Source: Rhizophagus irregularis (Eukaryota > Glomeromycota > Glomeromycetes > Glomerales > Glomeraceae). Taken from it: a stretch of 64,000 nucleotides of DNA. Every line of letters starts with the position of its first letter. Positions within the stretch are counted from its first letter, which is position 1. Below the pieces are notes generated by a model. The model was not told where the DNA came from. It saw only the letters and a list, made by a program, of their open reading frames with translations, and did not search any database. The translations under genes were made by a program, and so were the position numbers. Positions 1 through 64,000 of this stretch are shown here, in pieces. The stretch lies in NCBI RefSeq assembly GCF_026210795.1, contig NC_089451.1:2898001-2962000 (forward strand). The letters run 5' to 3'.

Positions 1-3000
1 AAACTTTCAGTTCCAACAATTTCCATAATATGACGACCCCTTCCTAATACAGTACTATTTTTCCCAATATTGTGTTTATTAAATTCTATACTAAAATTAT
101 AACTTTTCATTAATAATAAATTATTAATAATAAAATTATTTCGCAAATGTTGACCCATAAAGATTAAATCTTTATTAGAAAAAGGAAAATTAATTAAAGG
201 ATTGAAAGGTAAAAGTAGTTTATTTTGAATATCTACTAAACGAATCTCCATTATTTTTCCTAGAATTCCTTGATCATTAATTTGAATTATAAAATTATTA
301 ACCTTAGCTTGCAATTGATTATCAAAAATTGAACGAATATTATATAATAAATTCAATTCCATAATTATATTTGGTGCAGTTGAAGCTAACTTTAATTTAT
401 TTTTAAAATTTTTTCTATAAGGAACCATGATTTTTTCACAATCTTTTTCTGATAGTATTATCGTTTGTGTCCTATATTCGATACGTGGTAATATTACAGC
501 ATTAAAAATATAGGAACTAATTTTATCTGTTATGCATTTGTTCTTCAGCAGGTTATTACTTAAATTTTTAACTTCATCAAAGGCTTGTTGTTTGATAAAA
601 TTGTTATCATTATATATATTGAACCAAACACCCAAGATTCTAAGACTTTCTGTTTTTCCTTTAGGTTTGATTTTGATTTTCTGATTGCCAAATTCTAACT
701 CTATTTTTTCATTAAAATTAAAATTCTTTTTCTTAAGTAACAATTCAGATTTTTCTTTATTTATTTGAATATCGTTAAGAGTATAGAAGTCATCAGCCGT
801 TTTTAATATTTTTTCTAATTCTTCTTTATTGCCAGCTAACATATTAGTATCATCCATATATGCCATGCTGGTAATGTTTTGTTTTACTTCTACCTCTATA
901 TTTTCATATAAATTGATTTTCTTTTTTGCTTTTACACGATATCCAAAGTGTTCTTGCTGTATGGCAGTAAGAAGTGGATCATAATATATACACCACAAAA
1001 GTGGTGAGATTATTTCCCCTTGATCGATTCCAACCATTACATCATATGGATTACTTAATCCTCCTGCTGTAAATACACTATTTTTCCGTCCTAAAAATAA
1101 CTCTTTTGTTAAATTAATAAAAGAACTTGGTATTTTAAGACGTTGCATAGCTTTTTCTAACATAAAAATATTAACACGATCATATGCTTTTGACATGTCT
1201 AATGATAAAATCCACAGTTCCTTATCATTCTCATTAGCATCTTGAATTATTTCATTAATAATCCTTAATGGTTCAAAAGTTGAACTGAAAGGCAATCCAG
1301 CAAATTGTAAACCTTTAAGAATTTTGTTTTTCTGAAGAATTGTTGATAATCTTGCATTCATTATTGATACCATTAATTTCCTAGCCGTTTCCAACAAAGT
1401 TATTGGGCGTGTATTAACTAGTTGACAACCCCATGGCTTTGGTTTCGGTATAGGATAAACATTAGCATATTTCCATTCTAATGGTATCTCTTGATTATTA
1501 AAAATTAAAATAATTAATTTTCTAATAATTTCTTTAAATTCTGGAGATGCGTGTTTCAACATTTCATTACTAATACCCGTAGGTCCAGAAGCTTTATTAT
1601 TTGATAATTTATTTAAAGCTTCATTCAATTCATCATTTGTAGGCTCTACCATCAAATCTTTATAAATTTTATCATTAATTTCATCTTGAGGAAAATAAAA
1701 TTTTGCCCAATATTCTGATAAAATCTTAGGTTGGTTTGTTGATCCTGCAATATTTTGAAAATGATCATTTACAATATCTTTTATTTTTTCTTCATCAGTG
1801 ATTAATTTATCTTCATTATTTTCTTTAATTAGAACTCTGTCTAATACAATGGATTTAATTTCACGTTCCATTACACTATTAATCATACGTTTTTGATTTT
1901 CTAATAAATCTTCACAGCGTTGGTCAATTGCTAGTTTAATTTTTTCTTCTTTGAATTGTAAAAGATCGTGATTATATAGGATTAAATAAATTTGATATAA
2001 ATTTTTTATTTCTTCAAAAATTTCCTTGACACTTTTATCATCCTTAGGAATTTTATTCCAACAATAATCACTTTTTTCTCTTCCAATTTCCAATAATTTT
2101 TTTCTATATGTAATCCAATTTCTGATCACATGATTTCTTTTTCTTGAATCTTTAATTGAACGTCTGAAATTTATTAAAAATTTCATTACTTTATATGCAT
2201 TAGATATTTTCATTGGGTTGACTTGACTTTTAGTTAATTTGATTTTTTCTATTGGAATACAATTTTTACTAGCTTGAACAAGACCTTTTTTGATCTTATC
2301 CCATATATGATTAATATTATTTTTATCGTTAAAATTAAATTTTAAAATTTCTGAATTTGAAATGTATTTATTAAGATCATTCTGAAATAATTCCCATTGC
2401 TCTCCATCCATTTTATCATACTTATAAACTTCTTTAAATCCTTCCTTCCGTTTGATATTAGCAATATTTCCAATCAAATCTTCTGACCATATTGAATACA
2501 CTAACATTCTATGATCAGTATTAATTGTTGTTGTATTAACAATTTTGCATTCTTGTGTTTCTGAAAATAAATTTTCTGTTACCCAAATGTAATCTATTCT
2601 AGAAGGATTTTGATTTGTATTAAAAGGATAGAAAGTATTTAAGGAATGTTGTGATAAATTATCGAACATGATATAGAAAGGATCATAAAAATTTTGTTCA
2701 TCTTCAATCCATTCAAAAAGTTTATGTTCTTTTTTCATTTTACGATTATTATTTTTATCATCCAGATATTTTTCATAATGAAGATTAAAATCACCAAGAA
2801 GAATAATTTCTGCATTTTGTGCTTTACTTTCTCTAACCAATTCTTTGATTTTATCAAAATAAATTTTAACTTCTTGATTAAAATTGTCTAAAGTAACTCG
2901 TCCAGATTTTCCATAATAATTAATGATTCTCATTTTTTTATTTCCACTAAAAATAAAATCAACATATATAATTCTTCCTTTGAAGCTATTATAATTGACT

Positions 3001-3389
3001 ATATGCCGTGCATAATTTTTCTTAATAATAAGACCTACACCATTTCCCCTATAATTAGTTTCCTCATTTGCAAAATAAGTAACATAATTATTTCTATAAA
3101 AATTAAAAGAATGTTTTGCCATTTTGTTTGATATATTAGTTTCTGATAGACCCAAAATAGTTATATTATATTCACCTAATATATCAATTAAGAATTGTTT
3201 TTTAACATCAGTTATACCTTTAATATTCAATGAAGCTATTTTAATTATATCTGATAAATTGAGTCGTTGACGTGTTTTTGGACGATAAATTTGTTGATTA
3301 TTTAAATTTGAACGTGATTTTTGATTAACAGGGGAAGGATTATTATAATGTTTTTTCTTAAAAGAATGTGTTTTTTTATTGTTCATCAT
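1..3389 (-). CDS. LINE-A ORF2: APE-type endonuclease plus reverse transcriptase (partial, runs off left edge)
   Basis: This is the replicase of a non-LTR retrotransposon, which nicks target DNA and primes reverse transcription from the nick. I start it at the ATG at 3389, 24 bp after the ORF1 stop. Three blocks I translated, at the start, the middle and the left edge, all lie in one frame, so it appears open for about 1129 codons and continues outside the window. The endonuclease is near residues 30-290, with LLGDFNLHYEKY near 2790 and a RIDYIW motif near 2605. The reverse transcriptase holds GPTGISNEML near 1580, NTRPITLLETARKLM near 1400, LDMSKAYDR near 1190 and the catalytic MAYMDDTN near 860. 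No break was seen in the parts read. The family relation to LINE-B is visible in the shared RT motifs (TRPITLLET, GIDQGE, LLW.IYYDPL). Any 3' RNase H or tail would lie outside. Confidence 0.9.
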   Translation of the reverse strand, partial: MMNNKKTHSFKKKHYNNPSPVNQKSRSNLNNQQIYRPKTRQRLNLSDIIKIASLNIKGITDVKKQFLIDILGEYNITILGLSETNISNKMAKHSFNFYRNNYVTYFANEETNYRGNGVGLIIKKNYARHIVNYNSFKGRIIYVDFIFSGNKKMRIINYYGKSGRVTLDNFNQEVKIYFDKIKELVRESKAQNAEIILLGDFNLHYEKYLDDKNNNRKMKKEHKLFEWIEDEQNFYDPFYIMFDNLSQHSLNTFYPFNTNQNPSRIDYIWVTENLFSETQECKIVNTTTINTDHRMLVYSIWSEDLIGNIANIKRKEGFKEVYKYDKMDGEQWELFQNDLNKYISNSEILKFNFNDKNNINHIWDKIKKGLVQASKNCIPIEKIKLTKSQVNPMKISNAYKVMKFLINFRRSIKDSRKRNHVIRNWITYRKKLLEIGREKSDYCWNKIPKDDKSVKEIFEEIKNLYQIYLILYNHDLLQFKEEKIKLAIDQRCEDLLENQKRMINSVMEREIKSIVLDRVLIKENNEDKLITDEEKIKDIVNDHFQNIAGSTNQPKILSEYWAKFYFPQDEINDKIYKDLMVEPTNDELNEALNKLSNNKASGPTGISNEMLKHASPEFKEIIRKLIILIFNNQEIPLEWKYANVYPIPKPKPWGCQLVNTRPITLLETARKLMVSIMNARLSTILQKNKILKGLQFAGLPFSSTFEPLRIINEIIQDANENDKELWILSLDMSKAYDRVNIFMLEKAMQRLKIPSSFINLTKELFLGRKNSVFTAGGLSNPYDVMVGIDQGEIISPLLWCIYYDPLLTAIQQEHFGYRVKAKKKINLYENIEVEVKQNITSMAYMDDTNMLAGNKEELEKILKTADDFYTLNDIQINKEKSELLLKKKNFNFNEKIELEFGNQKIKIKPKGKTESLRILGVWFNIYNDNNFIKQQAFDEVKNLSNNLLKNKCITDKISSYIFNAVILPRIEYRTQTIILSEKDCEKIMVPYRKNFKNKLKLASTAPNIIMELNLLYNIRSIFDNQLQAKVNNFIIQINDQGILGKIMEIRLVDIQNKLLLPFNPLINFPFSNKDLIFMGQHLRNNFIINNLLLMKSYNFSIEFNKHNIGKNSTVLGRGRHIMEIVGTES

Positions 3390-3413
3390 TAAAAATAATA
3401 TTTAAAGGGGTAT

Positions 3414-5513
3414 TTAATCCTCATGGGATTCATTATTGTCAATAATTTTATCCCCTTGAAAATTATTAACGTCATTATTATTGTCAGAAGTAAAATATTC
3501 CATAATTTTTGAGATATTTTTACTCATAGTTGATAAAGCATCACCGAATCTATTAATTTCGTTATTTTGTTTGTTTAAACTATTTTCTATATCTGAAGAT
3601 CCTGAGGCTTCAAGTTGTTCATTATCAACTCTTGATCTTTTGTTATTCTCATTTTGTAAGGCGATTGTACTTCTATCTTGATTGACTTTAATATTTTTTC
3701 CTGAACTTGTTGTAGACTTGTTTTCTTTATATTTATAAAATTCAGATTTAATACGATAGTTTTCTTGTTGGATTTTTTTGAAATCATTAGCTAATTTATT
3801 CAAATTCTCATTAAGTTGTTTAATTTGCGTGAAAATTCCTTGATCAAGTGACTTTTCATTAACGTTATTATTTCTATCACGTGAAATATTTTTATTCCAA
3901 TATCTATTGATATTTCCATTATTATATTTAGAATAATTATTTGAATTATTACTTTGCTGACGTTTTTCAAATGAATTTTGTTTTGTTACATTTGCATAAC
4001 TGCCTTTTTTAAACTTCTTGTTATTTTCTTGACGAAACTCCTTAAGCTTTTGCTTTCTATTCATTACACGTGGTTTAGCAGATGGTTCAATATCACACTT
4101 ACTAATTAAATGATCAAAGGAACCACATCTATGGCATGATTTTTCACCTGGAGTTCCCCAATGAAGCGTTCTATTACAAAAAATAATATTTCTTTCTGCT
4201 GCAATACCTATATCTTCATCATTTTCATAATAAACTATTGCATAATTCAATGGTTTATTATTATTTGGATTACGTGGTATAAAAATATACTTAGGATTGT
4301 TAACTTCTAAAGCTTCATGTATATCATAAGCAGTTGAATTCCATGGTAATCCAGTTAATTTAACTGTATACATTGATCTTTTTTCTATTTCATCTTCTGA
4401 CAAAATTTTTGGCACAATAAGTACTTGATGTTTTCCAATCCATTCTGACCATATGCCTTTGTAAAATTTTTGTAGACTTTCTTCTTTTTTATATGTAATG
4501 AAAGCTTGAATATATAAATTTCTAATTCTGGTATAAAAGCCATTTTCTTCTATTTCACCATATTTGTTAAATACAGCTCTAATTTGATAATTAGGAATTT
4601 CAATTGGAATATTTATAACTTTAATCGTTCTACAATTTCTATCTTTAATTTCTTCTTCAGTAAAAACTTTTTTAGTTTTTTGATATGGTGTAAATTTTAT
4701 TATTTCCTTAACCTTACTATTAGTACTCGACTCTGCATCTTCACCATTTTCATGTGACTGTTCATCATCAATAATATCAATTTCTAGATTAATAATTTTA
4801 TCATAATCATTTTTCATGATTGGTAAAATGATAAATTCGGGTTCTTTCTTATTTAAGATAACTCCCCCGGCCAGGGTAACATTAATTCCAGCTAGTTGTT
4901 TTCTCAAATTAAACTTTTTTTGAATAATATTGTTTCCTGGAATAGAATCTTTTTTGATTTTAACTAAAATAGGTTTAGCCTTATTAAAAATTTCTGAATG
5001 ATTATCACTAATTATGTCATTAGTATCACCATTTTTCTGATTATCCTTATTAAAAGATTGATCATCTGTTTGATTATCAATTTTTCCATTGTCGACGATC
5101 ATTTCATCATTTTTTTCACCATCAATTGGTGCATCTAGATTTTCTGGTGTTACTTGATTATCTGTATTGGATTTTGCTGCGCCACCGCTTTCAGATGAAG
5201 AAGCAAAAGTATCTTGACTAATATCCATATCATCAGTAGTTTTTTCAGTAGATTTATATTGCCTAAAAGACAAACGAGGTTGTTTTTTCTGTTGTTTTTG
5301 TTCAACTTGTTTTTCTTTATCTTTTCTTTTAGTTTTACGAGAACTTGCAGGTTGCCAATCCTGAATAATAGGATTGATATTGAAGACTGGTTTATGTATC
5401 GAGTCTTGAAGAGTTTGCTGTTGTCCTGGTTTGTTAACTTCTTTATCTTGTTGCTGTCTTGTACTTGACCGAGTGGCGTGGACCCTAGGTTGCGACCCTG
5501 ACATCTCGAACAA
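3414..5513 (-). CDS. LINE-A ORF1: RNA-binding protein with RRM-like folds and CCHC zinc knuckle
   Basis: ORF1 proteins of LINEs bind the element RNA and form the retrotransposition particle. This 699-residue protein begins with a long polar, low-complexity region. Two RRM-like segments follow (about residues 295-370 and 385-455), with RNP-like strands such as RTIKVINIPIEIP and YTVKLTGLPW. Directly after them comes a CX2CX4HX4C zinc knuckle, CHRCGSFDHLISKC, at about 461-474. The C-terminal third is rich in Asn, Lys and Gln and ends in a likely coiled coil. The frame is intact and the stop lies 24 bp before the ORF2 ATG, a compact bicistronic layout. The ATG at 5513 is the first in frame; sequence up to about 5640 is the probable 5' UTR. 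Confidence 0.88.
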   Translation of the reverse strand: MFEMSGSQPRVHATRSSTRQQQDKEVNKPGQQQTLQDSIHKPVFNINPIIQDWQPASSRKTKRKDKEKQVEQKQQKKQPRLSFRQYKSTEKTTDDMDISQDTFASSSESGGAAKSNTDNQVTPENLDAPIDGEKNDEMIVDNGKIDNQTDDQSFNKDNQKNGDTNDIISDNHSEIFNKAKPILVKIKKDSIPGNNIIQKKFNLRKQLAGINVTLAGGVILNKKEPEFIILPIMKNDYDKIINLEIDIIDDEQSHENGEDAESSTNSKVKEIIKFTPYQKTKKVFTEEEIKDRNCRTIKVINIPIEIPNYQIRAVFNKYGEIEENGFYTRIRNLYIQAFITYKKEESLQKFYKGIWSEWIGKHQVLIVPKILSEDEIEKRSMYTVKLTGLPWNSTAYDIHEALEVNNPKYIFIPRNPNNNKPLNYAIVYYENDEDIGIAAERNIIFCNRTLHWGTPGEKSCHRCGSFDHLISKCDIEPSAKPRVMNRKQKLKEFRQENNKKFKKGSYANVTKQNSFEKRQQSNNSNNYSKYNNGNINRYWNKNISRDRNNNVNEKSLDQGIFTQIKQLNENLNKLANDFKKIQQENYRIKSEFYKYKENKSTTSSGKNIKVNQDRSTIALQNENNKRSRVDNEQLEASGSSDIENSLNKQNNEINRFGDALSTMSKNISKIMEYFTSDNNNDVNNFQGDKIIDNNESHED

Positions 5514-5640
5514 GTTAAAACTTAATAAACTTACTCTTAAAATTGAACTTTTTCCTTTAAAAATTCCGCAGTAAAAATGGTCTTGAATACAAAGAAGAAG
5601 AAGTTTTTTAAATAAAGATTTAATTAGTTAGCGTAGAAGA

Positions 5641-7220
5641 GAGGTTGAATTGATCAGATCATTTCCAAATTTATCCATTTTTCCGCTTAATTTGGATAGT
5701 GTTGTAAATGATCGTCAAGAGTTGATATGTTTTTTGATCAATTTTGGAAAAGCTCAGATAAAAATTTGAGTTGCGTTTTATAAATAATACTTAATGCATT
5801 ATGCTTTATGATTAGATCACGAGTACAAGTACGAGTTGGTGTAGACAATTCATAATCATAATCATAATGCATATGCATATGCTTATGCTTCTTTGACATC
5901 AAAAGAATAAAATTGCAATTTAGGGCTTCCTGTGCCACTTTTGTTGTAAGTTAAGTTGAACCATCAAAAAATAAGACACACGGCAAATTTCAATTTTTGA
6001 TGATCTGCGTACATAAAATTTTTTTTTCTTTTGTTTTTTTTCAAGTTAATTTTAACAAAAATAAATGTATCTATTTTTTTTTTCGTATAATGATTATTTT
6101 TATTAATCAACTAATTAAATATTATTGTTAAAGTTTCAAGAAAAAATTCATACAAAAAATTAAATTTATTTTTTTACTTTTTTTTAAAAAAAAGAAATTT
6201 ACTTTTAATAGATATATTTTTTAATTTTTGTTGTACAATAGATGCAATAAATAATTTTTATTAAATTAAACATAAATTTTTGACTGTAATTTTATTAAAA
6301 AAAATTAATAAAAGGTCTTTAATTTTATTTTTTTCGTAAGTAAATTGAAATTTTTAATGATCTACGTAAGAAACTTTCACTTCATTTATTAATTTTAGTT
6401 TCTATTTAAAAAAAGAAAATTACTTTCAATAAGTATATTTTTTAATTTTTTTTGTATAATAAATATAATAAATTATTTTTATTAAATTAACAAAATTTTG
6501 ACAATAATTTTAAAAAAATTTAATAGAAGATTTTTAATATTTTTTTTTTCGTAAATTGAAATTTTTAATGATCTACGTAAAAAATGTCACTTGATTTATC
6601 AATTTTGTGGGTTTTTTTTTTAAAAAAAATTACTTTACCGAATAAAGTATTTTTATTTTTTGTTATACAATATACAATAAATTATTATTAAATATTTACC
6701 ATAGTATCAATAAACTATTATTAAATATTTACCATAGAATAACAACTATTTTAAATTAACCAATTAAAATTTAGATTTTTACGGCAATAAATTGAATTTA
6801 TGATTTACGTAAACAAAAGTTTCAATCTTATTCAATTATTATTTATCTATCAATTTTTTTGTTAATCTTTATGAAAAAACGTATCATACAGTATTATTCA
6901 ATATTTTTTTATTTTTTATTTAATAAAAAAAAATTATTTTATTTTATTTTATTTTTATTTATATAATAATTAAATGATGAAAAATTTACAAATATTTTTT
7001 GTCATTTGAAAATTCATTAGCTAATCAACAAAATCCAAAACAATTACTAATAAATTTATTATATATTTGTCTAATTTAACTTTTAAACAATTAAACAAAA
7101 TTTTATTATACATAAACATTTCACATATTAAAAAAATTCCCAAAAAAATTTCTCATAAAATTTAAATATTTTTACGTACAATAAAATAAAATTTCCCAAC
7201 TATTTCAATAAAAAAAAACT
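5641..7220. repeat. Gene-free AT-rich spacer with four degenerate copies of a roughly 210-bp unit
   Basis: No gene is recognisable here. A motif close to TTTTTAATGATCTACGTAA recurs near 5995, 6352, 6560 and 6793. Each copy is followed by a poly-T/poly-A run and AATTATTTTTATTAAATT. This reads as an old tandem array of about 210-bp units, heavily mutated. It lies between the LINE-A 5' end and the promoter of the next gene. Confidence 0.45.
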
Positions 7221-7229
7221 TATATAAAG
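7221..7229 (+). promoter_or_regulatory. TATA box
   Basis: TATATAAAG lies 48-56 bp before the ATG at 7277. This is the usual distance for a fungal TATA promoter with a short leader, and it supports the plus-strand reading frame that follows. Confidence 0.5.
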
Positions 7230-7276
7230 GCTATAAAAAAAAACGTTTGTGTTAATTTTTTTTTATCTATAACAAA

Positions 7277-7752
7277 ATGCCAGCTCAACTTTCCACAATC
7301 TTATATATTTCAAATTATAAAGAATCTACTGCACCAAATTTCTTTATTAGTTCTACAACTGGCATAACAAGATTAAATGAAAATGATTCAATACAAACGT
7401 TTAACATAACTATTTTTTATCCAATTAATCCTTCAATACCATGTTATATTCCAAAACTAACAAATGGCCAAGTTCTATCAGTAAATAATTGTAAATTTTC
7501 GTTGGGAAATAATAATGAAATTGATGTAAATATTTTTTTTTTTTTTTTATCATTTTTTATTTTTCACTTTTTATTTTATTTATTTCATTTTTATTTAATT
7601 TTCTTTCACTTCACTTTTCATTTTATTATCATTATATCATATTTCAATTAAACAAATGATAATTGCACATTAAATTATCAGTAGATTATCAGCATTACTG
7701 GCAAGGTTGTCCAGGGACGGAGTCCCTGGTGTTAGACGCATTTCTAGTTTAA
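7277..7752 (+). CDS. Small unidentified protein, probably two exons
   Basis: I do not recognise the family. The ATG at 7277 follows a TATA box and opens an 83-codon exon (7277-7525) beginning MPAQLSTILYISNYKES. The protein is mixed hydrophobic-polar with no signal peptide or membrane segment. A donor GTAAAT follows at 7526. A phase-compatible acceptor TTATCAG at 7691-7692 would add a short exon, 7693-7752, ending in TAA and giving about 102 residues. Reading straight through the donor instead gives a poly-Phe tail, which is unlikely to be real. The proposed second exon lies antisense to the proposed last exon of the microexon gene, so at most one of the two 3' ends may be correct, or the genes overlap tail to tail. 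Confidence 0.4.
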
Positions 7753-9888
7753 ATTATATAACAAAAAGTAATAATAAAATTAAATAAATAACTTATAACT
7801 CACGATCTATTTAGATAAAGAAAATAAAGAATTTAGTTAGTTTAAATTATATGTAAATATTATAACAATAAGTAATAATAGAATTAAATAAATAACTTAC
7901 TTCCTATTATTTAAATAATTTTTAAATAAAGAATTTAGTTAGTTTAAATTATATGTAAATATTATAACAATAAGCAATAATAGTATTAAATGAACAATTT
8001 ACCCCCTACATCTTTTAAATAATTTTTTAAATAAAGAATTTAGTTAGTTTAAATTATATGTAAATATTATAACAATAAGTAATAATAGAATTAAATAAAT
8101 AACTTACTTCCTATTATTTAAATAAAGAATTTAGTTACTTTGAATTATATGTAAATATTATAACAAATAAGTAATAATAGAATTAAATAAATGACTTACC
8201 AACTAAATGAAATTACAAAAATAAATTTTTAAATAAAGAATTAAATTATACGTAAATATTATAACAACAAGTAATAATAGAATCAAATAAACAATTTACT
8301 CCCTATATTATTTAAATAATTTTTTTAAATAAAAATTTAGTTAGTTTAAATTATATGTAAATATTGTAACAATAAGTAATAGTAGAATTAAATAAATAAC
8401 TTACTTCCTACATTATTTAAATAATTTTTTTAAATAAAGAATTTAGTTAGTTTAAATTATATGTAAATATTGTAACAATAAGCAATAATAGTATTAAATG
8501 AACAATTTACCCCCTAAATCATTTAAATAATTTTTTAAATAAAGAATTTAGTTAGTTTAATTATATGTAAATATTATAACAATAAGTTTTAATAGAATTA
8601 AATAAATAACTTATAACTTACGATCTATTTAAATAAAGAATTTAGTTAGTTTAAATTATATGTAAGTATTATAACAATAAGCAAATAATAGAATTAAATA
8701 AATAACTTACTTCCTATATTATTTAAATAATTTTAAATAAAGAATTTAGTTAGTTTAAATTGTATGTATATATTATAACAATAAGAAATAATAGAATTAA
8801 ATGAACAATTTACTCCCTACATTATTTAAATAATTTTTTTAAATAAAGAAATTAGTTAGTTAAAATTATATGTAAATGTTATAACAATAAGTTTTAATAA
8901 AATTAAATAAATAACTTATAACTTACGAGCTATTTAAATAAAGAATTTAGTTATTTTAAATTATATGTAAGTATTATAACAATAAGTAATGCTAATAGAA
9001 TTAAATAAATACTTATAACTTACGATCTATTTAAATAAAAAATTTAGTTAGTTTAAAAATATTATAACAATAAGTAATGACAGAATTAAATAAATTAAAT
9101 AAATGACTTACTAACTAGTAAAAGAAATTACAAAATAATTTTTAAATAAAGAATTTGTTAGCTTAAATCATATAAATAATAGAAATAAGACATCATATAA
9201 CTTACACCCTGAATTATTATTAATTTTTAATTAGTTAGATATAAATATGAAAGAAAGGTATTTACTATAAATTGAATATATTACTTACAATCTATTATTT
9301 AAATTAAGAATATAATTAGTTAAATTATATAAAAATATTAATATTATTCTTAAGTATTATAACTTACCAACTGTAAATATAATTAATTAATTATTAAACA
9401 AAAAATTTAGTTATTTGAATATTATGTAAAATAAATAAAGTAAAAAACTAAAAATTTAAATAGCTAATAACTTACAAACTATAGTATTATTAATTATTAA
9501 ATGAATTGTTTAGTTACATAAAATATAACAATAATAATAAGTAATTCCATTGTTATTTAATTATAATATAACCTATTAACTTACGAGCTAAATTATTTAA
9601 TATATTTTTTATATAATATATTTAGTTGGTATATTATATAAAGTTTTATTTATTGATAAGTATTTTAAAAGTTATTTGCAAATAAAAATTTGATGTTTCA
9701 GCTTGTTTAATATACCTTCAGATTCCTTGGTACTACTTCCTTCAGATTCTTCAGAGCCATTTTTTTTATTAATACTACCGAAGACTAGTTTTATTATATT
9801 GCCAATTTGTTAAAAATTTCAAAATTCTAATTGTATTAAATGAACATACTATATATATGATTTTACCCTTATCATTACTGTGAGCCAT
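7670..9888 (-). CDS. Candidate microexon gene: 22 exons, 19 of them 3 nt long
   Basis: Predicted, unrecognised protein of 73 residues. Exon 1 is 9888-9867 (MAHSNDK plus one base, then GTAAAA). Exon 2 is 9784-9716, preceded by CTAG, encoding a Ser/Glu-rich segment (NGSEESEGSSTKESE), then GTATAT. The next 19 tandem units each contain AG, three bases, then GT. Plus-strand starts of the triplets are 9585, 9476, 9368, 9289, 9206, 9112, 9024, 8927, 8814, 8711, 8622, 8511, 8405, 8300, 8200, 8108, 8003, 7901 and 7804. Read in order they are CTC, TTT, TTG, ATT, GGT, TTA, ATC, CTC, GGA, GAA, ATC, GGG, GAA, GGA, TTG, GAA, GGG, GAA, ATC. Phase is 1 throughout and no stop arises; the joined codons give ALFDWFNPRRNRGRIGRGN. 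A last exon, 7743-7670, stays open to TAA. The introns carry GTAAGT or GTAAAT, a CTAAC-like branch site and TAG. No transcript evidence is available. The last exon is the weakest part because it overlaps an antisense exon candidate and contains a palindrome. Confidence 0.5.
7710..7728. repeat. Perfect 8-bp palindromic stem with 3-base loop
   Basis: CCAGGGAC, GGA, GTCCCTGG forms a GC-rich hairpin in otherwise very AT-rich DNA. It lies inside both candidate 3' exons at this locus. It could be an RNA hairpin or the trace of a small inserted element. Function is unknown. Confidence 0.6.
7744..9715 (-). repeat. Tandem array of about 19 intron-sized units (79-113 bp)
   Basis: Spacings between successive triplets are 97, 102, 105, 92, 100, 105, 106, 111, 89, 103, 113, 97, 88, 94, 83, 79, 108 and 109 bp. 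The left units (7.8-9.0 kb) are close copies of one another. The right units (9.1-9.6 kb) are strongly diverged in body sequence yet keep the acceptor, triplet and donor. The plus-strand core GAATTTAGTTAGTTTAAA is the reverse complement of a branch-site region holding ACTAAC. One unit is therefore about one intron long, consistent with growth by unequal exchange of an intron plus its 3-nt exon. Confidence 0.85.
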
Positions 9889-12119
9889 TACTATATAACA
9901 ATATATAAAAATTTTCCCTAACTATAAAAGGGATAAAATAAATATTATTTATTAAACACCTTATAAGTATGAGTAAATATGGTAATAATATTTATACAAA
10001 ATTCATTATGTTGATCACAAGTACAAGTATTGCATATATACTGTACATGTATGACAAGAAAATTTTGCATGTCCGGAATGCATGTTGATCATTAATCCTC
10101 ATTGTTACATAGAAAAAATCACAAAATTGAGAAAATTTTCTTAATACATATTAAATATACAAATTTCAAAAGTCATTAAGAAGATAAGTTTGGCTACTTT
10201 GAAAGTTTACTTAGAATGATAAAGAATGTCAAAGGTAGTTTTGAATATCACTTTTGATTTTTCATTAAAACCAACTTAAAAATGAACAGCATATATTTAT
10301 TATTTTCTAGTTTTATTTTAAAAAAAAATTTTGCGTATACTTCAGGGTATAAATTCAACATTTTAGTCAAAATAAACCACCTCTAGGTATTTAGATAAAA
10401 TATCTAAACTACTTGCATATAAATTTTTTAATATAAATATTTAATAAAAAAATAATACATTATCTATCTGTTTAATAATATGAATTTATTATTTTTAAAT
10501 ATAATTTCATTAAATTATTTTGATTTATAAAAATTTTTATTAATTCGTGATCTGTATGTTGATCTTTTTTTTTTTTTTTTTAAACAGTAATGCGCTTTAT
10601 TAATTATATAAGATCTAAATCGATCAATAATTACAAATTTAAGCACCTAGAGCAAAGAAAGTTCAAAGACTTTCTAAACCCTATAACTGAGTAATCTTTA
10701 GACTAATTTCTAATTTAAAATCTAACTAATACATTGTGTTTGATTTTAAAATTAATATTGTTTTATACTACGCTACTATTTTAAAATTTTTTGATGTTTT
10801 TGGATTTTTGCTATTTTCTATATTTTGAGGCTTTACATTTTTTCCTTAAACTTCCTAAACTAATTGTGAAGAAAATAATAATAATAACTATATACTGTAA
10901 TGAGTAAAAAAACGTCCTAAAATAAAGCAATAAAAATTTTAATAATAAAAATTTAAAAGAAAACTAAAATACTTTATCACGGAAAATATCCATCACAAAA
11001 CTCTTTGTTGTTTAAGAAAACTTCGATCAAATTCCAGAATCGTCATTTCTGTTAAACTTTTAATTTTGTTAAAAAATTTTTGGGATATAATTTGTTTATT
11101 CGTTATCCGAATTGTCCCTTTCTTCCTGCTTTCGCACTATACGCTTTTTGTTGATATTAGTCTTTTCTTCAACGTTATCATCCAAAGTATCCACTACTTT
11201 CTTTTTCCAGTAAAAAAAAATTGTCAACGTAATGTCCCTTTCAGTTTTTTATAAAAAAAAAATAATTCTTTTACCCAAAAAAAGAAAATCAATTATCAAA
11301 CAATAAATATCAAATTACCTTTATATTTTACTATAAGTCAATCAAAAATCGTTATGTTAATTTACTATTATTATTATTTATTATTATTCACTATTTATTG
11401 TTAAAAAAAATATATATATTTCAAACTAAAAAAGAAAACATTATTGATTAATAAGAATTTACATTTAGCGATTTATTTGGTTAAAGTGATTTCCCGACAG
11501 ATGATTTCTCAACAGGCCAGATGTATGCAGAATTATGCACGAACATGTGATCAAACAGCGTTAGACTGTCTTCGTAAGCGATTTATATACGGCACGATTT
11601 CATTTATTATAATTATAAACTAATAATAATTATAAACTAAAAAATCAACTATAAAAGAAAGAATCAAATTTCCTTTATAAATTTTACATTATGTTATATC
11701 GTAAAACAAGTTCAAAATAAATTATATTTCATATATTTTACATTTACATTTTATAGTCCTAACTCTTTGTTATCGGATCATTAAAATTTGCAGTAGATTC
11801 ATATAAATTATCAATCGCGTAAAACAATATTTGTCACATTATTTATTATGCGAACTTTATTGTGGCATAATTTTAAAAAGCAAATCAATAACTGAAAGAA
11901 GAAACATTACTAACGTTTCCTATATTTTTTTTGTACTGAAAACAATAAGTTTTGACATGTCGAAACTTAAAAAAAAAAATACTTTTTTTAAAAAATTTCT
12001 TGATACTTTTTTTTTATAGGACTTTCAGCGTGTTCAACTTCAGAAAATGAAATAAGTTTTGAAGCATTATTTTCAACTAAAACTAAGTATCAGTGACCAC
12101 CTTTGATGGTATAAGTGAC
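9889..12119. other. Gene-free AT-rich stretch
   Basis: No convincing reading frame was found. A T17 run at about 10567-10583 could be the reverse-strand A tail of a short retroposon, but no tRNA-like head was found. The phrase ATTATGCACGAACATGT at about 11533 recurs at about 14039, so it belongs to a dispersed repeat. A block at 11905-12030 is similar to 12866-13035. Confidence 0.5.
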
Positions 12120-12143
12120 ACGTAACTTTGTTTTTAAGTAAAA

Positions 12144-12236
12144 ATGGTTAGAAGACACAGTTTTAATCGTAGAGTACAACAAGATCTTAAAGAGTCTATT
12201 AAAGGTCAAGGAGAAGTGAACAATGTCAAATCCAAG
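12144..12236 (+). CDS. Possible first exon of an unidentified gene
   Basis: The ATG at 12144 opens 31 basic, polar codons (MVRRHSFNRRVQQDLKESIK...) that end at a good donor, AAG then GTACGT. The leader phrase GTTTTTAAGTAAAAATG recurs at about 12762, so the start region is duplicated within the locus. I could not link this exon in phase with the downstream pieces, so the gene may be decayed. Confidence 0.3.
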
Positions 12237-12402
12237 GTACGTATGACACATCTTTGGCGTATTTACGTAGCGGCAACCAGCGGCGTTTGCGTTGGAGGTA
12301 GTCTTATCATTTGTATCTTTACGTGTTTATCATAAATGGTACCATGTAGGTCTATGACCTTGTACCTTCGTTTCACCTTGTCTACCATGTAGGTCTTGAC
12401 CT

Positions 12403-12692
12403 CGTAGGCATTGCAGACGTTAAAAACGCTCGTGATATTGATGATGTACTCAGTTTTACTGACCATACATTAGCTAACATTTCTAGGAAATCCCCACCCT
12501 CTTATTTAGAGGCTACCACTGGTTCTGGCTTTAGATGCCATTATATGAAAAGATATGATAATATAAATAATAGTGATGTGTAGACCTTTGAATTATGCTC
12601 GTAGGACTCGACAACAGGCTCTTAGTTGTCATAGGTCTCACTTTTGTCACGGAAATTTGGATTGGAAAGACGTTGGTTGGAGTAGGGATTAA
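12403..12692 (+). pseudogene. Unidentified coding remnant in two pieces
   Basis: Two protein-like stretches lie on the plus strand in different frames. The first, 12403-12585, includes DIDDVLSFTDHTLANIS and SGFRCHYMKRYDNINN. The second, about 12597-12692, includes ARRTRQQALSCHRSHFCHG. Base composition here is closer to coding DNA than in the surroundings. No family is recognised. The change of frame and the stop after the first piece suggest a decayed gene or repeat-borne ORF. Confidence 0.35.
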
Positions 12693-13019
12693 GTCAGGAT
12701 TAATCCTAACGATGATGGTCATCTTAAGTGCTATAGGTAGGGGCTGATTTGCGTAACTTAGTTTTTAAGTAAAAATGAAAAAAAAACAGTTTATATAAAG
12801 TACGTTATGATAGTAATGGTAATAGGACAGGTTTAAATTACTTTTTTCTAATTTTTTTTTTAGGAAAAATTACTAACATTTCCAATATATTTTTTGTAGG
12901 TTTTTGGCGTGTTCGGTAAGTTTTGGCATGTCTAAGCCTTTTTTAAAAAAAAAAATTATCTTTTTTTTAAATTTCTTTTTAGGAAACGTTTCTAACGTTT
13001 TGATACCTTTTTTTTATAG

Positions 13020-13239
13020 GACTTTCGGCGGGCCAGATCTTAACGTTAAACGGAAGAAATATGAAGAATTGTTTTATAAGAAGTTTATAACACAAAAACT
13101 GGGTTTCAGAAATTTAGCTAAAAATAGTTGGTTACGTTTGGAATTTGAAATTATGGAAAAGCCAGAGTTTAGTAGAAAAATTAAAAAAGAAATTTTTGAT
13201 GGAATTATTGAAAAACACGAACATTTTTTCAATTTGTAA
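13020..13239 (+). CDS. Possible terminal exon of an unidentified gene
   Basis: After a pyrimidine-rich tract ending TTTTTTTATAG, an open segment begins TFGGPDLNVKRKKYEEL and runs to TAA at 13239. The peptide is about 72 residues, strongly charged and helical in character (KKFITQKLGFRNLAKNSW, EKPEFSRKIKKEIFDG). A near copy of the acceptor and first bases occurs at about 12015-12035 (TTTTTTATAGGACTTTC), so this exon end was duplicated. The upstream exons are uncertain. Confidence 0.35.
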
Positions 13240-14548
13240 ATATTCTATAAAAAACTTTCAAGAATAATAATGTACTAAATATAAACTAAATATTTATTTA
13301 TTTATAAATAACTTTACATGCGTAAAGATTTACCATTTGAGTATTACCTGCTACACAATTTTCTGTAAAAATTAATTTATTTTTGGCTCCATAACAAGAA
13401 TTATCAATAAGTTGTTTTCGATATAGGTCATTTGACAGGATCAGATTATGCTCACGTAAGTGATACAACCTGGATCTAGAACACACTTTTTTTTTTGTGT
13501 TAAGAAGGTACAAAAACAAATGATTATCAATCACGTGATTTTATACTACCTTACGTAAAATGAAACACTAAACACTAAGGGGAATATTTACAGAGACAAA
13601 TAAGCTATAGGTAATAAGAATTATTCTAAGAATTTATGATAATCAGTAAATATCAAATCATTAAAAAAATAAGTCAATTAACCCATTTTTAAAAATTGTT
13701 CAAACAATAATCAAAATTAATCAAACAATCATCACTGTCAGGCCAGTTATCATTATATTATTATTTACTCATTTTTTTTTAATAAGATGATTGTGAAAAC
13801 TCTTGCTGCTGCCGGAATAACTCATCCGATAGAAAATTACTTTTCCATTTTTATGGCAAGCTATCCCAAATTTACAAATAAATATTATGCTAAGCTGCTC
13901 AACCAGACATATTATGATTTTCACTTTACATAGCGTCAGCACGTCAATTAACAAAAAATATATCATAAATAAATTATTATCGTTATCACACGGAAATGTA
14001 TTGTGACAATGACTGTACAAAGAATACTTAGTTTCAAATTATGCACGAACATGTACAAATAAAGTTAAATTTAAAATCAAGAATATTAATCTGTGTGATG
14101 GTTGATTTATTTGTTGGGAATATGGCTGACGTATTCGTAACGCATGAATATTATTACTATAACAGATAATAGATTTATACCAATCTTTAAATAATTTCTA
14201 AAAAAGGATATACCCGATATGACCCGGACAATTTTGAAACATAAAGGGAGAATAACAAAAAGAAAACAATACGGTACATAGGGAAGGAAATAACAATGAA
14301 AAAATAAATTACATAATAAGAAAACAATGTAAATTATGTAAAATTCTAATTTTTTACGATGATAATAGATATTTTAAAAGCCATAAAATTTGTTTGTTTG
14401 GTTTATTATAAATACACTTGGCTTCACATCGTAAAATTTCATCAAAAGAAAAAGTCCAAAGAACAAAAAAAAATCAACTAATCAAATTAATCAAAGAAAT
14501 CAAAAAAATACTAAATTCTCAATTATTTCTCAAGTAAATTAATCAAAA
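13240..14548. other. Gene-free AT-rich stretch with a promoter-like end
   Basis: I see no supported gene. TATAAATACACTTGG at about 14408 is followed by an A-rich leader up to the ATG at 14549 and resembles a host promoter. Confidence 0.4.
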
Positions 14549-14778
14549 ATGAATCCAACAACTATTATTACCTCTAAACCAATTGTTATTGTTATTTCCG
14601 AAATAACTGAAAAACCTGATGGTAATCCTACAAACTCGTGTTCTATAATGTAAACGGAAAATTCTTCTACGAGGACGCACAAACGACTTAACGACTTCGG
14701 TTATTACATGAAAATCAATTTTTAACCGAAAAATTATACCTAATGACTATTCGTTACGAAATGGCCTAGAGCTATTAT
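14549..14778 (+). pseudogene. Small host gene with a frame change
   Basis: The ATG at 14549 starts MNPTTIITSKPIVIVISEI and the frame closes after 34 codons. From about 14639 a different frame reads VFYNVNGKFFYEDAQTT, then a stop, then LHENQFLTEKLYLMTIRYEMA. That second part looks like genuine protein sequence continuing the first. The simplest reading is a formerly single small gene broken by one frameshift near 14630-14640 and one stop near 14690. Family unknown. Confidence 0.45.
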
Positions 14779-15554
14779 TTCTATTAAATTTCTTTATATC
14801 AACATGTATCATATGTATCATAAATATGTAATTTAAAACTTTATTTGTAATTTTGAAATATTTTTTATATTTTTTACTTGTTCATTAAAAATTTAAAAAT
14901 AAAAATTTTTTAATTTTACGTAAATTATAACTGAAAATATTCTTCTGTTGCGCTTCATCTTCATTAAAAAAAAAAAAAAAGATTGTTTATTTGTTTATTA
15001 CACAGCAGCTTCCGTGTGATCAACTCCTTAAAAATGTGACCGTAAATCCAAACTATTTTAATCACTATAGAGAGTACCAATTTTGCCATAGCATGTCAAT
15101 CCGGCTGATCATTTCAACCTAAGAGGATTTTATTAAAAAATAAATTTCAAATAATTAATAATGACTATTATATTTAAATAGTAATTTTAATTTAACTGTT
15201 AATATATTTTTTTTATTAATAATAAAACAAAAAAAAATAGTAGAAAGTATTAATTTTATTTAATAATTGACCAATTTTACTTTAGAATGTGGCTGATCAC
15301 ATCAAAATTCTCAGCTTAAAGAAATTTTTATTTATAAAAATAAAAAAACACAACTTACTGCAGCACACCACCAGAATTTTTGCAATCCAAATTTAGCTTT
15401 AATTTTTCAAAATTAATTAAATCATTTTAGTACTATTGGTAAAATCATATTTATGGCAACGCGTTTTTTTCATTTATATTTTTAATTACCATGTTTATAC
15501 AGTATTATAAATGATGTATTTGCATGATCCAGATTTATCAACGGTACTGCATCA
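14779..15554. other. Gene-free AT-rich stretch
   Basis: I see no gene. It contains a short A-run and a TGTGATCAAC/GCTGATCA-type phrase repeated near 15016, 15095 and 15292. Confidence 0.35.
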
Positions 15555-15854
15555 CGGCGGATTTATGAAATACCCTAAATTTGTCCGTCATGTCAAATTA
15601 AATAAATATTTGACAGTCTTTTAGTCACCAAATTTCCCAAATTAATTAGTGAACAGTCAAAAATGAGCCCTAAAAAATTTTTTTGTACCCCAAATCTTGC
15701 GTCTAACCAATTTTTCCGTTACCTAACAAATTTTTCCAGTGTTAAAGGTGCGTCATATTTGACATTTTTTAGGAAAAAAGCTTAATGTTTCTGTAAGTCA
15801 ATTTTAATTCCCGAGGGTGCAGCAGGGTTTTTGCCAAATTTCATAAATCCGCCG
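15555..15854. mobile_element. Short inverted-repeat element (MITE), about 300 bp
   Basis: The left end reads CGGCGGATTTATGAAAT and the right end is its exact reverse complement, ATTTCATAAATCCGCCG. The 300-bp interior has no coding capacity and is less AT-rich than its surroundings. No clear target-site duplication was found, so the superfamily is undecided. Confidence 0.6.
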
Positions 15855-17251
15855 CCGCAATGGCTGTTTAATTAGAATCGCTGATTGAAATTATACTGGG
15901 TCAAAAACTGTTGTGGATGATAATATATGGAAAGGGTACGTAGAGGAGTTGGATCATCTGTTTAGTATATATATATTATTTTTTTTGAATATATTGTATT
16001 TGTATTGAAATTATTTTTTAAAAAATTATCTTTTATTAAAATAAAATTGTTCAAAAAAAAAAGTATCAAATAAAATTATATTATGTTGTTAATGCTAATT
16101 TTTTTTAAAAAAATTACTTAAGAGCACTTAAAAAATGTATCATTAAAAAATGTTTATGGTGAAACAAATTATATTTATTATGTTATTATTAAAAATTTGT
16201 TAAAATCTATTTAGGTTCAATTTTTTATATTCATTTTTTATTAATGAGATGTTTATAAAATTAATGTATGACGTTAATTAATAATGAGATAATATATGTA
16301 TTTTTTTATATAAAAAGTACTTTCAATTTCTCTTTAAAACATACTTCTATAAGAAGGGACCATAAATAAAATGACATCGATTTGAAGAATATTAGTTACA
16401 TTCTTAAAATGAAAAAAAAAGAATCCACACCCTGGATAATATTCACTTACACAAGAGTCAAAGACCAATCCTTATAAAAAAAGTCCAAAAAAATGATGTT
16501 ACGGTATTTATGTTTTTAAACTAAAAAATTCCTCTCCTATAAGTTATGATCGTTAAATTCCAAGAGATTTACTTGAAATAATGTTATTCAAGTTTCCCCT
16601 CCTCACGTGAAATTATCGTTTAAAGTCTCTGATTTTGAAAATACTCTTTCTTTGAAATTGTTGTTTCATTTTATTGAAATTCATGTGCGACAACATACAA
16701 ATGATCTGCAATCACATGACATATATCCAATCAAATACGTGATTTTTTATATTGAAACGAAAAAATTAAACACTCCATTTAAATGCCGTAAGCAATTATT
16801 TTTTAACTTTATTATAATAATTAATATATTTTTGTAAAAATATGACTTAAATATAAAAATTAAATATAATATTAAAGTAAATCAAAAACATATATTGAGT
16901 CGTATTAAACATATAAGAATTATACACCAATATCCAATAATCCTTCAGTTACTCACTTCTATGATCTTATATGAATTGCTTTTCGTCTCTATTATTAAAA
17001 ATACAGTATACAAATTTTATTATCAATTGTTATAATAAAATATAATTATTCTAAACAAATACTCAACCCGCATTTTAAATTCCCATTTTATTATTTATGG
17101 TAACTTCACCGTGATTCTTATTTTTCTTCCATGTGTTTTTTTGTGATTTTTTTTTTGTGATTTCAATAGTTAAAGGGTATAATGATTGGTTTTTTATTAC
17201 ATAAACCTAAATTTTGCCTTATTTTCTTTTATTTTACAAAATTTGTAAAAT
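15855..17251. other. Gene-free AT-rich stretch, promoter of the BTB pseudogene at its right end
   Basis: Only AT-rich sequence and short chance frames were seen. The last 100 bp include a T-rich tract and an A-rich leader before the ATG at 17252. Confidence 0.4.
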
Positions 17252-18575
17252 ATGAATCGTACCTTAGATTTTTTAAATTTGCTCCAAGATCCTATTGACT
17301 ATAATGTAAAAATTATAGTTGGTAAAGAACAGAATATTAAAGAATTTAACCTACATTCAGAAATCTTAGCTTCTAGATCCAATTATTTTAAAATACTTTA
17401 TCTTTACGATGGGCAAAAAAAGAAAATGGAATAATTTTTTTTTAAAAAGCCTAACATTTCACTTTTGATATTTCAAGTTCTAATAAAGTAAGTATTTACT
17501 TCCATTATATTTAATAAAAAAGAAAAAAAATTTACCTCAAAATCAAAATTATTATGAATAGGTATATTTATTCGGGGATAATTTCCGTTGAAAATAATGA
17601 GATTAGTCTTATAATTGATGTTATAATTTCCGCTGATGAACTTGAATTACTTGAGCTTTATCAACAACTTGAGGAAGTTTTGCTTTGGAATATATTAGAA
17701 TGGAAAACAAAAGATATTGTTAAAATTTTACAATGTGATAATTTCGTTAATTTACATAAAGTTGAAATAGATTTGTTGTGTAATAATCCCGAAGTTATTT
17801 TTGAATCAGATGATTACTTAAAAATGGAAGAAACTAAACTTGTTCAATTTTTAAGATGTGATTATCTTAAATTAGAAGAAATTAAAATTTGGGAATATTT
17901 AATTAAATGGGAATCAAAAATACCAATTCCATATTAAATAATGAAACCATTGAATTTCATAGATCTAAAGAAAACTTTACAAAGTTGTATCTTTCATATT
18001 CGATTTTTTCAAATGTCACTTGATGAATACACGAAGTTTAGAACTTATTTTAAAAATATTTTACCTGATGATTTCGATGATGAAGTTACTCAATATTTTT
18101 CAAATTCTGCCTCCAAGATATATATTTGATGTTGCATTAATAGCAAGTTAGATCGATAAGAAAAAAAGGAACACTTTGCTAGTCGTGATGGTTTTGGGAT
18201 TGATAAATTTCATAAACATTGCGATAATTAGGGACCAACTATTCTTATAATTAAAGTTCGCCACCTAAGAGAGATAATTGTTGGATATAATGGTGTCGTA
18301 CCAAAATGGTAGCAGATGGAAGACCCCATAATCATATAAATTATCAATGTATAACGTCAAATTTATTTTATTTTCATTAACAACATTTAATCCTATATTA
18401 AGTTGAGTCTGAAAAAGAAGAGAGATCATATTTTGGTTTACAAGATTTGTATATCAAATCATCAGGATCTTTTATTAATAATATTGTTGGTAAGCAACAT
18501 TCATATGATAGAAAATCATTAATAGAGAAATTTTTGAAATAGAGTATTTCAAGTTATTATTGATAATAGATTATC
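17252..18575 (+). pseudogene. Decayed BTB-BACK-TLDc gene
   Basis: BTB-BACK-TLDc proteins are a large family in arbuscular mycorrhizal fungi; BTB domains usually recruit cullin-3 ubiquitin ligases. The first exon starts MNRTLDFLNLLQDPIDYNV, a BTB start, with the typical FNLHSEILASRSNYFKI. A one-base frame change near 17410 follows, after which AKKENGIIFFKKPNISLL continues in another frame to a donor at about 17488. The next exon begins after AATAG at about 17562 with RYIYSGIIS and holds the BACK region. It has an in-frame TAA at 17935-17937 and continues to 18129. Past that, FASRDGFGIDKFHKHCDN and ERSYFGLQDLYIKSSG are recognisable TLDc motifs with further stops and shifts, ending near 18575. 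Confidence 0.8.
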
Positions 18576-19282
18576 TACCTTGATATTAATTAGGTTTCAA
18601 AATTTTAATATTATTAAACAGGTACTCATAAATGAGATAACGAAAGCGCGTTCAATGAAAAAAATAAATCAGCCGTCGATGATTTAATAAAGTCGCAGAT
18701 AATCAATACCAGATGATATGAATCGGACATATTCAAAAATTTAGATAATTTGCCGATCTTTATTATTTCAAGTGATGTAGTACAATGATTTTGACATCAT
18801 CTTTTTTTTCATCACTGTATTCCCACACCTATTCCCACAATATGTCTCAATTGTTTAAAATAATCACGTCGGACATAAAATTATACTATTTTAATCACTA
18901 AGCCACTTAATATATAATGAGTATTTTTAAATATATTTACATATTAATACACTAACAGCTAATATAAATAAAACTATAACTATTAAAAACTGATACTATA
19001 CATATACAAGCTCCGCACATCATCAATTGCAGAATCACATGAGATACGATCATTTTTTACTCACAGTTGTGAGTCGCGATTTTTTTACTTGTAAACAAGT
19101 ATATATATACCATCAGTTTTCTCCAAAAAAAAAAAAAAAATACTCCCCTTTTTTAGAACGTTCTTTCCAAAAATGCCCTAGAGTCCGAATATAACAAATA
19201 ATAAATAATATGGTTGTATTTTACGTTTAACAACCTTTGTGTTTACCTATACCCTTCCTTTCGCAAGAAACTTCCCATCGTA
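18576..19282. other. Gene-free stretch before the Tc1/mariner remnant
   Basis: I see no gene. An A16 run is at about 19125. The left end of the transposon should lie in this stretch, but no terminal inverted repeat was identified. Confidence 0.35.
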
Positions 19283-20099
19283 ATGTCTTCTTTGAATAAA
19301 AAAACGTCTTGTGAAGTTTTCTTATTACATTTATGAAATAACGGTATTCATAATGTAAAAGAATTACATAAGTTAACAAACATCCCAAAGTCCACTATTT
19401 ACGATAATATAAAAAAATTAAAAGAAAATGGGACTATAAAGCATGCTGGAGACCTAAAAAGATTACCACAAATGTCTCCCGTGCACTTGGTCAATATGTA
19501 AGGCATGATACGTCTCTTTCCACAAGAACTTTGGAGAAAATATAGGCGTAGAAGTATCGTATAGAACCATTGGAAGGCATCTTTCAAGTATTGGTTATGT
19601 AAAAAGACTGCCTAATGCAACCCCTATGCTGATGACCGAAACACATAAGGTAAAGCGTGTGGAGTGGGCAAAAAAACATATTAATAACCAATGGGACAAA
19701 CTGGTTTTACTGATAAAACTGCTTTTCAAATCTTTAGAAACACCGTTGAACAATGGTATAAAGGAGAAAGACCAGTTCGGATTATGCCTTAAGATTGGCA
19801 TGAGGTGATTTCTACGTGAAAGGAAAAACAAAATTATTTTGTTTTAAACAAATTATGAATGCCAAATTTTATGTGGATTGTGGAAATTCTTCGTACACAT
19901 ATTACTGAGATCTTCCAGATGCTTGGTGATCATTGGTGCTTCCAACAAGACAATGATCCCAAGCATACCAGCCATCTTGCAAAAGCCTTTCTTAAGGAAA
20001 ATGTTTCAGTAGTGTTAAAATGGCCATCCAACAGTCTCAACTTAAATCTTATCAAAAATTTATGGGCAATTATTTACCAGTTACAGCATTGAAACACTA
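19283..20099 (+). mobile_element. Tc1/mariner transposase remnant
   Basis: The reading starts at an ATG at 19283 with a helix-turn-helix region (KELHKLTNIPKSTIYDNIKK). It continues through several frame changes and stops to a clear DDE-type C-terminal part: WCFQQDNDPKHTSHLAK (the DNDPKHT block) and WPSNSLNLNLIKNLW, corresponding to the usual SPDLNPIENLW. At least five stops or shifts make it non-functional. The 3' end of the coding region is included in the tandem repeat that follows. Confidence 0.8.
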
Positions 20100-21966
20100 G
20101 GCAACAGGTGAAAGCTCTCTGAATGGAGTATTGCCAGTTTACTAGATGTGTGTAAAATGACTAGGAGACTTTAAAAGAGGTGTGTATTTTTTTATTTGCA
20201 AAGTGGGTAACTTCCTAAGCTAAAATTAGAACGGATAACTCATTTGAGTCGGGGAGTTCACAAATTTTACTTAGGAAGGTACTGGATTTATTTGTTTGGG
20301 TTGGGTAAGGGTGAGCAAAGTGGGTAATTCCTCTGAAATTACCTGCTTTTTCTTTTTTATTTATTTTTATTTTTATTTTTTTATTCCCTTTTTTTCTTCT
20401 TTTTTTTATTTTTTTTATTTCTCTTGTTCACTTGATAACCAACTTAAGCAAATAACATCCTACTTTGTTATTGATAAAGTCTGCTAATTCTAAAGGAGGA
20501 ATTGGCTATGTCTTCTTTACCATTAAATAAAAATTTAGCACACTATTAATAATTTTTTCTTTCTTATAATAATAGGTAAATGCAGAGATTTACAATCACT
20601 GGTAAAATGAAGAAATTTCCTAGAGGAATTCTTGAAAAAGAGTGCATATTAAGTATTAAAAATGTGAAAAATTTTTTTTATATTTATGCTTTATATTTGT
20701 TATCTGATTTCTTATTATTGAATTGTATTCAATTATTTATCAATTACAGCATTATTTTGTATTGAAATACTGGACAACAGATGAAAATTCTCTGAATAGA
20801 ACATTACTGACTTTTAGATAAGTATAAATGGCTTATTAAGAGACTTTAAAAGAGGTGTGTATTTTTTTATTTGCAAAGTAGGTAACTTCCTAAGCTAAAA
20901 TTAGAACGGATAACTCATTTGAGTCGGGGAGTTCACAAATTTTACTTAGGAGGGTACTGGATTTATTTGTTTGGGTTGGGTAAGGGTGAGCAAAGTGGGT
21001 AATTCCTATGAAATTACCTGCTTTTTCTTTTTTATTTATTTTTATTTTTATTTTTTTATTCTCTTTTTTTCTTTTTTTTTTATTTTTTTTATTTCTCTTG
21101 TTCACTTGATAACCAACTCAAGCAAATAACATCCTACTTTGTTATTGATAAAGTCTGCTAATTCTAAAGGAGGAATTGGCTATGTCTTCTTTACCATTAA
21201 ATAAAAATTTAGCACACTATTAATAATTTTTTCTTTCTTATAATAGGTAAATGCAGAGATTTACAATCACTGGTAAAATGAAGAAATTTCCTAGAGGAAT
21301 TCTTGAAAAAGAGTGCATAACAAGTATTAAAATGTGAAAAATTTTTTTTATATTTATGCTTTATATTTGTTATCTGATTTCTTATTATTGAATTGTATTC
21401 AATTATTTATCAATTACAGCATTATTTTGTATTGAAATACTGGACAACAGATGAAAATTCTCTGAATGGAACATTACTGACTTTTAGATAAGTGTAAATG
21501 TCTTATTAAGAGACTTTAAAAGAGGTGTGTATTTTTTTATTTGCAAAGTGGGTAACTTCCTAAGCTAAAATTAGAACGGATAACTCATTTGAGTCGGGGA
21601 GTTCACAAATTTTACTTAGGAGGGTACTGGATTTATTTGTTTGGGTTGGGTAAGGGTGAGCAAAGTGGGTAATTCCTATGAAATTACCTGCTTTTTCTTT
21701 TTTCTTTTATTTTTATTTTTATTTTTTTATTCCCTTTTTTTCTTTTTTTTTATTTTTATTTTTTTTTATTTCTCTTGTTCACTTGATAACCAACTCAAGC
21801 AGATAATATCCTACTTTGTTGTCAGTAAAGTCTGCTAATTCTAAAGGAGGAATTGGCTATGTCTTCTTTACCATTAAATAAAAATTTAGCACACTATTAA
21901 TAATTTTTCTTTCTCATAATAGGTAAATGCAGAGATTTACAATCACTGGTAGAATGAAGAAATTTC
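20080..21966. repeat. Tandem repeat of about 670-675 bp, roughly 2.7 copies
   Basis: The phrase GAGACTTTAAAAGAGGTGTG starts at 20165, 20840 and 21510, giving periods of 675 and 670 bp. The third copy diverges at about 21966. Each unit carries AGTCGGGGAGTTCACAAATT, a T-rich tract, GGAGGAATTGGCTATG and a stretch related to the end of the Tc1/mariner coding region (about 20086-20165). The copies are nearly identical, so the duplication is recent. The small frames in each copy (for example those beginning MGWVRVSKVGNS) are by-products of the repeat. Confidence 0.88.
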
Positions 21967-22239
21967 AATTTAAAAGGAATAATATTTGGTAAATAATTAA
22001 TTTGAAAATTATTTTAAGAACATTATATATCATGTATTTTTCTTTTTTTCTAGTTACTATAATCAAATTGCTAATTTTGTGAATAACATTGATAAAAATT
22101 CTAGCATATTAGAGATATATAATTTTATAAAGTTTAGTTACACAAGTTTTAGAATATATCCTCAAGTAATTACAAATTTGGAAAATAATGAAAATTCTTT
22201 AAATATAACCGGCAGGGGTAATAGGACAGGGCGCTCTTA

Positions 22240-22596
22240 TAGTTGCTTCAACAAACACTTAGTTATACCAATTATATTTATCAGCCTAAAATTACAGATG
22301 ATACTCCAGAAGATTTTGTTAATTTAATGAAAAAATGCTGGAATACTGATCCTAAAAAGAGACCTTCAGCAAAAGTTTGGGAAAGTCTTGATCTTTGGGC
22401 TAATATGGGAAAAGATGTTAATCAGTTTAATCAAGCTGATGAATTACGATTGCAATTAATAAAATCTAAGTTGCTTGGTCCAGAATTTAGTGAAGAGGCT
22501 CATTCAAAAGCAATTTATACAAGTAGATCATTAAGTTCTTTTACTTCCAAATCTTCGTCTAATTCATTAATGAATTCATTGAAGCAAAGTACGTAA
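22240..22596 (+). pseudogene. C-terminal remnant of a tyrosine-kinase-like protein kinase
   Basis: Glomeromycete genomes hold hundreds of TKL-type kinases. This piece has the end of the kinase fold, PKITDDTPEDFVNLMKKCW followed by DPKKRPSA (subdomain XI, the CW...DP..RPS signature). After it comes the usual C-terminal tail with LIKSKLLGPEF, AIYTSRSLSSF and a Ser-rich end. No ATP-binding loop, HRD or DFG motif is present upstream; the tandem repeat occupies that place. It is a 5'-truncated remnant. A similar tail phrase, YTSKQLSKLISEIILHIED, near 22846 suggests a second decayed copy. Confidence 0.75.
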
Positions 22597-24271
22597 TACT
22601 TAGCTTATAATCTTAAATTATAAATATGAAAAATAATTGAATAATCAAATTAATCAAATAATAAAGAATTATTAATTATTATTAAACTCATTTTTTGGAA
22701 TATGTAACAAAAGAATTTGAGTGATATTTAAAGGTATGTATGAAAATATGCAAAACTTTTTATAATACTATTAATATTAATATATTATAATAATAATTAT
22801 TGTCCAAGTAGAGATTTTATTATTAAAAATTCGTGCAGAAAGTAATTTATACTAGTAAACAATTAAGCAAATTAATTTCAGAAATAATTCTTCATATTGA
22901 AGATGAAATTCAAACTAATGGAGTCAATAGTAAGTGTATGCAATAATTACATTGTTAAGTTTTTTTTTTATTTACAAAAAAAAACAGGAAAGCATATCAA
23001 AATTAGTGACGAAATTAACTTAGAATTCCAAGAAAAGTAAATCTCATTTAGTGAAATTGATGATTAATTATTTAATCATTTATTTTTTTTAGATTGCTGT
23101 TTCTTTGTTTATTTATTAATTAATTTATATTTATTAATATATTGAATTTAACTAAATAACATATGGTAAATTTTATTTATCACTTTCCTGTAAAAATTCT
23201 TATCCGTAATTTCTTTAAAAACTTCACGAATATGATACATTTGCAGAAATAACATGGAATAAAAAATATGGAATAAATTTTTATAGGGCTTACGATTTAT
23301 TTGCTCTTATTCATTTTAGAAAAGAAGTAACTAGAAATTCAAGTTCTTCTCTTATTACTTACGTGCCGTAGATTTTTCGAATATTTATCATTGATGAGAT
23401 TTGCATTATATGCTCATTCTCTCATAATAGAATTATCTTTTTCAGAATATTCTGCAAGAACAGTAAGAACCAATAAAAACATTTTCAAAGAAATTAATAC
23501 TCCAGCAGCGGTTGAATAAAATATATAAAATATATTATTTGAAATACAGTATCAATAATTTAATTAATACCTTTCCAATTTCTCTAAGACAATCAGTAAT
23601 AGCCTTTTTATAATCAACTGGAAGTTTTGGTCTTAAATCTTTACACAAGTCACTCAAAAATAAAAATAATTCAACAGGTTTATTTCTTTCATTATTTTGA
23701 TTATTTGGTTTTTTAGCTAAAGCTGGAGCACCCAAAGTAGCCAGTTATTATATTCATCATCTTACCGAAGAATTGTTATTGATCTTTAACTAATTCTTTA
23801 CATATTTATCATGCAAACAAACATATTATTACATCTGAAGTTATTAAATATAAAAATTGACAAACTTTAATGTAATATTAAGTAAATTAATAAATTTTAT
23901 TAATAATCATGCTTAAAGTAGATGTTTCTGAACCAACATCAATTCAAAGTTCAAGATAAATTAAATAAAGCGCAAGATGAAAATCTTAAATTAATTTATA
24001 TCATACTCTGAAAGAATTTAATTGTTAATCAGTAATTAAAAGATATAGAAATTTAAATTTATAATATATATAAGAAATTAAAAATATATTATCCATATTA
24101 GGTGGAATTATTTGTGTTTAAAAAAAATCAGAAACTACGTTATAGATAAAAATCTTTCTCTTATAATTCATAATACATGAATACTATATAATTACTATTT
24201 CAAATTTTCAGTTGTTATACCGCAAATAAAATTTGTAGTCATAAATAATTTCAATATGCAATTGAAATTAT
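22597..24271. other. Mostly non-coding, with fragments of decayed genes
   Basis: The stretch contains a kinase-tail-like fragment near 22840-22930. On the minus strand it has a possible exon, about 23760-23574, with the peptide RPKLPVDYKKAITDCLREI ending at a GTATTA donor. I recognise no family for that exon and cannot place a start. The rest is AT-rich without structure. Confidence 0.4.
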
Positions 24272-25759
24272 TTACACGTTTATATCTTTAATAACTTTTT
24301 CAATTTTATATTTATCGAACAGTTTCATATATGAATTATCTTTTCGATAAAAATAAGCACTATCAAAATATAAGGAAACTGCAGGTCGTCCTTTCCATTT
24401 TTCAAGGAATGTTTCTAAAGTTTTTAAAGAAAACTCAATGTTATAAGGAATTCTAATTTCTCTTAGATTTGTTGATGCTTCCCTAATTAACACATTTGAC
24501 AAGTAATCTCCAAATTCTAACTCTCTCCCTGATTCATAATATGTTTCTTTAAAATTTAATGATTGTAATTTTTGACATTTTTTAAGTAATTTTTCAAATT
24601 CAATAAAGTGATTCTCCAATAATGGAAATACAGGAATTGTTAAATATTCAATTAAAAGACAATTTTCACAAATTGTACGAATAAATTCAAGAGAGTAATT
24701 ATAAAAATTAACATCATTCCAGTGAAAATCGTTAATCCTTAATTCTCTAAGACATAAGCTATTTTTAATCATACAATTGACTTGATAAATATCTGTAAAA
24801 CCTATCTCTAGGATCTCAAGGTTACGATAAGCCACCATTTCCAACTTTTTATTGAAAACATCATTATTTAAAAATATAGGAGAATTAATTTCTAATATTT
24901 TTAAATTATGAAGTTCTAGGAGTGCATAGTGTAGAAATGTATAATTACATTCATTGTAAATATCGTAATAATCAAAATAATCGTCATATTCATAACGAAG
25001 GTTTATATCAAAATGATTAAGAGTATTTGCATGTTTTTTTAATACGTTAAAAATTCCTGTATATGGGTCTTCTAATACTTCCCAATAACAAATGCCATCA
25101 TCTTCTACTTCAAACTCATCTACCCATTTAAAATATTTTAAATTTTTTTGAAATTCGATTAACTTAATAGTTCCCTGATTAGCTTTTAAGTTTTTGTTAA
25201 TAATGATAATTCTTTGTATTTGTTGACAAATATGCGCTAATCTGTAAAAGTACCTGGAATCAATCAATGTGTCACATGTTAATTCACAAAGTGATTCAAG
25301 ACGAACCTTTGCTTCTGGATGATATACTATCTCATAGGTACCACATATATTTAAGTACTTTATTTCTGGACATTTCTTTACCAATAAACTGTAAATTTCC
25401 TCTTGTAAATAAAATCGATTATATTCTAATGATGATCCAATGGAAATTATATCATCTATAACTTTTATATTGATATTCCTACAGAAAGACAAATAATCAA
25501 ATGCAAGTGATTGACCTAAAATTAGAATCCCTCTCTTTGTTAATAATTCTTTAATATCATCTGACAAATAAGAAGTAATAATGGAGTATAAAGAAATTTT
25601 TTTATAATTAATAGAATAGCACCAAGGATTCCTCCATAAGGTTGGAATAACGGTTTCACACCATATTCTATTAACCATTAGGCATGAAAAGAGGAATTTT
25701 GAATTATTTTGTAATTCCTCAAATATCAAGAAAAGAATATGTTTATTAAGTTTGGACAT
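24272..25759 (-). CDS. F-box protein, 495 residues
   Basis: Likely a substrate-recognition subunit of an SCF ubiquitin ligase. I prefer the ATG at 25759 over an earlier in-frame ATG at 25849, because the extra 30 residues are a run of Phe, Ile and Leu from AT-rich leader, and MSKLNKHILFLIFEEL is the usual F-box start. The F-box covers about residues 3-45 (CLMVNRIWCETVIPTLWRNPW). The remainder is a degenerate leucine-rich region with motifs such as LRELRIND, LEILEIGF and LQSLNFKE. It is a single exon with no break and ends ...KVIKDINV. It belongs to the same family as the gene at 36.4-37.9 kb. Confidence 0.88.
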   Translation of the reverse strand: MSKLNKHILFLIFEELQNNSKFLFSCLMVNRIWCETVIPTLWRNPWCYSINYKKISLYSIITSYLSDDIKELLTKRGILILGQSLAFDYLSFCRNINIKVIDDIISIGSSLEYNRFYLQEEIYSLLVKKCPEIKYLNICGTYEIVYHPEAKVRLESLCELTCDTLIDSRYFYRLAHICQQIQRIIIINKNLKANQGTIKLIEFQKNLKYFKWVDEFEVEDDGICYWEVLEDPYTGIFNVLKKHANTLNHFDINLRYEYDDYFDYYDIYNECNYTFLHYALLELHNLKILEINSPIFLNNDVFNKKLEMVAYRNLEILEIGFTDIYQVNCMIKNSLCLRELRINDFHWNDVNFYNYSLEFIRTICENCLLIEYLTIPVFPLLENHFIEFEKLLKKCQKLQSLNFKETYYESGRELEFGDYLSNVLIREASTNLREIRIPYNIEFSLKTLETFLEKWKGRPAVSLYFDSAYFYRKDNSYMKLFDKYKIEKVIKDINV

Positions 25760-26040
25760 TTTTTTTTTTTGAATAAATAAAATGAAATAAAATAAAAATA
25801 GTAAATAAATAATGAAGTACGTTTTATATAAACTCCGATGTATGACCATAAACCATATGGTAGTAAATGTAGGGTCAGAAAAACAGTTACACAGTTTAAA
25901 ATTGGAAGTTTAAATAATGTAGATCAATCAGCTGATCTGCCTATAATTGGAAGTAAAAGTGAAGATCAATGAAATCCAATAACTGTGTAACATTTTGTTT
26001 ATGAATAATTTTTGATTTAAAATTTTATCGCAAAAGGTAT
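25760..26040. promoter_or_regulatory. F-box gene upstream region
   Basis: This gene-free stretch holds an A/T-rich leader and two copies of a GATCAATCAGCTGATC/GAAGATCAATG-type phrase. No defined promoter element can be assigned. Confidence 0.25.
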
Positions 26041-26520
26041 TTTAAAAAAAATTTTTGCAAACTTATTTATTCAAAATAATCTTATCTAATTTGCAAATAA
26101 TAAAATTTAAGTCACACATTTACATTTTAAAGAAAAAATCACTGTATTTTTAATGAAGTGATACAAATAAAAGAAACAATCATAGCAATAAATAAAAAGA
26201 TAAGTAAATTACAATGATCAAGAAGAAAAGGTGCTAATAAAAAAATAAAATAACAATGGAGTAATGGAAAGTAATAGAAGATGAAAGAGAGTAAAAAAGA
26301 GTAGTGAGAAATGATAGGAAACAAAAAGGAGAAATATGGAATGATGGTAGATGAAGAGGAGTAATGGGAGTTAAAGAGGAGTGATGGGAAGATGAAGATG
26401 AGTGATGGAAGACGAAAAGGAGTGATGGAAAGATGAAGATGAAGAGGTGTGACAGGAGACGAAAAGGACAAAAAGAAATGATGGGAAGTCTTTAATAGCT
26501 GCTTCTTCGTACACACCACT
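26041..26520 (-). repeat. Truncated minus-strand copy of the CT-rich minisatellite repeat found at 30.3-31.6 kb
   Basis: On the minus strand this reads as the same Ser/Pro-like pyrimidine-rich units (CATCACTCCTTTTCGTC type). The same downstream flank follows (ATCACTTCATTAAAAATA, then GTTTGCAAAAA). The copy is shorter and in opposite orientation to the one at 30.9-31.5 kb. The long frame through it, 26139-26519, is a by-product of low complexity. Confidence 0.7.
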
Positions 26521-27205
26521 AAAAATAAATAAATAATAAAGAAAATAAAAACTTAATATTCAAATCATCATGTAATCATTTATATTATTATTGCCATTTA
26601 TATTTAGTATCTAGCTCATCGGATATTCATTAATCAATATAGTATCATACTAATAGAGCTCCAGACTCTCATCGGCCTCCAGAGCTGTCCCTAAATAATA
26701 ATTAATAATTATACTAATTTATTAAACAGTTTAGTTTAAATTCGGTCAATGGCTTCAATCTTATATATCAAGTTTAATCAAAACTTTTCCAAAATATAGT
26801 AGCTTAACTTGCTTTAAGTTGAACACGAACAGTTTTTGGTTTATATACTACTAGTAGAATTAGATCTTTGATCATTAAAATCATGATAAAAAGAAAGCAA
26901 AACAAGTAAATCTGAAGTTTTCTATAAATGTATCATTATTTTTAAGTACAATCACTAAATTCTAAATTTTATAATTTAATTTTATATTACAATTGTTTGA
27001 TAATACACCAATTTATATTATAGCAAAACAACATTTTTAATTAATGAAAAAAGCTATAACAAATTTACAACTGGTGCATTTTGAATACTAAATTATTATT
27101 ATAAATTATTTATTACCAAGTGCCAAGAAATTATGTAAGCATATCATTCATCAGTTTATATACAGTACATAATAATCATATTCATACTGAATATTTAAAT
27201 TTTCT
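26521..27205. other. 3' flank of the TLDc gene, paralogous to 30.24-30.30 and 35.24-35.43 kb
   Basis: The reverse complement of 26930-27140 matches plus-strand sequence at 30249-30298 (CTTGGCACTTGG...AATTTATAATA). After a large interruption it matches again at 35240-35430 (ATTTAGT...AAAATGTACCA, TATCAAACAATTG, ATAAAATTTAGAATTTAGT). This establishes an inverted duplication of the TLDc locus. No gene is seen in the rest. Confidence 0.65.
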
Positions 27206-28668
27206 CTATTTTATAATTACTTGAAATACTTCATAATAATCTACTGAAAAATTAGAAGTTGGGATACCTATATTAGGATAAAAATTACCACCATAAGTAT
27301 TCCATATATTATAGCCTTTACAATAAAAATAACCCATATGTGGACCTTGACTATTATCACAATAAATAGCATAATTTGGTTTTTTAACATAACCTAATTT
27401 TGCAGTAGAAATATTTTTTCCATCTGTGAAACTAAACATAAAACTATCTGTAGTAGGTTTCCATTCATCATTTCCATTCCAATCAAGTGGATTATAACCT
27501 CCAATTAATTGTGTTGGACCTTGAATTTTTGCTACCCAAATAGTGGCTCCTTTATTATCACAATTTTGATGAAATGATTCAGCGCTAAATCCAACCCGAT
27601 TTGAATGATATAATAATTTAAATTCATAAGGAATTTCATTTTTGTTATAGGAGGAATCTTTTCTATCAATCCATGAAGCAAATAAAGGAATGTGATTTGA
27701 TTGAATTAAAGTTGGATTAAGTTTTAGCTTTCTTGAAGGTGCTGTGTTAGTTTTAGGTTTAATATTAGGAACAATATAAAATTCCAAAAGATTATGAATC
27801 AAATCTTTTGGTAAGATTTCTTTGTAAATATAAACTTTGTAAAAGAAATCTGTAGGTTAAATATCATAAAATCTAATTAATGGAATAAACATATGTAATG
27901 ACCTCTCAATCTTTATAATGTCATCTGTACTCCATTTAGTTTGATCACTTTCCATATTTTGTTGACACAAGCACCATGTCAATAAACTTTCCCAAACTTC
28001 GATTTCGTTCATATTTAAATCATCTCTTGTTAATAATAATTCTAATAAAGGAGTTTTAAATTAATAAATTTATAAGAATCAAATAAAATTTTAGGTTCTT
28101 TACAAATTTTTTCAAGACAAAAATTCCATAAATCTGTAAATGTCTCATGCTGATAAACAGTTTCAAGAATGTCAGTTGAGTTTTGATATAAAAACTCAGT
28201 TTGATATTCAATTAAATATTCTTGAATATGAGAAACTAATTGTTGGATATTGAGTTCATCTACAGCTATCAACAATTTCAATACATCTGATCCTTGCAAA
28301 TTTTTTAATTCAATGTTTCCACAATAAATAAACCTTAAAATATAATCCAATAATTATTAATTTGATATTTTTAGACAATTATTAAAACTTTATAACATAG
28401 TACGTTGTTACCTGATAATAGTATTAAATAAATAAGGCGAAATATTTGGTTTCCTTAAAATAAATTTTCCATCCTTTTTTTCAGCCCATTTATTAGAAAA
28501 TGCTGCACGAAAATATATAGACCTAATGCATAAAATATTTGAATGAGCATGGATTTCTTTAACATTCGGTTCTTCTCCAGCATACATAACAACGTCATAA
28601 CCTATTTCAGTTTCAAAAAGTTTTTCATAATCATTAGATACTAACTCTACCAAAAATTTTGAAAACAT
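27206..28668 (-). pseudogene. BTB-BACK-TLDc gene, recently damaged
   Basis: The start MFSKFLVELVSNDYEKLF (ATG 28668) is preferred over an ATG at 28704. The BTB domain fills exon 1 (28668-28412; DVVMYAGEEPNVKEIHAHS). An intron lies at 28411-28334 (GTAACA...TTTTAAG). Exon 2 resumes in phase with RFIYCGNIELKNLQG and continues through BACK (ILETVYQHETFTDLWNFCLE). A one-base loss in an A-run near 28058 shifts the frame; TPLLELLLTRDDLNMNEIEV continues in the other frame. That frame has an in-frame TAA near 27858, then stays open through a complete TLDc domain (27802-27206; GATIWVAKIQGPTQLIGGYN, VDYYEVFQVIIK). Two lesions only, so it is either a young pseudogene or contains assembly errors. Confidence 0.82.
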
Positions 28669-28704
28669 TGTAAAAACTTGTAAAGAGAAGAGAGTGTTTG
28701 TCAT

Positions 28705-29260
28705 ACGATTGGAAGTGAAAATTAACCTTAGATGTAATTTTATGTTGAAGTTGTCAACATGTTGTCATGATTGTCATGTTGACTTCATTGACTGCGGTAA
28801 AAATGACATACACGGGATTTTCATATCAGGTGAATTCGCAGATCAATTTATTAATGTTAAAAATAAAGAAAATAATTTAACCCATCTAATATAATGATAA
28901 TTTACCTAACTTAAGTTATGCCATACTGTTAGTTGTATAAATAGTTATGGCCAAATAGATTTTATTTTTCCTGTTTTAGTAGAAAAATTTTGTCCTAAAT
29001 ACATTGTGTAGTTTCTTCTTGCAGAGATATTCTTAAAGATGATTCCGAAAAAAAATATTTTTTCATACTGTTGATCATTTTAGTTTGATTTCTAACGAAA
29101 AAAGATCTCAGACAATTATATCTTTTAATAAAAAAAATCTTAGACAATTATTTATTATTAAAACTACATTAACTTCGCAAAAAACTTTGCCAAATTTAAC
29201 AAAATAAAATAGTCTATTCTATAGTACTCTTTTAATTGTTCAATTATTATTGTCATATAT
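28705..29260. other. Spacer between the two inverted TLDc loci
   Basis: I see no gene. The stretch separates the start of the minus-strand BTB gene from the surviving exon of the plus-strand paralog. Confidence 0.35.
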
Positions 29261-30190
29261 GTTTAGTATCAAGGTCCACAAAGGGTGGTAACGTACTACT
29301 GTAAAGTCGATTATGAATGGACAAATTATAGTAATTCTACTGATTATCCTGATATAGTTATTCCAACTAGTGCTCCTACCGGGTCAAGTAGGGTCGGGTT
29401 TTGAGGAAATATTCGACCCGATCTGAATAAAAAAATATAAGACTCGTATTTATTCAGGTCTCATATTTTTGTAACCCGACCCTTGACTCGACCGAGTATA
29501 ATTTAACTCGTGTAACCTGGGTTAGACCCGAACATTTAAGTAAAATGGGTACTAACTTATATTATGTGAGATTTTCTTCTAATAATAACAAAATTAATTT
29601 CCTTTTATTTGAAAAAAAGGCAACTTAGTGATTAACCACTAGTAGCCACCTGAAATTTGTATCATGAATGGTTATACAAAACATGTAACACTAGCTCTTA
29701 TTTTTCTCCTAGACTAAATTATCTAAAATAAAATTAAAAATACGAATTTTGAACCTGGTTTAATATAATAAAAGTTAAAGAATTAGGCAAAATAATTAGC
29801 AGATATTCAAATCAAAAATAAATTGGAATTCTAAAGCTATCAGAAAAATATTATTCTCAAAAGCCAAAGGTTAATTTTTTTATTTTTCTGATTAAGCTAT
29901 GTTAATATTTGTTAAAACTAATTCTTGGCTTAATTTTGGCCAAAATTATAATTTTGCCAGAATTAAAAACATCCGGGTTGATCCAGGTCAAATCCGGGTC
30001 AAACCCGGGTCAAGGAAATTTATGATCCGACCTGGCGGGTCAGGTCATGCGGGTCATGCGGGTCATGGGTCATTAAAAATCGTTAGTACTGACCCGATTT
30101 AAAAGTCGAGTCGGGTCAAATTAACCCGGGTTGACTCGTATCATTCGGAGGACTAATTCCAACCGTAGATTACTATTAAGTATTTCAAAT
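29261..30190 (+). pseudogene. Last exon of a TLDc paralog, split by a hAT-like insertion
   Basis: Before the insertion the plus strand reads QGPQRVVTYYCKVDYEW and then YPDIVIPT. These match the intact paralog at 27.2-27.4 kb (QGPHMGYFYCKGYNIW and YPNIGIPT). After the insertion VDYY, a stop and VFQII match VDYYEVFQVI. Only the C-terminal end of the gene survives. Its 3' flank continues the paralogy. Confidence 0.7.
29368..30155. mobile_element. hAT-like non-autonomous element, 788 bp, with 8-bp target-site duplication
   Basis: The element is flanked by identical ATTCCAAC at 29360-29367 and 30156-30163. The ends are short inverted repeats, TAGTGCTCC on the left and GGAGGACTA on the right (reverse complement TAGTCCTCC, one mismatch). 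An 8-bp duplication is the hAT signature. Both subterminal regions are packed with GGGTC/GACCC motifs (about 29378-29530 and 29970-30130), which is how hAT transposases commonly recognise their ends. There is no transposase inside; the 67-codon frame at 29899-30102 is not convincing. It sits in the last exon of a TLDc paralog. Confidence 0.82.
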
Positions 30191-30298
30191 AATTAAAAAA
30201 ATAGAAATAAAATACAAACATACAATATTGCTTATTATATAAATAAGCGAATTACTTGGCACTTGGCAATTATGCTAATGAATTAATTTATAATAAAA

Positions 30299-31758
30299 AC
30301 TAGGTGTAACCCGTCGCGCTGCGCCGGGGATAGTATTTTGATAATAAATATTTACAATATGGTAAGGTTAGACTAATAAATTTATACAATTTATATAATT
30401 TACATATTTAATTCTATTTCATCATTTTTAGGTCCTTTAGTTCTTCCAGTAAGGTTCAGTCGTTTTTCATTTTACATTTCGCTTCTTACTCATTTTTTTA
30501 TTTTTTATTTTGTTTTTGTTTCATATTTCGTTTTTCACTAATTTATTTATTTTTTTTTCAGATATTTTAGTTCTTTCAGTTCTACAATTAATAAAGGTAT
30601 TTTTTTTATTTTTTTTATTTTTTTTTATTTCGTTTTTATCTTATATTTCATTTCTTACTAACTTCATTTTTTGTTTACTTTATGGTTTATTTTTTACTTT
30701 GTTTCCTCATGATCACTTTTTTATTTTTGTCTCTCATCATTTTTCACTTTATACTACTTCTCATTATTTGTCTCCCCTTATTTTCTATTACATCTTCATT
30801 TTCCATTATTTCATTTTCTCTCCTATTTACTTCCCATCATTTCTTTTGTCTTTCAATCACTTCTTTTCATTTCCATTACTTCTTTTCGTCTCCCATTACT
30901 TCTTTTGTCTTCTATCACTCCTTTTCGTCTCCCATCACTCCTTTTCGTCTCCCATCACTCTTTTTCGTCCCTCATCACTCCATTTTGTCTCTAATCACTC
31001 CTTTTTGTCTCCCATCACTCCTCTTCGTCATCCATCACTCCTTTCCATCACCCATCACTCCTCTTCGTCTCCCATCACTCCTTTTCGTCTTCCATCACTT
31101 CTTTTCGTCACCCATCACTTCTTTTCGTCACCCATCACTCCTCTTCGTCTCCTATCACTCTTTTTCACTTCTCTTCATCTACAATCACTCCTTTTAGTCT
31201 CCCATAACCCCTCTTCATCTTCCCATTACTCCTTTTCGTCTCCCATCACTCTTTTTCATCATCCATCATGTCCTATTTTCCTTTTTGTTTCCTATCACTT
31301 CTCATTACTCTTTTTTACTCCCTTTCTTCTTCTATTACTTTCCATTACTCCATTGTTATTTCATTTTTTTTATTAGCATCTTTCTCCTTGATCATTGTCA
31401 TTTACTTATCTTTTTTATTTATTGTTACTGTTTTTTTTATTGTATCACTTCATTAAAAATAAATACAGTGATTTTTTTCTTTAAAATCGAAAATGTGGGA
31501 CTTAATTTTAAAAAATTTCATTTAATAAGATTATTTTGAATAAATATGTTTGCAAAAAAAATTTATCTTCACAATAAAATTTTGTTTAACCGATCAAAAA
31601 ATTAGCTAAGTTAAAAAAATCTATACGTTTGCCGATCAAATAAATTGCCTTAACTTTTAAGTTTAAATCAGGCACTGAATCATGCTACACAATTCAAGAT
31701 TATTTATACAGACTTAATCTAAACGTTAGAAGATCGACATGTATTTTTTTATTATATT
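30299..31758 (+). mobile_element. Inserted repeat element beginning ACTAGG, containing a CT-rich minisatellite
   Basis: The insertion boundary is defined by paralogy: the TLDc 3' flank stops at about 30298 and resumes at about 35241. The element begins ACTAGGTGTAACCCGTCGC, a short GC-rich start. It holds the minisatellite and ends in CACAATTCAAGATTATTT...AATCTAAACGTTAG and a T-rich tail at 31750. The next element has the same start and end style, so this is a repeat family. No coding capacity. Superfamily is unknown; a Helitron or SINE-like origin cannot be decided. Confidence 0.5.
30880..31262 (+). repeat. Minisatellite, 20-bp unit CTTTTCGTCTCCCATCACTC, about 17 copies
   Basis: Units are mostly 20 bp with point variation in the CGTC and CCC parts; one or two are longer. 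Because 20 is not a multiple of three, all three frames stay open over long distances and give artificial Ser/Phe/Pro-rich proteins. The related minus-strand copy is at 26.27-26.48 kb. Confidence 0.9.
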
Positions 31759-32350
31759 ACTAGCAGTAGTCGCATCGGGTATGCAGGTATGTATATTGTA
31801 ATTATATTTGATCGTCATTTTTGATCACACGTTTATCAAATTTCGATCTTTTCTAAGAAAGTGATTAAATTAATTTTGATGGAAAAAAAGGTTACAGTAT
31901 GTGATATATATCAGTTATAACTTTAAGTGTAAAACGTAAAATTTAAATTTAAATAATTTCTGGAAGTCTTGGCAAATAATATATAATTTGACACAATTAA
32001 AATTTTTAATTTATAATGTGGATGGTATAATTCCGGCCAGAATTATACAAATTTACCTTTTCCTGCACATCAGTAATTAGAATGAATTTGCCGATCAAGT
32101 GGTCTTATAAACTATTAAGAATAGATCAGGCGCAAACACATTAGGCCAGTTCATAATTGTTCGATCGGCATTTTTGATCGGGTTACACTAAAATTGTGAC
32201 AAATAAAATTCACCTCGAGAACGATCAACTAGCCGATTTTTTGACCCACCAAAAACGTAGATCGCTATGATCGAGTTGATAAAATAAGGGTAAAGTACGC
32301 GTAAAAACGTATACTAGACGCGTTTTTTCTTTCTTATTTCCTCTCTACCA

Positions 32351-33442
32351 ATGGAATTTCCGAAAGATCCTTTAAACAACCCTCAAGTAAATATTTCATA
32401 TAAAAATAACAAGTTACTAAGGCCTATTAAGCCTAGAAATTTATACCCTTCGCCTTCTACTGGGATTTGTGAACAAAGTAATGTGGATTTATACCAAAAT
32501 CCCTTACTAACAAGACAAAGTTATGTTGCTCCTAGTTTTTATATACAAAATGGAAGCAGTTTTGGCCAAAGCTTTTCTGGGCCTAACTATTTTGAGAGAG
32601 AATCTGCAGAGTTACAAAGATATCAAAAAGAAAATGTTGTTGATGATAAAGTTTCTGATGTAGAAATTAATTATCAACAAGAAAAAGAAAAGATTAATGA
32701 CGAAAAAGAATTAACAGTGAGTAAAAGTACTTTATTAATTTTTTAGTTGTAATTTATTTTATTTTAATTAAAATTAATTTAGGATGTTAACTACAAAAAG
32801 AAATCTAATAATAAGCGTAAATCTGGTAATGAGGGCGAGTCTAATAACAATTGGCAAGTCTATGAAGTTGATATTTTACTTCAATACATTGCAGATAATT
32901 TTGATGAGTATACAAAAGGTAATAAAACTAAATTGTTTAATGAAATGTCCGTAAAGGTACTAAAAAATAAAGAGCCTAATGCTATTAAAAGCAAGTTAGC
33001 AAGGATGATCAAATACTATGGTGAGGTTAAAGCTCATAACGAAAAATCTGGTGTAGAGAGAAAAGACTGGGATTGGTATGAGAAAATGGATGCTATTTTT
33101 GGTACTCGCGAAAATATAGCACCTTCTTTTATAGTAAATAGATCTACTGATATTGATGGCGAAGAATCTTCAGGTATGGAACCTAAAACACCTAAAAGAT
33201 CAAAAAAAAATAATGTAGATACTATTGCTATGGCTATTTCTACAATGAGTGAAACTAGAGAAAGAGTATGGGAAAAGAAGCTTGAGTTAGAAAAAGAAAG
33301 GATTGAAAAAAATCATACTATTGAAATGGGTAAATTAGAAGTAGAAAAACAGAAATGGGAATTTGAAAGAGAGAAAATGAAAATGGAGCATGAATTAAAA
33401 TTGAAAGAGATGGAATTTAAACAATCAAACAATACGAACTAA
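32351..33442 (+). CDS. Harbinger accessory protein with Myb/SANT-like domain, two exons, 341 residues
   Basis: In Harbinger elements this protein binds the terminal repeats and brings the nuclease into the nucleus. Exon 1 is 32351-32716 (122 codons, Asn/Pro/Ser-rich). The intron is 32717-32782 (GTGAGT...AATTTAG), phase 0. Exon 2 is 32783-33442 (219 codons plus stop). The DNA-binding part is at about residues 145-235, with NNNWQVYEVDILLQYIADNF, AIKSKLARMIKYYGEV and a C-terminal DWYEKMDAIFG. A Glu/Lys-rich coiled coil follows (about 275-335; ERVWEKKLELEKERIEKN). A Lys/Arg cluster, PKTPKRSKKNN, may be the nuclear signal. Without the intron, exon 1 would stop 44 nt after the splice donor. Confidence 0.85.
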
Positions 33443-33684
33443 TGAAATAATATTCTCTTATAGGATAATCTTAGTATATTTTTTTTTCTAATAGCTTTAA
33501 TATAATTTTCTTTTTTGTAAATAGTGATAAGTTTATGTAATAATTTTACAATAATAAAGGTTTTATTTTGTAGTGTTCAATATTTGTATATACTGTTTGC
33601 ACAATATTCATAATAACATTTACAGATGACATTCATATAACGTTAATATTATGATAAATTTATTTAGGAATTAAATGAATTTTA

Positions 33685-34893
33685 TTAATGATTAATAATT
33701 AGATTCATTAATTGCTCTCTTTTTCTTTCTCCTTCTCTTTTCATTACTATTTCATTTTGATTTATATCTTCATCATTATCACTATCATCATCACCATCTT
33801 CATCATCATCATTTTCATATAATTCTTCTACATTATCATTATTTAGTTCTAAAAAATTATGTAAGATGATTGCACATTCAGTAATTTTTACAACAGTAGA
33901 AATAACTCTAACATTTAATTCTTTTAAAGCAATAAATCTGTTCTTTGATCTTCCAAATGCATTTTCAACTACTACTCTATGTAAAGAATGAATTACATTA
34001 AATCGAATTTGTGAAGGATTTTGAGAATTTACAAAAGGTTTAATTAAAAAAGTAGATATAGGATATGCTGAGTCTCCAAGTAAATATTCTTCTCCTTTAA
34101 TAATTTTAGAAACATTTCGATAAAAGTATGAATTTTTATAAACCTTATTAGCATCATGAACTGAGCCAGGCCATCCAATCTCATAATCTATAAACATACC
34201 TCTGTAATCTACAATTCCTTGCAATTGTATAGAATATCTTTTTTTTCTGTTCCAATATGTTTCAGGTTGCCTTAATGGCGCATTTGCTAATACAATGTGA
34301 CTACCATCTATTGCACCTATAACATCTTCCATTTCGCCAATATTTTTAAATCCTTCATGTATATTCTGCTTGGCTTCACCTGTTGGCCATTTAACCAAAG
34401 TTTTTTTTAAAGAAAAAATCGCAATCATTACTCTTTTACAGTATAAATAAACGGTTCCTTCTGCAATTCCAAATCTTGAACATAATCCAAATATATCTTC
34501 TTTAGAACCAATTCTTCTCAAAAAAATTGCAAGTTGTAATTCAATAGGAGCTTGTGAATGATTACTATTATTTTGAAAAATTGGATGAGTAATTAATAGG
34601 GAAACAAGCTTTTGAAAATTTATAGAGTTCATTCTAATGATTTTTTTAAATCTACAGTCTTCATATTTTGGTAAAATATAATTGTACCAATCTTTTGATT
34701 TTGCTACATGATAAGATCTTTGCTCTAAATATCTTATTCCAAGTAATGAGGTTAGTCCAAGCATTACCAAATCATCCTCTTCTTCTTCACTTGAATCACC
34801 TTCTTCCTCAAATAAATCTTCATTTTCCATATCTTGACAAGCTGTAATAACATAAAAAGATAATAATTCCCTTATTTTCTTGTGTTTAGACAT
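33685..34893 (-). CDS. Harbinger DDE nuclease (HARBI1-like), 402 residues
   Basis: This is the transposase nuclease of the element. The DDE acid residues are visible: the first Asp in IGAIDGSHIVL (about residue 200), the second in EYLLGDSAYPIS (about 270) and the Glu in VVENAFGRSKNRF (about 315). The upstream region SINFQKLVSLLITHPIF and FLRRIGSKEDIFGLCSRFGI is the helix-turn-helix-like N-terminal part of the family. The N-terminus is acidic and the C-terminus has a long Asp/Glu run (DDDEDGDDDSDNDED). Length fits the family and there is no frame break. It is convergent with the Myb-like gene, 242 bp between stops. Confidence 0.95.
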   Translation of the reverse strand: MSKHKKIRELLSFYVITACQDMENEDLFEEEGDSSEEEEDDLVMLGLTSLLGIRYLEQRSYHVAKSKDWYNYILPKYEDCRFKKIIRMNSINFQKLVSLLITHPIFQNNSNHSQAPIELQLAIFLRRIGSKEDIFGLCSRFGIAEGTVYLYCKRVMIAIFSLKKTLVKWPTGEAKQNIHEGFKNIGEMEDVIGAIDGSHIVLANAPLRQPETYWNRKKRYSIQLQGIVDYRGMFIDYEIGWPGSVHDANKVYKNSYFYRNVSKIIKGEEYLLGDSAYPISTFLIKPFVNSQNPSQIRFNVIHSLHRVVVENAFGRSKNRFIALKELNVRVISTVVKITECAIILHNFLELNNDNVEELYENDDDEDGDDDSDNDEDINQNEIVMKREGERKREQLMNLIINH

Positions 34894-35240
34894 TTTAACT
34901 GCTGTAAATTTTTAATTATACTTTATAAGAATAAAAGTAATGACTACGCGACAACTTTTGTATTCATAGATTAATCAATATATGCGATCAAGCATTTCAA
35001 TTATGAACGTTGATCGTGAAATTTAGTGTAACCCGATCAAAAATGCCGATCGAACAATTATGAACTGGCCTATTAACACCATTAGTAATTAACATTGTAT
35101 GATTTGTATAACGTAATAGATCAGGTGTAAAGGCGCAGATGAATAACGCATTGCACAATTCAAAGATTATTTCTACAGGCTAATCTAAACGTTAGTCATA
35201 CAAACACAATTTTTTTATTATATAGATATAGATAGATATA

Positions 35241-36397
35241 GATTTAGTTATTTAAAATGTACCAATTATAATTTTGCTATAACTTTATGTAACATAATGG
35301 TTTGAAAAAGAGATTCGTTACAAAGTTATTGAATTCATTATTTATAATTTAAATAAAGTATTATCAAACAATTGAAATATAAAAAACAAAGTTATAAAAT
35401 TTAGAATTTAGTAAATATACTTCATAAATAAAATGATGCAGTTAGATATAAAACATAATTACAAATAACTGAATAAACTACATATAATAACAATTATACG
35501 ATGATAATAATGAACGCATTAGAATTGTTAATGAAATAAAGTGATGTTACTAAGTTACATAAATATTAAATATTTTTCCAATAATAAACAGTTTATAATA
35601 AACTATTTACAATAATGATTGTATCATAAATATTCTAAAGCTAAAGTGATAAACTTCCGTATTAGAGTTTTTTAATAGTCTAAATATTATTTCTCGAGTT
35701 TAAAAGTTGTTTCATAAACTTACATGAAATAAATCTTAGATTCTAAGTATTCAAATTGTTGTTACAAATATCACAAATAACAATACTATATATCTTTTGA
35801 AATTTATGCATTTATGTTTACCATTATAAATATTACAACCTCTTAATGCATTATTGACTGCAGTAGTAAATGATTCGCAGATTTTCTTGTAAAATTAATA
35901 ATTGAAGACAAAAAAAATATAATTATTGGCGAAAAATAAAATGCCCTTTGTCATACAACTTTTATTAATATGCTTAACAAAGAATCTATCTATTAGCAAT
36001 ATCGACGGCGAAAGTAATTTAACGTTATATACCAAACGCATGGAAGGTCGAATATTGGAAGGTCAAATAAATTAAGTCATATAATTTTAAAATGATAAAA
36101 AGGATTTTTTTTATACTGTATCGGTCGGTATATACTGTACATAAGTTGGGATGTAAGGAAATTTAAAGCTTAAAACAAAATTCAATTTTAAAGGTAAAAA
36201 AAAAATAAAGGTAGAGAATTATAAAAATTTTATTTAAACATTTTATAATAAAACAAAAAAAAAAAAAATAAGAAATCTAAAAAACATTTAAATCAATCTT
36301 AAAATAATACTGACAATAAATCTCGATCATTTAAAATGAACACTAAAATCCTATATTTCCTAAAAAAAGTAAGCTTATTCTAAAAATAAAAAGTTAA
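35241..36397. other. Continuation of the TLDc 3' flank, then AT-rich spacer
   Basis: 35241-35430 is paralogous to the reverse complement of 26930-27080. The rest is gene-free and contains TATACTGTACAT at 36128, a phrase also seen near 10041 and 38567. Downstream sequence of the F-box gene occupies the right end. Confidence 0.45.
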
Positions 36398-37870
36398 CTA
36401 AAATTGCTCCCCTTCTTCACTTCCTTCATTTTTACTTTTAGTTACAAATTTAATAATACCTAAATTTTCATATTTTTCTATTACTTTTAAAGTTTCCAAA
36501 CTATTATAACCACAATGTAATTGATATTCTATATTCCCAATAATTGTAAATGAAAGTAATTTTTTTGGTGTCCTCCTTTCCCAGCATATAAAAAATGACT
36601 CTAAATCATCCGGAGATGCATCTGAAGTTGTAATGTGGTGTATTTTTAATTCACAAAAATTATTTGTTGAATATTTTGCAACAGTTTCTAATACTTCTTT
36701 TTCTGATAAATAATTTATACCACACCAAATTTTAATACTTTCTAAGTATTGACAACTGATAAGTATAGTTTTTAGTACATCTAGCTCACCATTATTAAAT
36801 AATACGAAAAGATTTTTAAGATTTGGACAAAATCTAGCAATAGATAAACTTAAATCTTTGCTATTTTCACCTGTATAAAACTCTTTAAGGTTCTTTCCAT
36901 TATTTTCTAAAAATTTCATTACATACTCAGGTTTTGGACATTCATAAGGAATTTTTAAAATTTGTAATTTTGAAAAATTAACATATTGTAATTTTGTAAA
37001 ATCTACAATTACTTCACCAAGGAATAAAAATAATAATTTTTGTAAATTTGTGAATGAACTGATAAATGAGAATGATGAAAAATCATTATCACTACGAAAT
37101 TTTAATTTTGTAATTGTATGAGAATGTTTTGTTATAGCAGGTATAATATCTGTCCAACTTCCATCATCAAAAGCTGATAAATTTAAATCTTTTAAATTAT
37201 TCTGAGAAGATATTAAATCTTTTACAGATGAGTTAACAATACTACGAAAATCTATAGAAATAGATTGTAAATTATGGCATATTTGAGACAATTGATTAAA
37301 AAAATCCGAAGGAAGATCTGAACTACAACATAATTCTGAAAGATCTCTCGCTCCAGGAAAATAAGGGAATGAAATATTAAAGTTATGCTTATAATAATGA
37401 CTATGGTAACAAGACAATTTTTTCAAAGAAGTAATTTGGTTTGCAAGCATTTTGATAATTTCATTTGCAACTAAACTATTTTTATCTTTTGAAATTAAAG
37501 ATAGTCCATTTTCGAGGACATTAACAATCATCATATTAATCCGATAAATTGAAAGAGCTTTGAAAAATGATGCATAATTAAATAACAATGGTTTTGAAGT
37601 AGGTGTTAAAATGAAAATTCCATTATTATACAAGAGATTTTTTGACTCATCTGGAAGACAAGCAATTAATGTACTAAGAATTGACGAATATATTTTGAAT
37701 AATGGTCTCTTATGATCAAATTTAAAATCAAAAAAATTCCTCCACAAAATTCTAACAGAAGTTTCACACCAAAGACGATTAACTAACAAACATGAGTGTA
37801 AAGTGAATTTATCTATTTCTAAATATTCAAAAATTTCATTTAAACAATCAGCTGGAAGTTGACATGCCAT
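36398..37870 (-). CDS. F-box protein, 490 residues
   Basis: Likely an SCF ubiquitin-ligase specificity subunit. The F-box is at residues 2-45: LPADCLNEIFEYLEIDKFTL, then CLLVNRLWCETSVRILWRNF. The body is a degenerate leucine-rich array (LKDLNLSAF, LQILKIPY, LKEFYTGE, LKNLFVLFN, LESIKIWCG). The C-terminus is charged, ending SKNEGSEEGEQF. It is a single exon with no frame break. It is clearly of the same family as the 24.3-25.8 kb gene (both have VNR-WCET-LWRN in the F-box), but the two are not close copies. The ATG is the first in frame, after an A-rich leader. Confidence 0.9.
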   Translation of the reverse strand: MACQLPADCLNEIFEYLEIDKFTLHSCLLVNRLWCETSVRILWRNFFDFKFDHKRPLFKIYSSILSTLIACLPDESKNLLYNNGIFILTPTSKPLLFNYASFFKALSIYRINMMIVNVLENGLSLISKDKNSLVANEIIKMLANQITSLKKLSCYHSHYYKHNFNISFPYFPGARDLSELCCSSDLPSDFFNQLSQICHNLQSISIDFRSIVNSSVKDLISSQNNLKDLNLSAFDDGSWTDIIPAITKHSHTITKLKFRSDNDFSSFSFISSFTNLQKLLFLFLGEVIVDFTKLQYVNFSKLQILKIPYECPKPEYVMKFLENNGKNLKEFYTGENSKDLSLSIARFCPNLKNLFVLFNNGELDVLKTILISCQYLESIKIWCGINYLSEKEVLETVAKYSTNNFCELKIHHITTSDASPDDLESFFICWERRTPKKLLSFTIIGNIEYQLHCGYNSLETLKVIEKYENLGIIKFVTKSKNEGSEEGEQF

Positions 37871-38345
37871 TTTATTGTATTAAGAAAAAAATATTATGAA
37901 CTTTACTGCAGCGTGTGATTAATAAAATAATTTATATTTTAAACATCCGGACTCCGGAGTTCACTGTATTAATTGATTCATTATTGCGTAACAAAATTTT
38001 TGATGATCAGTATAAGTTTAGATCATGTGTTGCAATGTGATCAAAATTGATGTTACAATTGTTGCAGTACATCCGAAAAGTTCCGAATAAATATTTATAG
38101 TTACACAGTTTTTTGTGTTTTCAAATGATCGATCATGATTAACACCAACATTTCTAAACTTAAAAAATTTATATATTTTTATCCAAACATCACTTTAAAT
38201 GGAGAAATAATATATTTATATAGATTTAAAATGATCATGAATATTTATAAAAAGTATTCAAGCATCAATAAATATAATTTGAAGATTATACATATAGGAA
38301 TATCTTAATATTACATAGAATATTTCAAATGTTTAACCCTTTACC
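37871..38345. other. Spacer between the F-box gene and the RING-TPR gene
   Basis: I see no gene. It holds the F-box promoter and the 3' region of the RING-TPR gene. GATCA-type phrases are frequent. Confidence 0.3.
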
Positions 38346-41300
38346 TTAATAATCAATAATATCTTTTAATTCGAGCAAATTTTCTGTTTCTTTTCTTAAA
38401 AAATATTTTTTTTTAAAAGTTTCTGGAATATTATTTGTGTAAAGTGGTAATGAATGATCCATTTTAGGAAGTTCTTTATGATAATCCTTAGTAATTTGAA
38501 CATACTCTATTTGCTATAGTAAATAAAGGAATGATAATGTTATAATTATAAATACTGTACATATTGAAATATGAGAATAAAATTGCATACCATGTCAATA
38601 GAATTACTTGTTTCAATTGAAAGTTGTATACGATAGTCTATATATACAGAATGAAATGACACATATAAAATCCATCCTAATCCCTCAAGTTTTAATATAT
38701 CCTTATGTTTTAATTTATGTCTTCTATTCGTGAAAATCTTTGTATGAAATTATAGAATTATTCACATATTAGTTGTGGTTATTAAAATTAAATAAAACAA
38801 CATTTGTTGTTAATTACACTTACTGCATTATCACCAGCTTTAAATATAATATAACTGTTCGATGAAATTATTTTTTTTATATTTATTTTCCAAATTATAT
38901 AATAGTTAGTTTTCCCGTAATATATGAAAAAGCTGGGCAAGATAAAGTAATAATTGTCTTTAAGAGATAATGTATGCCTTATAAAACAGATTTTTAAAAA
39001 TCATTAGTTTTATATATGATTTTTTAAATTATTACGAATACTGTTATAAATATATTTACCTATTTAAATTAGTACTTCCTTGAAATTGACAATTATAATT
39101 AAGATTCATAAGGTTGGACATAAAATAAACTCCTTTTGCTGCAATAGTACACTATATCAGAATGTAATAATTAATTTGCAGAATATTAATTTAATTGTAC
39201 TTACCATTATACATATAAAGGTCAAAATCATTAGTAATTCCAGGTTGAGTATACTTCTTAATAATATATTGTCTACACAAGTATAACCAAAAATCTGAAT
39301 ATTTTTGTAATAAATAAACAAATGAAACATCATCATTTAACCCAAACAATCTATTTAAATCTAATGCTGCATCTTCATATTTTTTTAATTCAATATATAT
39401 TTCGCATCTTGTCAAAAGTAATGATTCATTATCATTAATCTTAGCAGTAAGATTATGATAATTTGGCAAACACTTTAGATTATAATCAATATTAGAAATT
39501 TGAGGAAGATAATTGCTTGAATCTTTCAAATACATTTTTTCTAAATCATTATTAGGATCTAATTCAATGCATTTTTTAAATGTTAATATAGAACTTATAT
39601 TATCTTCTATTAATCCTTTATAATTATATGCTAAACTATTTGAAGTATCCAATTGTATGATATTATTAAAATCCAATAAAGCTTTATCATATTCTTGAAG
39701 AATGTAATATATAATAGCTCTCCTAGTTAAATTGTGAACATTTTCTGGATCTATATTATTTGCTTTTGTAAAATATGTTATAGCATCACCATACTTTCCT
39801 ATTTTACTTAAAGTTTCGCCATAATAACATAAAATTAATGAATCCTCCTCATTAATACTGAGCAATTTACCCAACATCTTTAAAGTATTTGAGAATATTT
39901 TTTTCTTTTCATAAATATAAGCACAGTACTTAAGACATAAATGATTATTTGGATCATTTTGTAATACAATATCAAAATATTTTAGGGCATCTTTATTATT
40001 GTTATTTTTATAATAACTAATTCCAATCATCATATATAAATTAGCTATTTTAGCATTATACTTTATTGAAGCTATTAAATCTCTTACAGCATCATTATAA
40101 TTGCCCTGTCTTAAATGAATTTCTCCACGAATATACCAGGCATTGGGCTTTTTTCCTTTTAGTTCAATAGCTTCATTTAAATAAAAATGTGCTTGTTCAT
40201 AATTATTGAGACACCTATAGGTATAAGCTAAAATACATCTTATGGAATAACTTTTTGGAAAAGTTTTAAGAAATAATTTACACCAATGTTCAGCATTTTT
40301 ATAATTTTTTTCTTTTAGTTCTTTAATAGCACTTAGATATGTTGGATGCTGTTTTCTTCCAATTTGAAATATTGACTTTAATGATATATTTGGATTTAAC
40401 TTAATTGCTTTTAGAATTCTCTTTTTCTTAGTTAACATAAGATCAATTTCTGAATCACCTGAATCACTATGATATTGGTTATTTGTTGAATCTTCTTTTT
40501 CAATTGAAGGTAAAATATGTCCAGCTTCAAAAAATTGTGAATATAAATGTTTATAAATAGCATTTTGTGGTAAATATTTAATATCATTATCTTGAATTAT
40601 TTCTCGACATTTAGGGCAATTTTTTTGTTTTAATTTTTTTAAACTATTGATTGATAATATATGTTGGCATTTTAAAACGCATAATTGATCTGTTGGTTCA
40701 TGATCAATTGGACAAGTCATTTCATTTGCAATCATTTCTAAAATTTCACCCAATTTTGATATATTATTTGTTAAATTTGTATTTTTAATTGATGAACTCT
40801 TTTCTTTTCCTTTTCCCTTTCCTTTTTCAATATTATAATCTAATAGATTAAAATCATCAGAGCACTTGTTTTTAACAAATGTTAATAAATTTTGGAACTT
40901 TTCTGAGGAATCTGTTGTTGAATTGTTTTCATTTAACTTTTGGATGTATTGATCAAAGTCAATTTCAATCAATGAGAATATTTGGTTATTAATATTATTT
41001 AAATGAAATAATATTTCAATTGCTTTAAATTGAATGAAACTGCTTGGAGCTCTATTAAGTGATTCAATTGCTAAATAATAACAAAGACCATGAGTGGATT
41101 TTCGAGTAGATTTATGAATAAGATTTTGTGCAAGATCTAATATTCCAAACCACAAAGTATGTGGTAAAGCAAGAGGTTCATTTCCAGCAAGTTCATTGAT
41201 GAAACTTCCAGTATTTCTAAAAACTTTAACAAGTTTAGTTGATATTTCATCAAATTTTGATTGAGAATCTAAAATAGAATTATCGTAAATGTCACTCCAT

Positions 41301-42319
41301 TCCTTTTCCAAATAACTCCAAAAATATTCCATTAATACCATTTCTTGAAATTTCTCACTAATTATATTTTCAGTACCACCACCAGACCAGTTGAATAAAT
41401 TATGTTGAATTATAAGCATAATTCTCCAATCTACATAATAAGATGCTACTGGATATTTAAAATTTAATCCTTTACGTAATTGAGTGAGCATTGATAAGAT
41501 CGAACAATTATCATTTGGAAGATTAACTCCAGGTGCTACTATTGATAAAACTCCTGGTGTAATATTTAATACAGCCTTAAGTAATTCCTTAGTTCTTCGT
41601 ATAGTTTCTTGAAACCAAGTTTCGTCATCACGCAAGCTATGTAATGTATCCCGTAAGTGAATTAATAAGAAGTCAATATTATAATTTCGTTTATTCATAA
41701 TACCCTCATCTTCTTTACTATCCTGTAATTGCTTGAATTGATTAAAGTCAGACCTATAATTATTATCAACTCCTTCTTGCATTACTTGCGTTGTTTTTTT
41801 ATGAATTTCTGCAAATTTTGCTAAAGAATTATAAACTTTATCTCGAAGTTCTTTACTTAAGCGCATTGGTGTAAAGCAAATTTTTTCCAATACAGCAACC
41901 CAGGTACGAATATGTAACTCTAGCCTAGCCACACTTAATTTATCATAATAATCAAAAGGCGTCGGATCCGCTAAAGTAACTAAAGAATTACGAAGGATTC
42001 CAGGCGAAAATTGATTAAGTGGGTTTTCAAAAAGTAATTTAAGAGCAACCAAATTTTCCATTTTAGCCAAATCTTTAGTAATAAGTTCTTCCGCCTTTCT
42101 ATCAGTTATAATAAATCCATCTTGTCCTAACTCGGGAAAGATAGAGTTATTGGATATGTTTTCAAGCAGAAGTGTTCTTAATTCTGCAGAACTATTAGTA
42201 GGTGAACTTCCACTCTATATATAGTTGTAAAATAAAATAAGCTTATTAATAACTTTAATTCATCAAAAATATTCAATACTTATATAAAATTTATTCACCT
42301 GGTTTGAACTTTCTTCCAT
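38346..42319 (-). CDS. RING-finger and TPR-repeat protein, six exons, 1192 residues
   Basis: Probably an E3 ubiquitin ligase with a TPR protein-binding array; this architecture is expanded in Rhizophagus. Exons: 42319-42299 (MEESSNQ), 42214-39205, 39138-39060, 38977-38824, 38737-38591 and 38513-38346. All five introns (60-86 nt) have GT...AG ends and every junction keeps phase. The N-terminal 495 residues are helical without a known domain. A RING/U-box-like zinc segment lies at about 495-545 (MTCPIDHEPTDQLCVLKCQH and NCPKCREII). About eight TPR-like repeats follow, near 640-890 (AWYIRGEIHLRQGNYNDAVR). The C-terminal four exons encode GVYFMSNLMNLNYN, LKHKDILKLEGLGWILYVSF and a Glu/Lys-rich end, LLELKDIIDY. 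Each added exon is open in a single phase, which is strong support. No break was seen. Confidence 0.85.
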
Positions 42320-42613
42320 TTGTATTTTTCGTCGAAAGCACAAAGTCCAAAAAATAAAAAAAAGTTAAGAACTCGTTGTATTTATAAAGTATATCAAGAA
42401 TTTCTTACGGCCATTATTTGTATTCTTTTAGTATGAAAAATGCATGTAGCGTCTGTAATACACAGCAAATATGGCGTGCAGTATCAGAAGAAGAGTACAT
42501 AGCAAACATGTAGTGTATGGTTGTAATGTATGGAGTGTATGGTTAAACATCATAATAAACAATGAAAATCTGTATGATACACGCGTGATATTTAACCATA
42601 CACTACAGACATA
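42320..42613. promoter_or_regulatory. RING-TPR gene upstream region
   Basis: This 294-bp stretch lies between the gene start and the LINE-B tail. It contains AT-rich sequence and a repeated TATGGTTRTAATGTATGG/GTATGGTTAAA phrase at about 42517-42545. No defined element. Confidence 0.3.
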
Positions 42614-42822
42614 CTTTATTTTTATTTTTATTTTTAAAACCACGTGAACTAGATTACAGAAAGATAGACAAGAACAAAAGATAAAACAAATGTCGAACGC
42701 TATCTGATACTAAGCTATAATCAAACCGCCCGAGGACAGCGCCACTCTGGTACTTTTGACGAATCCGGGGGAGTCCCTAACACGACATCACATCCCTAAT
42801 AACCAAAGTAAAGGCTTTTGAA

Positions 42823-45800
42823 CTAAGTATTATGTGGTCTAAGTGAATCTAAAAAGGATTGTACAGGGGAGAAATTATCTAAATTAAATAAGAGATTATC
42901 TCTATAAGATTCCCAAGAACCACTATGTAAAAAATTACAGGTCGTCCAACGTATACACGCGGACACATCAAAATTGACTGTATGTTTGAAGTAGGGTAAC
43001 ACTTTGTTGTGATAGTAACGAGTATATTGACTTCGTCGCTTACGGGCAACGGCAGAAGGTAAAGTAGTGGTCGATGAAGACGCCCGACCGGAAACAGTAG
43101 TTGTGTGTTTGCGATAATTTTTCTTTTTCTTTAAAGTAATGTCTAGACTTTTTTCCCACTTTTTAAATGAGCGGGAACGTGGTGACCAGGTGATAGTTTG
43201 CAATTCCGAGGTAAAGGCGGAAACATACTCTAGCAGGAAACGCGACCTATCCACCGCTTTGCTGAAGTAATTATCAAAAAATACAGTTAAATCTCGTGGG
43301 ATAAGATGATGTAATAGTAAAATCCATGGTTGTTCTCGTGGAATACGTATTTGATCTGAAGAGTCAGGTAGACGAGCAGCGTCTAAGATATCTGGGAAAA
43401 CTTTGAACATATTAGAATTATTAATCCTTGATTCTATATCAAAAGATATATTGCTAGTGCGTTCGTTTCTGATAAGATTAATCAGTTTCTTTTTAAATTT
43501 TGTAAGAAGTGACGTAATGGATTAACGATGAGATGGACATAAGCCGATATGGGCGTTGGTGTCTTCGTCTATCGAACATTCCGTACAATTAATATGCCCG
43601 AAAGGATAAAGAATAGGATAATTGCGTTGTAAAATATTGCCTGTTGGATATGTAAAAGTAGATTTCTTCAATTTATTTGATTGAATAGATGATAATTTAG
43701 ACGACGTGGGCATGTCAAGAGGATTAGAATTGATCCATTGTTTGGTGTAAGTCCAGTCAATGTCGCCATATGTGATTTGATAATTAATAGGTGACAGTGA
43801 ACTATTATTCATAGCCATGTTAAAAATTCTAGACTGGATAGGTATATTGCTCCACTTGCGTAAATTTCGATCAATTACGTTGATATGGTTGTAATTGAAC
43901 AGTGCTAGGGAACTTCGGAAAAAAAATTTGTGATTAATGATGATAGGATCAGGCGAATATCTGCCTCGTTTAGCCAGGGCATCTGCTTGATCATTAGCCT
44001 TATCGTTACTATGTCCTTTAACTTTTCTCAGTTGGATAGTAAGGAAGTGTTGTGATATTAACCACATTATAAGATCCCATATTAAAAAGTTGTTCTGTTT
44101 AAGCCTGCATCATGGACTTATAATAGGTGAGCCTAAACGTTGATTAAAAGCATCTATACAATTTTGCGAGTCGGTAAATATTTCACATGTGGCGTTGGGA
44201 GGTAAGACTAGTAAAATTGTCAAAATAGCAAAGCTTTCGCTCTTAAAAGAAGAAGGGAAAAAAATGGTAGAACCCAAAAATGAAATTTGTGGTAAAAGAG
44301 GATTCGTTTGTACCCAACCGAATCCGGATTTACTATTAATGGTACCTATATCTGAAACAGAACCATCTGAATAAAATTGAAAGTTAGTATAAGAAAAAAA
44401 TTTTGAAGCTATATCTATTAAAGTTAATTTAATTTTGTCGTCACATAACAGGGCAGAAGCTATTACTGACGACAATTGTTGAAGAACATGGTTTTGGTCA
44501 TGTAAAGATGGTAGTTCTGGTGTTATAATAGTGGTAGTTACTGTGTTGACATTATGTTGAGCTAAATAAATGCTGTGTGCGCTATGTCTAATTTGATGTA
44601 AGGGTTTGGTGCTGACATAATATTTAGATAGGGGAAGATTTTTAAATCTTTTATGTTCTTGATTTAAACGGTTAAAAATGTTAAAGGTTGAAAGACGATT
44701 TGTACGAATAGAAATTGAACATTTAATACGAGCGTCTTGTAAAATTAAACTATGGTCATTAAGATGGCAACCTGAACAAGGGATTAAAATTAAAGGTAAA
44801 GAGCGTGGTGATTGGGGGGTAACATTATTTAATATTGAAGAGTTATTAAAAGGTAAATAATGTTCCATGGTAGTAATAGAACTACACGTGTCGGTATCTT
44901 GTATATATGTTTTTCCAATAATACAATTTTGTATTCTAGCGTCCCAATGATATGTCCATTCATTACGTTTTTTGTGATTACCCAGGGATTGATCAGGGAT
45001 TTGTTGTAAACGTGCTGGAATTGTGTAATTATCGTTGAGCGGGTGTGTTAAAGTACGATAATTACTTAGGGTGAAATCATTTTCTAATAGTTTAAACCAT
45101 TTAGGTTTAGGTCCTTTAAAATTGTTGTTGTTTAGACGTTTCACTTCGTTCCAGGTCAGAAGGTAATTACCATCTGTGGATACAAGTTGATTGAGGTACA
45201 TGATCCTTTTGTTTCGTAAAGATTTATAGTCATTAGAAGATAAGTTTGGAAGATATTCCACTATTGGTATATGTCCTCCTGTGATACCATAACTGATAGT
45301 AGGGTCCAAATGAATTTGATATTGTTCTAGTAAAGCTAGACTCTTTGATAAATAACTTGGTGAGGAAATTTTTCCAATGTATTTATTGATGTCGCGAGGT
45401 ATACCTGGATACCAAAATTCGTGAGTTAATATATCCAATTTTTGGATCGCTATAGGTCTTAGGATGTCAGTATTGAATAGAGCCGATAGTGCATTTAATT
45501 GTGATTTGACTAGTAAATCCATCAAATTATCAATATGTGGGTACATATTATTATAAATGATATTGTCTGCCGTATTAAGTGGTAAAGAAAAAAATTTTTT
45601 AAATAATTTTTTAATAGGTACAACTAATTTCTGTACTTGGGCATAATTTAGGATTGTGTGCTGGAAGAGATACTCCAACTTAGGGAAGATGACTTTGTTA
45701 ATAATATAGATTGCGTGAGAATGTGCAATTTTTTTGTGGCGCATTGTGATCACGTGGTTCATGATGATCGAGCGCGCTTTGAGTAATGTTTGTTGGTGTC

Positions 45801-48800
45801 TATCTAAAGGGTTGATATATAATCCTAAGATTCTTGTGCCTTTATATTTAGAAATAATGTTAACGTCCGTGTTTTGTCCATTGATGGTGAGTTGTATAGT
45901 TTTTCTATCATTACCTAATCGTTGATTGGTGAGGATTTTGTATTTGTCGATGTTCACTTTAATTTTGCTAACTAATAAAATGAGTGTGCGATATCTAATT
46001 TAGTTTCTAGTGTTTCTAGAGAAGGACTAAACCAGGTGGTGTCATCGAGGTATCCTACCAAGGATAATTCAAAATTATGAATAATGTCAGAGTCTTTGTG
46101 ATAAATATTTTTAATTTTCGTGGTATCACATTTGTAAGCAAGATGTGATTGTTGATTAATGTGATAAAACAGAGGGTCGTAATATATATTCCATAAAAGC
46201 GGTGAAACAACTTCGCCTTGGTCTATACCCTGTAGGACCTTATATGATGCTAGGTTTCCATTAGGTAGGATGATGGAGTTATATCGGTTAGAAAATAAAT
46301 TAATGAAAAAAGTAATTATCTTTTCCGGAATTTTAATACGTTGCAGAGCTAATCGTAATAATGTAATATCGACTCTATCATAAGCCTTTGATAAATCTTG
46401 TATGGCAATCCATAGTGGTTTCTTATAAATTCGTGCGTGTTCGATTGAATGCTGTATTTGGAACAGTGGTTCTAAACAAGATTGTCCCAAAACACCCGCA
46501 CGATTGTTGAATTGTAAGATGTTGTATTTCGCTAATGATTGATTTAATCTTTGAGAGAAAACTGAGACCATCAATTTTCTCGTCGTTTCCAAAAGGGTGA
46601 TAGGTCTTGTATTCGTAAGTTTACTATCCCAGTCATGTGGTTTCGGTATTGGGAATAGCAGAGCATCACGCCATTTTGTGGGTATCGTATCTAAATGGAT
46701 ACATAAGTTGAAGATCTGAGTAAGTAATATCAAAACGTCTTTATGTAGGTGCTTCAAGTCTTCATAAGTAATTTGAGAAGGACCAGGTGCTTTATTCGAA
46801 GGAGAATTTTTTAAGATGGCTAATACATCGGAAATATCAATTTGTTGTTGAAGCGTATCCCAACAATCACTATTGGAATGGTGGTTGGCCGGATCATATA
46901 TCGTACGCCACGGTAGAGGTAAATCGTCAATAGAGCAGTACGTTGATTGATTATCATGTTTACCTATATTTTGATAATGTTTAATAGTTTCTTTTTGTAT
47001 AATTTGTGGATTGTTAGTAAATATGGTATCATTATTATTATCTTTGAAAATTAATCGATCCAATGTAATTTTTCTAGGTTTTCTTTGAAGTATTGAATTA
47101 ATCATTTTTGTTTGATTAGTTGATAAATCAAAATTTCTTTGATTAATAAAATAATCAATACGTTCAGTTTTCCATTGTGATAATTCATCATTTCTTTTTT
47201 GTTTTAAATGGTTATATAATTTGTAGATTTCTGTTCTCTGTGCAAAGAAATCTTCTTGTGTGATAAAATTATTTAATATTATGTCGTGATCCATTGAGTG
47301 TGCTATTTTTTGTATATGATCACGATGGATTTTCCAATTTTTAAAATATGAAGTCCACATTGAGTCGGGAATACACGAGACAAACATAGATTTGTCTTTT
47401 GGTTTTTCTATTTTATTCCTGATATAAATGTGTTTTAAATTTAGGAATTGTTTCGTTTTATATAAAGTAATCACGTGTCGGTTCAATTGGCGAATGTGTA
47501 AAGGGTATAAATGATGGTGTTCTTGAGGTGTTATTTTCTTTTGAGGAATAGTTGACTTTTTAATATTATGTAAACTATGTTCAAATATATTCCAAGTATG
47601 GTCCAATTCATCTTGTGTCGAAATGTTATCTAAATCGATGTATTGAAAACGATGTTTAAAATATGTTTTCGAATGAGATTTGTAATTTTCCCATAAATCA
47701 TCATTCATTAATGAATAGTTTGGTTTCTCTTTTTGTTCATTTCGTCTGTTACCTTGACGATGTCGAGAGCATTTGAAAAGGTCGTTTTGTAATAAAGTAA
47801 TCACTGCTTTATGATCGCTAGTGAAATGTGATGGTGGGATTTTTTGTGCAAAAGTATGAATTGATGCGTTTAAAATATTATTGTTGCCAAATATATAATC
47901 TATTCTGTGTGTGGTTCTAGTTATATCTGGAGTTTGGTTTTCTGCATGGAATTTTGCCATGTCTTTGAAGCCTTTTAATTTTGCCATCTGAATTATATGG
48001 TGATTAAGATTATTTTTTTCTTTTGGGTAGCAATTGAGATCCCCCATAATAAGGTTGTAGAATTTGTGATTATCATCATTAGTATTTTGTGTTCTAAATA
48101 GTTGGTCAATGAATTGGTTGCACTCTTTTTTAATAATGTTGGTTTGTTTGTCTCTTCCCGCAGGTAGATAAACGCATGTAATGTTCAATTTATGGTCACG
48201 TTTGAAGCCCAATTCGATATTTAAGACGCGACCTTTGTGAAAACGAATTTGATGTACGTGTTGGTATAAGGTACTAGTAAGCATTATGCCTACGCCAGAG
48301 CCCCTGTTATCTCCATTAGCGTCTAAAATTATGTAAATAGATAAATTTTTATTAGTCGGATGAGGATGTCTTTCGACTAATTTGTTATTTTCATGTTTGT
48401 GGCAATATTGTGTTTCTGTTAGGCCAAGGATGTTAAAGTTATGTGTATCAAAATAATTGATAATATCAATTAATTTGGTTTTGTAGCCCCCTTGAATATT
48501 GATGGTTCCAATTTTGAGATAGTCTATAAAATAATTATTATCTGTGTTAACGACGTGTAAATTAGTAATATGTTCTTCGTTAGGTACGTCGTTTGCATCA
48601 GGAGTATATGATGTAGATCCTGAGCTGTGGTGACTATTGTCGTTGTTATTGTTATTGTTATATCTGTTTTTGGTATTTTGATTATTTGAATTTTTTTGGA
48701 TTTTTTCTATATTTTTTGAAGAAGAAGGTAAAGAATTAATAGGTACTTGAAATGAAGGTTGGTTTTCGACGCCAACCATGTTAATAAAATTGGTGTATTC

Positions 48801-48830
48801 CATAAAAAAAAGTAATTTTAATAAAAACAA
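42823..48830 (-). pseudogene. LINE-B ORF2: endonuclease, reverse transcriptase, RNase H and zinc-finger region
   Basis: The ATG is at 48830 or shortly after; MEYTNFINMVGVENQ, at 48803, is a good alternative start. The APE endonuclease is at about 48540-47790 (LKIGTINIQGGYKTKLIDII, LIMGDLNCYPKE, RIDYIFGN, SDHKAV). The reverse transcriptase is at about 46800-46000 (NKAPGPSQITYEDL, NTRPITLLETTRKLM, VGYLDDTTWFS). The frame changes near 45960-45972, where YKILTNQRLGND continues. RNase H follows at about 44390-43960 with its acidic residues in FYSDGSVSD, FKSESFAIL and IFTDSQN, and then KVKGHSNDKANDQADALAK. An in-frame TGA lies at 44110-44112 inside RNase H and a TAA at 43522-43524 after the Cys/His motif CTECSIDEDTNAHIGLCP. 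The same frame then runs on to 42823. Confidence 0.9.
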
Positions 48831-48897
48831 TGTGTAAAAAACAATTTAAACGTTAAAATCAAAAAAAGGATATATGTTGAGGAGTTATTTTCAACAA

Positions 48898-49874
48898 TTA
48901 ACGTGTCACGTTGAAACTCGGAAGGAGGTTCAATGGGTTATAAGATTTAACGGTGAAAGTGTCATTTTTCACGGGTTCGTCTAGTGTTTTGTCAATTATG
49001 CCTTCAAAGACGGCACCATCCGACATAGCATTGTCATCAAGGATGTCAGTGTCATCTTCTGTTGCCGGGACGAATTCACTATCATCGGCTGAATTGTTGT
49101 ATTCTTTGTTATTTCTAAGGTTGTATTTGGATTTGGTTGATCTATATGAAGTTTGATCATATGGTGTAGCTTTTTTGGATATTTTGCGAGGACGTTCTTG
49201 GGCGGATGAAATTTCTTTCTTGCTAAGTAAATTGATGTTAGTGGTGAGATGTGTAATGATTGTGTCGTATTTGTCTAGTCGTGTATTCACATTCGTGAGT
49301 GATGTGTTCATTAGGTTAGTGTTGTGATGGATGTCCGCGATCGATTTATCCGTTGTAATTTTACTATCTTGTAAAGATTTAATATTTTTTAGGAGACTTT
49401 GGACTTGTTTTTCAAGTTCCGTAATTCTTTTGTCTATCTCATCATTTGACGTATTTTTGATGTAGGTTGTGGGGTAGATATGGAGGGTTCATCCCAGTTG
49501 TTAATGTCATTTATGTTGTGTGTTTTGTTGTAAGGGTGTCTTGTTTGACGGGGGTATTGTAAATTATTAGGTTGTGGTTTTTTATAGCGGTTATCTGTTT
49601 GTGGTGATAAGCGTTTGTTATTTGTTTGTGATGAATTTGAATTTTTGTTGGAGTTAAGGGAAATCACGTGGTTGTATCTATTTCTGGTGTTTTCGTGGAT
49701 TGTGATTTTTTCTTCTTTTCTATCAATGAATCTTTTGTTATAGAGTTTAGTCGTCGGGCTGGTAGTGTGTCTCGCTACGCTCACCCCACCTCGGCCTCGC
49801 GGCCTCGCAGTACCTACATCTCCCCTCCGTGGGGTAGGGAATCCCCTATATCTGTCACCATCTGTCATTAACAT
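48898..49874 (-). pseudogene. LINE-B ORF1
   Basis: Two overlapping frames together look like one former protein. The first, 49874-49434, is basic and begins MLMTDGDRYRGFPTPRRGD; it is rich in Arg, Asn and Gln. The second continues from about 49455 (NTSNDEIDKRITELEKQVQS), has a heptad coiled coil typical of LINE ORF1 multimerisation, and ends with an acidic segment at 48898. The frames change within a short A-run near 49450. No zinc knuckle or RRM is visible, unlike LINE-A ORF1. Role: RNA binding and particle formation, by analogy. Confidence 0.7.
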
Positions 49875-50090
49875 CTGTCATATAATAATATACTAAAAAA
49901 GAATGAAATAAGGGAAAAGAGAGGAAAATACGATAGAATCAGAGGGGTATGACAGATATGACGGATATGACAGATGTTTCAGAAAAATCGGGAGAGGATA
50001 CTCCCAGAAAAAAGTTTTGATTTACCCCCCCAGATCTGTCATTCTGTCATAGATCTGTCATATGATCAGGATTCAGTCTATTCATCTGTC
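49849..50090. repeat. Cluster of TGACAGAT motifs in both orientations at the LINE/virus-like junction
   Basis: ATCTGTCA or its complement TGACAGAT occurs around 49849, 49859, 49871, 49949, 49968, 50034 and 50051, with near matches at 49959 (TGACGGAT), 50043 (TTCTGTCA) and 50083 (ATCTGTCG). The middle and right groups face each other as an imperfect inverted repeat. The left three belong to the start of LINE-B; the others may be target sequence, LINE-B 5' UTR or the end of the virus-like element. Confidence 0.6.
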
Positions 50091-50208
50091 GGAAGCAGTG
50101 AGATAGCAAACCGAGTAAACAGGTAGGTTAATAGCCCCTAAAAGGTCTGTAAAGCCACAGAGAGATAACCAGGTAGAAGCGCGGATCTTTGGAAAAAATA
50201 TATTCGGC

Positions 50209-50218
50209 AATTGAAGAT
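50209..50218 (+). promoter_or_regulatory. Shared promoter motif AATTGAAGAT (gene 50242)
   Basis: The motif ends 24 bp before the ATG at 50242. The same 10-mer, allowing C for T at position 3, precedes three other genes of the element at 24-37 bp. No TATA-like sequence is shared at this spacing. Confidence 0.5.
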
Positions 50219-50241
50219 TAGGTAACTATAAGTAACATACA

Positions 50242-50757
50242 ATGATAAACTTACACGCCGCCACTTCTCTTGCCGAAGATCTTGGTCTCGATCTTGTAGA
50301 CATCTATGGAATCCGTAAATGGATCCAAATGCAGGCTTCGCCCTTCAACGACCCGGACATAGTAAGAGAGATGGTCAGAAACCTTCCGATCAAAGAATTC
50401 GGAAAACATCTCAAGATAAACAGACTCTGGTACAACGGTTGTAAAGCCGAGTTGTGGAAGCGATATAAAGAAGCTGAGGAGGTATACAAACAGGCAGTAG
50501 ACTACTACAGGGAGGCCATTGGCAATTTCAATGAAGCCGATCAGAAAAAATACACTAGGTTCGCAGGAATGGTGGCAGTAGAAAGAGCTCTTCTCAGATG
50601 TGGCTTTATAACGCAAGAGTCCGACTGGGAGAAATGGACTCAAATAACGTACAACATCCAATTGCTTAAGGAAGGCCGCACTCTTGATGACTCGGACGAT
50701 GAATCAGATGATGGAGAGGTATCTCTCGATGACTCGGATGATGAGGAATACTTTTAG
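50242..50757 (+). CDS. F-box-like ORF of the virus-like element, 171 residues
   Basis: The middle of the protein, VREMVRNLPIKEFGKHLKIN followed by RLWYNGCKAELWKRY (about residues 45-80), has the pattern of an F-box: a short helix, LP, then a conserved N-R-W and a closing W-K-R. It resembles the 58.4-kb ORF of the same element (VDRVWWQEVRREAYKRW). The C-terminus is an acidic Asp/Ser/Glu tail (DDSDDESDDGEVSLDDSDDE). The family level is a judgement by eye. If right, the protein could tie the element to host SCF ubiquitin ligases, as some virus F-box proteins do. Confidence 0.55.
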   Translation: MINLHAATSLAEDLGLDLVDIYGIRKWIQMQASPFNDPDIVREMVRNLPIKEFGKHLKINRLWYNGCKAELWKRYKEAEEVYKQAVDYYREAIGNFNEADQKKYTRFAGMVAVERALLRCGFITQESDWEKWTQITYNIQLLKEGRTLDDSDDESDDGEVSLDDSDDEEYF

Positions 50758-50766
50758 AAGGCGGTA

Positions 50767-51087
50767 CTAATCTGTCTTTCTCTTTTTTGCTTCCTTAAGG
50801 CATTTATCAATACACTGTTTACACGCGTCATCAGACTCTAAAATTTTTTGCCCAAGTTTTTTGCATTGCCTATTATACGCCGTCTGATGTCTTTTAGCCG
50901 CGGTTTCTTTTTTCTTCTCCTTGGTTTTCTTTTTGATAACCCAGTCTATCCCAGTAAAAGTATTCTTATGCATCCCACAAACTACACAGTCACCATGTAA
51001 ACGATAGCGGCCATTTGTGGTAATATCTTGTATTTCACTAGCAGTCTCGGTTTCCTTCTTACACTTTAGGCAGTAAAATCGTGTCAT
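50767..51087 (-). CDS. Small zinc-ribbon protein of the virus-like element (DUF5679-like), 106 residues
   Basis: I choose the ATG at 51087, so that the protein opens directly with the zinc ribbon MTRFYCLKCKKETETASE...GRYRLHGDCVVCGMHKNTF. The pattern CX2C...GR...GXCXXCG is seen in many large DNA viruses and Polinton-like elements. The remainder is Lys-rich with CKQCIDKCLKEAKKRK at the end. It is divergent from the integrase gene with 44 bp between the start codons, implying a shared promoter. Function unknown; probably nucleic-acid binding. Confidence 0.7.
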   Translation of the reverse strand: MTRFYCLKCKKETETASEIQDITTNGRYRLHGDCVVCGMHKNTFTGIDWVIKKKTKEKKKETAAKRHQTAYNRQCKKLGQKILESDDACKQCIDKCLKEAKKRKTD

Positions 51088-51131
51088 CTTAAGATTTGAA
51101 GTCCGAAATCTTTCCTTTAATTTGTCGTAAT

Positions 51132-52223
51132 ATGTCGCATTTAGAGAATTATTACAAATACTACAATCTCTCCGGAGTACCGGCACGAATTCTAAAAGGT
51201 GAGGAGCACTACAACCTATATAAAAAGCCCCTAAAGGAGAAGTCATCAGAGCGTCCACAAGTAGTTGTATGGAAACCAAATGCAACACATCAGGCAGATC
51301 TTGCAGAGATGCCAGTCGACCCCAAAGGATTCCACTATTTCCTCGTAGTGGTGGAAGTCGCGGGTAAACAAGTCGATGCAGAACCCCTAAAGGATAAAAC
51401 TGCAAATAGGGTTCTAAACGGGTTTGTCAAAATCTACAGAAGAAATCGTATTAAGCCACCAACACACAGACTGGAGACAGATTCCGGATCAGAATTCACT
51501 AACGACCAGGTACGTGATTTTTTCCTGAACAGCCTAGGGGTAATGATGAGGTTCGGCGAACCAGGAAGACACAAACAGCAATCATACGCTGAACGAGCCA
51601 TCCAAGCAATCCAGGAACCTCTCCTAAAACGAATGGTGGCACAGGAGTTGAAGACCGGGGTGACATCCGTGGAATGGTCAGAAGATTTCCGTGATGTAGT
51701 TAATAAAATAGATGAAATCTGGCAGAGAAATCCCCCAGACATTCCGACAGGGTCACCCAAAGTGTCAAAAAAGACAGAACTTCTCTCTGAAGGAACACAT
51801 GTCCGAGTCAAGTTAGACGAACCTATTTCAGTACTCGGGAATAAACTCCATGGAAAATTTCGTACAGGTGACATAAGATGGAATCCCAATATCCGTGTCA
51901 TCAAAAAAATGATCCTCTCACCCGAACAGCCTCCTACGTATCTTCTTGATGGACCACACGGGCGTCTAGGTGTATCCAGATGTGCGTACACCCGAAAAGA
52001 GTTGCAGATTGTTCCAGAAAATGAACATCCCCCACCTGACTCCGTGATAAGAGGGCAACCCGAAAGATTTGTACCTGAGCGGATACTCCGGCATCGCATC
52101 AGGAAGGGTCAAGACCAGTATCTAGTCAAGTGGGAACGATACCCAGATACCGAAGCCACTTGGGAACCCGCTGACCGGTTGGAGGAGGATGTCCCTGCCT
52201 TAATCCGCAAATTTTGGGAATAA
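51132..52223 (+). CDS. Chromodomain integrase of the virus-like element, 363 residues
   Basis: This enzyme inserts the element DNA into the host genome. The start is the ATG at 51132 (MSHLENYYKYYNLSG). The retroviral-type integrase core spans about residues 50-190. It is seen in ATHQADLAEMPVDPKGFHYF, TDSGSEFTNDQVRDFF and QQSYAERAIQAIQEPL, which carry the acidic positions of the DDE fold. A C-terminal chromodomain (about 308-360: PERILRHRIRKGQDQYLVKW, then YPDTEATWEP) would bind modified histones and steer insertion. Chromodomain integrases are known for both Polintons and Ty3-type elements. Here there is no reverse transcriptase nearby and the neighbours are Polinton-like, so I assign it to this element. 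Confidence 0.9.
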   Translation: MSHLENYYKYYNLSGVPARILKGEEHYNLYKKPLKEKSSERPQVVVWKPNATHQADLAEMPVDPKGFHYFLVVVEVAGKQVDAEPLKDKTANRVLNGFVKIYRRNRIKPPTHRLETDSGSEFTNDQVRDFFLNSLGVMMRFGEPGRHKQQSYAERAIQAIQEPLLKRMVAQELKTGVTSVEWSEDFRDVVNKIDEIWQRNPPDIPTGSPKVSKKTELLSEGTHVRVKLDEPISVLGNKLHGKFRTGDIRWNPNIRVIKKMILSPEQPPTYLLDGPHGRLGVSRCAYTRKELQIVPENEHPPPDSVIRGQPERFVPERILRHRIRKGQDQYLVKWERYPDTEATWEPADRLEEDVPALIRKFWE

Positions 52224-52237
52224 AAAATAAATATTCC

Positions 52238-53017
52238 CTATTTTTTGTCTCCTCGATTCACATCAGAAACTATCGGGATAAAAACATTCTTCTCATTACA
52301 AGTAAGGGCGATATGTTCACGTGATTCATGGACATCATAATTGTAACGTTTCAGACACGTCCGGCTCAATCCAATCTCCCTATGCTTGTAATCGCTTAAA
52401 ACCGCGAGATTCTCAGTGATTACACAATCAGGGGTTAGTTTGATTGACACACCTTTTACCATGCCGAATGTCCTACCAGAACCCGGAGCGCCAGATATGT
52501 TATGTGTAATACTCTTGTCGATATCCAACCCTAATTCTTCAGCGGCTTCCCTCTGAATAAAAGACGCGTTAGCACAAGTGTCTGCTAAACACTGAATTGC
52601 TATCCCATTGACCTTCCCATCCAGCGCTAAAAGATCTTTAGTATTCTCCAAACGAGCTATGTCAATATCCATCGGGTCATCTTCCCTGATATCCTCTTCT
52701 TGTTTTTCCTCAACTAGGTCTTCCGGAATCTCCGTACTTTTACGAGCAGACTTTAATTCTTCCCGAAGAATCTCGCGGAGTAATTTTCTAAAATCTGCAG
52801 ACCTTAATAAACTTAATGAATCATTTTTGGTGACGGCTTTTATAAGTGTGGGCTTACTACTAGTAACCTTCACAGGAATCTTAATAGGAGTCATTTTAAC
52901 TGATTTTTTTGGAACAGATTTAAGAAGTTTCGAGATACTTACACCCTTATCCGAGTTTACTTTTTTTTGTACTTCGAACCGCACAAATCCGAAAACCACC
53001 TTCCTCATCGGGAACAA
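52238..53017 (-). CDS. Retropepsin-like aspartic protease ORF of the virus-like element
   Basis: The protein is about 256-259 residues with an ATG at 53008. The N-terminal half is basic and helical. The protease-like domain is at about residues 140-240: GKVNGIAIQCLADTCANASF, then EAAEELGLDID and LAVLSDYKHREIGLSRTCL. It follows the Gag-like ORF, overlapping it by about 70 nt in the +1 frame. That arrangement is usual for Gag-Pro pairs expressed by programmed frameshifting. The stop faces the integrase stop 14 bp away (convergent). Expected role: processing of the Gag-like protein. Confidence 0.75.
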   Translation of the reverse strand: MFPMRKVVFGFVRFEVQKKVNSDKGVSISKLLKSVPKKSVKMTPIKIPVKVTSSKPTLIKAVTKNDSLSLLRSADFRKLLREILREELKSARKSTEIPEDLVEEKQEEDIREDDPMDIDIARLENTKDLLALDGKVNGIAIQCLADTCANASFIQREAAEELGLDIDKSITHNISGAPGSGRTFGMVKGVSIKLTPDCVITENLAVLSDYKHREIGLSRTCLKRYNYDVHESREHIALTCNEKNVFIPIVSDVNRGDKK

Positions 53018-54515
53018 TTTTCAAGTCATCAAAACTCGCGGTATTAGTATCAATATCCATAGCATCATCATTAAGATCGAGGTTTCTCATTGCTCGGGCT
53101 AATTCCAGATCATCGCGTCTATCTTTAGCCTTCTGAAGTCTCTTTGGAAATCTTTTAGACGTCTCATATCCCATAATAAGATCAATAACATGTTGATCAT
53201 CCTCACTAGTCCACTCAGGAGCATCAGGGTCACCAGGGTCATCACCAAAATCATGATCTACATAACCATCATCCCAATCAGGATCCTGATGATCCTGAAC
53301 AACGCGTGGCCGTGGCTTTGGCCGAACAGGTTTAATCTGTTGTCTATAGACCGGTGGTTTACGAACTGGCTTAGATGCTTGTAATTGTTTAAATTGTGCC
53401 TGGAAATTCTTGGTAAGTTCCTCGGCCTGCGCCTTGAGCAATTCTTGTAATCGTTCTTGAGTAATAACGTCTGTCGACCTTTGTATTACAGCACCTTCGT
53501 GTGGAGTCACGGGATGAGTATAGCCAGCCAATTCCTCTTTTTTAGCCTTTTCAATACCCTGGCGCCTTTGTAATCCATAGAACATTTCACCCTTTCGTCG
53601 CTCAAGATCACTCAATCTATCGATTAATATATTAAGAGGCGCCGCCCCGATTCTGGAAGCTTCAATAACGTTTTCCGGCAAAAGTCCTCTATAGAACTGG
53701 TCAGTAACCATAATTCGATTATATCCTACAATATCCCCAGCCCTCTCAACTCGCTTATAGTAAGATCGAACAGGTTCACCTTGTTCCTGGTAAAGATTAC
53801 TAAATCGTATCTGAAGTCTTTCTTCCACGACGGTTGGAAAATTTGTACGCATATGCATAAATGCTTGATCCAGGAGAATCCCCTGTAAGACTATTGGTTG
53901 ATTCTGGACAGCAGCATTAAATGGACCTCCATGATTTCCCAACCCATTAACGGGTTGATGAGTAGGACGTCCGCCCGCACGCCTCCACTGCTCTTCAACT
54001 TTAAAATTCGATCTAATGATATCAGCGCGTGATGGGAAAAATGCCTCTCCAACGGTTCTCGCCGCATTACCTGCAACCCTTGAATATACATCAGCATCAG
54101 ACCCGGGTAAGTAAGTACCAACATGTAATCCATTAGCAACCTCAGGAACAGCTAAAGCTCTGAACGCTCGGCGAGTAGCACCGGCTCCACCATTTGCAGT
54201 AGCCACTAACCGAATATTCGAGAGTTCCCAATTTTTTCCAGTAAGTTCTGCATCAAACCACCTCGCCGCTTCATCTCTCATACAGCTACGAAGAACCCCC
54301 ATCGCTCGCACCCGACCAGGAGGCGCACCGGCATCGTCCAATGGATCAATACCAACGGTATTAATATACCCTAAAAAGTTATCAATAAAAAGATTAAGAT
54401 CTTCATCTTCCCGACCATGAAATATGGGGGCAGCTATACCAACGGCAGCCATATCGTATTTTGTGGATGGTTGAGAGGAGGTGGAGGAAGGTTCAATTGT
54501 CTGATCCGAAACCAT
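52947..54515 (-). CDS. Gag-like capsid ORF of the virus-like element, 522 residues
   Basis: The N-terminus, KYDMAAVGIAAPIFHGREDE followed by LNLFIDNFLGYINTVGID, and RSCMRDEAARWFDAEL resemble the start of Ty3-type Gag capsid domains. A second Gag-type region, MRTNFPTVVEERLQIRFSNL, then QGEPVRSYYKRVERAGDIVG, ends in DQFYRGLLPENV. A Pro/Arg/Gln-rich linker and an acidic C-terminus follow. No zinc knuckle is visible. By analogy it would build the particle shell. Gag together with a DNA polymerase B and a packaging ATPase is not the usual Polinton set, which has jelly-roll capsid proteins. Confidence 0.75.
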   Translation of the reverse strand: MVSDQTIEPSSTSSQPSTKYDMAAVGIAAPIFHGREDEDLNLFIDNFLGYINTVGIDPLDDAGAPPGRVRAMGVLRSCMRDEAARWFDAELTGKNWELSNIRLVATANGGAGATRRAFRALAVPEVANGLHVGTYLPGSDADVYSRVAGNAARTVGEAFFPSRADIIRSNFKVEEQWRRAGGRPTHQPVNGLGNHGGPFNAAVQNQPIVLQGILLDQAFMHMRTNFPTVVEERLQIRFSNLYQEQGEPVRSYYKRVERAGDIVGYNRIMVTDQFYRGLLPENVIEASRIGAAPLNILIDRLSDLERRKGEMFYGLQRRQGIEKAKKEELAGYTHPVTPHEGAVIQRSTDVITQERLQELLKAQAEELTKNFQAQFKQLQASKPVRKPPVYRQQIKPVRPKPRPRVVQDHQDPDWDDGYVDHDFGDDPGDPDAPEWTSEDDQHVIDLIMGYETSKRFPKRLQKAKDRRDDLELARAMRNLDLNDDAMDIDTNTASFDDLKIVPDEEGGFRICAVRSTKKSKLG

Positions 54516-54657
54516 TGTACTTGGATACGCAGAGCGGCTATTTGTTGGAAAAGTCGATTCCTAAGACGTCCCAATGTCCGAATTCCAAAAAGAACCCGAT
54601 TATTGGCATATACAAGCCGATTTCGTGCCACATCACGCTCGCCTATAGCTCTATTTA

Positions 54658-54899
54658 AGGTTGCTTGCCGAAACCTAGGGGTTTAGGCAAAATGGCGTTT
54701 CGCCGAAAAGCGAAATTCTGCCGAAACTATATTAAAGTTATATTAAAAAACTGGCGAAACTCTGGAGAAAGGCGAAACTGCCGAAACTTATTATAAATGC
54801 CGAAACTGCCGAAACTCTGCCGAAACTATAATAAATCTATAGTAAAATTTTGACGAAACTAATCGTAGGATTTTGAAGAGGTTTAGACAAGCAACCTTA
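54658..54899. mobile_element. Small hAT-like MITE inserted into the virus-like element, 242 bp
   Basis: The ends TAAGGTTGCTTGCCGAAACC and the reverse complement of the right end, TAAGGTTGCTTGTCTAAACC, agree at 18 of 20 positions. Direct repeats GCTCTATT flank it (54650-54657 and 54900-54907). The interior is a set of GCCGAAACT repeats with no coding content. The insertion lies at the end of the coiled-coil ORF. The surrounding ORF has similar GCTCTATTACGTTC repeats of its own, so the duplication length is slightly uncertain. Confidence 0.8.
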
Positions 54900-55390
54900 G
54901 CTCTATTACGTTCACCTATAGCTCTATTACGTTCTCCTCTCATAAGATTATATTGCTGCTGAAGACGACGATTAGTCGTCCGCATACCACCAAACTCACG
55001 TTCCAATTCAGCCAAATTAGCTTCTAAACTAGTAATAGTATCTTGTACGTTATTTAGCTCATCTTGTGTAAGACCTAACAAACCCGTTTGAACCTCGAGT
55101 TCATCTTGTAATTCATCACGTTCTTTTCGAGATCGATCGCGTTCCGCTTTTAATATATCGCGTTCTTCGTATGTTTCTCTACAGCGATGAATTAATAAAT
55201 TAAGAGCATGTTTAAGACGATGGTTTGCATTTTGTACATCTCGATTAACAACCATGCGATCACTGACAGTTAAAAAATCTGTTAGATCCTTAATTACCGC
55301 AACTAATGGTATATTATTCATATCACGCAAATCCCTAGGAGGCGGTCCAGTAGGCTCTGAAGGAGTATAAATTGCAATTGGTGTCGACAT
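54900..55390 (-). CDS. Coiled-coil ORF of the virus-like element, interrupted by the MITE
   Basis: The protein starts MSTPIAIYTPSEPTGPPPRD and becomes a long heptad-rich coiled coil from about residue 70 (LKAERDRSRKERDELQDELE, LTQDELNNVQDTITSLEANL). It runs into an Arg/Glu repeat, GERNRAIGERNRA, where the MITE is inserted. No family is recognised. A structural or scaffold role is possible, given its place between the Gag-like ORF and the packaging ATPase. It is divergent from the ATPase gene with 31 bp between. Confidence 0.65.
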
Positions 55391-55421
55391 CGTATTTAAA
55401 CTAAGATAGAATAAAATTCAA

Positions 55422-56612
55422 ATGGATCTTTATGTATACAATTTGGACGAGTACACGACCGACTCGAGACAGGGTAATGAGTTTGCCCCATCATGGCCTT
55501 TCCGTCTTGCCGTAGCAGGAAGTTCTGACTCGGGTAAGACAACTATGATTATTAATTTGTTAATGGGAGACAAGAAGGCAAAGGAGGATGGCGAAAGGTA
55601 CATATTATGTGATGCGGTAATTCTAGTTGGCAGATACCTCGATGAACCGAAGTGGGCAGTCGTACGTGATTTTTTCAAAGAAGAAGAAATTCCGTTTACC
55701 GCAGTATCCCATAGTGAGATTCCAAATGTTAAGGACTTCAACTCCACCCAGGCTACTGTGGTAATCTTCGAGGATTTGATGGATGCGCCTAAAAAAACCC
55801 AGGATCTCATCACTGGATTTTTTACACACGGGCGTCACAAAAATATCTCGTGTATCTATGTGGCCCAAAGATTCTTTACCATTCCCAAGGCTATTCGTGA
55901 AAATGTGAATTATATTTCCCTACATGGAGGTCACGGAAGTTTGACCGATACTAAGAGGATCATCCGCCAGTATACAGGAGAATCGGAGTCACTAGCTCCA
56001 GTAATCGATGACCTTACTCTGCAACGCGAATTTATAGTATTTGATCTTAGAAGATCCAAGAGCGATCCGTTATCCATTCGGGTTAGATGGGATACTAGTC
56101 TCAGTTCGATCACTGATCAATCTCAGTTCGATCCTAGTTCAAACTCAGTTCAATCCCCGTTCGATCCGAGTTTGAACCCAGTTCGATCAAAGTTTAGTCC
56201 TTATGGCCAGAAAGCCGTAGCTGAAGCAAAAAAGTCCTCCCAGCTAATCGAGTTTGCTCGGGAATATCCATCGCCTAAAGAGAGAAAACACCTTCTCGTA
56301 TCTGGTGTTATAGCTAAGAACGCAGATACCTGGATTAAGTACGTCTTTCGGGAAGCCTACGGACTATCTGGTAAAACCCTGGGATCAGACTTCCAAAAAT
56401 TCTTAGCAAAAGTACGGGATAGGACCGCGAAGACTGAAATTCCAAAATCTGAGACCGTAAAGGAGTTATTCTCCCGATATGAAGTCCTGAAGTCTAGTCA
56501 CCCTTTGGATAATAAAAAATTAATAGAAGGCATCGGGGTCCTTTTACAGATCTTTTCTAAGGGTCATATGGACCGTCGAGCATTACGAGTAGGGATCAAT
56601 AGTATTTTGTAA
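55422..56612 (+). CDS. A32/FtsK-type packaging ATPase of the virus-like element, 396 residues
   Basis: This is the motor that drives DNA into virus-like particles. The Walker A motif is LAVAGSSDSGKTTMIINLL (about residues 30-48), Walker B is ATVVIFEDLMDAPKK (about 105-120), and SCIYVAQRFFTIPKAI (about 140-155) is the sensor-type block typical of poxvirus A32-like ATPases. After about residue 215 comes a QFDPSSNSVQSPFDPS repeat linker. A second domain, FAREYPSPKERKHLLVSGVI onwards, has no match that I recognise. This gene is a strong marker that the element is, or was, able to form particles. Confidence 0.88.
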   Translation: MDLYVYNLDEYTTDSRQGNEFAPSWPFRLAVAGSSDSGKTTMIINLLMGDKKAKEDGERYILCDAVILVGRYLDEPKWAVVRDFFKEEEIPFTAVSHSEIPNVKDFNSTQATVVIFEDLMDAPKKTQDLITGFFTHGRHKNISCIYVAQRFFTIPKAIRENVNYISLHGGHGSLTDTKRIIRQYTGESESLAPVIDDLTLQREFIVFDLRRSKSDPLSIRVRWDTSLSSITDQSQFDPSSNSVQSPFDPSLNPVRSKFSPYGQKAVAEAKKSSQLIEFAREYPSPKERKHLLVSGVIAKNADTWIKYVFREAYGLSGKTLGSDFQKFLAKVRDRTAKTEIPKSETVKELFSRYEVLKSSHPLDNKKLIEGIGVLLQIFSKGHMDRRALRVGINSIL

Positions 56613-56625
56613 GAATCTGGTTGCT

Positions 56626-57177
56626 TTAGCAACCCATCTCGCGAAGTTTTTCCGCAGAAGCCCTAAGAATCATGGCACTTTTTTTACGTCCTTCGAAGTC
56701 AATCCGTAGCATCCTAGCTTTTAATCCAATAGCTCCTAAGGCTCGAGAAGCAAAGTTCTTAGTCATCGGATTTCTTACATGATTTACATAGTTCTCATAG
56801 AATGTAGTAAAGGGTTCATCAATACCATCCGGATATGTATTCCGTAAGAACTGATATAAGGCAATTTCCCCACTGTCACATCCAATGGCTATAAGCTGTT
56901 CAAGAAGCCACTTCCTAGTATCCTCGTATGAATCTCCGTCCATAATTTTCATATCTAGTCTTTGTGTGAATAATTGCGTAAAATCCGCATTACTTGCCCG
57001 ACGGATAATCTGGACCAACTTATCCCTGGCAAGTCCCAAGGCTTGTAAAGGTTCACTCTCGTCACCAATCTTCTTTATAATCTGTCTATACAACACGCTG
57101 GATAATCCTCTATATGCCGCTTTTGCAGAGAATACTCCACAGTTCTGACACTGGTTTATTACGATTGATGTTGACAT
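56626..57177 (-). CDS. Unidentified ORF of the virus-like element, 183 residues
   Basis: I do not recognise the family. The protein begins MSTSIVINQCQNCGVFSAKA, with a single CX2C, and is otherwise helical (LARDKLVQIIRRASNADFTQ, DTRKWLLEQLIAIGCDSGE). It ends in a basic segment, IDFEGRKKSAMILRAS. It is convergent with the ATPase gene, 13 bp between stops. The reading frame is closed-packed with its neighbours, which supports it being a real gene. Confidence 0.7.
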   Translation of the reverse strand: MSTSIVINQCQNCGVFSAKAAYRGLSSVLYRQIIKKIGDESEPLQALGLARDKLVQIIRRASNADFTQLFTQRLDMKIMDGDSYEDTRKWLLEQLIAIGCDSGEIALYQFLRNTYPDGIDEPFTTFYENYVNHVRNPMTKNFASRALGAIGLKARMLRIDFEGRKKSAMILRASAEKLREMGC

Positions 57178-57338
57178 GGCTATCTTTCTTTGATTATTCG
57201 CTCACTTAGTATCCTTCACAATCTTTTTTATATATTGTTATCTTTAAATACCTGTCATTTGTATAAAAAAAAAATAACTGGCATTAAGGGATCAACCGTT
57301 GGAAAGACCGGAAGACCAGAGGACCGGAGGACTCACCA

Positions 57339-57923
57339 TTAGGAAGCGCAGTCCTTGCACAACTTGTCCGTTAAGTCACTTGGGCTTACAGGCATGAGAC
57401 ATTCCCTACACAACTCAATATTAAGCTCTGCAAGTCTCGGGGCATAGTCCTCCAAAGTTCGTGGATGACCGGAAGGACCGGAGGAAGGTGTCCCGTTAGT
57501 CGTATTCTGCTGTAAGATAAAATCATCATATTCATCTTGGTCAGCTTGAATAGCGGCTCTGATTTGTTGTATATTATTGAAAGTTAACCGCTGGCCATCA
57601 AGATTTTCCTCATTATAGCGTGTTTCATTGATGATTTCATCTATAAGCTCCTCCTCTTCAGAATGAACAAGGTAGTAGTCCTCAACTACCTCGTAGTCAC
57701 TCTCAACCAGTCTATGATACGTTCTAGTACCGTGTTGAATATAGCGTCCTGTATCTGTATTTAAATATACAGGTTGTTCCTGGGGTGGAGGCGGTACGGT
57801 TTGTCTACGGACAAGCCTTCCATCGATATAATCATGGGATTCCATAACTATTCGATTAAAGGTATCTCCACCAACACGGATTGGACGTCCGGTTATAGGA
57901 TTAGTTATATAAGGGTATGACAT
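57339..57923 (-). CDS. ORF with two NPxTGR-type motifs, 194 residues
   Basis: The N-terminus YITNPITGRPIRVGGDTFNR resembles the short peptide NPxTGRxIxxxGxTY that recurs in large DNA viruses, for example in 2-cysteine adaptor domains. A second copy, VYLNTDTGRYIQHGTRTYHR, is at about residues 50-70. The middle is acidic (EDYYLVHSEEEELIDEIINE). The C-terminus has a CX2C...CX2C pattern (LCRECLMP and KLCKDC) that could bind zinc. Function unknown. Confidence 0.7.
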   Translation of the reverse strand: MSYPYITNPITGRPIRVGGDTFNRIVMESHDYIDGRLVRRQTVPPPPQEQPVYLNTDTGRYIQHGTRTYHRLVESDYEVVEDYYLVHSEEEELIDEIINETRYNEENLDGQRLTFNNIQQIRAAIQADQDEYDDFILQQNTTNGTPSSGPSGHPRTLEDYAPRLAELNIELCRECLMPVSPSDLTDKLCKDCAS

Positions 57924-57959
57924 GTCTTTTTTCTGTACGTGTCTACATACCTAATTGTT

Positions 57960-57969
57960 ATCTTCAATT
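57960..57969 (-). promoter_or_regulatory. Shared promoter motif AATTGAAGAT (gene 57339-57923)
   Basis: On the minus strand the 10-mer lies 37 bp before the ATG at 57923 and is identical to the one before gene 50242. Confidence 0.5.
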
Positions 57970-58419
57970 TACAATAACCAAGTGACATCGTCATCAGTCC
58001 TTGTCAAAAAATGCGAGGATGCCTGATGATGAGGTTACATGGTCATCAGTCCTTGTCGCAAAACACGAGGATACCTGATGAATAAGTTATTGGATTATTG
58101 GCCTAAAAAGCATTCATGGAAAAACTATGGATTATATTACAGAAAATGTGAACGGAGTTCATGTCACGTGATACCCTGAACAAATGTGTAGAGTGTCACG
58201 TGATTTCATGCGGTACGTAGATCATTTCCTTTTTGGGCGATACCCGTTCCACAAAAAATCGATTTTGGTAAAAATGCGTTTGGAACCTTGTGTAACATAA
58301 ATTTCCTTTTTCGGTAATTCGGGATTACGCGGTAATGCCGGCCGGATCTAAAAAATATGACTCTGCAGGGTAATTCCTACGAAAGTCAAGTACAAAATGC
58401 TTACTCCTGTTGAGTCCAT
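57970..58419. other. Largest intergenic gap in the virus-like element
   Basis: The gap holds no ORF of note. It contains the hairpin repeats and paired TGTCACGTGAT sites, plus GGTAATTC...GGGATTACGCGGTAATG near 58313. It is a candidate origin, regulatory or packaging region, by position only. Confidence 0.4.
57980..58085. repeat. Two tandem hairpin-forming repeats of about 50 bp
   Basis: GTCATCAGTCCTTGTC, an A-run, GCGAGGATGCCTGATGA is repeated with small changes: GTCATCAGTCCTTGTC, GCAAAACACGAGGATACCTGA. In each, TCATCAG pairs with CTGATGA and TCCT with AGGA. This sits in the largest gene-free gap of the element. Two copies of TGTCACGTGAT follow at about 58160 and 58192. Confidence 0.7.
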
Positions 58420-58824
58420 TTATACCACTCCCAGTCCCCAAGGATCGCCTCCCCATCTTTGTTCACTTAATGCATACTCTATGGTTTCCCTCTCTTGGGG
58501 GTCCACGACCATCCCATTCCTAAGCATTTTCTCCATAATATAAAGCTGATCCTCGGTGAGGCGGTTTATCCATCTTTTATAGAGGTCGTTTACATCTTCA
58601 AACGTTATCCAGTCAATTTCCCTCTTTATATAATGCTTTCCGAGAGCTCGGATTTCACAGTACACATCCCCGATCGTAGTGGCATAATTTTTCCACCTCT
58701 TATATGCCTCTCGACGAACTTCCTGCCACCACACTCTATCTACCTTACTCGCTGCAATAAGGTCAGTATCCGGGATCTTTGCGACAATGCGTTCGACTAT
58801 TTCTACTGGTAATCGGTCCAACAT
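58420..58824 (-). CDS. F-box ORF of the virus-like element, 134 residues
   Basis: The protein opens with a clear F-box: MLDRLPVEIVERIVAKIPDT, then ASKVDRVWWQEVRREAYKRW (residues 1-45). The conserved L-P, I-A-KIPD-L and V-R-WW spacing matches host F-box genes in this same window (LP...VNRLWCET...LWRN). The remaining 90 residues are helical and end WGGDPWGLGVV. It is too short to hold a leucine-rich array. It may recruit a host SCF ligase against a specific target. It could derive from a host gene or from virus-borne F-box genes. Confidence 0.78.
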   Translation of the reverse strand: MLDRLPVEIVERIVAKIPDTDLIAASKVDRVWWQEVRREAYKRWKNYATTIGDVYCEIRALGKHYIKREIDWITFEDVNDLYKRWINRLTEDQLYIMEKMLRNGMVVDPQERETIEYALSEQRWGGDPWGLGVV

Positions 58825-58850
58825 GATGTTATGTTACTTATACTATAGCC

Positions 58851-58860
58851 ATCTTCAATT
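58851..58860 (-). promoter_or_regulatory. Shared promoter motif AATTGAAGAT (F-box ORF)
   Basis: On the minus strand this identical 10-mer lies 27 bp before the ATG at 58824. Confidence 0.5.
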
Positions 58861-58933
58861 ACTGTATGCCTATTACACATGGATAAAAAATATAGACTAA
58901 ATTCGTACAGGATCGTAGGACCACAGGAGCCGC

Positions 58934-59404
58934 TTATGCAAGAAGTTCTGTTAAGGTTTTCTCAGCCTCGTTTTTAGTAATAGCTCGCTTTGGGGGACCG
59001 GTTGATGAGTCCTTAGTCGCATTATAATACAATTCGAAGAGGGCCTCAAGCTTATCTAGGAGAGCTTGTTTATTCTTGTATGATTCGCGGATTTTTGCTA
59101 TTTTAGCAGTATATGCCGCATTATCTGGGAAGAGTTTTCTGGCCACGAACTTCACATATGATACAGGAGAATTTGCCGTTTGGATTCGCTTGATATACTT
59201 CACGTGGTCCTGGACGAGGTAACTGGTTTTGCTAAACCCAGATACTAATGCGACTACTATAGTATCTTTTAATGCGCGGATAATCTTGGGGACAGTTTCG
59301 TCAGAGACAACATTAGGCTGAATGCGCGATGCCTCGTAAATAACCTCCTCACTAGTGCTGTCAGTGCTGTTAACAATGCTTGCGAATTCGGTATATGTTG
59401 ACAT
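58934..59404 (-). CDS. Unidentified helical ORF of the virus-like element, 156 residues
   Basis: Family unknown. It begins MSTYTEFASIVNSTDSTSEE and is predicted by eye to be all helical (PKIIRALKDTIVVALVSG, KLFPDNAAYTAKIAKIRESY). It has a basic-acidic C-terminus, RAITKNEAEKTLTELLA. No cysteines or membrane segments. It is packed between neighbours in the same orientation and has the shared promoter motif. Confidence 0.68.
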   Translation of the reverse strand: MSTYTEFASIVNSTDSTSEEVIYEASRIQPNVVSDETVPKIIRALKDTIVVALVSGFSKTSYLVQDHVKYIKRIQTANSPVSYVKFVARKLFPDNAAYTAKIAKIRESYKNKQALLDKLEALFELYYNATKDSSTGPPKRAITKNEAEKTLTELLA

Positions 59405-59432
59405 GATTCTTTGTACTTTGTAAAAAATATAA

Positions 59433-59442
59433 ATCTTCAGTT
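59433..59442 (-). promoter_or_regulatory. Shared promoter motif, variant AACTGAAGAT
   Basis: On the minus strand it lies 29 bp before the ATG at 59404 and differs from the other three copies at one base. Confidence 0.45.
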
Positions 59443-59486
59443 ACCTGTTCATTCGAATGAGAAAAAATAAATATGAACCTCAGGGT

Positions 59487-60023
59487 TTACACTTGGGATA
59501 CTGCAAGACAGTAGAAGCGTCGCTCGGCCTTTTGCATCAATGGAGAGCCTGGTCTATATAACCAGGGGATAGCGACTTTCTGGATTATCCTAGCCGCTTT
59601 ATTGTTCCTTCTTTCTATATATCTCCTAAAGGCATTCTGGATCATTTCAGCATGATGAGTATAATAGTCGAAATTAAAATGCTTTGGGCAACTATATAAA
59701 TGTAGTCGCACCGCTTGATCCATGAAAGCGTCAGCTCCCCATCCGCGATCAATAAAAGATTTACAGTAGGTACAGTACCACCTATTTGGTAGTCGTGATA
59801 CTATTCTCCTAATGTGCACAATATAAGCATATACAGCTTGACGAGACCTTGGATAAGGTAGCCGCCTATGAAAACCTATTCTACTACAAGTCTCATAATA
59901 TTGCACAGCATTCTGAATGCGCTTAGCCCACGCGTGGAAACTTTCGTCGTCTTGTCTACCTAATCCGTCAGTGTTTTGCATTTGGGTATCTCGTAAGATT
60001 ACATATCCCATAGGTTTATTCAA
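59487..60023 (-). CDS. Zinc-binding, IQ-like ORF of the virus-like element, 178 residues
   Basis: A Cys/His cluster lies in the centre, RWYCTYCKSFIDRGWGADAF, followed by HLYSCPKHFNFDYYTHHAE. That is CX2C plus downstream H and C residues, a probable zinc site. After it come IQ-type helices (MIQNAFRRYIERRNNKAARI) and a segment PWLYRPGSPLMQKAERRF. Such IQ-plus-Arg/Pro segments are seen in proteins of large DNA viruses. No specific function can be given. Confidence 0.65.
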   Translation of the reverse strand: MNKPMGYVILRDTQMQNTDGLGRQDDESFHAWAKRIQNAVQYYETCSRIGFHRRLPYPRSRQAVYAYIVHIRRIVSRLPNRWYCTYCKSFIDRGWGADAFMDQAVRLHLYSCPKHFNFDYYTHHAEMIQNAFRRYIERRNNKAARIIQKVAIPWLYRPGSPLMQKAERRFYCLAVSQV

Positions 60024-60074
60024 TTATGCCATCACGATATGTCAGTAAAAAATATACATACCGGTCCCTAGCAA

Positions 60075-61928
60075 TCATGTCCAGATAACCTTGTTCGCAT
60101 TTTTCACATGGCAGTATCCCGCGGTTTCAAACTTGAAAGTCTTTAGAGTCGTATCTGCATTCTCTGAACAAGTGAAAAGCGCGGGGCTATCTGGCTGTTC
60201 TTCTAAAATAAATCCGTCTGTATGGATACGTCGTACTTTATCCTTGTATGGTTGAATTGCCTCAGATGTGATTTTGCGTCCACGTGCTAATAAGAATGGG
60301 GCGATCCTGGGATACTCACCTTTGAAGGGATTACCCGGGTTTGTAAACTGGAATCGCCACTGGTCAGATCCTACTGGTATGATAGAGTCGAGTGTATGGC
60401 CCTCTGGAAATGTAAATGGGTCTGTTTGATCTGCGGTGAGTGTCTTGTAATTACGCTTCCTCTGGCATAATGCTCCCCATAATGTGTTGAGGACTCGCTT
60501 TGCCACGCGGCCAGCTATGCCACCCTGGTTTTTAATTTTGAAGAGGAAGTGTACATACTCACCGAATATTACAGTTCCAGGGATTCTCGCTTCTCTATCA
60601 TATATCAATGCATTTGGCTTCCCATCCTGTATTAACTGTATATTGAGACCAAGTTTTTTTGCTCGTTGTAAGTCGATGAATGTATAGATTCCCCTTTTAT
60701 TCTGTCGGAAGAGAATATTATTCCCACTTATTTTGGCACGGAATAATCCATACAAGGCATAACCCCTGTGGTCGACAAAGTCATTAAGTGTCTGGAATTT
60801 ACCCCGTCTGATTGGAAAGTTCACGTTTGATTGTTGGATACTCGGGTATAAACTTGTTGCGTCATACTGTCTTCCATAGCCCTTCCACTCGTTATCTGCC
60901 CAGATTAATCCTCCCATCATTGCATCACTTAACCACTCCGCTTCTATCGGGTCAAGAGGATCATTGGCTGGAATTCCTACACTTAATCGTTCGAATAACC
61001 AGAGAGCCGTTCTTTTGTAAGACCAGTTATGGTATGATAAGTCGATTCCTAAACCGAACTTCTTTGTCTCCTGTAGAAAGGAATTCCGCTCCTCGTGGAT
61101 TCTCTGATATGCTTCTTCAAGAGTTTCATATACTCCAGTCTTACGGTTTTTCTCGACGGAGATGAAAGAACTTTTGGAATTCTTAGTTTTTTGAAACTGC
61201 GCAATTGTGCAAGACTTAACTGTTTTGCCGTTGTATATTGTGACTACATTATTGGTCCCATCTTCATGGTATACAATGGGTAAATTACGCTTTTTATCTA
61301 TTTTACTGGGGTGGAGTCTTCCAGGATTTAACGTGAGGGAGTAATGGCCTTCTGATAGGATGAGAGTCGCACGTCTATCGGACTTACTCTTAGAGATTCG
61401 GGTAATGTCCCCCACAATATTAATTGCGAGACTTCCTGCGAGTTGTTCAACCTTGTCCATGCATGAAACTGGGATGGGAGCATCGCGATTGAGACCTAAT
61501 GCCTTTTTGATATATTCGGGCTTTTCGATTGACTTTGGCATTTTAGAGAATGTGCCGTAGATATTTTTCAGGCATTCATACAGGCAATCATTTAGCTCCC
61601 CGTTGCAACCTCCTGCAACCGGTGGGGCATCTCTCACATAAATTATGAATCGTTCAAAATAATCAGGGTCTGCGTCATCCGGTAGTTGTGCTTCATCGTA
61701 GTGATCCAAGAGTGAGAAAAGGCTAGCTGGTTGGTTTCCTGATGTCCATCCACCGGGTTTCCAGTTTTCATAGGGGAGCAGGATCTGAAATTTATGTGTC
61801 GGATACCGGGATTGGAGTCGCTGTCCAAGTTTTGCTATTGCTCCTCTGGAAAATCTTGCGCCTGAATACTGTAATTCTTTGATATCCGGTCTTGTAGGTA
61901 AAGCACGGACAATCTCTGAATAAACCAT
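60075..61928 (-). CDS. Family-B DNA polymerase of the virus-like element, 617 residues
   Basis: Replicates the element DNA. Motif A is RQYDATSLYPSIQQSNVNFP (about residue 360), motif B is RVAKRVLNTLWGALCQRKRN (about 480) and motif C is RRIHTDGFILEEQ (about 573), the palm-domain order of family B. The N-terminal 300 residues carry a segment CNGELNDCLYECLKNIYG and a region I cannot assign. I did not recognise an exonuclease domain in this ORF. Polinton polymerases are protein-primed; whether this one is cannot be told by eye. Confidence 0.88.
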   Translation of the reverse strand: MVYSEIVRALPTRPDIKELQYSGARFSRGAIAKLGQRLQSRYPTHKFQILLPYENWKPGGWTSGNQPASLFSLLDHYDEAQLPDDADPDYFERFIIYVRDAPPVAGGCNGELNDCLYECLKNIYGTFSKMPKSIEKPEYIKKALGLNRDAPIPVSCMDKVEQLAGSLAINIVGDITRISKSKSDRRATLILSEGHYSLTLNPGRLHPSKIDKKRNLPIVYHEDGTNNVVTIYNGKTVKSCTIAQFQKTKNSKSSFISVEKNRKTGVYETLEEAYQRIHEERNSFLQETKKFGLGIDLSYHNWSYKRTALWLFERLSVGIPANDPLDPIEAEWLSDAMMGGLIWADNEWKGYGRQYDATSLYPSIQQSNVNFPIRRGKFQTLNDFVDHRGYALYGLFRAKISGNNILFRQNKRGIYTFIDLQRAKKLGLNIQLIQDGKPNALIYDREARIPGTVIFGEYVHFLFKIKNQGGIAGRVAKRVLNTLWGALCQRKRNYKTLTADQTDPFTFPEGHTLDSIIPVGSDQWRFQFTNPGNPFKGEYPRIAPFLLARGRKITSEAIQPYKDKVRRIHTDGFILEEQPDSPALFTCSENADTTLKTFKFETAGYCHVKNANKVIWT

Positions 61929-62011
61929 TTGATGTATTTATGAATTGTGTTCAGTTGTAATATAGGTTTTTTATACAAAAAATATAAGATAACTAAGAAG
62001 TGCCTATCTTA

Positions 62012-64000
62012 TTAAAAGGAGTCAATCTTGCTGCATACACGATCAAGATCCTCTTCATCCCAGTCATCGATGAGTCCATTGGCGGCTTCCCATTCACGTT
62101 CCATATCAGTTTTTGGACGTTCCTCGGGGATCTCTCGCGCTTTACCCTTATCTGCCCTCATAGTTTCATAACCAGAGGGGGTGGAAATAATCTCGGCATC
62201 ACGATTATCCTTGTATATTCTTATTAAATCTGCGAGTTCTTTACGGCTAGGTATTTTAGGTAAGTATCCATTATATTCGATCCAGTCCTTGAAGCGGTCT
62301 ACTACCTCCATAAGGTAGTACTGGTACTCGTCCTCAATACGCGTTGTGGGACATTCCTCTATTTCAAACGCGAGTATTTCCCAGTCATATTTGTCTGACG
62401 CGTCTTGGTACTTGGCCCATAATTCCTTACCTGTATTGTAGAGATCATTGAAGGCCTGGTCTTTTGAATTTTTAACCCACGGTTTGCGATCCCATCGGTG
62501 TCTTTCATGCCAAGCCCAATGCGCTCGAGTGCCTTCCTTTGGTTCAGGATCCCGGTCAACTTCTGGTTCTGTGTCGGGTTCTGGGATAAATTGCTCTTCA
62601 GGAGCCGGTTCTGGGTCAGGCTTAGTGACAGATGCAGAAGATTCTGCGGGAGATTCGGGTTGTTGTTCAGGAGTTGGGTTCACAGTTGTAAAATCTGAGT
62701 CTGATAATAAGTCGTCTAAGACGTCGTAGTTATCTGGCTCGGGGGCAGACGGTTTTTCAGGAACTGGGTTTGCAGTTGTAGAATCCGAGTCTGATAACAA
62801 GTCATCTAAGACGTCGTAGTCATCTAGCTTGGGGGCAGATGGTTTTTCTTCCCTTAACTCTTGTAAACGTTCTTTTAAGTGGTCAGGCTTGGGTGGAAGC
62901 AGTGGAGGAGTTTTGCGAATTACAGGTGCGGGTTTTTCTTCAACGGGTTCGGGTTTTTCCTCTGTGGGTTCGGGTTTTTTCTCAGCGGATTTTTCCTCAG
63001 CGGGTTCGGATTTTTCTTGTACGTCTTGTGAATTGTTAGCTGGATTATATATATTTGCCAAGAACTTATCCAAGGCATTGGGGTCTGATGCGGGTTTCTT
63101 AGAAGTCTCTATATCAATTCCTTCTATATCTATCTCGTCTGTTTCGTGGATCCAGTTTTTGCCGAGGTATTTATTGTAAAGATCCTCCCTGGATATACTA
63201 TATACTCGGGTTAACTTTTTATTTATATAAGTCCGATTACTATTTATACTCAACTCATTTGATAGGATTCTAGAAGCGTTTATCTTTGATAAGGGTGTAA
63301 TGCCACGAGTTTCGCAATATGAAGTATATACCCTATAAAATTCTTGAACAGGTAGGTCGGTCATATAATTTTTCACTATGAGGTATGTGTCCTTTATAAA
63401 TTGGAATAGCGGTGGAAGAGTTGAGATGATATGTTCCTGTTTGGATGTTGTCATGGGTGGCGGATTTCCATTGAAGTCTGAGTAAGTATTCGCAATGGCT
63501 CTCAAATAAGCATAGAATGCCTCACTGGCGCCTGGGTATTTCATAGCGTCACCGAGTTTTTTGAAGTAGTTGAGGTCTCCCTTGCGGGATGGTGACACAT
63601 CCAAGAACACTGTGCGCCTATCATCATTATCCACTCTGAGAGCATTTTCGTTGGTTAGGACGATAGTAGACATAAAGTTTTTATAATGTGTTGGTGTCTT
63701 GTATTTTTCATGGATTTCCATTATGTCACTCGTTACCTTATCCTTTAAAGAGCGATACAGATTATTCCACTGGCTTTTTTCCGTGGGCATTTCCTCGAGA
63801 AGAAGAAGAATCTTACCCTGTAATTGCCCATTGAAACTTCCACGAATCGTCTGAGGATCGCTGGTCTTATAAACGAGTTGAGTGCCTAGGACGCTGCGCT
63901 GAATGAAATCTGTTATAATGCCTTTGCCCCAACCCTGTCCAGATTTCAGGTAAAGGATCGAGTACATCTTCCTTCCAGCAGATACACCGGCCAACCACTT
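62012..64000 (-). CDS. SF3/D5-type helicase of the virus-like element (start lies outside the window)
   Basis: A replicative helicase of the kind coupled to primase in large DNA viruses. The frame is open at the window edge, so the N-terminal part is missing from view. Walker A is LKSGQGWGKGIITDFI (near 63930), Walker B is GKILLLLEEMP (near 63815) and the sensor block is STIVLTNENALR (near 63660), followed by DRRTVFLDVS. A long Pro/Glu-rich linker has repeated units (SAPKLDDYDVLDDLLSDSDS and a near copy about 35 residues later). The C-terminal region is Trp-rich and acidic. The linker repeat and length are unusual for the family. Confidence 0.85.
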   Translation of the reverse strand, partial: KWLAGVSAGRKMYSILYLKSGQGWGKGIITDFIQRSVLGTQLVYKTSDPQTIRGSFNGQLQGKILLLLEEMPTEKSQWNNLYRSLKDKVTSDIMEIHEKYKTPTHYKNFMSTIVLTNENALRVDNDDRRTVFLDVSPSRKGDLNYFKKLGDAMKYPGASEAFYAYLRAIANTYSDFNGNPPPMTTSKQEHIISTLPPLFQFIKDTYLIVKNYMTDLPVQEFYRVYTSYCETRGITPLSKINASRILSNELSINSNRTYINKKLTRVYSISREDLYNKYLGKNWIHETDEIDIEGIDIETSKKPASDPNALDKFLANIYNPANNSQDVQEKSEPAEEKSAEKKPEPTEEKPEPVEEKPAPVIRKTPPLLPPKPDHLKERLQELREEKPSAPKLDDYDVLDDLLSDSDSTTANPVPEKPSAPEPDNYDVLDDLLSDSDFTTVNPTPEQQPESPAESSASVTKPDPEPAPEEQFIPEPDTEPEVDRDPEPKEGTRAHWAWHERHRWDRKPWVKNSKDQAFNDLYNTGKELWAKYQDASDKYDWEILAFEIEECPTTRIEDEYQYYLMEVVDRFKDWIEYNGYLPKIPSRKELADLIRIYKDNRDAEIISTPSGYETMRADKGKAREIPEERPKTDMEREWEAANGLIDDWDEEDLDRVCSKIDSF

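Follow-up and report, generated by a model that had tools for sequence, protein, structure and literature searches.

Tandem arrays of three-nucleotide microexons as the probable variable N-terminal part of Rhizophagus irregularis kinase genes

The stretch of Rhizophagus irregularis DNA analysed here (64,000 nucleotides, hereafter the window) carries on its minus strand 19 successive units composed of AG, three bases and GTRA, with microexons from position 9587 down to 7804. Are these triplets joined and read as protein, one residue per exon, and, if so, what kind of gene do they belong to? According to the sequence data it is highly probable that the array encodes a variable N-terminus of a protein kinase, in the gene of which microexons would be used in order and in phase 1, introns removed stepwise and units shuffled between copies.

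Organization of the array and its interruption

The tandem units reported in the preliminary description were recovered by a pattern scan of the window. With the stricter pattern YAG-N3-GTRAG, 16 minus-strand matches were registered in the 64-kb window, of which 15 fall inside the array; the plus strand gave no match. The same YAG and GTRAG signals separated by other distances (0–12 nt except 3) gave 0–3 matches per strand. The branch-like motif CTAAC/ACTAA, previously ascribed to all 19 units, was found in 18 of 19 introns, 8–60 nt before the acceptor, and is missing upstream of microexon 15. Scanning of the region 7600–10000 against Rfam gave no match at gathering thresholds.

The pair of 5' exons in phase 1 was found as described when the sequence was read. 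Exon 1 (9867..9888, minus strand) encodes MAHSNDK and ends in phase 1 before GTAAAA; its homologues (MALNNDK, MAHSNNK) are present in paralogous loci, as well as in the annotated kinases P0023, P0037 and P0039 of R. irregularis. Exon 2 (9716..9784, minus strand) is Ser/Glu-rich, ends in phase 1 before GTATAT and has a resembling acidic exon in the paralogs. Downstream of them the minus strand contains microexons 1 (CTC, 9585..9587), 2 (TTT, 9476..9478), 3 (TTG, 9368..9370), 4 (ATT, 9289..9291), 5 (GGT, 9206..9208), 6 (TTA, 9112..9114), 7 (ATC, 9024..9026), 8 (CTC, 8927..8929), 9 (GGA, 8814..8816), 10 (GAA, 8711..8713), 11 (ATC, 8622..8624), 12 (GGG, 8511..8513), 13 (GAA, 8405..8407), 14 (GGA, 8300..8302), 15 (TTG, 8200..8202, the sole one without the branch-like motif), 16 (GAA, 8108..8110), 17 (GGG, 8003..8005), 18 (GAA, 7901..7903) and 19 (ATC, 7804..7806), which is the last within the window and has the donor GTGAGT. 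All 19 microexons were assigned by the pattern scan and the junction test described below, and for microexons 4 and 5 a pair search was added: the combination ATT-intron-GGT (microexons 4 and 5), which would give a conserved Asp-Trp, has 108 exact matches in the genome, while its reversed control has 0.

Beyond microexon 19 the gene is interrupted. The segment 7670–7743 (minus strand), taken earlier for the 3' exon, is in phase, yet it makes part of an inserted dispersed repeat and does not serve this gene as an exon. Of the intron that follows microexon 19 the first stretch only (7745..7803, minus strand) precedes the insertion, which is LINE-like, about 10 kb long overall, has one end at 7744 and occupies positions 1..7744 (minus strand); its repeated status was demonstrated for 7400–7744 only, and the remainder of this span presumably belongs to the same element. 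A 351-nt query from the repeat detected 5 further near-full-length copies in the genome with 83–98% identity. The far end of the element lies beyond the window and is marked by a poly-A run, after which the intron resumes and the array picks up again about 10 kb beyond the break. This outer portion (locus L033, approximately C23:2895590-2893300) comprises the resumed intron, about 20 more microexons, a 1-nt exon and the first kinase exon, and it also contains an undisrupted copy of the intron type that was interrupted after microexon 19. The array in the window forms the predicted 5' half of one kinase gene. Of 20 junction codons initially described as stop-free, those given by the phase-1 reading of the 19 microexons withstood analysis, while the 20th was wrong because the 3' exon had been misassigned.

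Order and phase of microexons across the genome

A whole-genome DNA search with an array as the query showed that the array recurs across the genome of R. irregularis DAOM197198. When exon length was left free, 3-nt exons were obtained in 1164 of 1197 units from 34 loci: 847 of 869 in 25 loci of the discovery set (allowed length 1–30 nt) and, with the same parse, 317 of 328 in 9 hold-out loci. The parsed arrays have from 19 to 82 units each, with introns of about 98 nt; in L011 (25 microexons) and L023 (37 microexons) every exon of the array is 3 nt long. Hold-out loci were chosen by hand, non-randomly, from lists of search matches; L029–L032 had been printed and loosely translated before the test, and L034–L038 were unseen beforehand. 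Loci L004, L005 and L007 were excluded as duplicates of L017, L025 and L011; of 10 array clusters five are represented by the shorter loci L001, L002, L003, L006 and L008, one by L033, and four were left out. The 33 units with exons of other length include some with ambiguous acceptors, and exceptions that shift the frame are few (for instance, 4 nt in L010 and 1 nt in L022); these could reflect faults of the assembly, copies in decay or genuine exceptions. Strict matches with 0 nt between acceptor and donor number 0–1 per locus on the array strand. Comparison of the loci supported the early impression that conservation of the signals and the 3-nt spacing is much stronger than that of the remaining unit sequence. 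In the old arrays L031 and L032 identity of inner introns is as low as 0.61–0.62 versus 0.58 for shuffled sequences, and 68 of their 70 parsed exons are still 3 nt long. Information content is 1.8–2.0 bits for AG and GTAAGT, and 0.11 and 0.03 bits for the first (E1) and third (E3) bases of the microexon.

Since joined microexons would be read in phase 1, each codon should span two neighbours, taking its first base from one microexon and two bases from the next. Such junction codons, the two parts of which lie about 100 bp from each other in adjacent microexons, were compared with 2000 shuffles of microexon order, omitting junctions beside non-3-nt units or introns longer than 150 nt; L033 entered no stop statistic. 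Not a single stop was registered among 1059 adjacent junctions in phase 1, with 35.2 expected (sd 4.7, shuffle minimum 20). The same absence was found in the hold-out alone (0/277 versus 14.2 expected). Joining of neighbours in reverse order, used as a control, gave 27 stops in 773 junctions, phase 2 gave 127 in 782, and in phase 0 there were 2 in 847 (discovery) and 0 in 317 (hold-out). Avoidance of AG at junctions was rejected as the cause of absent TAG: CAG was not avoided (15 versus 17.6 expected), and TAA and TGA were absent as well. Conservation of array ends and block duplication were ruled out by the tests with interior microexons only (0/773 versus 23.4 expected) and with distinct junction types (0/290 versus 14.7). 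Phase-1 junctions are, in addition, enriched in GAG (42 versus 24.5 expected) and TGG (83 versus 60.2). Based on the absence of stops and on the shuffle and reverse-order controls one can conclude that microexons are very probably spliced in genomic order and read in phase 1. The two central suggestions of the preliminary description, a gene with consecutive in-phase 3-nt microexons contributing one residue each and phase 1 as their frame, were therefore upheld by the free-length parse and the junction statistics.

Single-base differences between near-identical units were counted in 159 disjoint inter-locus pairs, and fell 20 times on E1, once on the middle base (E2) and 39 times on E3. Positions that set the amino acid thus appear to vary more than the wobble position, a tendency not confirmed by the small hold-out, in which just 8 such pairs were available for the E2 deficit (E1 0, E2 3, E3 5).

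Connection to the kinase domain and competing explanations

In 24 of 31 loci examined a 1-nt exon could be located ahead of a kinase exon, the other 7 giving no such combination, and scoring was confined to loci with this exon. In all 24 the frame is open if the single nucleotide is included, while skipping it or using a 5-nt alternative leads to a stop. The conceptual product of L011 contains the kinase domain PF07714 (E 1.8e-39, 136.1 bits versus a cut-off of 23.1); for the window copy the kinase part was read only at the start of its first kinase exon, which lies outside the window in L033. Public gene models either jump the array (P0023, P0037, P0038, P0039) or take their start from the kinase exon or close to it (e.g. 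P0004, P0019), and three of them (P0005, P0016, P0018) contain runs resembling 3-nt exons, read in phase 0. The published expression mapping was made with minimap2 and an intron limit of 3000 (PMC10234402), a setting that could conceal reads from the arrays. Searches among 5.8 billion proteins gave 36 + 5 matches of the kinase family, none of which had the phase-1 peptide as judged by eye. One of these matches, P0040, which by its Pfam label (DUF8211) is not a kinase, carries KESK-DW after an acidic exon and then unrelated sequence; its KESK-DW is what microexons ATT and GGT would give, and may be a chance match.

The gene would thus begin with two ordinary exons, a short starting one and a Ser/Glu-rich one, in place of which some copies have a single exon; 3-nt exons in series, the 1-nt exon and kinase exons would follow. 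As an acceptor and the next donor are just 3 nt apart and could not be bound together, introns would be removed in succession by a ratchet that leaves 3 nt rather than 0: with every removal the transcript would gain one codon and the following donor would become accessible. Ratchet sites, mentioned earlier as a caution, are in this sense probably part of the mechanism and do not compete with the coding reading. Intron-flanked units may further duplicate and recombine, which would alter how long the peptide is and what it contains; selection for amino-acid diversity between copies could supply each kinase with its own tag, perhaps for recognition of partners.

Several other explanations were weighed. 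Since the units are frame-neutral, any subset of microexons might be included and very many isoforms produced from each gene, as the preliminary description supposed. Skip-one junctions of the discovery set have fewer stops than chance would give, though not none (11 versus 19.6 expected), in line with such combinatorial splicing, but junctions skipping two or more microexons were at chance in the same set (18 versus 18.1 and 17 versus 16.7 expected), as were skip-one junctions of the hold-out (13 versus 12.4), where skip-two and skip-three exceeded chance (16 versus 10.8 and 17 versus 9.5). Protection from stops is confined to in-order adjacent joining, free skipping looks improbable, and the diversity seen appears to be that between gene copies rather than between isoforms of one copy. 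Pure ratchet points, at which AG-NNN-GT only aids removal of a long intron and the three bases are non-coding, would have the geometry of recursive splice sites, and sequential removal is mechanically plausible in the light of what PMC4674806 discusses for an Arabidopsis 1-nt exon. Ratchets of zero length, however, would leave no residue, and the bases left here are stop-free in the joined order and phase only, show the amino-acid-level excess of GAG and TGG and stand in register with the downstream 1-nt exon, which makes a purely mechanical role very hard to believe. Least credible of all is a noncoding tandem repeat of a dead or unspliced gene, with splice-like signals kept by recent descent only: many arrays are indeed young, identical introns recur across loci and the window copy bears the ~10 kb insertion, but descent does not account for order-dependent absence of stops between bases ~100 bp apart, for 3-nt spacing preserved where intron identity is near the shuffled level, or for the 1-nt exon being in frame with the kinase in 24 of 24 loci having both.

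Mobile introns (introners) that had invaded an older continuous exon at every codon boundary might explain why identical introns lie between different microexons and why, among 973 (non-independent) inter-locus pairs with identical 90-nt flanks, the microexon differs in 88%. This possibility was rejected, and we give it little credit, on the basis of the G/T bias of the middle base (809 of 847 discovery microexons), which is unlike an old wobble position, and of the linkage between acceptor tails and microexons, where the class of the former predicts that of the latter (e.g. TTTATTTTAG before TTG in 29 of 35 cases); insertion at exactly every 3 nt would also stay unexplained, and visual inspection of the N-termini in the 36 + 5 protein matches showed no uninterrupted form of the segment. 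An equally small chance is left for phase 0, with one whole codon per microexon and a 5-nt exon AGTAA replacing the 1-nt exon. Annotated N-termini ending in SKFGKSGN (P0001, P0005, P0008, P0016, P0018) and the rarity of phase-0 stops speak for it, but it breaks the frame of conserved exons 1 and 2 with their phase-1 ends; after phase 1 a 5-nt exon gives a stop in 24 of 24 loci, and order-dependent avoidance of stops is a property of phase 1. P0001, moreover, mismatches the microexons of L023 despite a 99% identical kinase part, and phase 0 was rejected.

With in-order phase-1 splicing as the preferred reading, a broader suggestion can be offered, tentatively and at somewhat less than even chances: that intron-flanked single-codon exons constitute a genome-wide diversity system. 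Recombination within near-identical introns would add, delete and shuffle residues with the frame intact, while the two bases that set the amino acid, under strong selection, would provide each member of the large kinase family with a private N-terminal tag, possibly serving self/non-self or partner recognition in this multinucleate fungus. As younger arrays have predominantly G or T at the third position of the codon, most such shuffles would also avoid two of the three stop codons. A role in recognition is what the concentration of variation at the first two codon positions suggests. If RNA data confirm the splicing, part of a protein is encoded by single-residue exons, tens of them in series, throughout a large family of genes; the public models examined then have wrong or missing N-termini for these kinases, and many natural substrates become available for work on ordered intron removal. 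It would also sharpen the question of the smallest exon that a spliceosome uses routinely, because simultaneous occupation of acceptor and donor is hardly feasible.

Relation to known systems

Literature searches on Rhizophagus microexons gave nothing on tandem arrays of 3-nt exons, and those on 3-nt, consecutive or tandem microexons nothing similar in titles and opening parts of abstracts; for microexons of mycorrhizal fungi and for kinase expansion in R. irregularis there was none on topic among the matches listed. Closest in appearance are micro-exon genes (MEGs) of Schistosoma mansoni, which, according to PMC10526429, also have many very short, mostly frame-neutral exons in series, are difficult to annotate and provide protein variation among family members. 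The same paper describes secreted proteins encoded by 10–20 short exons per gene with introns of 0.1–5 kb, the exons being mostly 15 bp long and ranging to 81, with a minimum of 6 in the body text and 3 in the abstract. The array differs in that nearly all its exons (1164 of 1197) are exactly 3 nt, outside the range of 6–81 bp, in that 19 to 82 units are separated by introns of ~98 nt, and in that its product is a predicted kinase. No secretion signal was seen by eye in the array kinase, the start of which (MAHSNDK/MALNNDK) is polar.

Known ratchets leave 0 nt and operate in long introns, whereas here 3 nt, presumably coding, lie between acceptor and donor at each step and introns are short. 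What is shared with recursive splicing of Drosophila and vertebrates (PMC8605326, PMC6110457) is the abutting of acceptor and donor, so that introns must go stepwise. Human RPS24 (PMC11162997) likewise has microexons in series between two exons, but only three of them, alternatively spliced and in one gene. The single-nucleotide exon of Arabidopsis APC11 (PMC4674806) resembles that of the array in being needed for the frame; it is one exon of a single-copy gene with experimental proof, whereas here an AG/GT-flanked, frame-required nucleotide follows the 3-nt array in 24 loci, as deduced from sequence alone. The predicted L011 product, finally, belongs with PF07714 to the expanded kinases of R. 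irregularis, a species credited with 2,533 kinases in PMC10234402.

The array and the interrupted gene

Nineteen units were found on the minus strand at positions 7804–9587. In each, exactly three bases stand between the acceptor AG and the donor, which reads GTAAGT, GTAAAT or GTGAGT, and introns of 76–110 nt separate the units. Chance does not explain this array, since the strict pattern at 3-base spacing matched 16 times on the minus strand of the 64-kb window, 15 of them inside the array; the plus strand had no match. The 19 AG-N3-GTRA units listed in the preliminary description are thus present; the branch-like CTAAC/ACTAA site ascribed there to every unit was registered upstream of 18 acceptors, while one acceptor is devoid of it.

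The gene itself is cut at 7744/7745, inside the intron that follows microexon 19, and a dispersed repeat begins at this very point (five other near-full-length copies of a 351-nt query, 83–98%). The 3′ exon placed earlier at 7670–7743 belongs to this inserted repeat. About 10 kb beyond the cut, outside the window, there is a poly-A run and then the remainder of the same type of intron; in this second half of the gene (locus L033) the resumed intron is followed by about 20 further microexons (18 found by pattern after exclusion of two stray matches, and two by eye), a 1-nt exon and a kinase exon. The insertion looks like a LINE-like element located in the intron. Within the putative repeat, positions 3414–5513 of the minus strand hold an ORF of 699 aa that contains an RRM_1 domain and could be a retroelement ORF1.

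Elsewhere the window contains a 20-bp minisatellite with about 21 copies (30832–31268), a 959-aa tetratricopeptide-repeat ORF (39191–42070) and a 952-aa LINE-like ORF carrying the reverse-transcriptase domain RVT_1 (45972–48830). The region 50000–64000 has a GC content of about 0.42 versus about 0.25 across most of the first 40 kb, and its long minus-strand ORFs match DUF5679 and DUF5906/Pox_D5, with DNA_pol_B_2 just under the cut-off; the region resembles an endogenous element similar to a DNA virus or a polinton.

Exon size, reading phase and linkage to a kinase

Array loci were parsed by a chain model in which exon length was free from 1 to 30 without preference. In the 25 non-redundant discovery loci 847 of 869 exons were 3 nt long, and the model trained on these loci alone gave 317 of 328 in nine hold-out loci, all hand-picked and non-random, four of them inspected beforehand. 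Intron length is variable (mean 97.7, sd 9.7, n = 802). Recent common descent of the units does not account for the constant spacing: in two old arrays, L031 and L032, introns resemble each other at 0.61–0.62 at most (0.58 after shuffling), yet 68 of 70 parsed units keep 3 nt. A few units of loci L010 and L022 have 4-nt or 1-nt exons, frame-shifting if used, which may reflect decay of the copies, errors of assembly or genuine exceptions.

In phase 1 each codon joins the final base of a microexon to the two leading bases of the one after it, across about 100 bp of DNA. Adjacent junctions of all 34 loci contain no stop among 1059 codons, while shuffling of microexons within each locus predicts 35.2 (sd 4.7, minimum 20 in 2000 shuffles). 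The same absence was observed in the discovery set (0/782, 21.1 expected), in the hold-out set (0/277, 14.2 expected, shuffle minimum 5), with conserved ends excluded (0/773 versus 23.4) and with each junction type counted once (0/290 versus 14.7). Joining neighbours in reverse order gave 27 stops in 773 junctions, and in the discovery set there were 127/782 in phase 2 and 2/847 in phase 0. Avoidance of AG was considered as the cause and rejected: TAG, TAA and TGA are all absent (expected 20.6, 9.6 and 5.0) while CAG is close to expectation, which argues for avoidance of stops. We know of no process that links such distant bases except in-order splicing and translation. Two sites separated by 3 nt are unlikely to work simultaneously, so the introns would be removed one after another.

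Two exons precede the array and end in phase 1, a short initial one and a Ser/Glu-rich one; in some copies a single exon stands in their place. Downstream come a 1-nt exon, an intron and the first of the kinase exons (e.g. EFGKSGN...LRWIPYNKFKNVEYLNEGGFGTIYKAIW). The AG-N-GTAAG site past the array was present in all 20 loci L009–L028, N being A in 19 and C in one. Of 31 loci examined, 24 had a 1-nt exon with a recognisable kinase exon after it; the other seven gave no such pair, in some because the fetched stretch ended early, and any locus without the 1-nt exon would also be counted among them. In each of the 24 the 1-nt exon keeps the frame open, and a stop appears when it is omitted or replaced by a 5-nt alternative. 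The 1-nt exon together with the kinase exon start had 69 exact matches in the genome (control 0), and the predicted product of L011 scored 136 bits against PF07714.

Public models, skipping and diversity between copies

Among public proteins retrieved by two database searches, models of the annotated R. irregularis family members P0023 and P0037–P0039 jump the array, and others, P0004 and P0019 included, start at or near the kinase exon. A low-complexity run resembling 3-nt exons in phase 0 in P0005, P0016 and P0018 was not taken as transcript evidence, because strong splice sites can be strung together by gene finders. P0001 matches L023 at 99% identity in the kinase part; its annotated N-terminus (IGMGVVVGVGR...) fits L023 microexons in no phase and has many valines versus a single AG-GTN-GT site in this locus. 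In the annotated protein P0040 the acidic exon is followed by DW, as phase-1 ATT and GGT microexons would encode, though perhaps by chance, and then by unrelated sequence.

The idea that any subset of microexons is skippable, yielding many variants, gains little from the junctions. In the discovery set, stops were in partial deficit when one unit was skipped (11 versus 19.6 expected) and at chance when two or more were. Hold-out values were at chance for one unit (13 versus 12.4) and above it for two (16 versus 10.8) and three (17 versus 9.5). Save for that partial deficit, skip junctions are unprotected.

The first and third microexon bases (E1, 0.11 bits; E3, 0.03) are the least conserved positions in the stretch examined; the second (E2) has 0.76, AG and GTAAGT 1.8–2.0 bits. 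For units from different loci whose 90-nt flanks are identical, the microexon differs in 88% of 973 non-independent pairs. When flank identity was 99% or more (3635 non-independent pairs), single-base differences fell on E1 626, E3 550 and E2 31 times, the E2 rate (0.0085) being near that of the flanks (0.0073); 159 disjoint inter-locus pairs gave 20, 39 and 1, respectively. In phase 1 E3 is codon position 1, E1 position 2 and E2 the wobble base, and this bias looks like selection for differing amino acids. Pairs with two or three differences alter E2 too (overall E2 rate 0.195 in disjoint pairs), so exchange of whole microexons is needed. At E2, 809 of 847 microexons carry G or T, partly through founder classes, and A is commoner there in some hold-out arrays. 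The hold-out set has just eight single-base pairs (E2 3, E3 5, E1 0), which do not confirm the pattern. The encoded N-terminus may serve as a variable recognition tag.

Genomic spread and known systems

In the genome searched (146,748,485 bases, 32 contigs) array sequence had at least 106 matches in at least about 30 clusters, with 30 of 326 first-look candidates scored. The neighbouring conserved microexons ATT and GGT gave 108 exact matches (reversed control 0), and the unit type ATAG-N3-GTAAGTTAT gave 2756 versus 18 in control; with 6-base spacing there were 55 versus 17. Since this type covers 507 of 847 parsed microexons, the genome may hold, by rough extrapolation, about 4,600 such microexons. 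ATAG-GATCTT-GTAAGTTAT is repeated at C16:3493422–3496668 and C2:2216875–2217323 (contigs of the searched genome, G000), perhaps a second tandem-intron family with 6-nt exons.

As read from sequence, the proposed order, phase, exon size, genomic spread and kinase linkage are supported by statistics. The open-access literature searched yielded no account of tens of consecutive exons that are all 3 nt long. The components have precedents in micro-exon genes, a 1-nt exon and recursive splicing. The 1-nt exon of Arabidopsis APC11 demonstrates that exons so small can be constitutive, and the authors of that study propose stepwise removal (PMC4674806).
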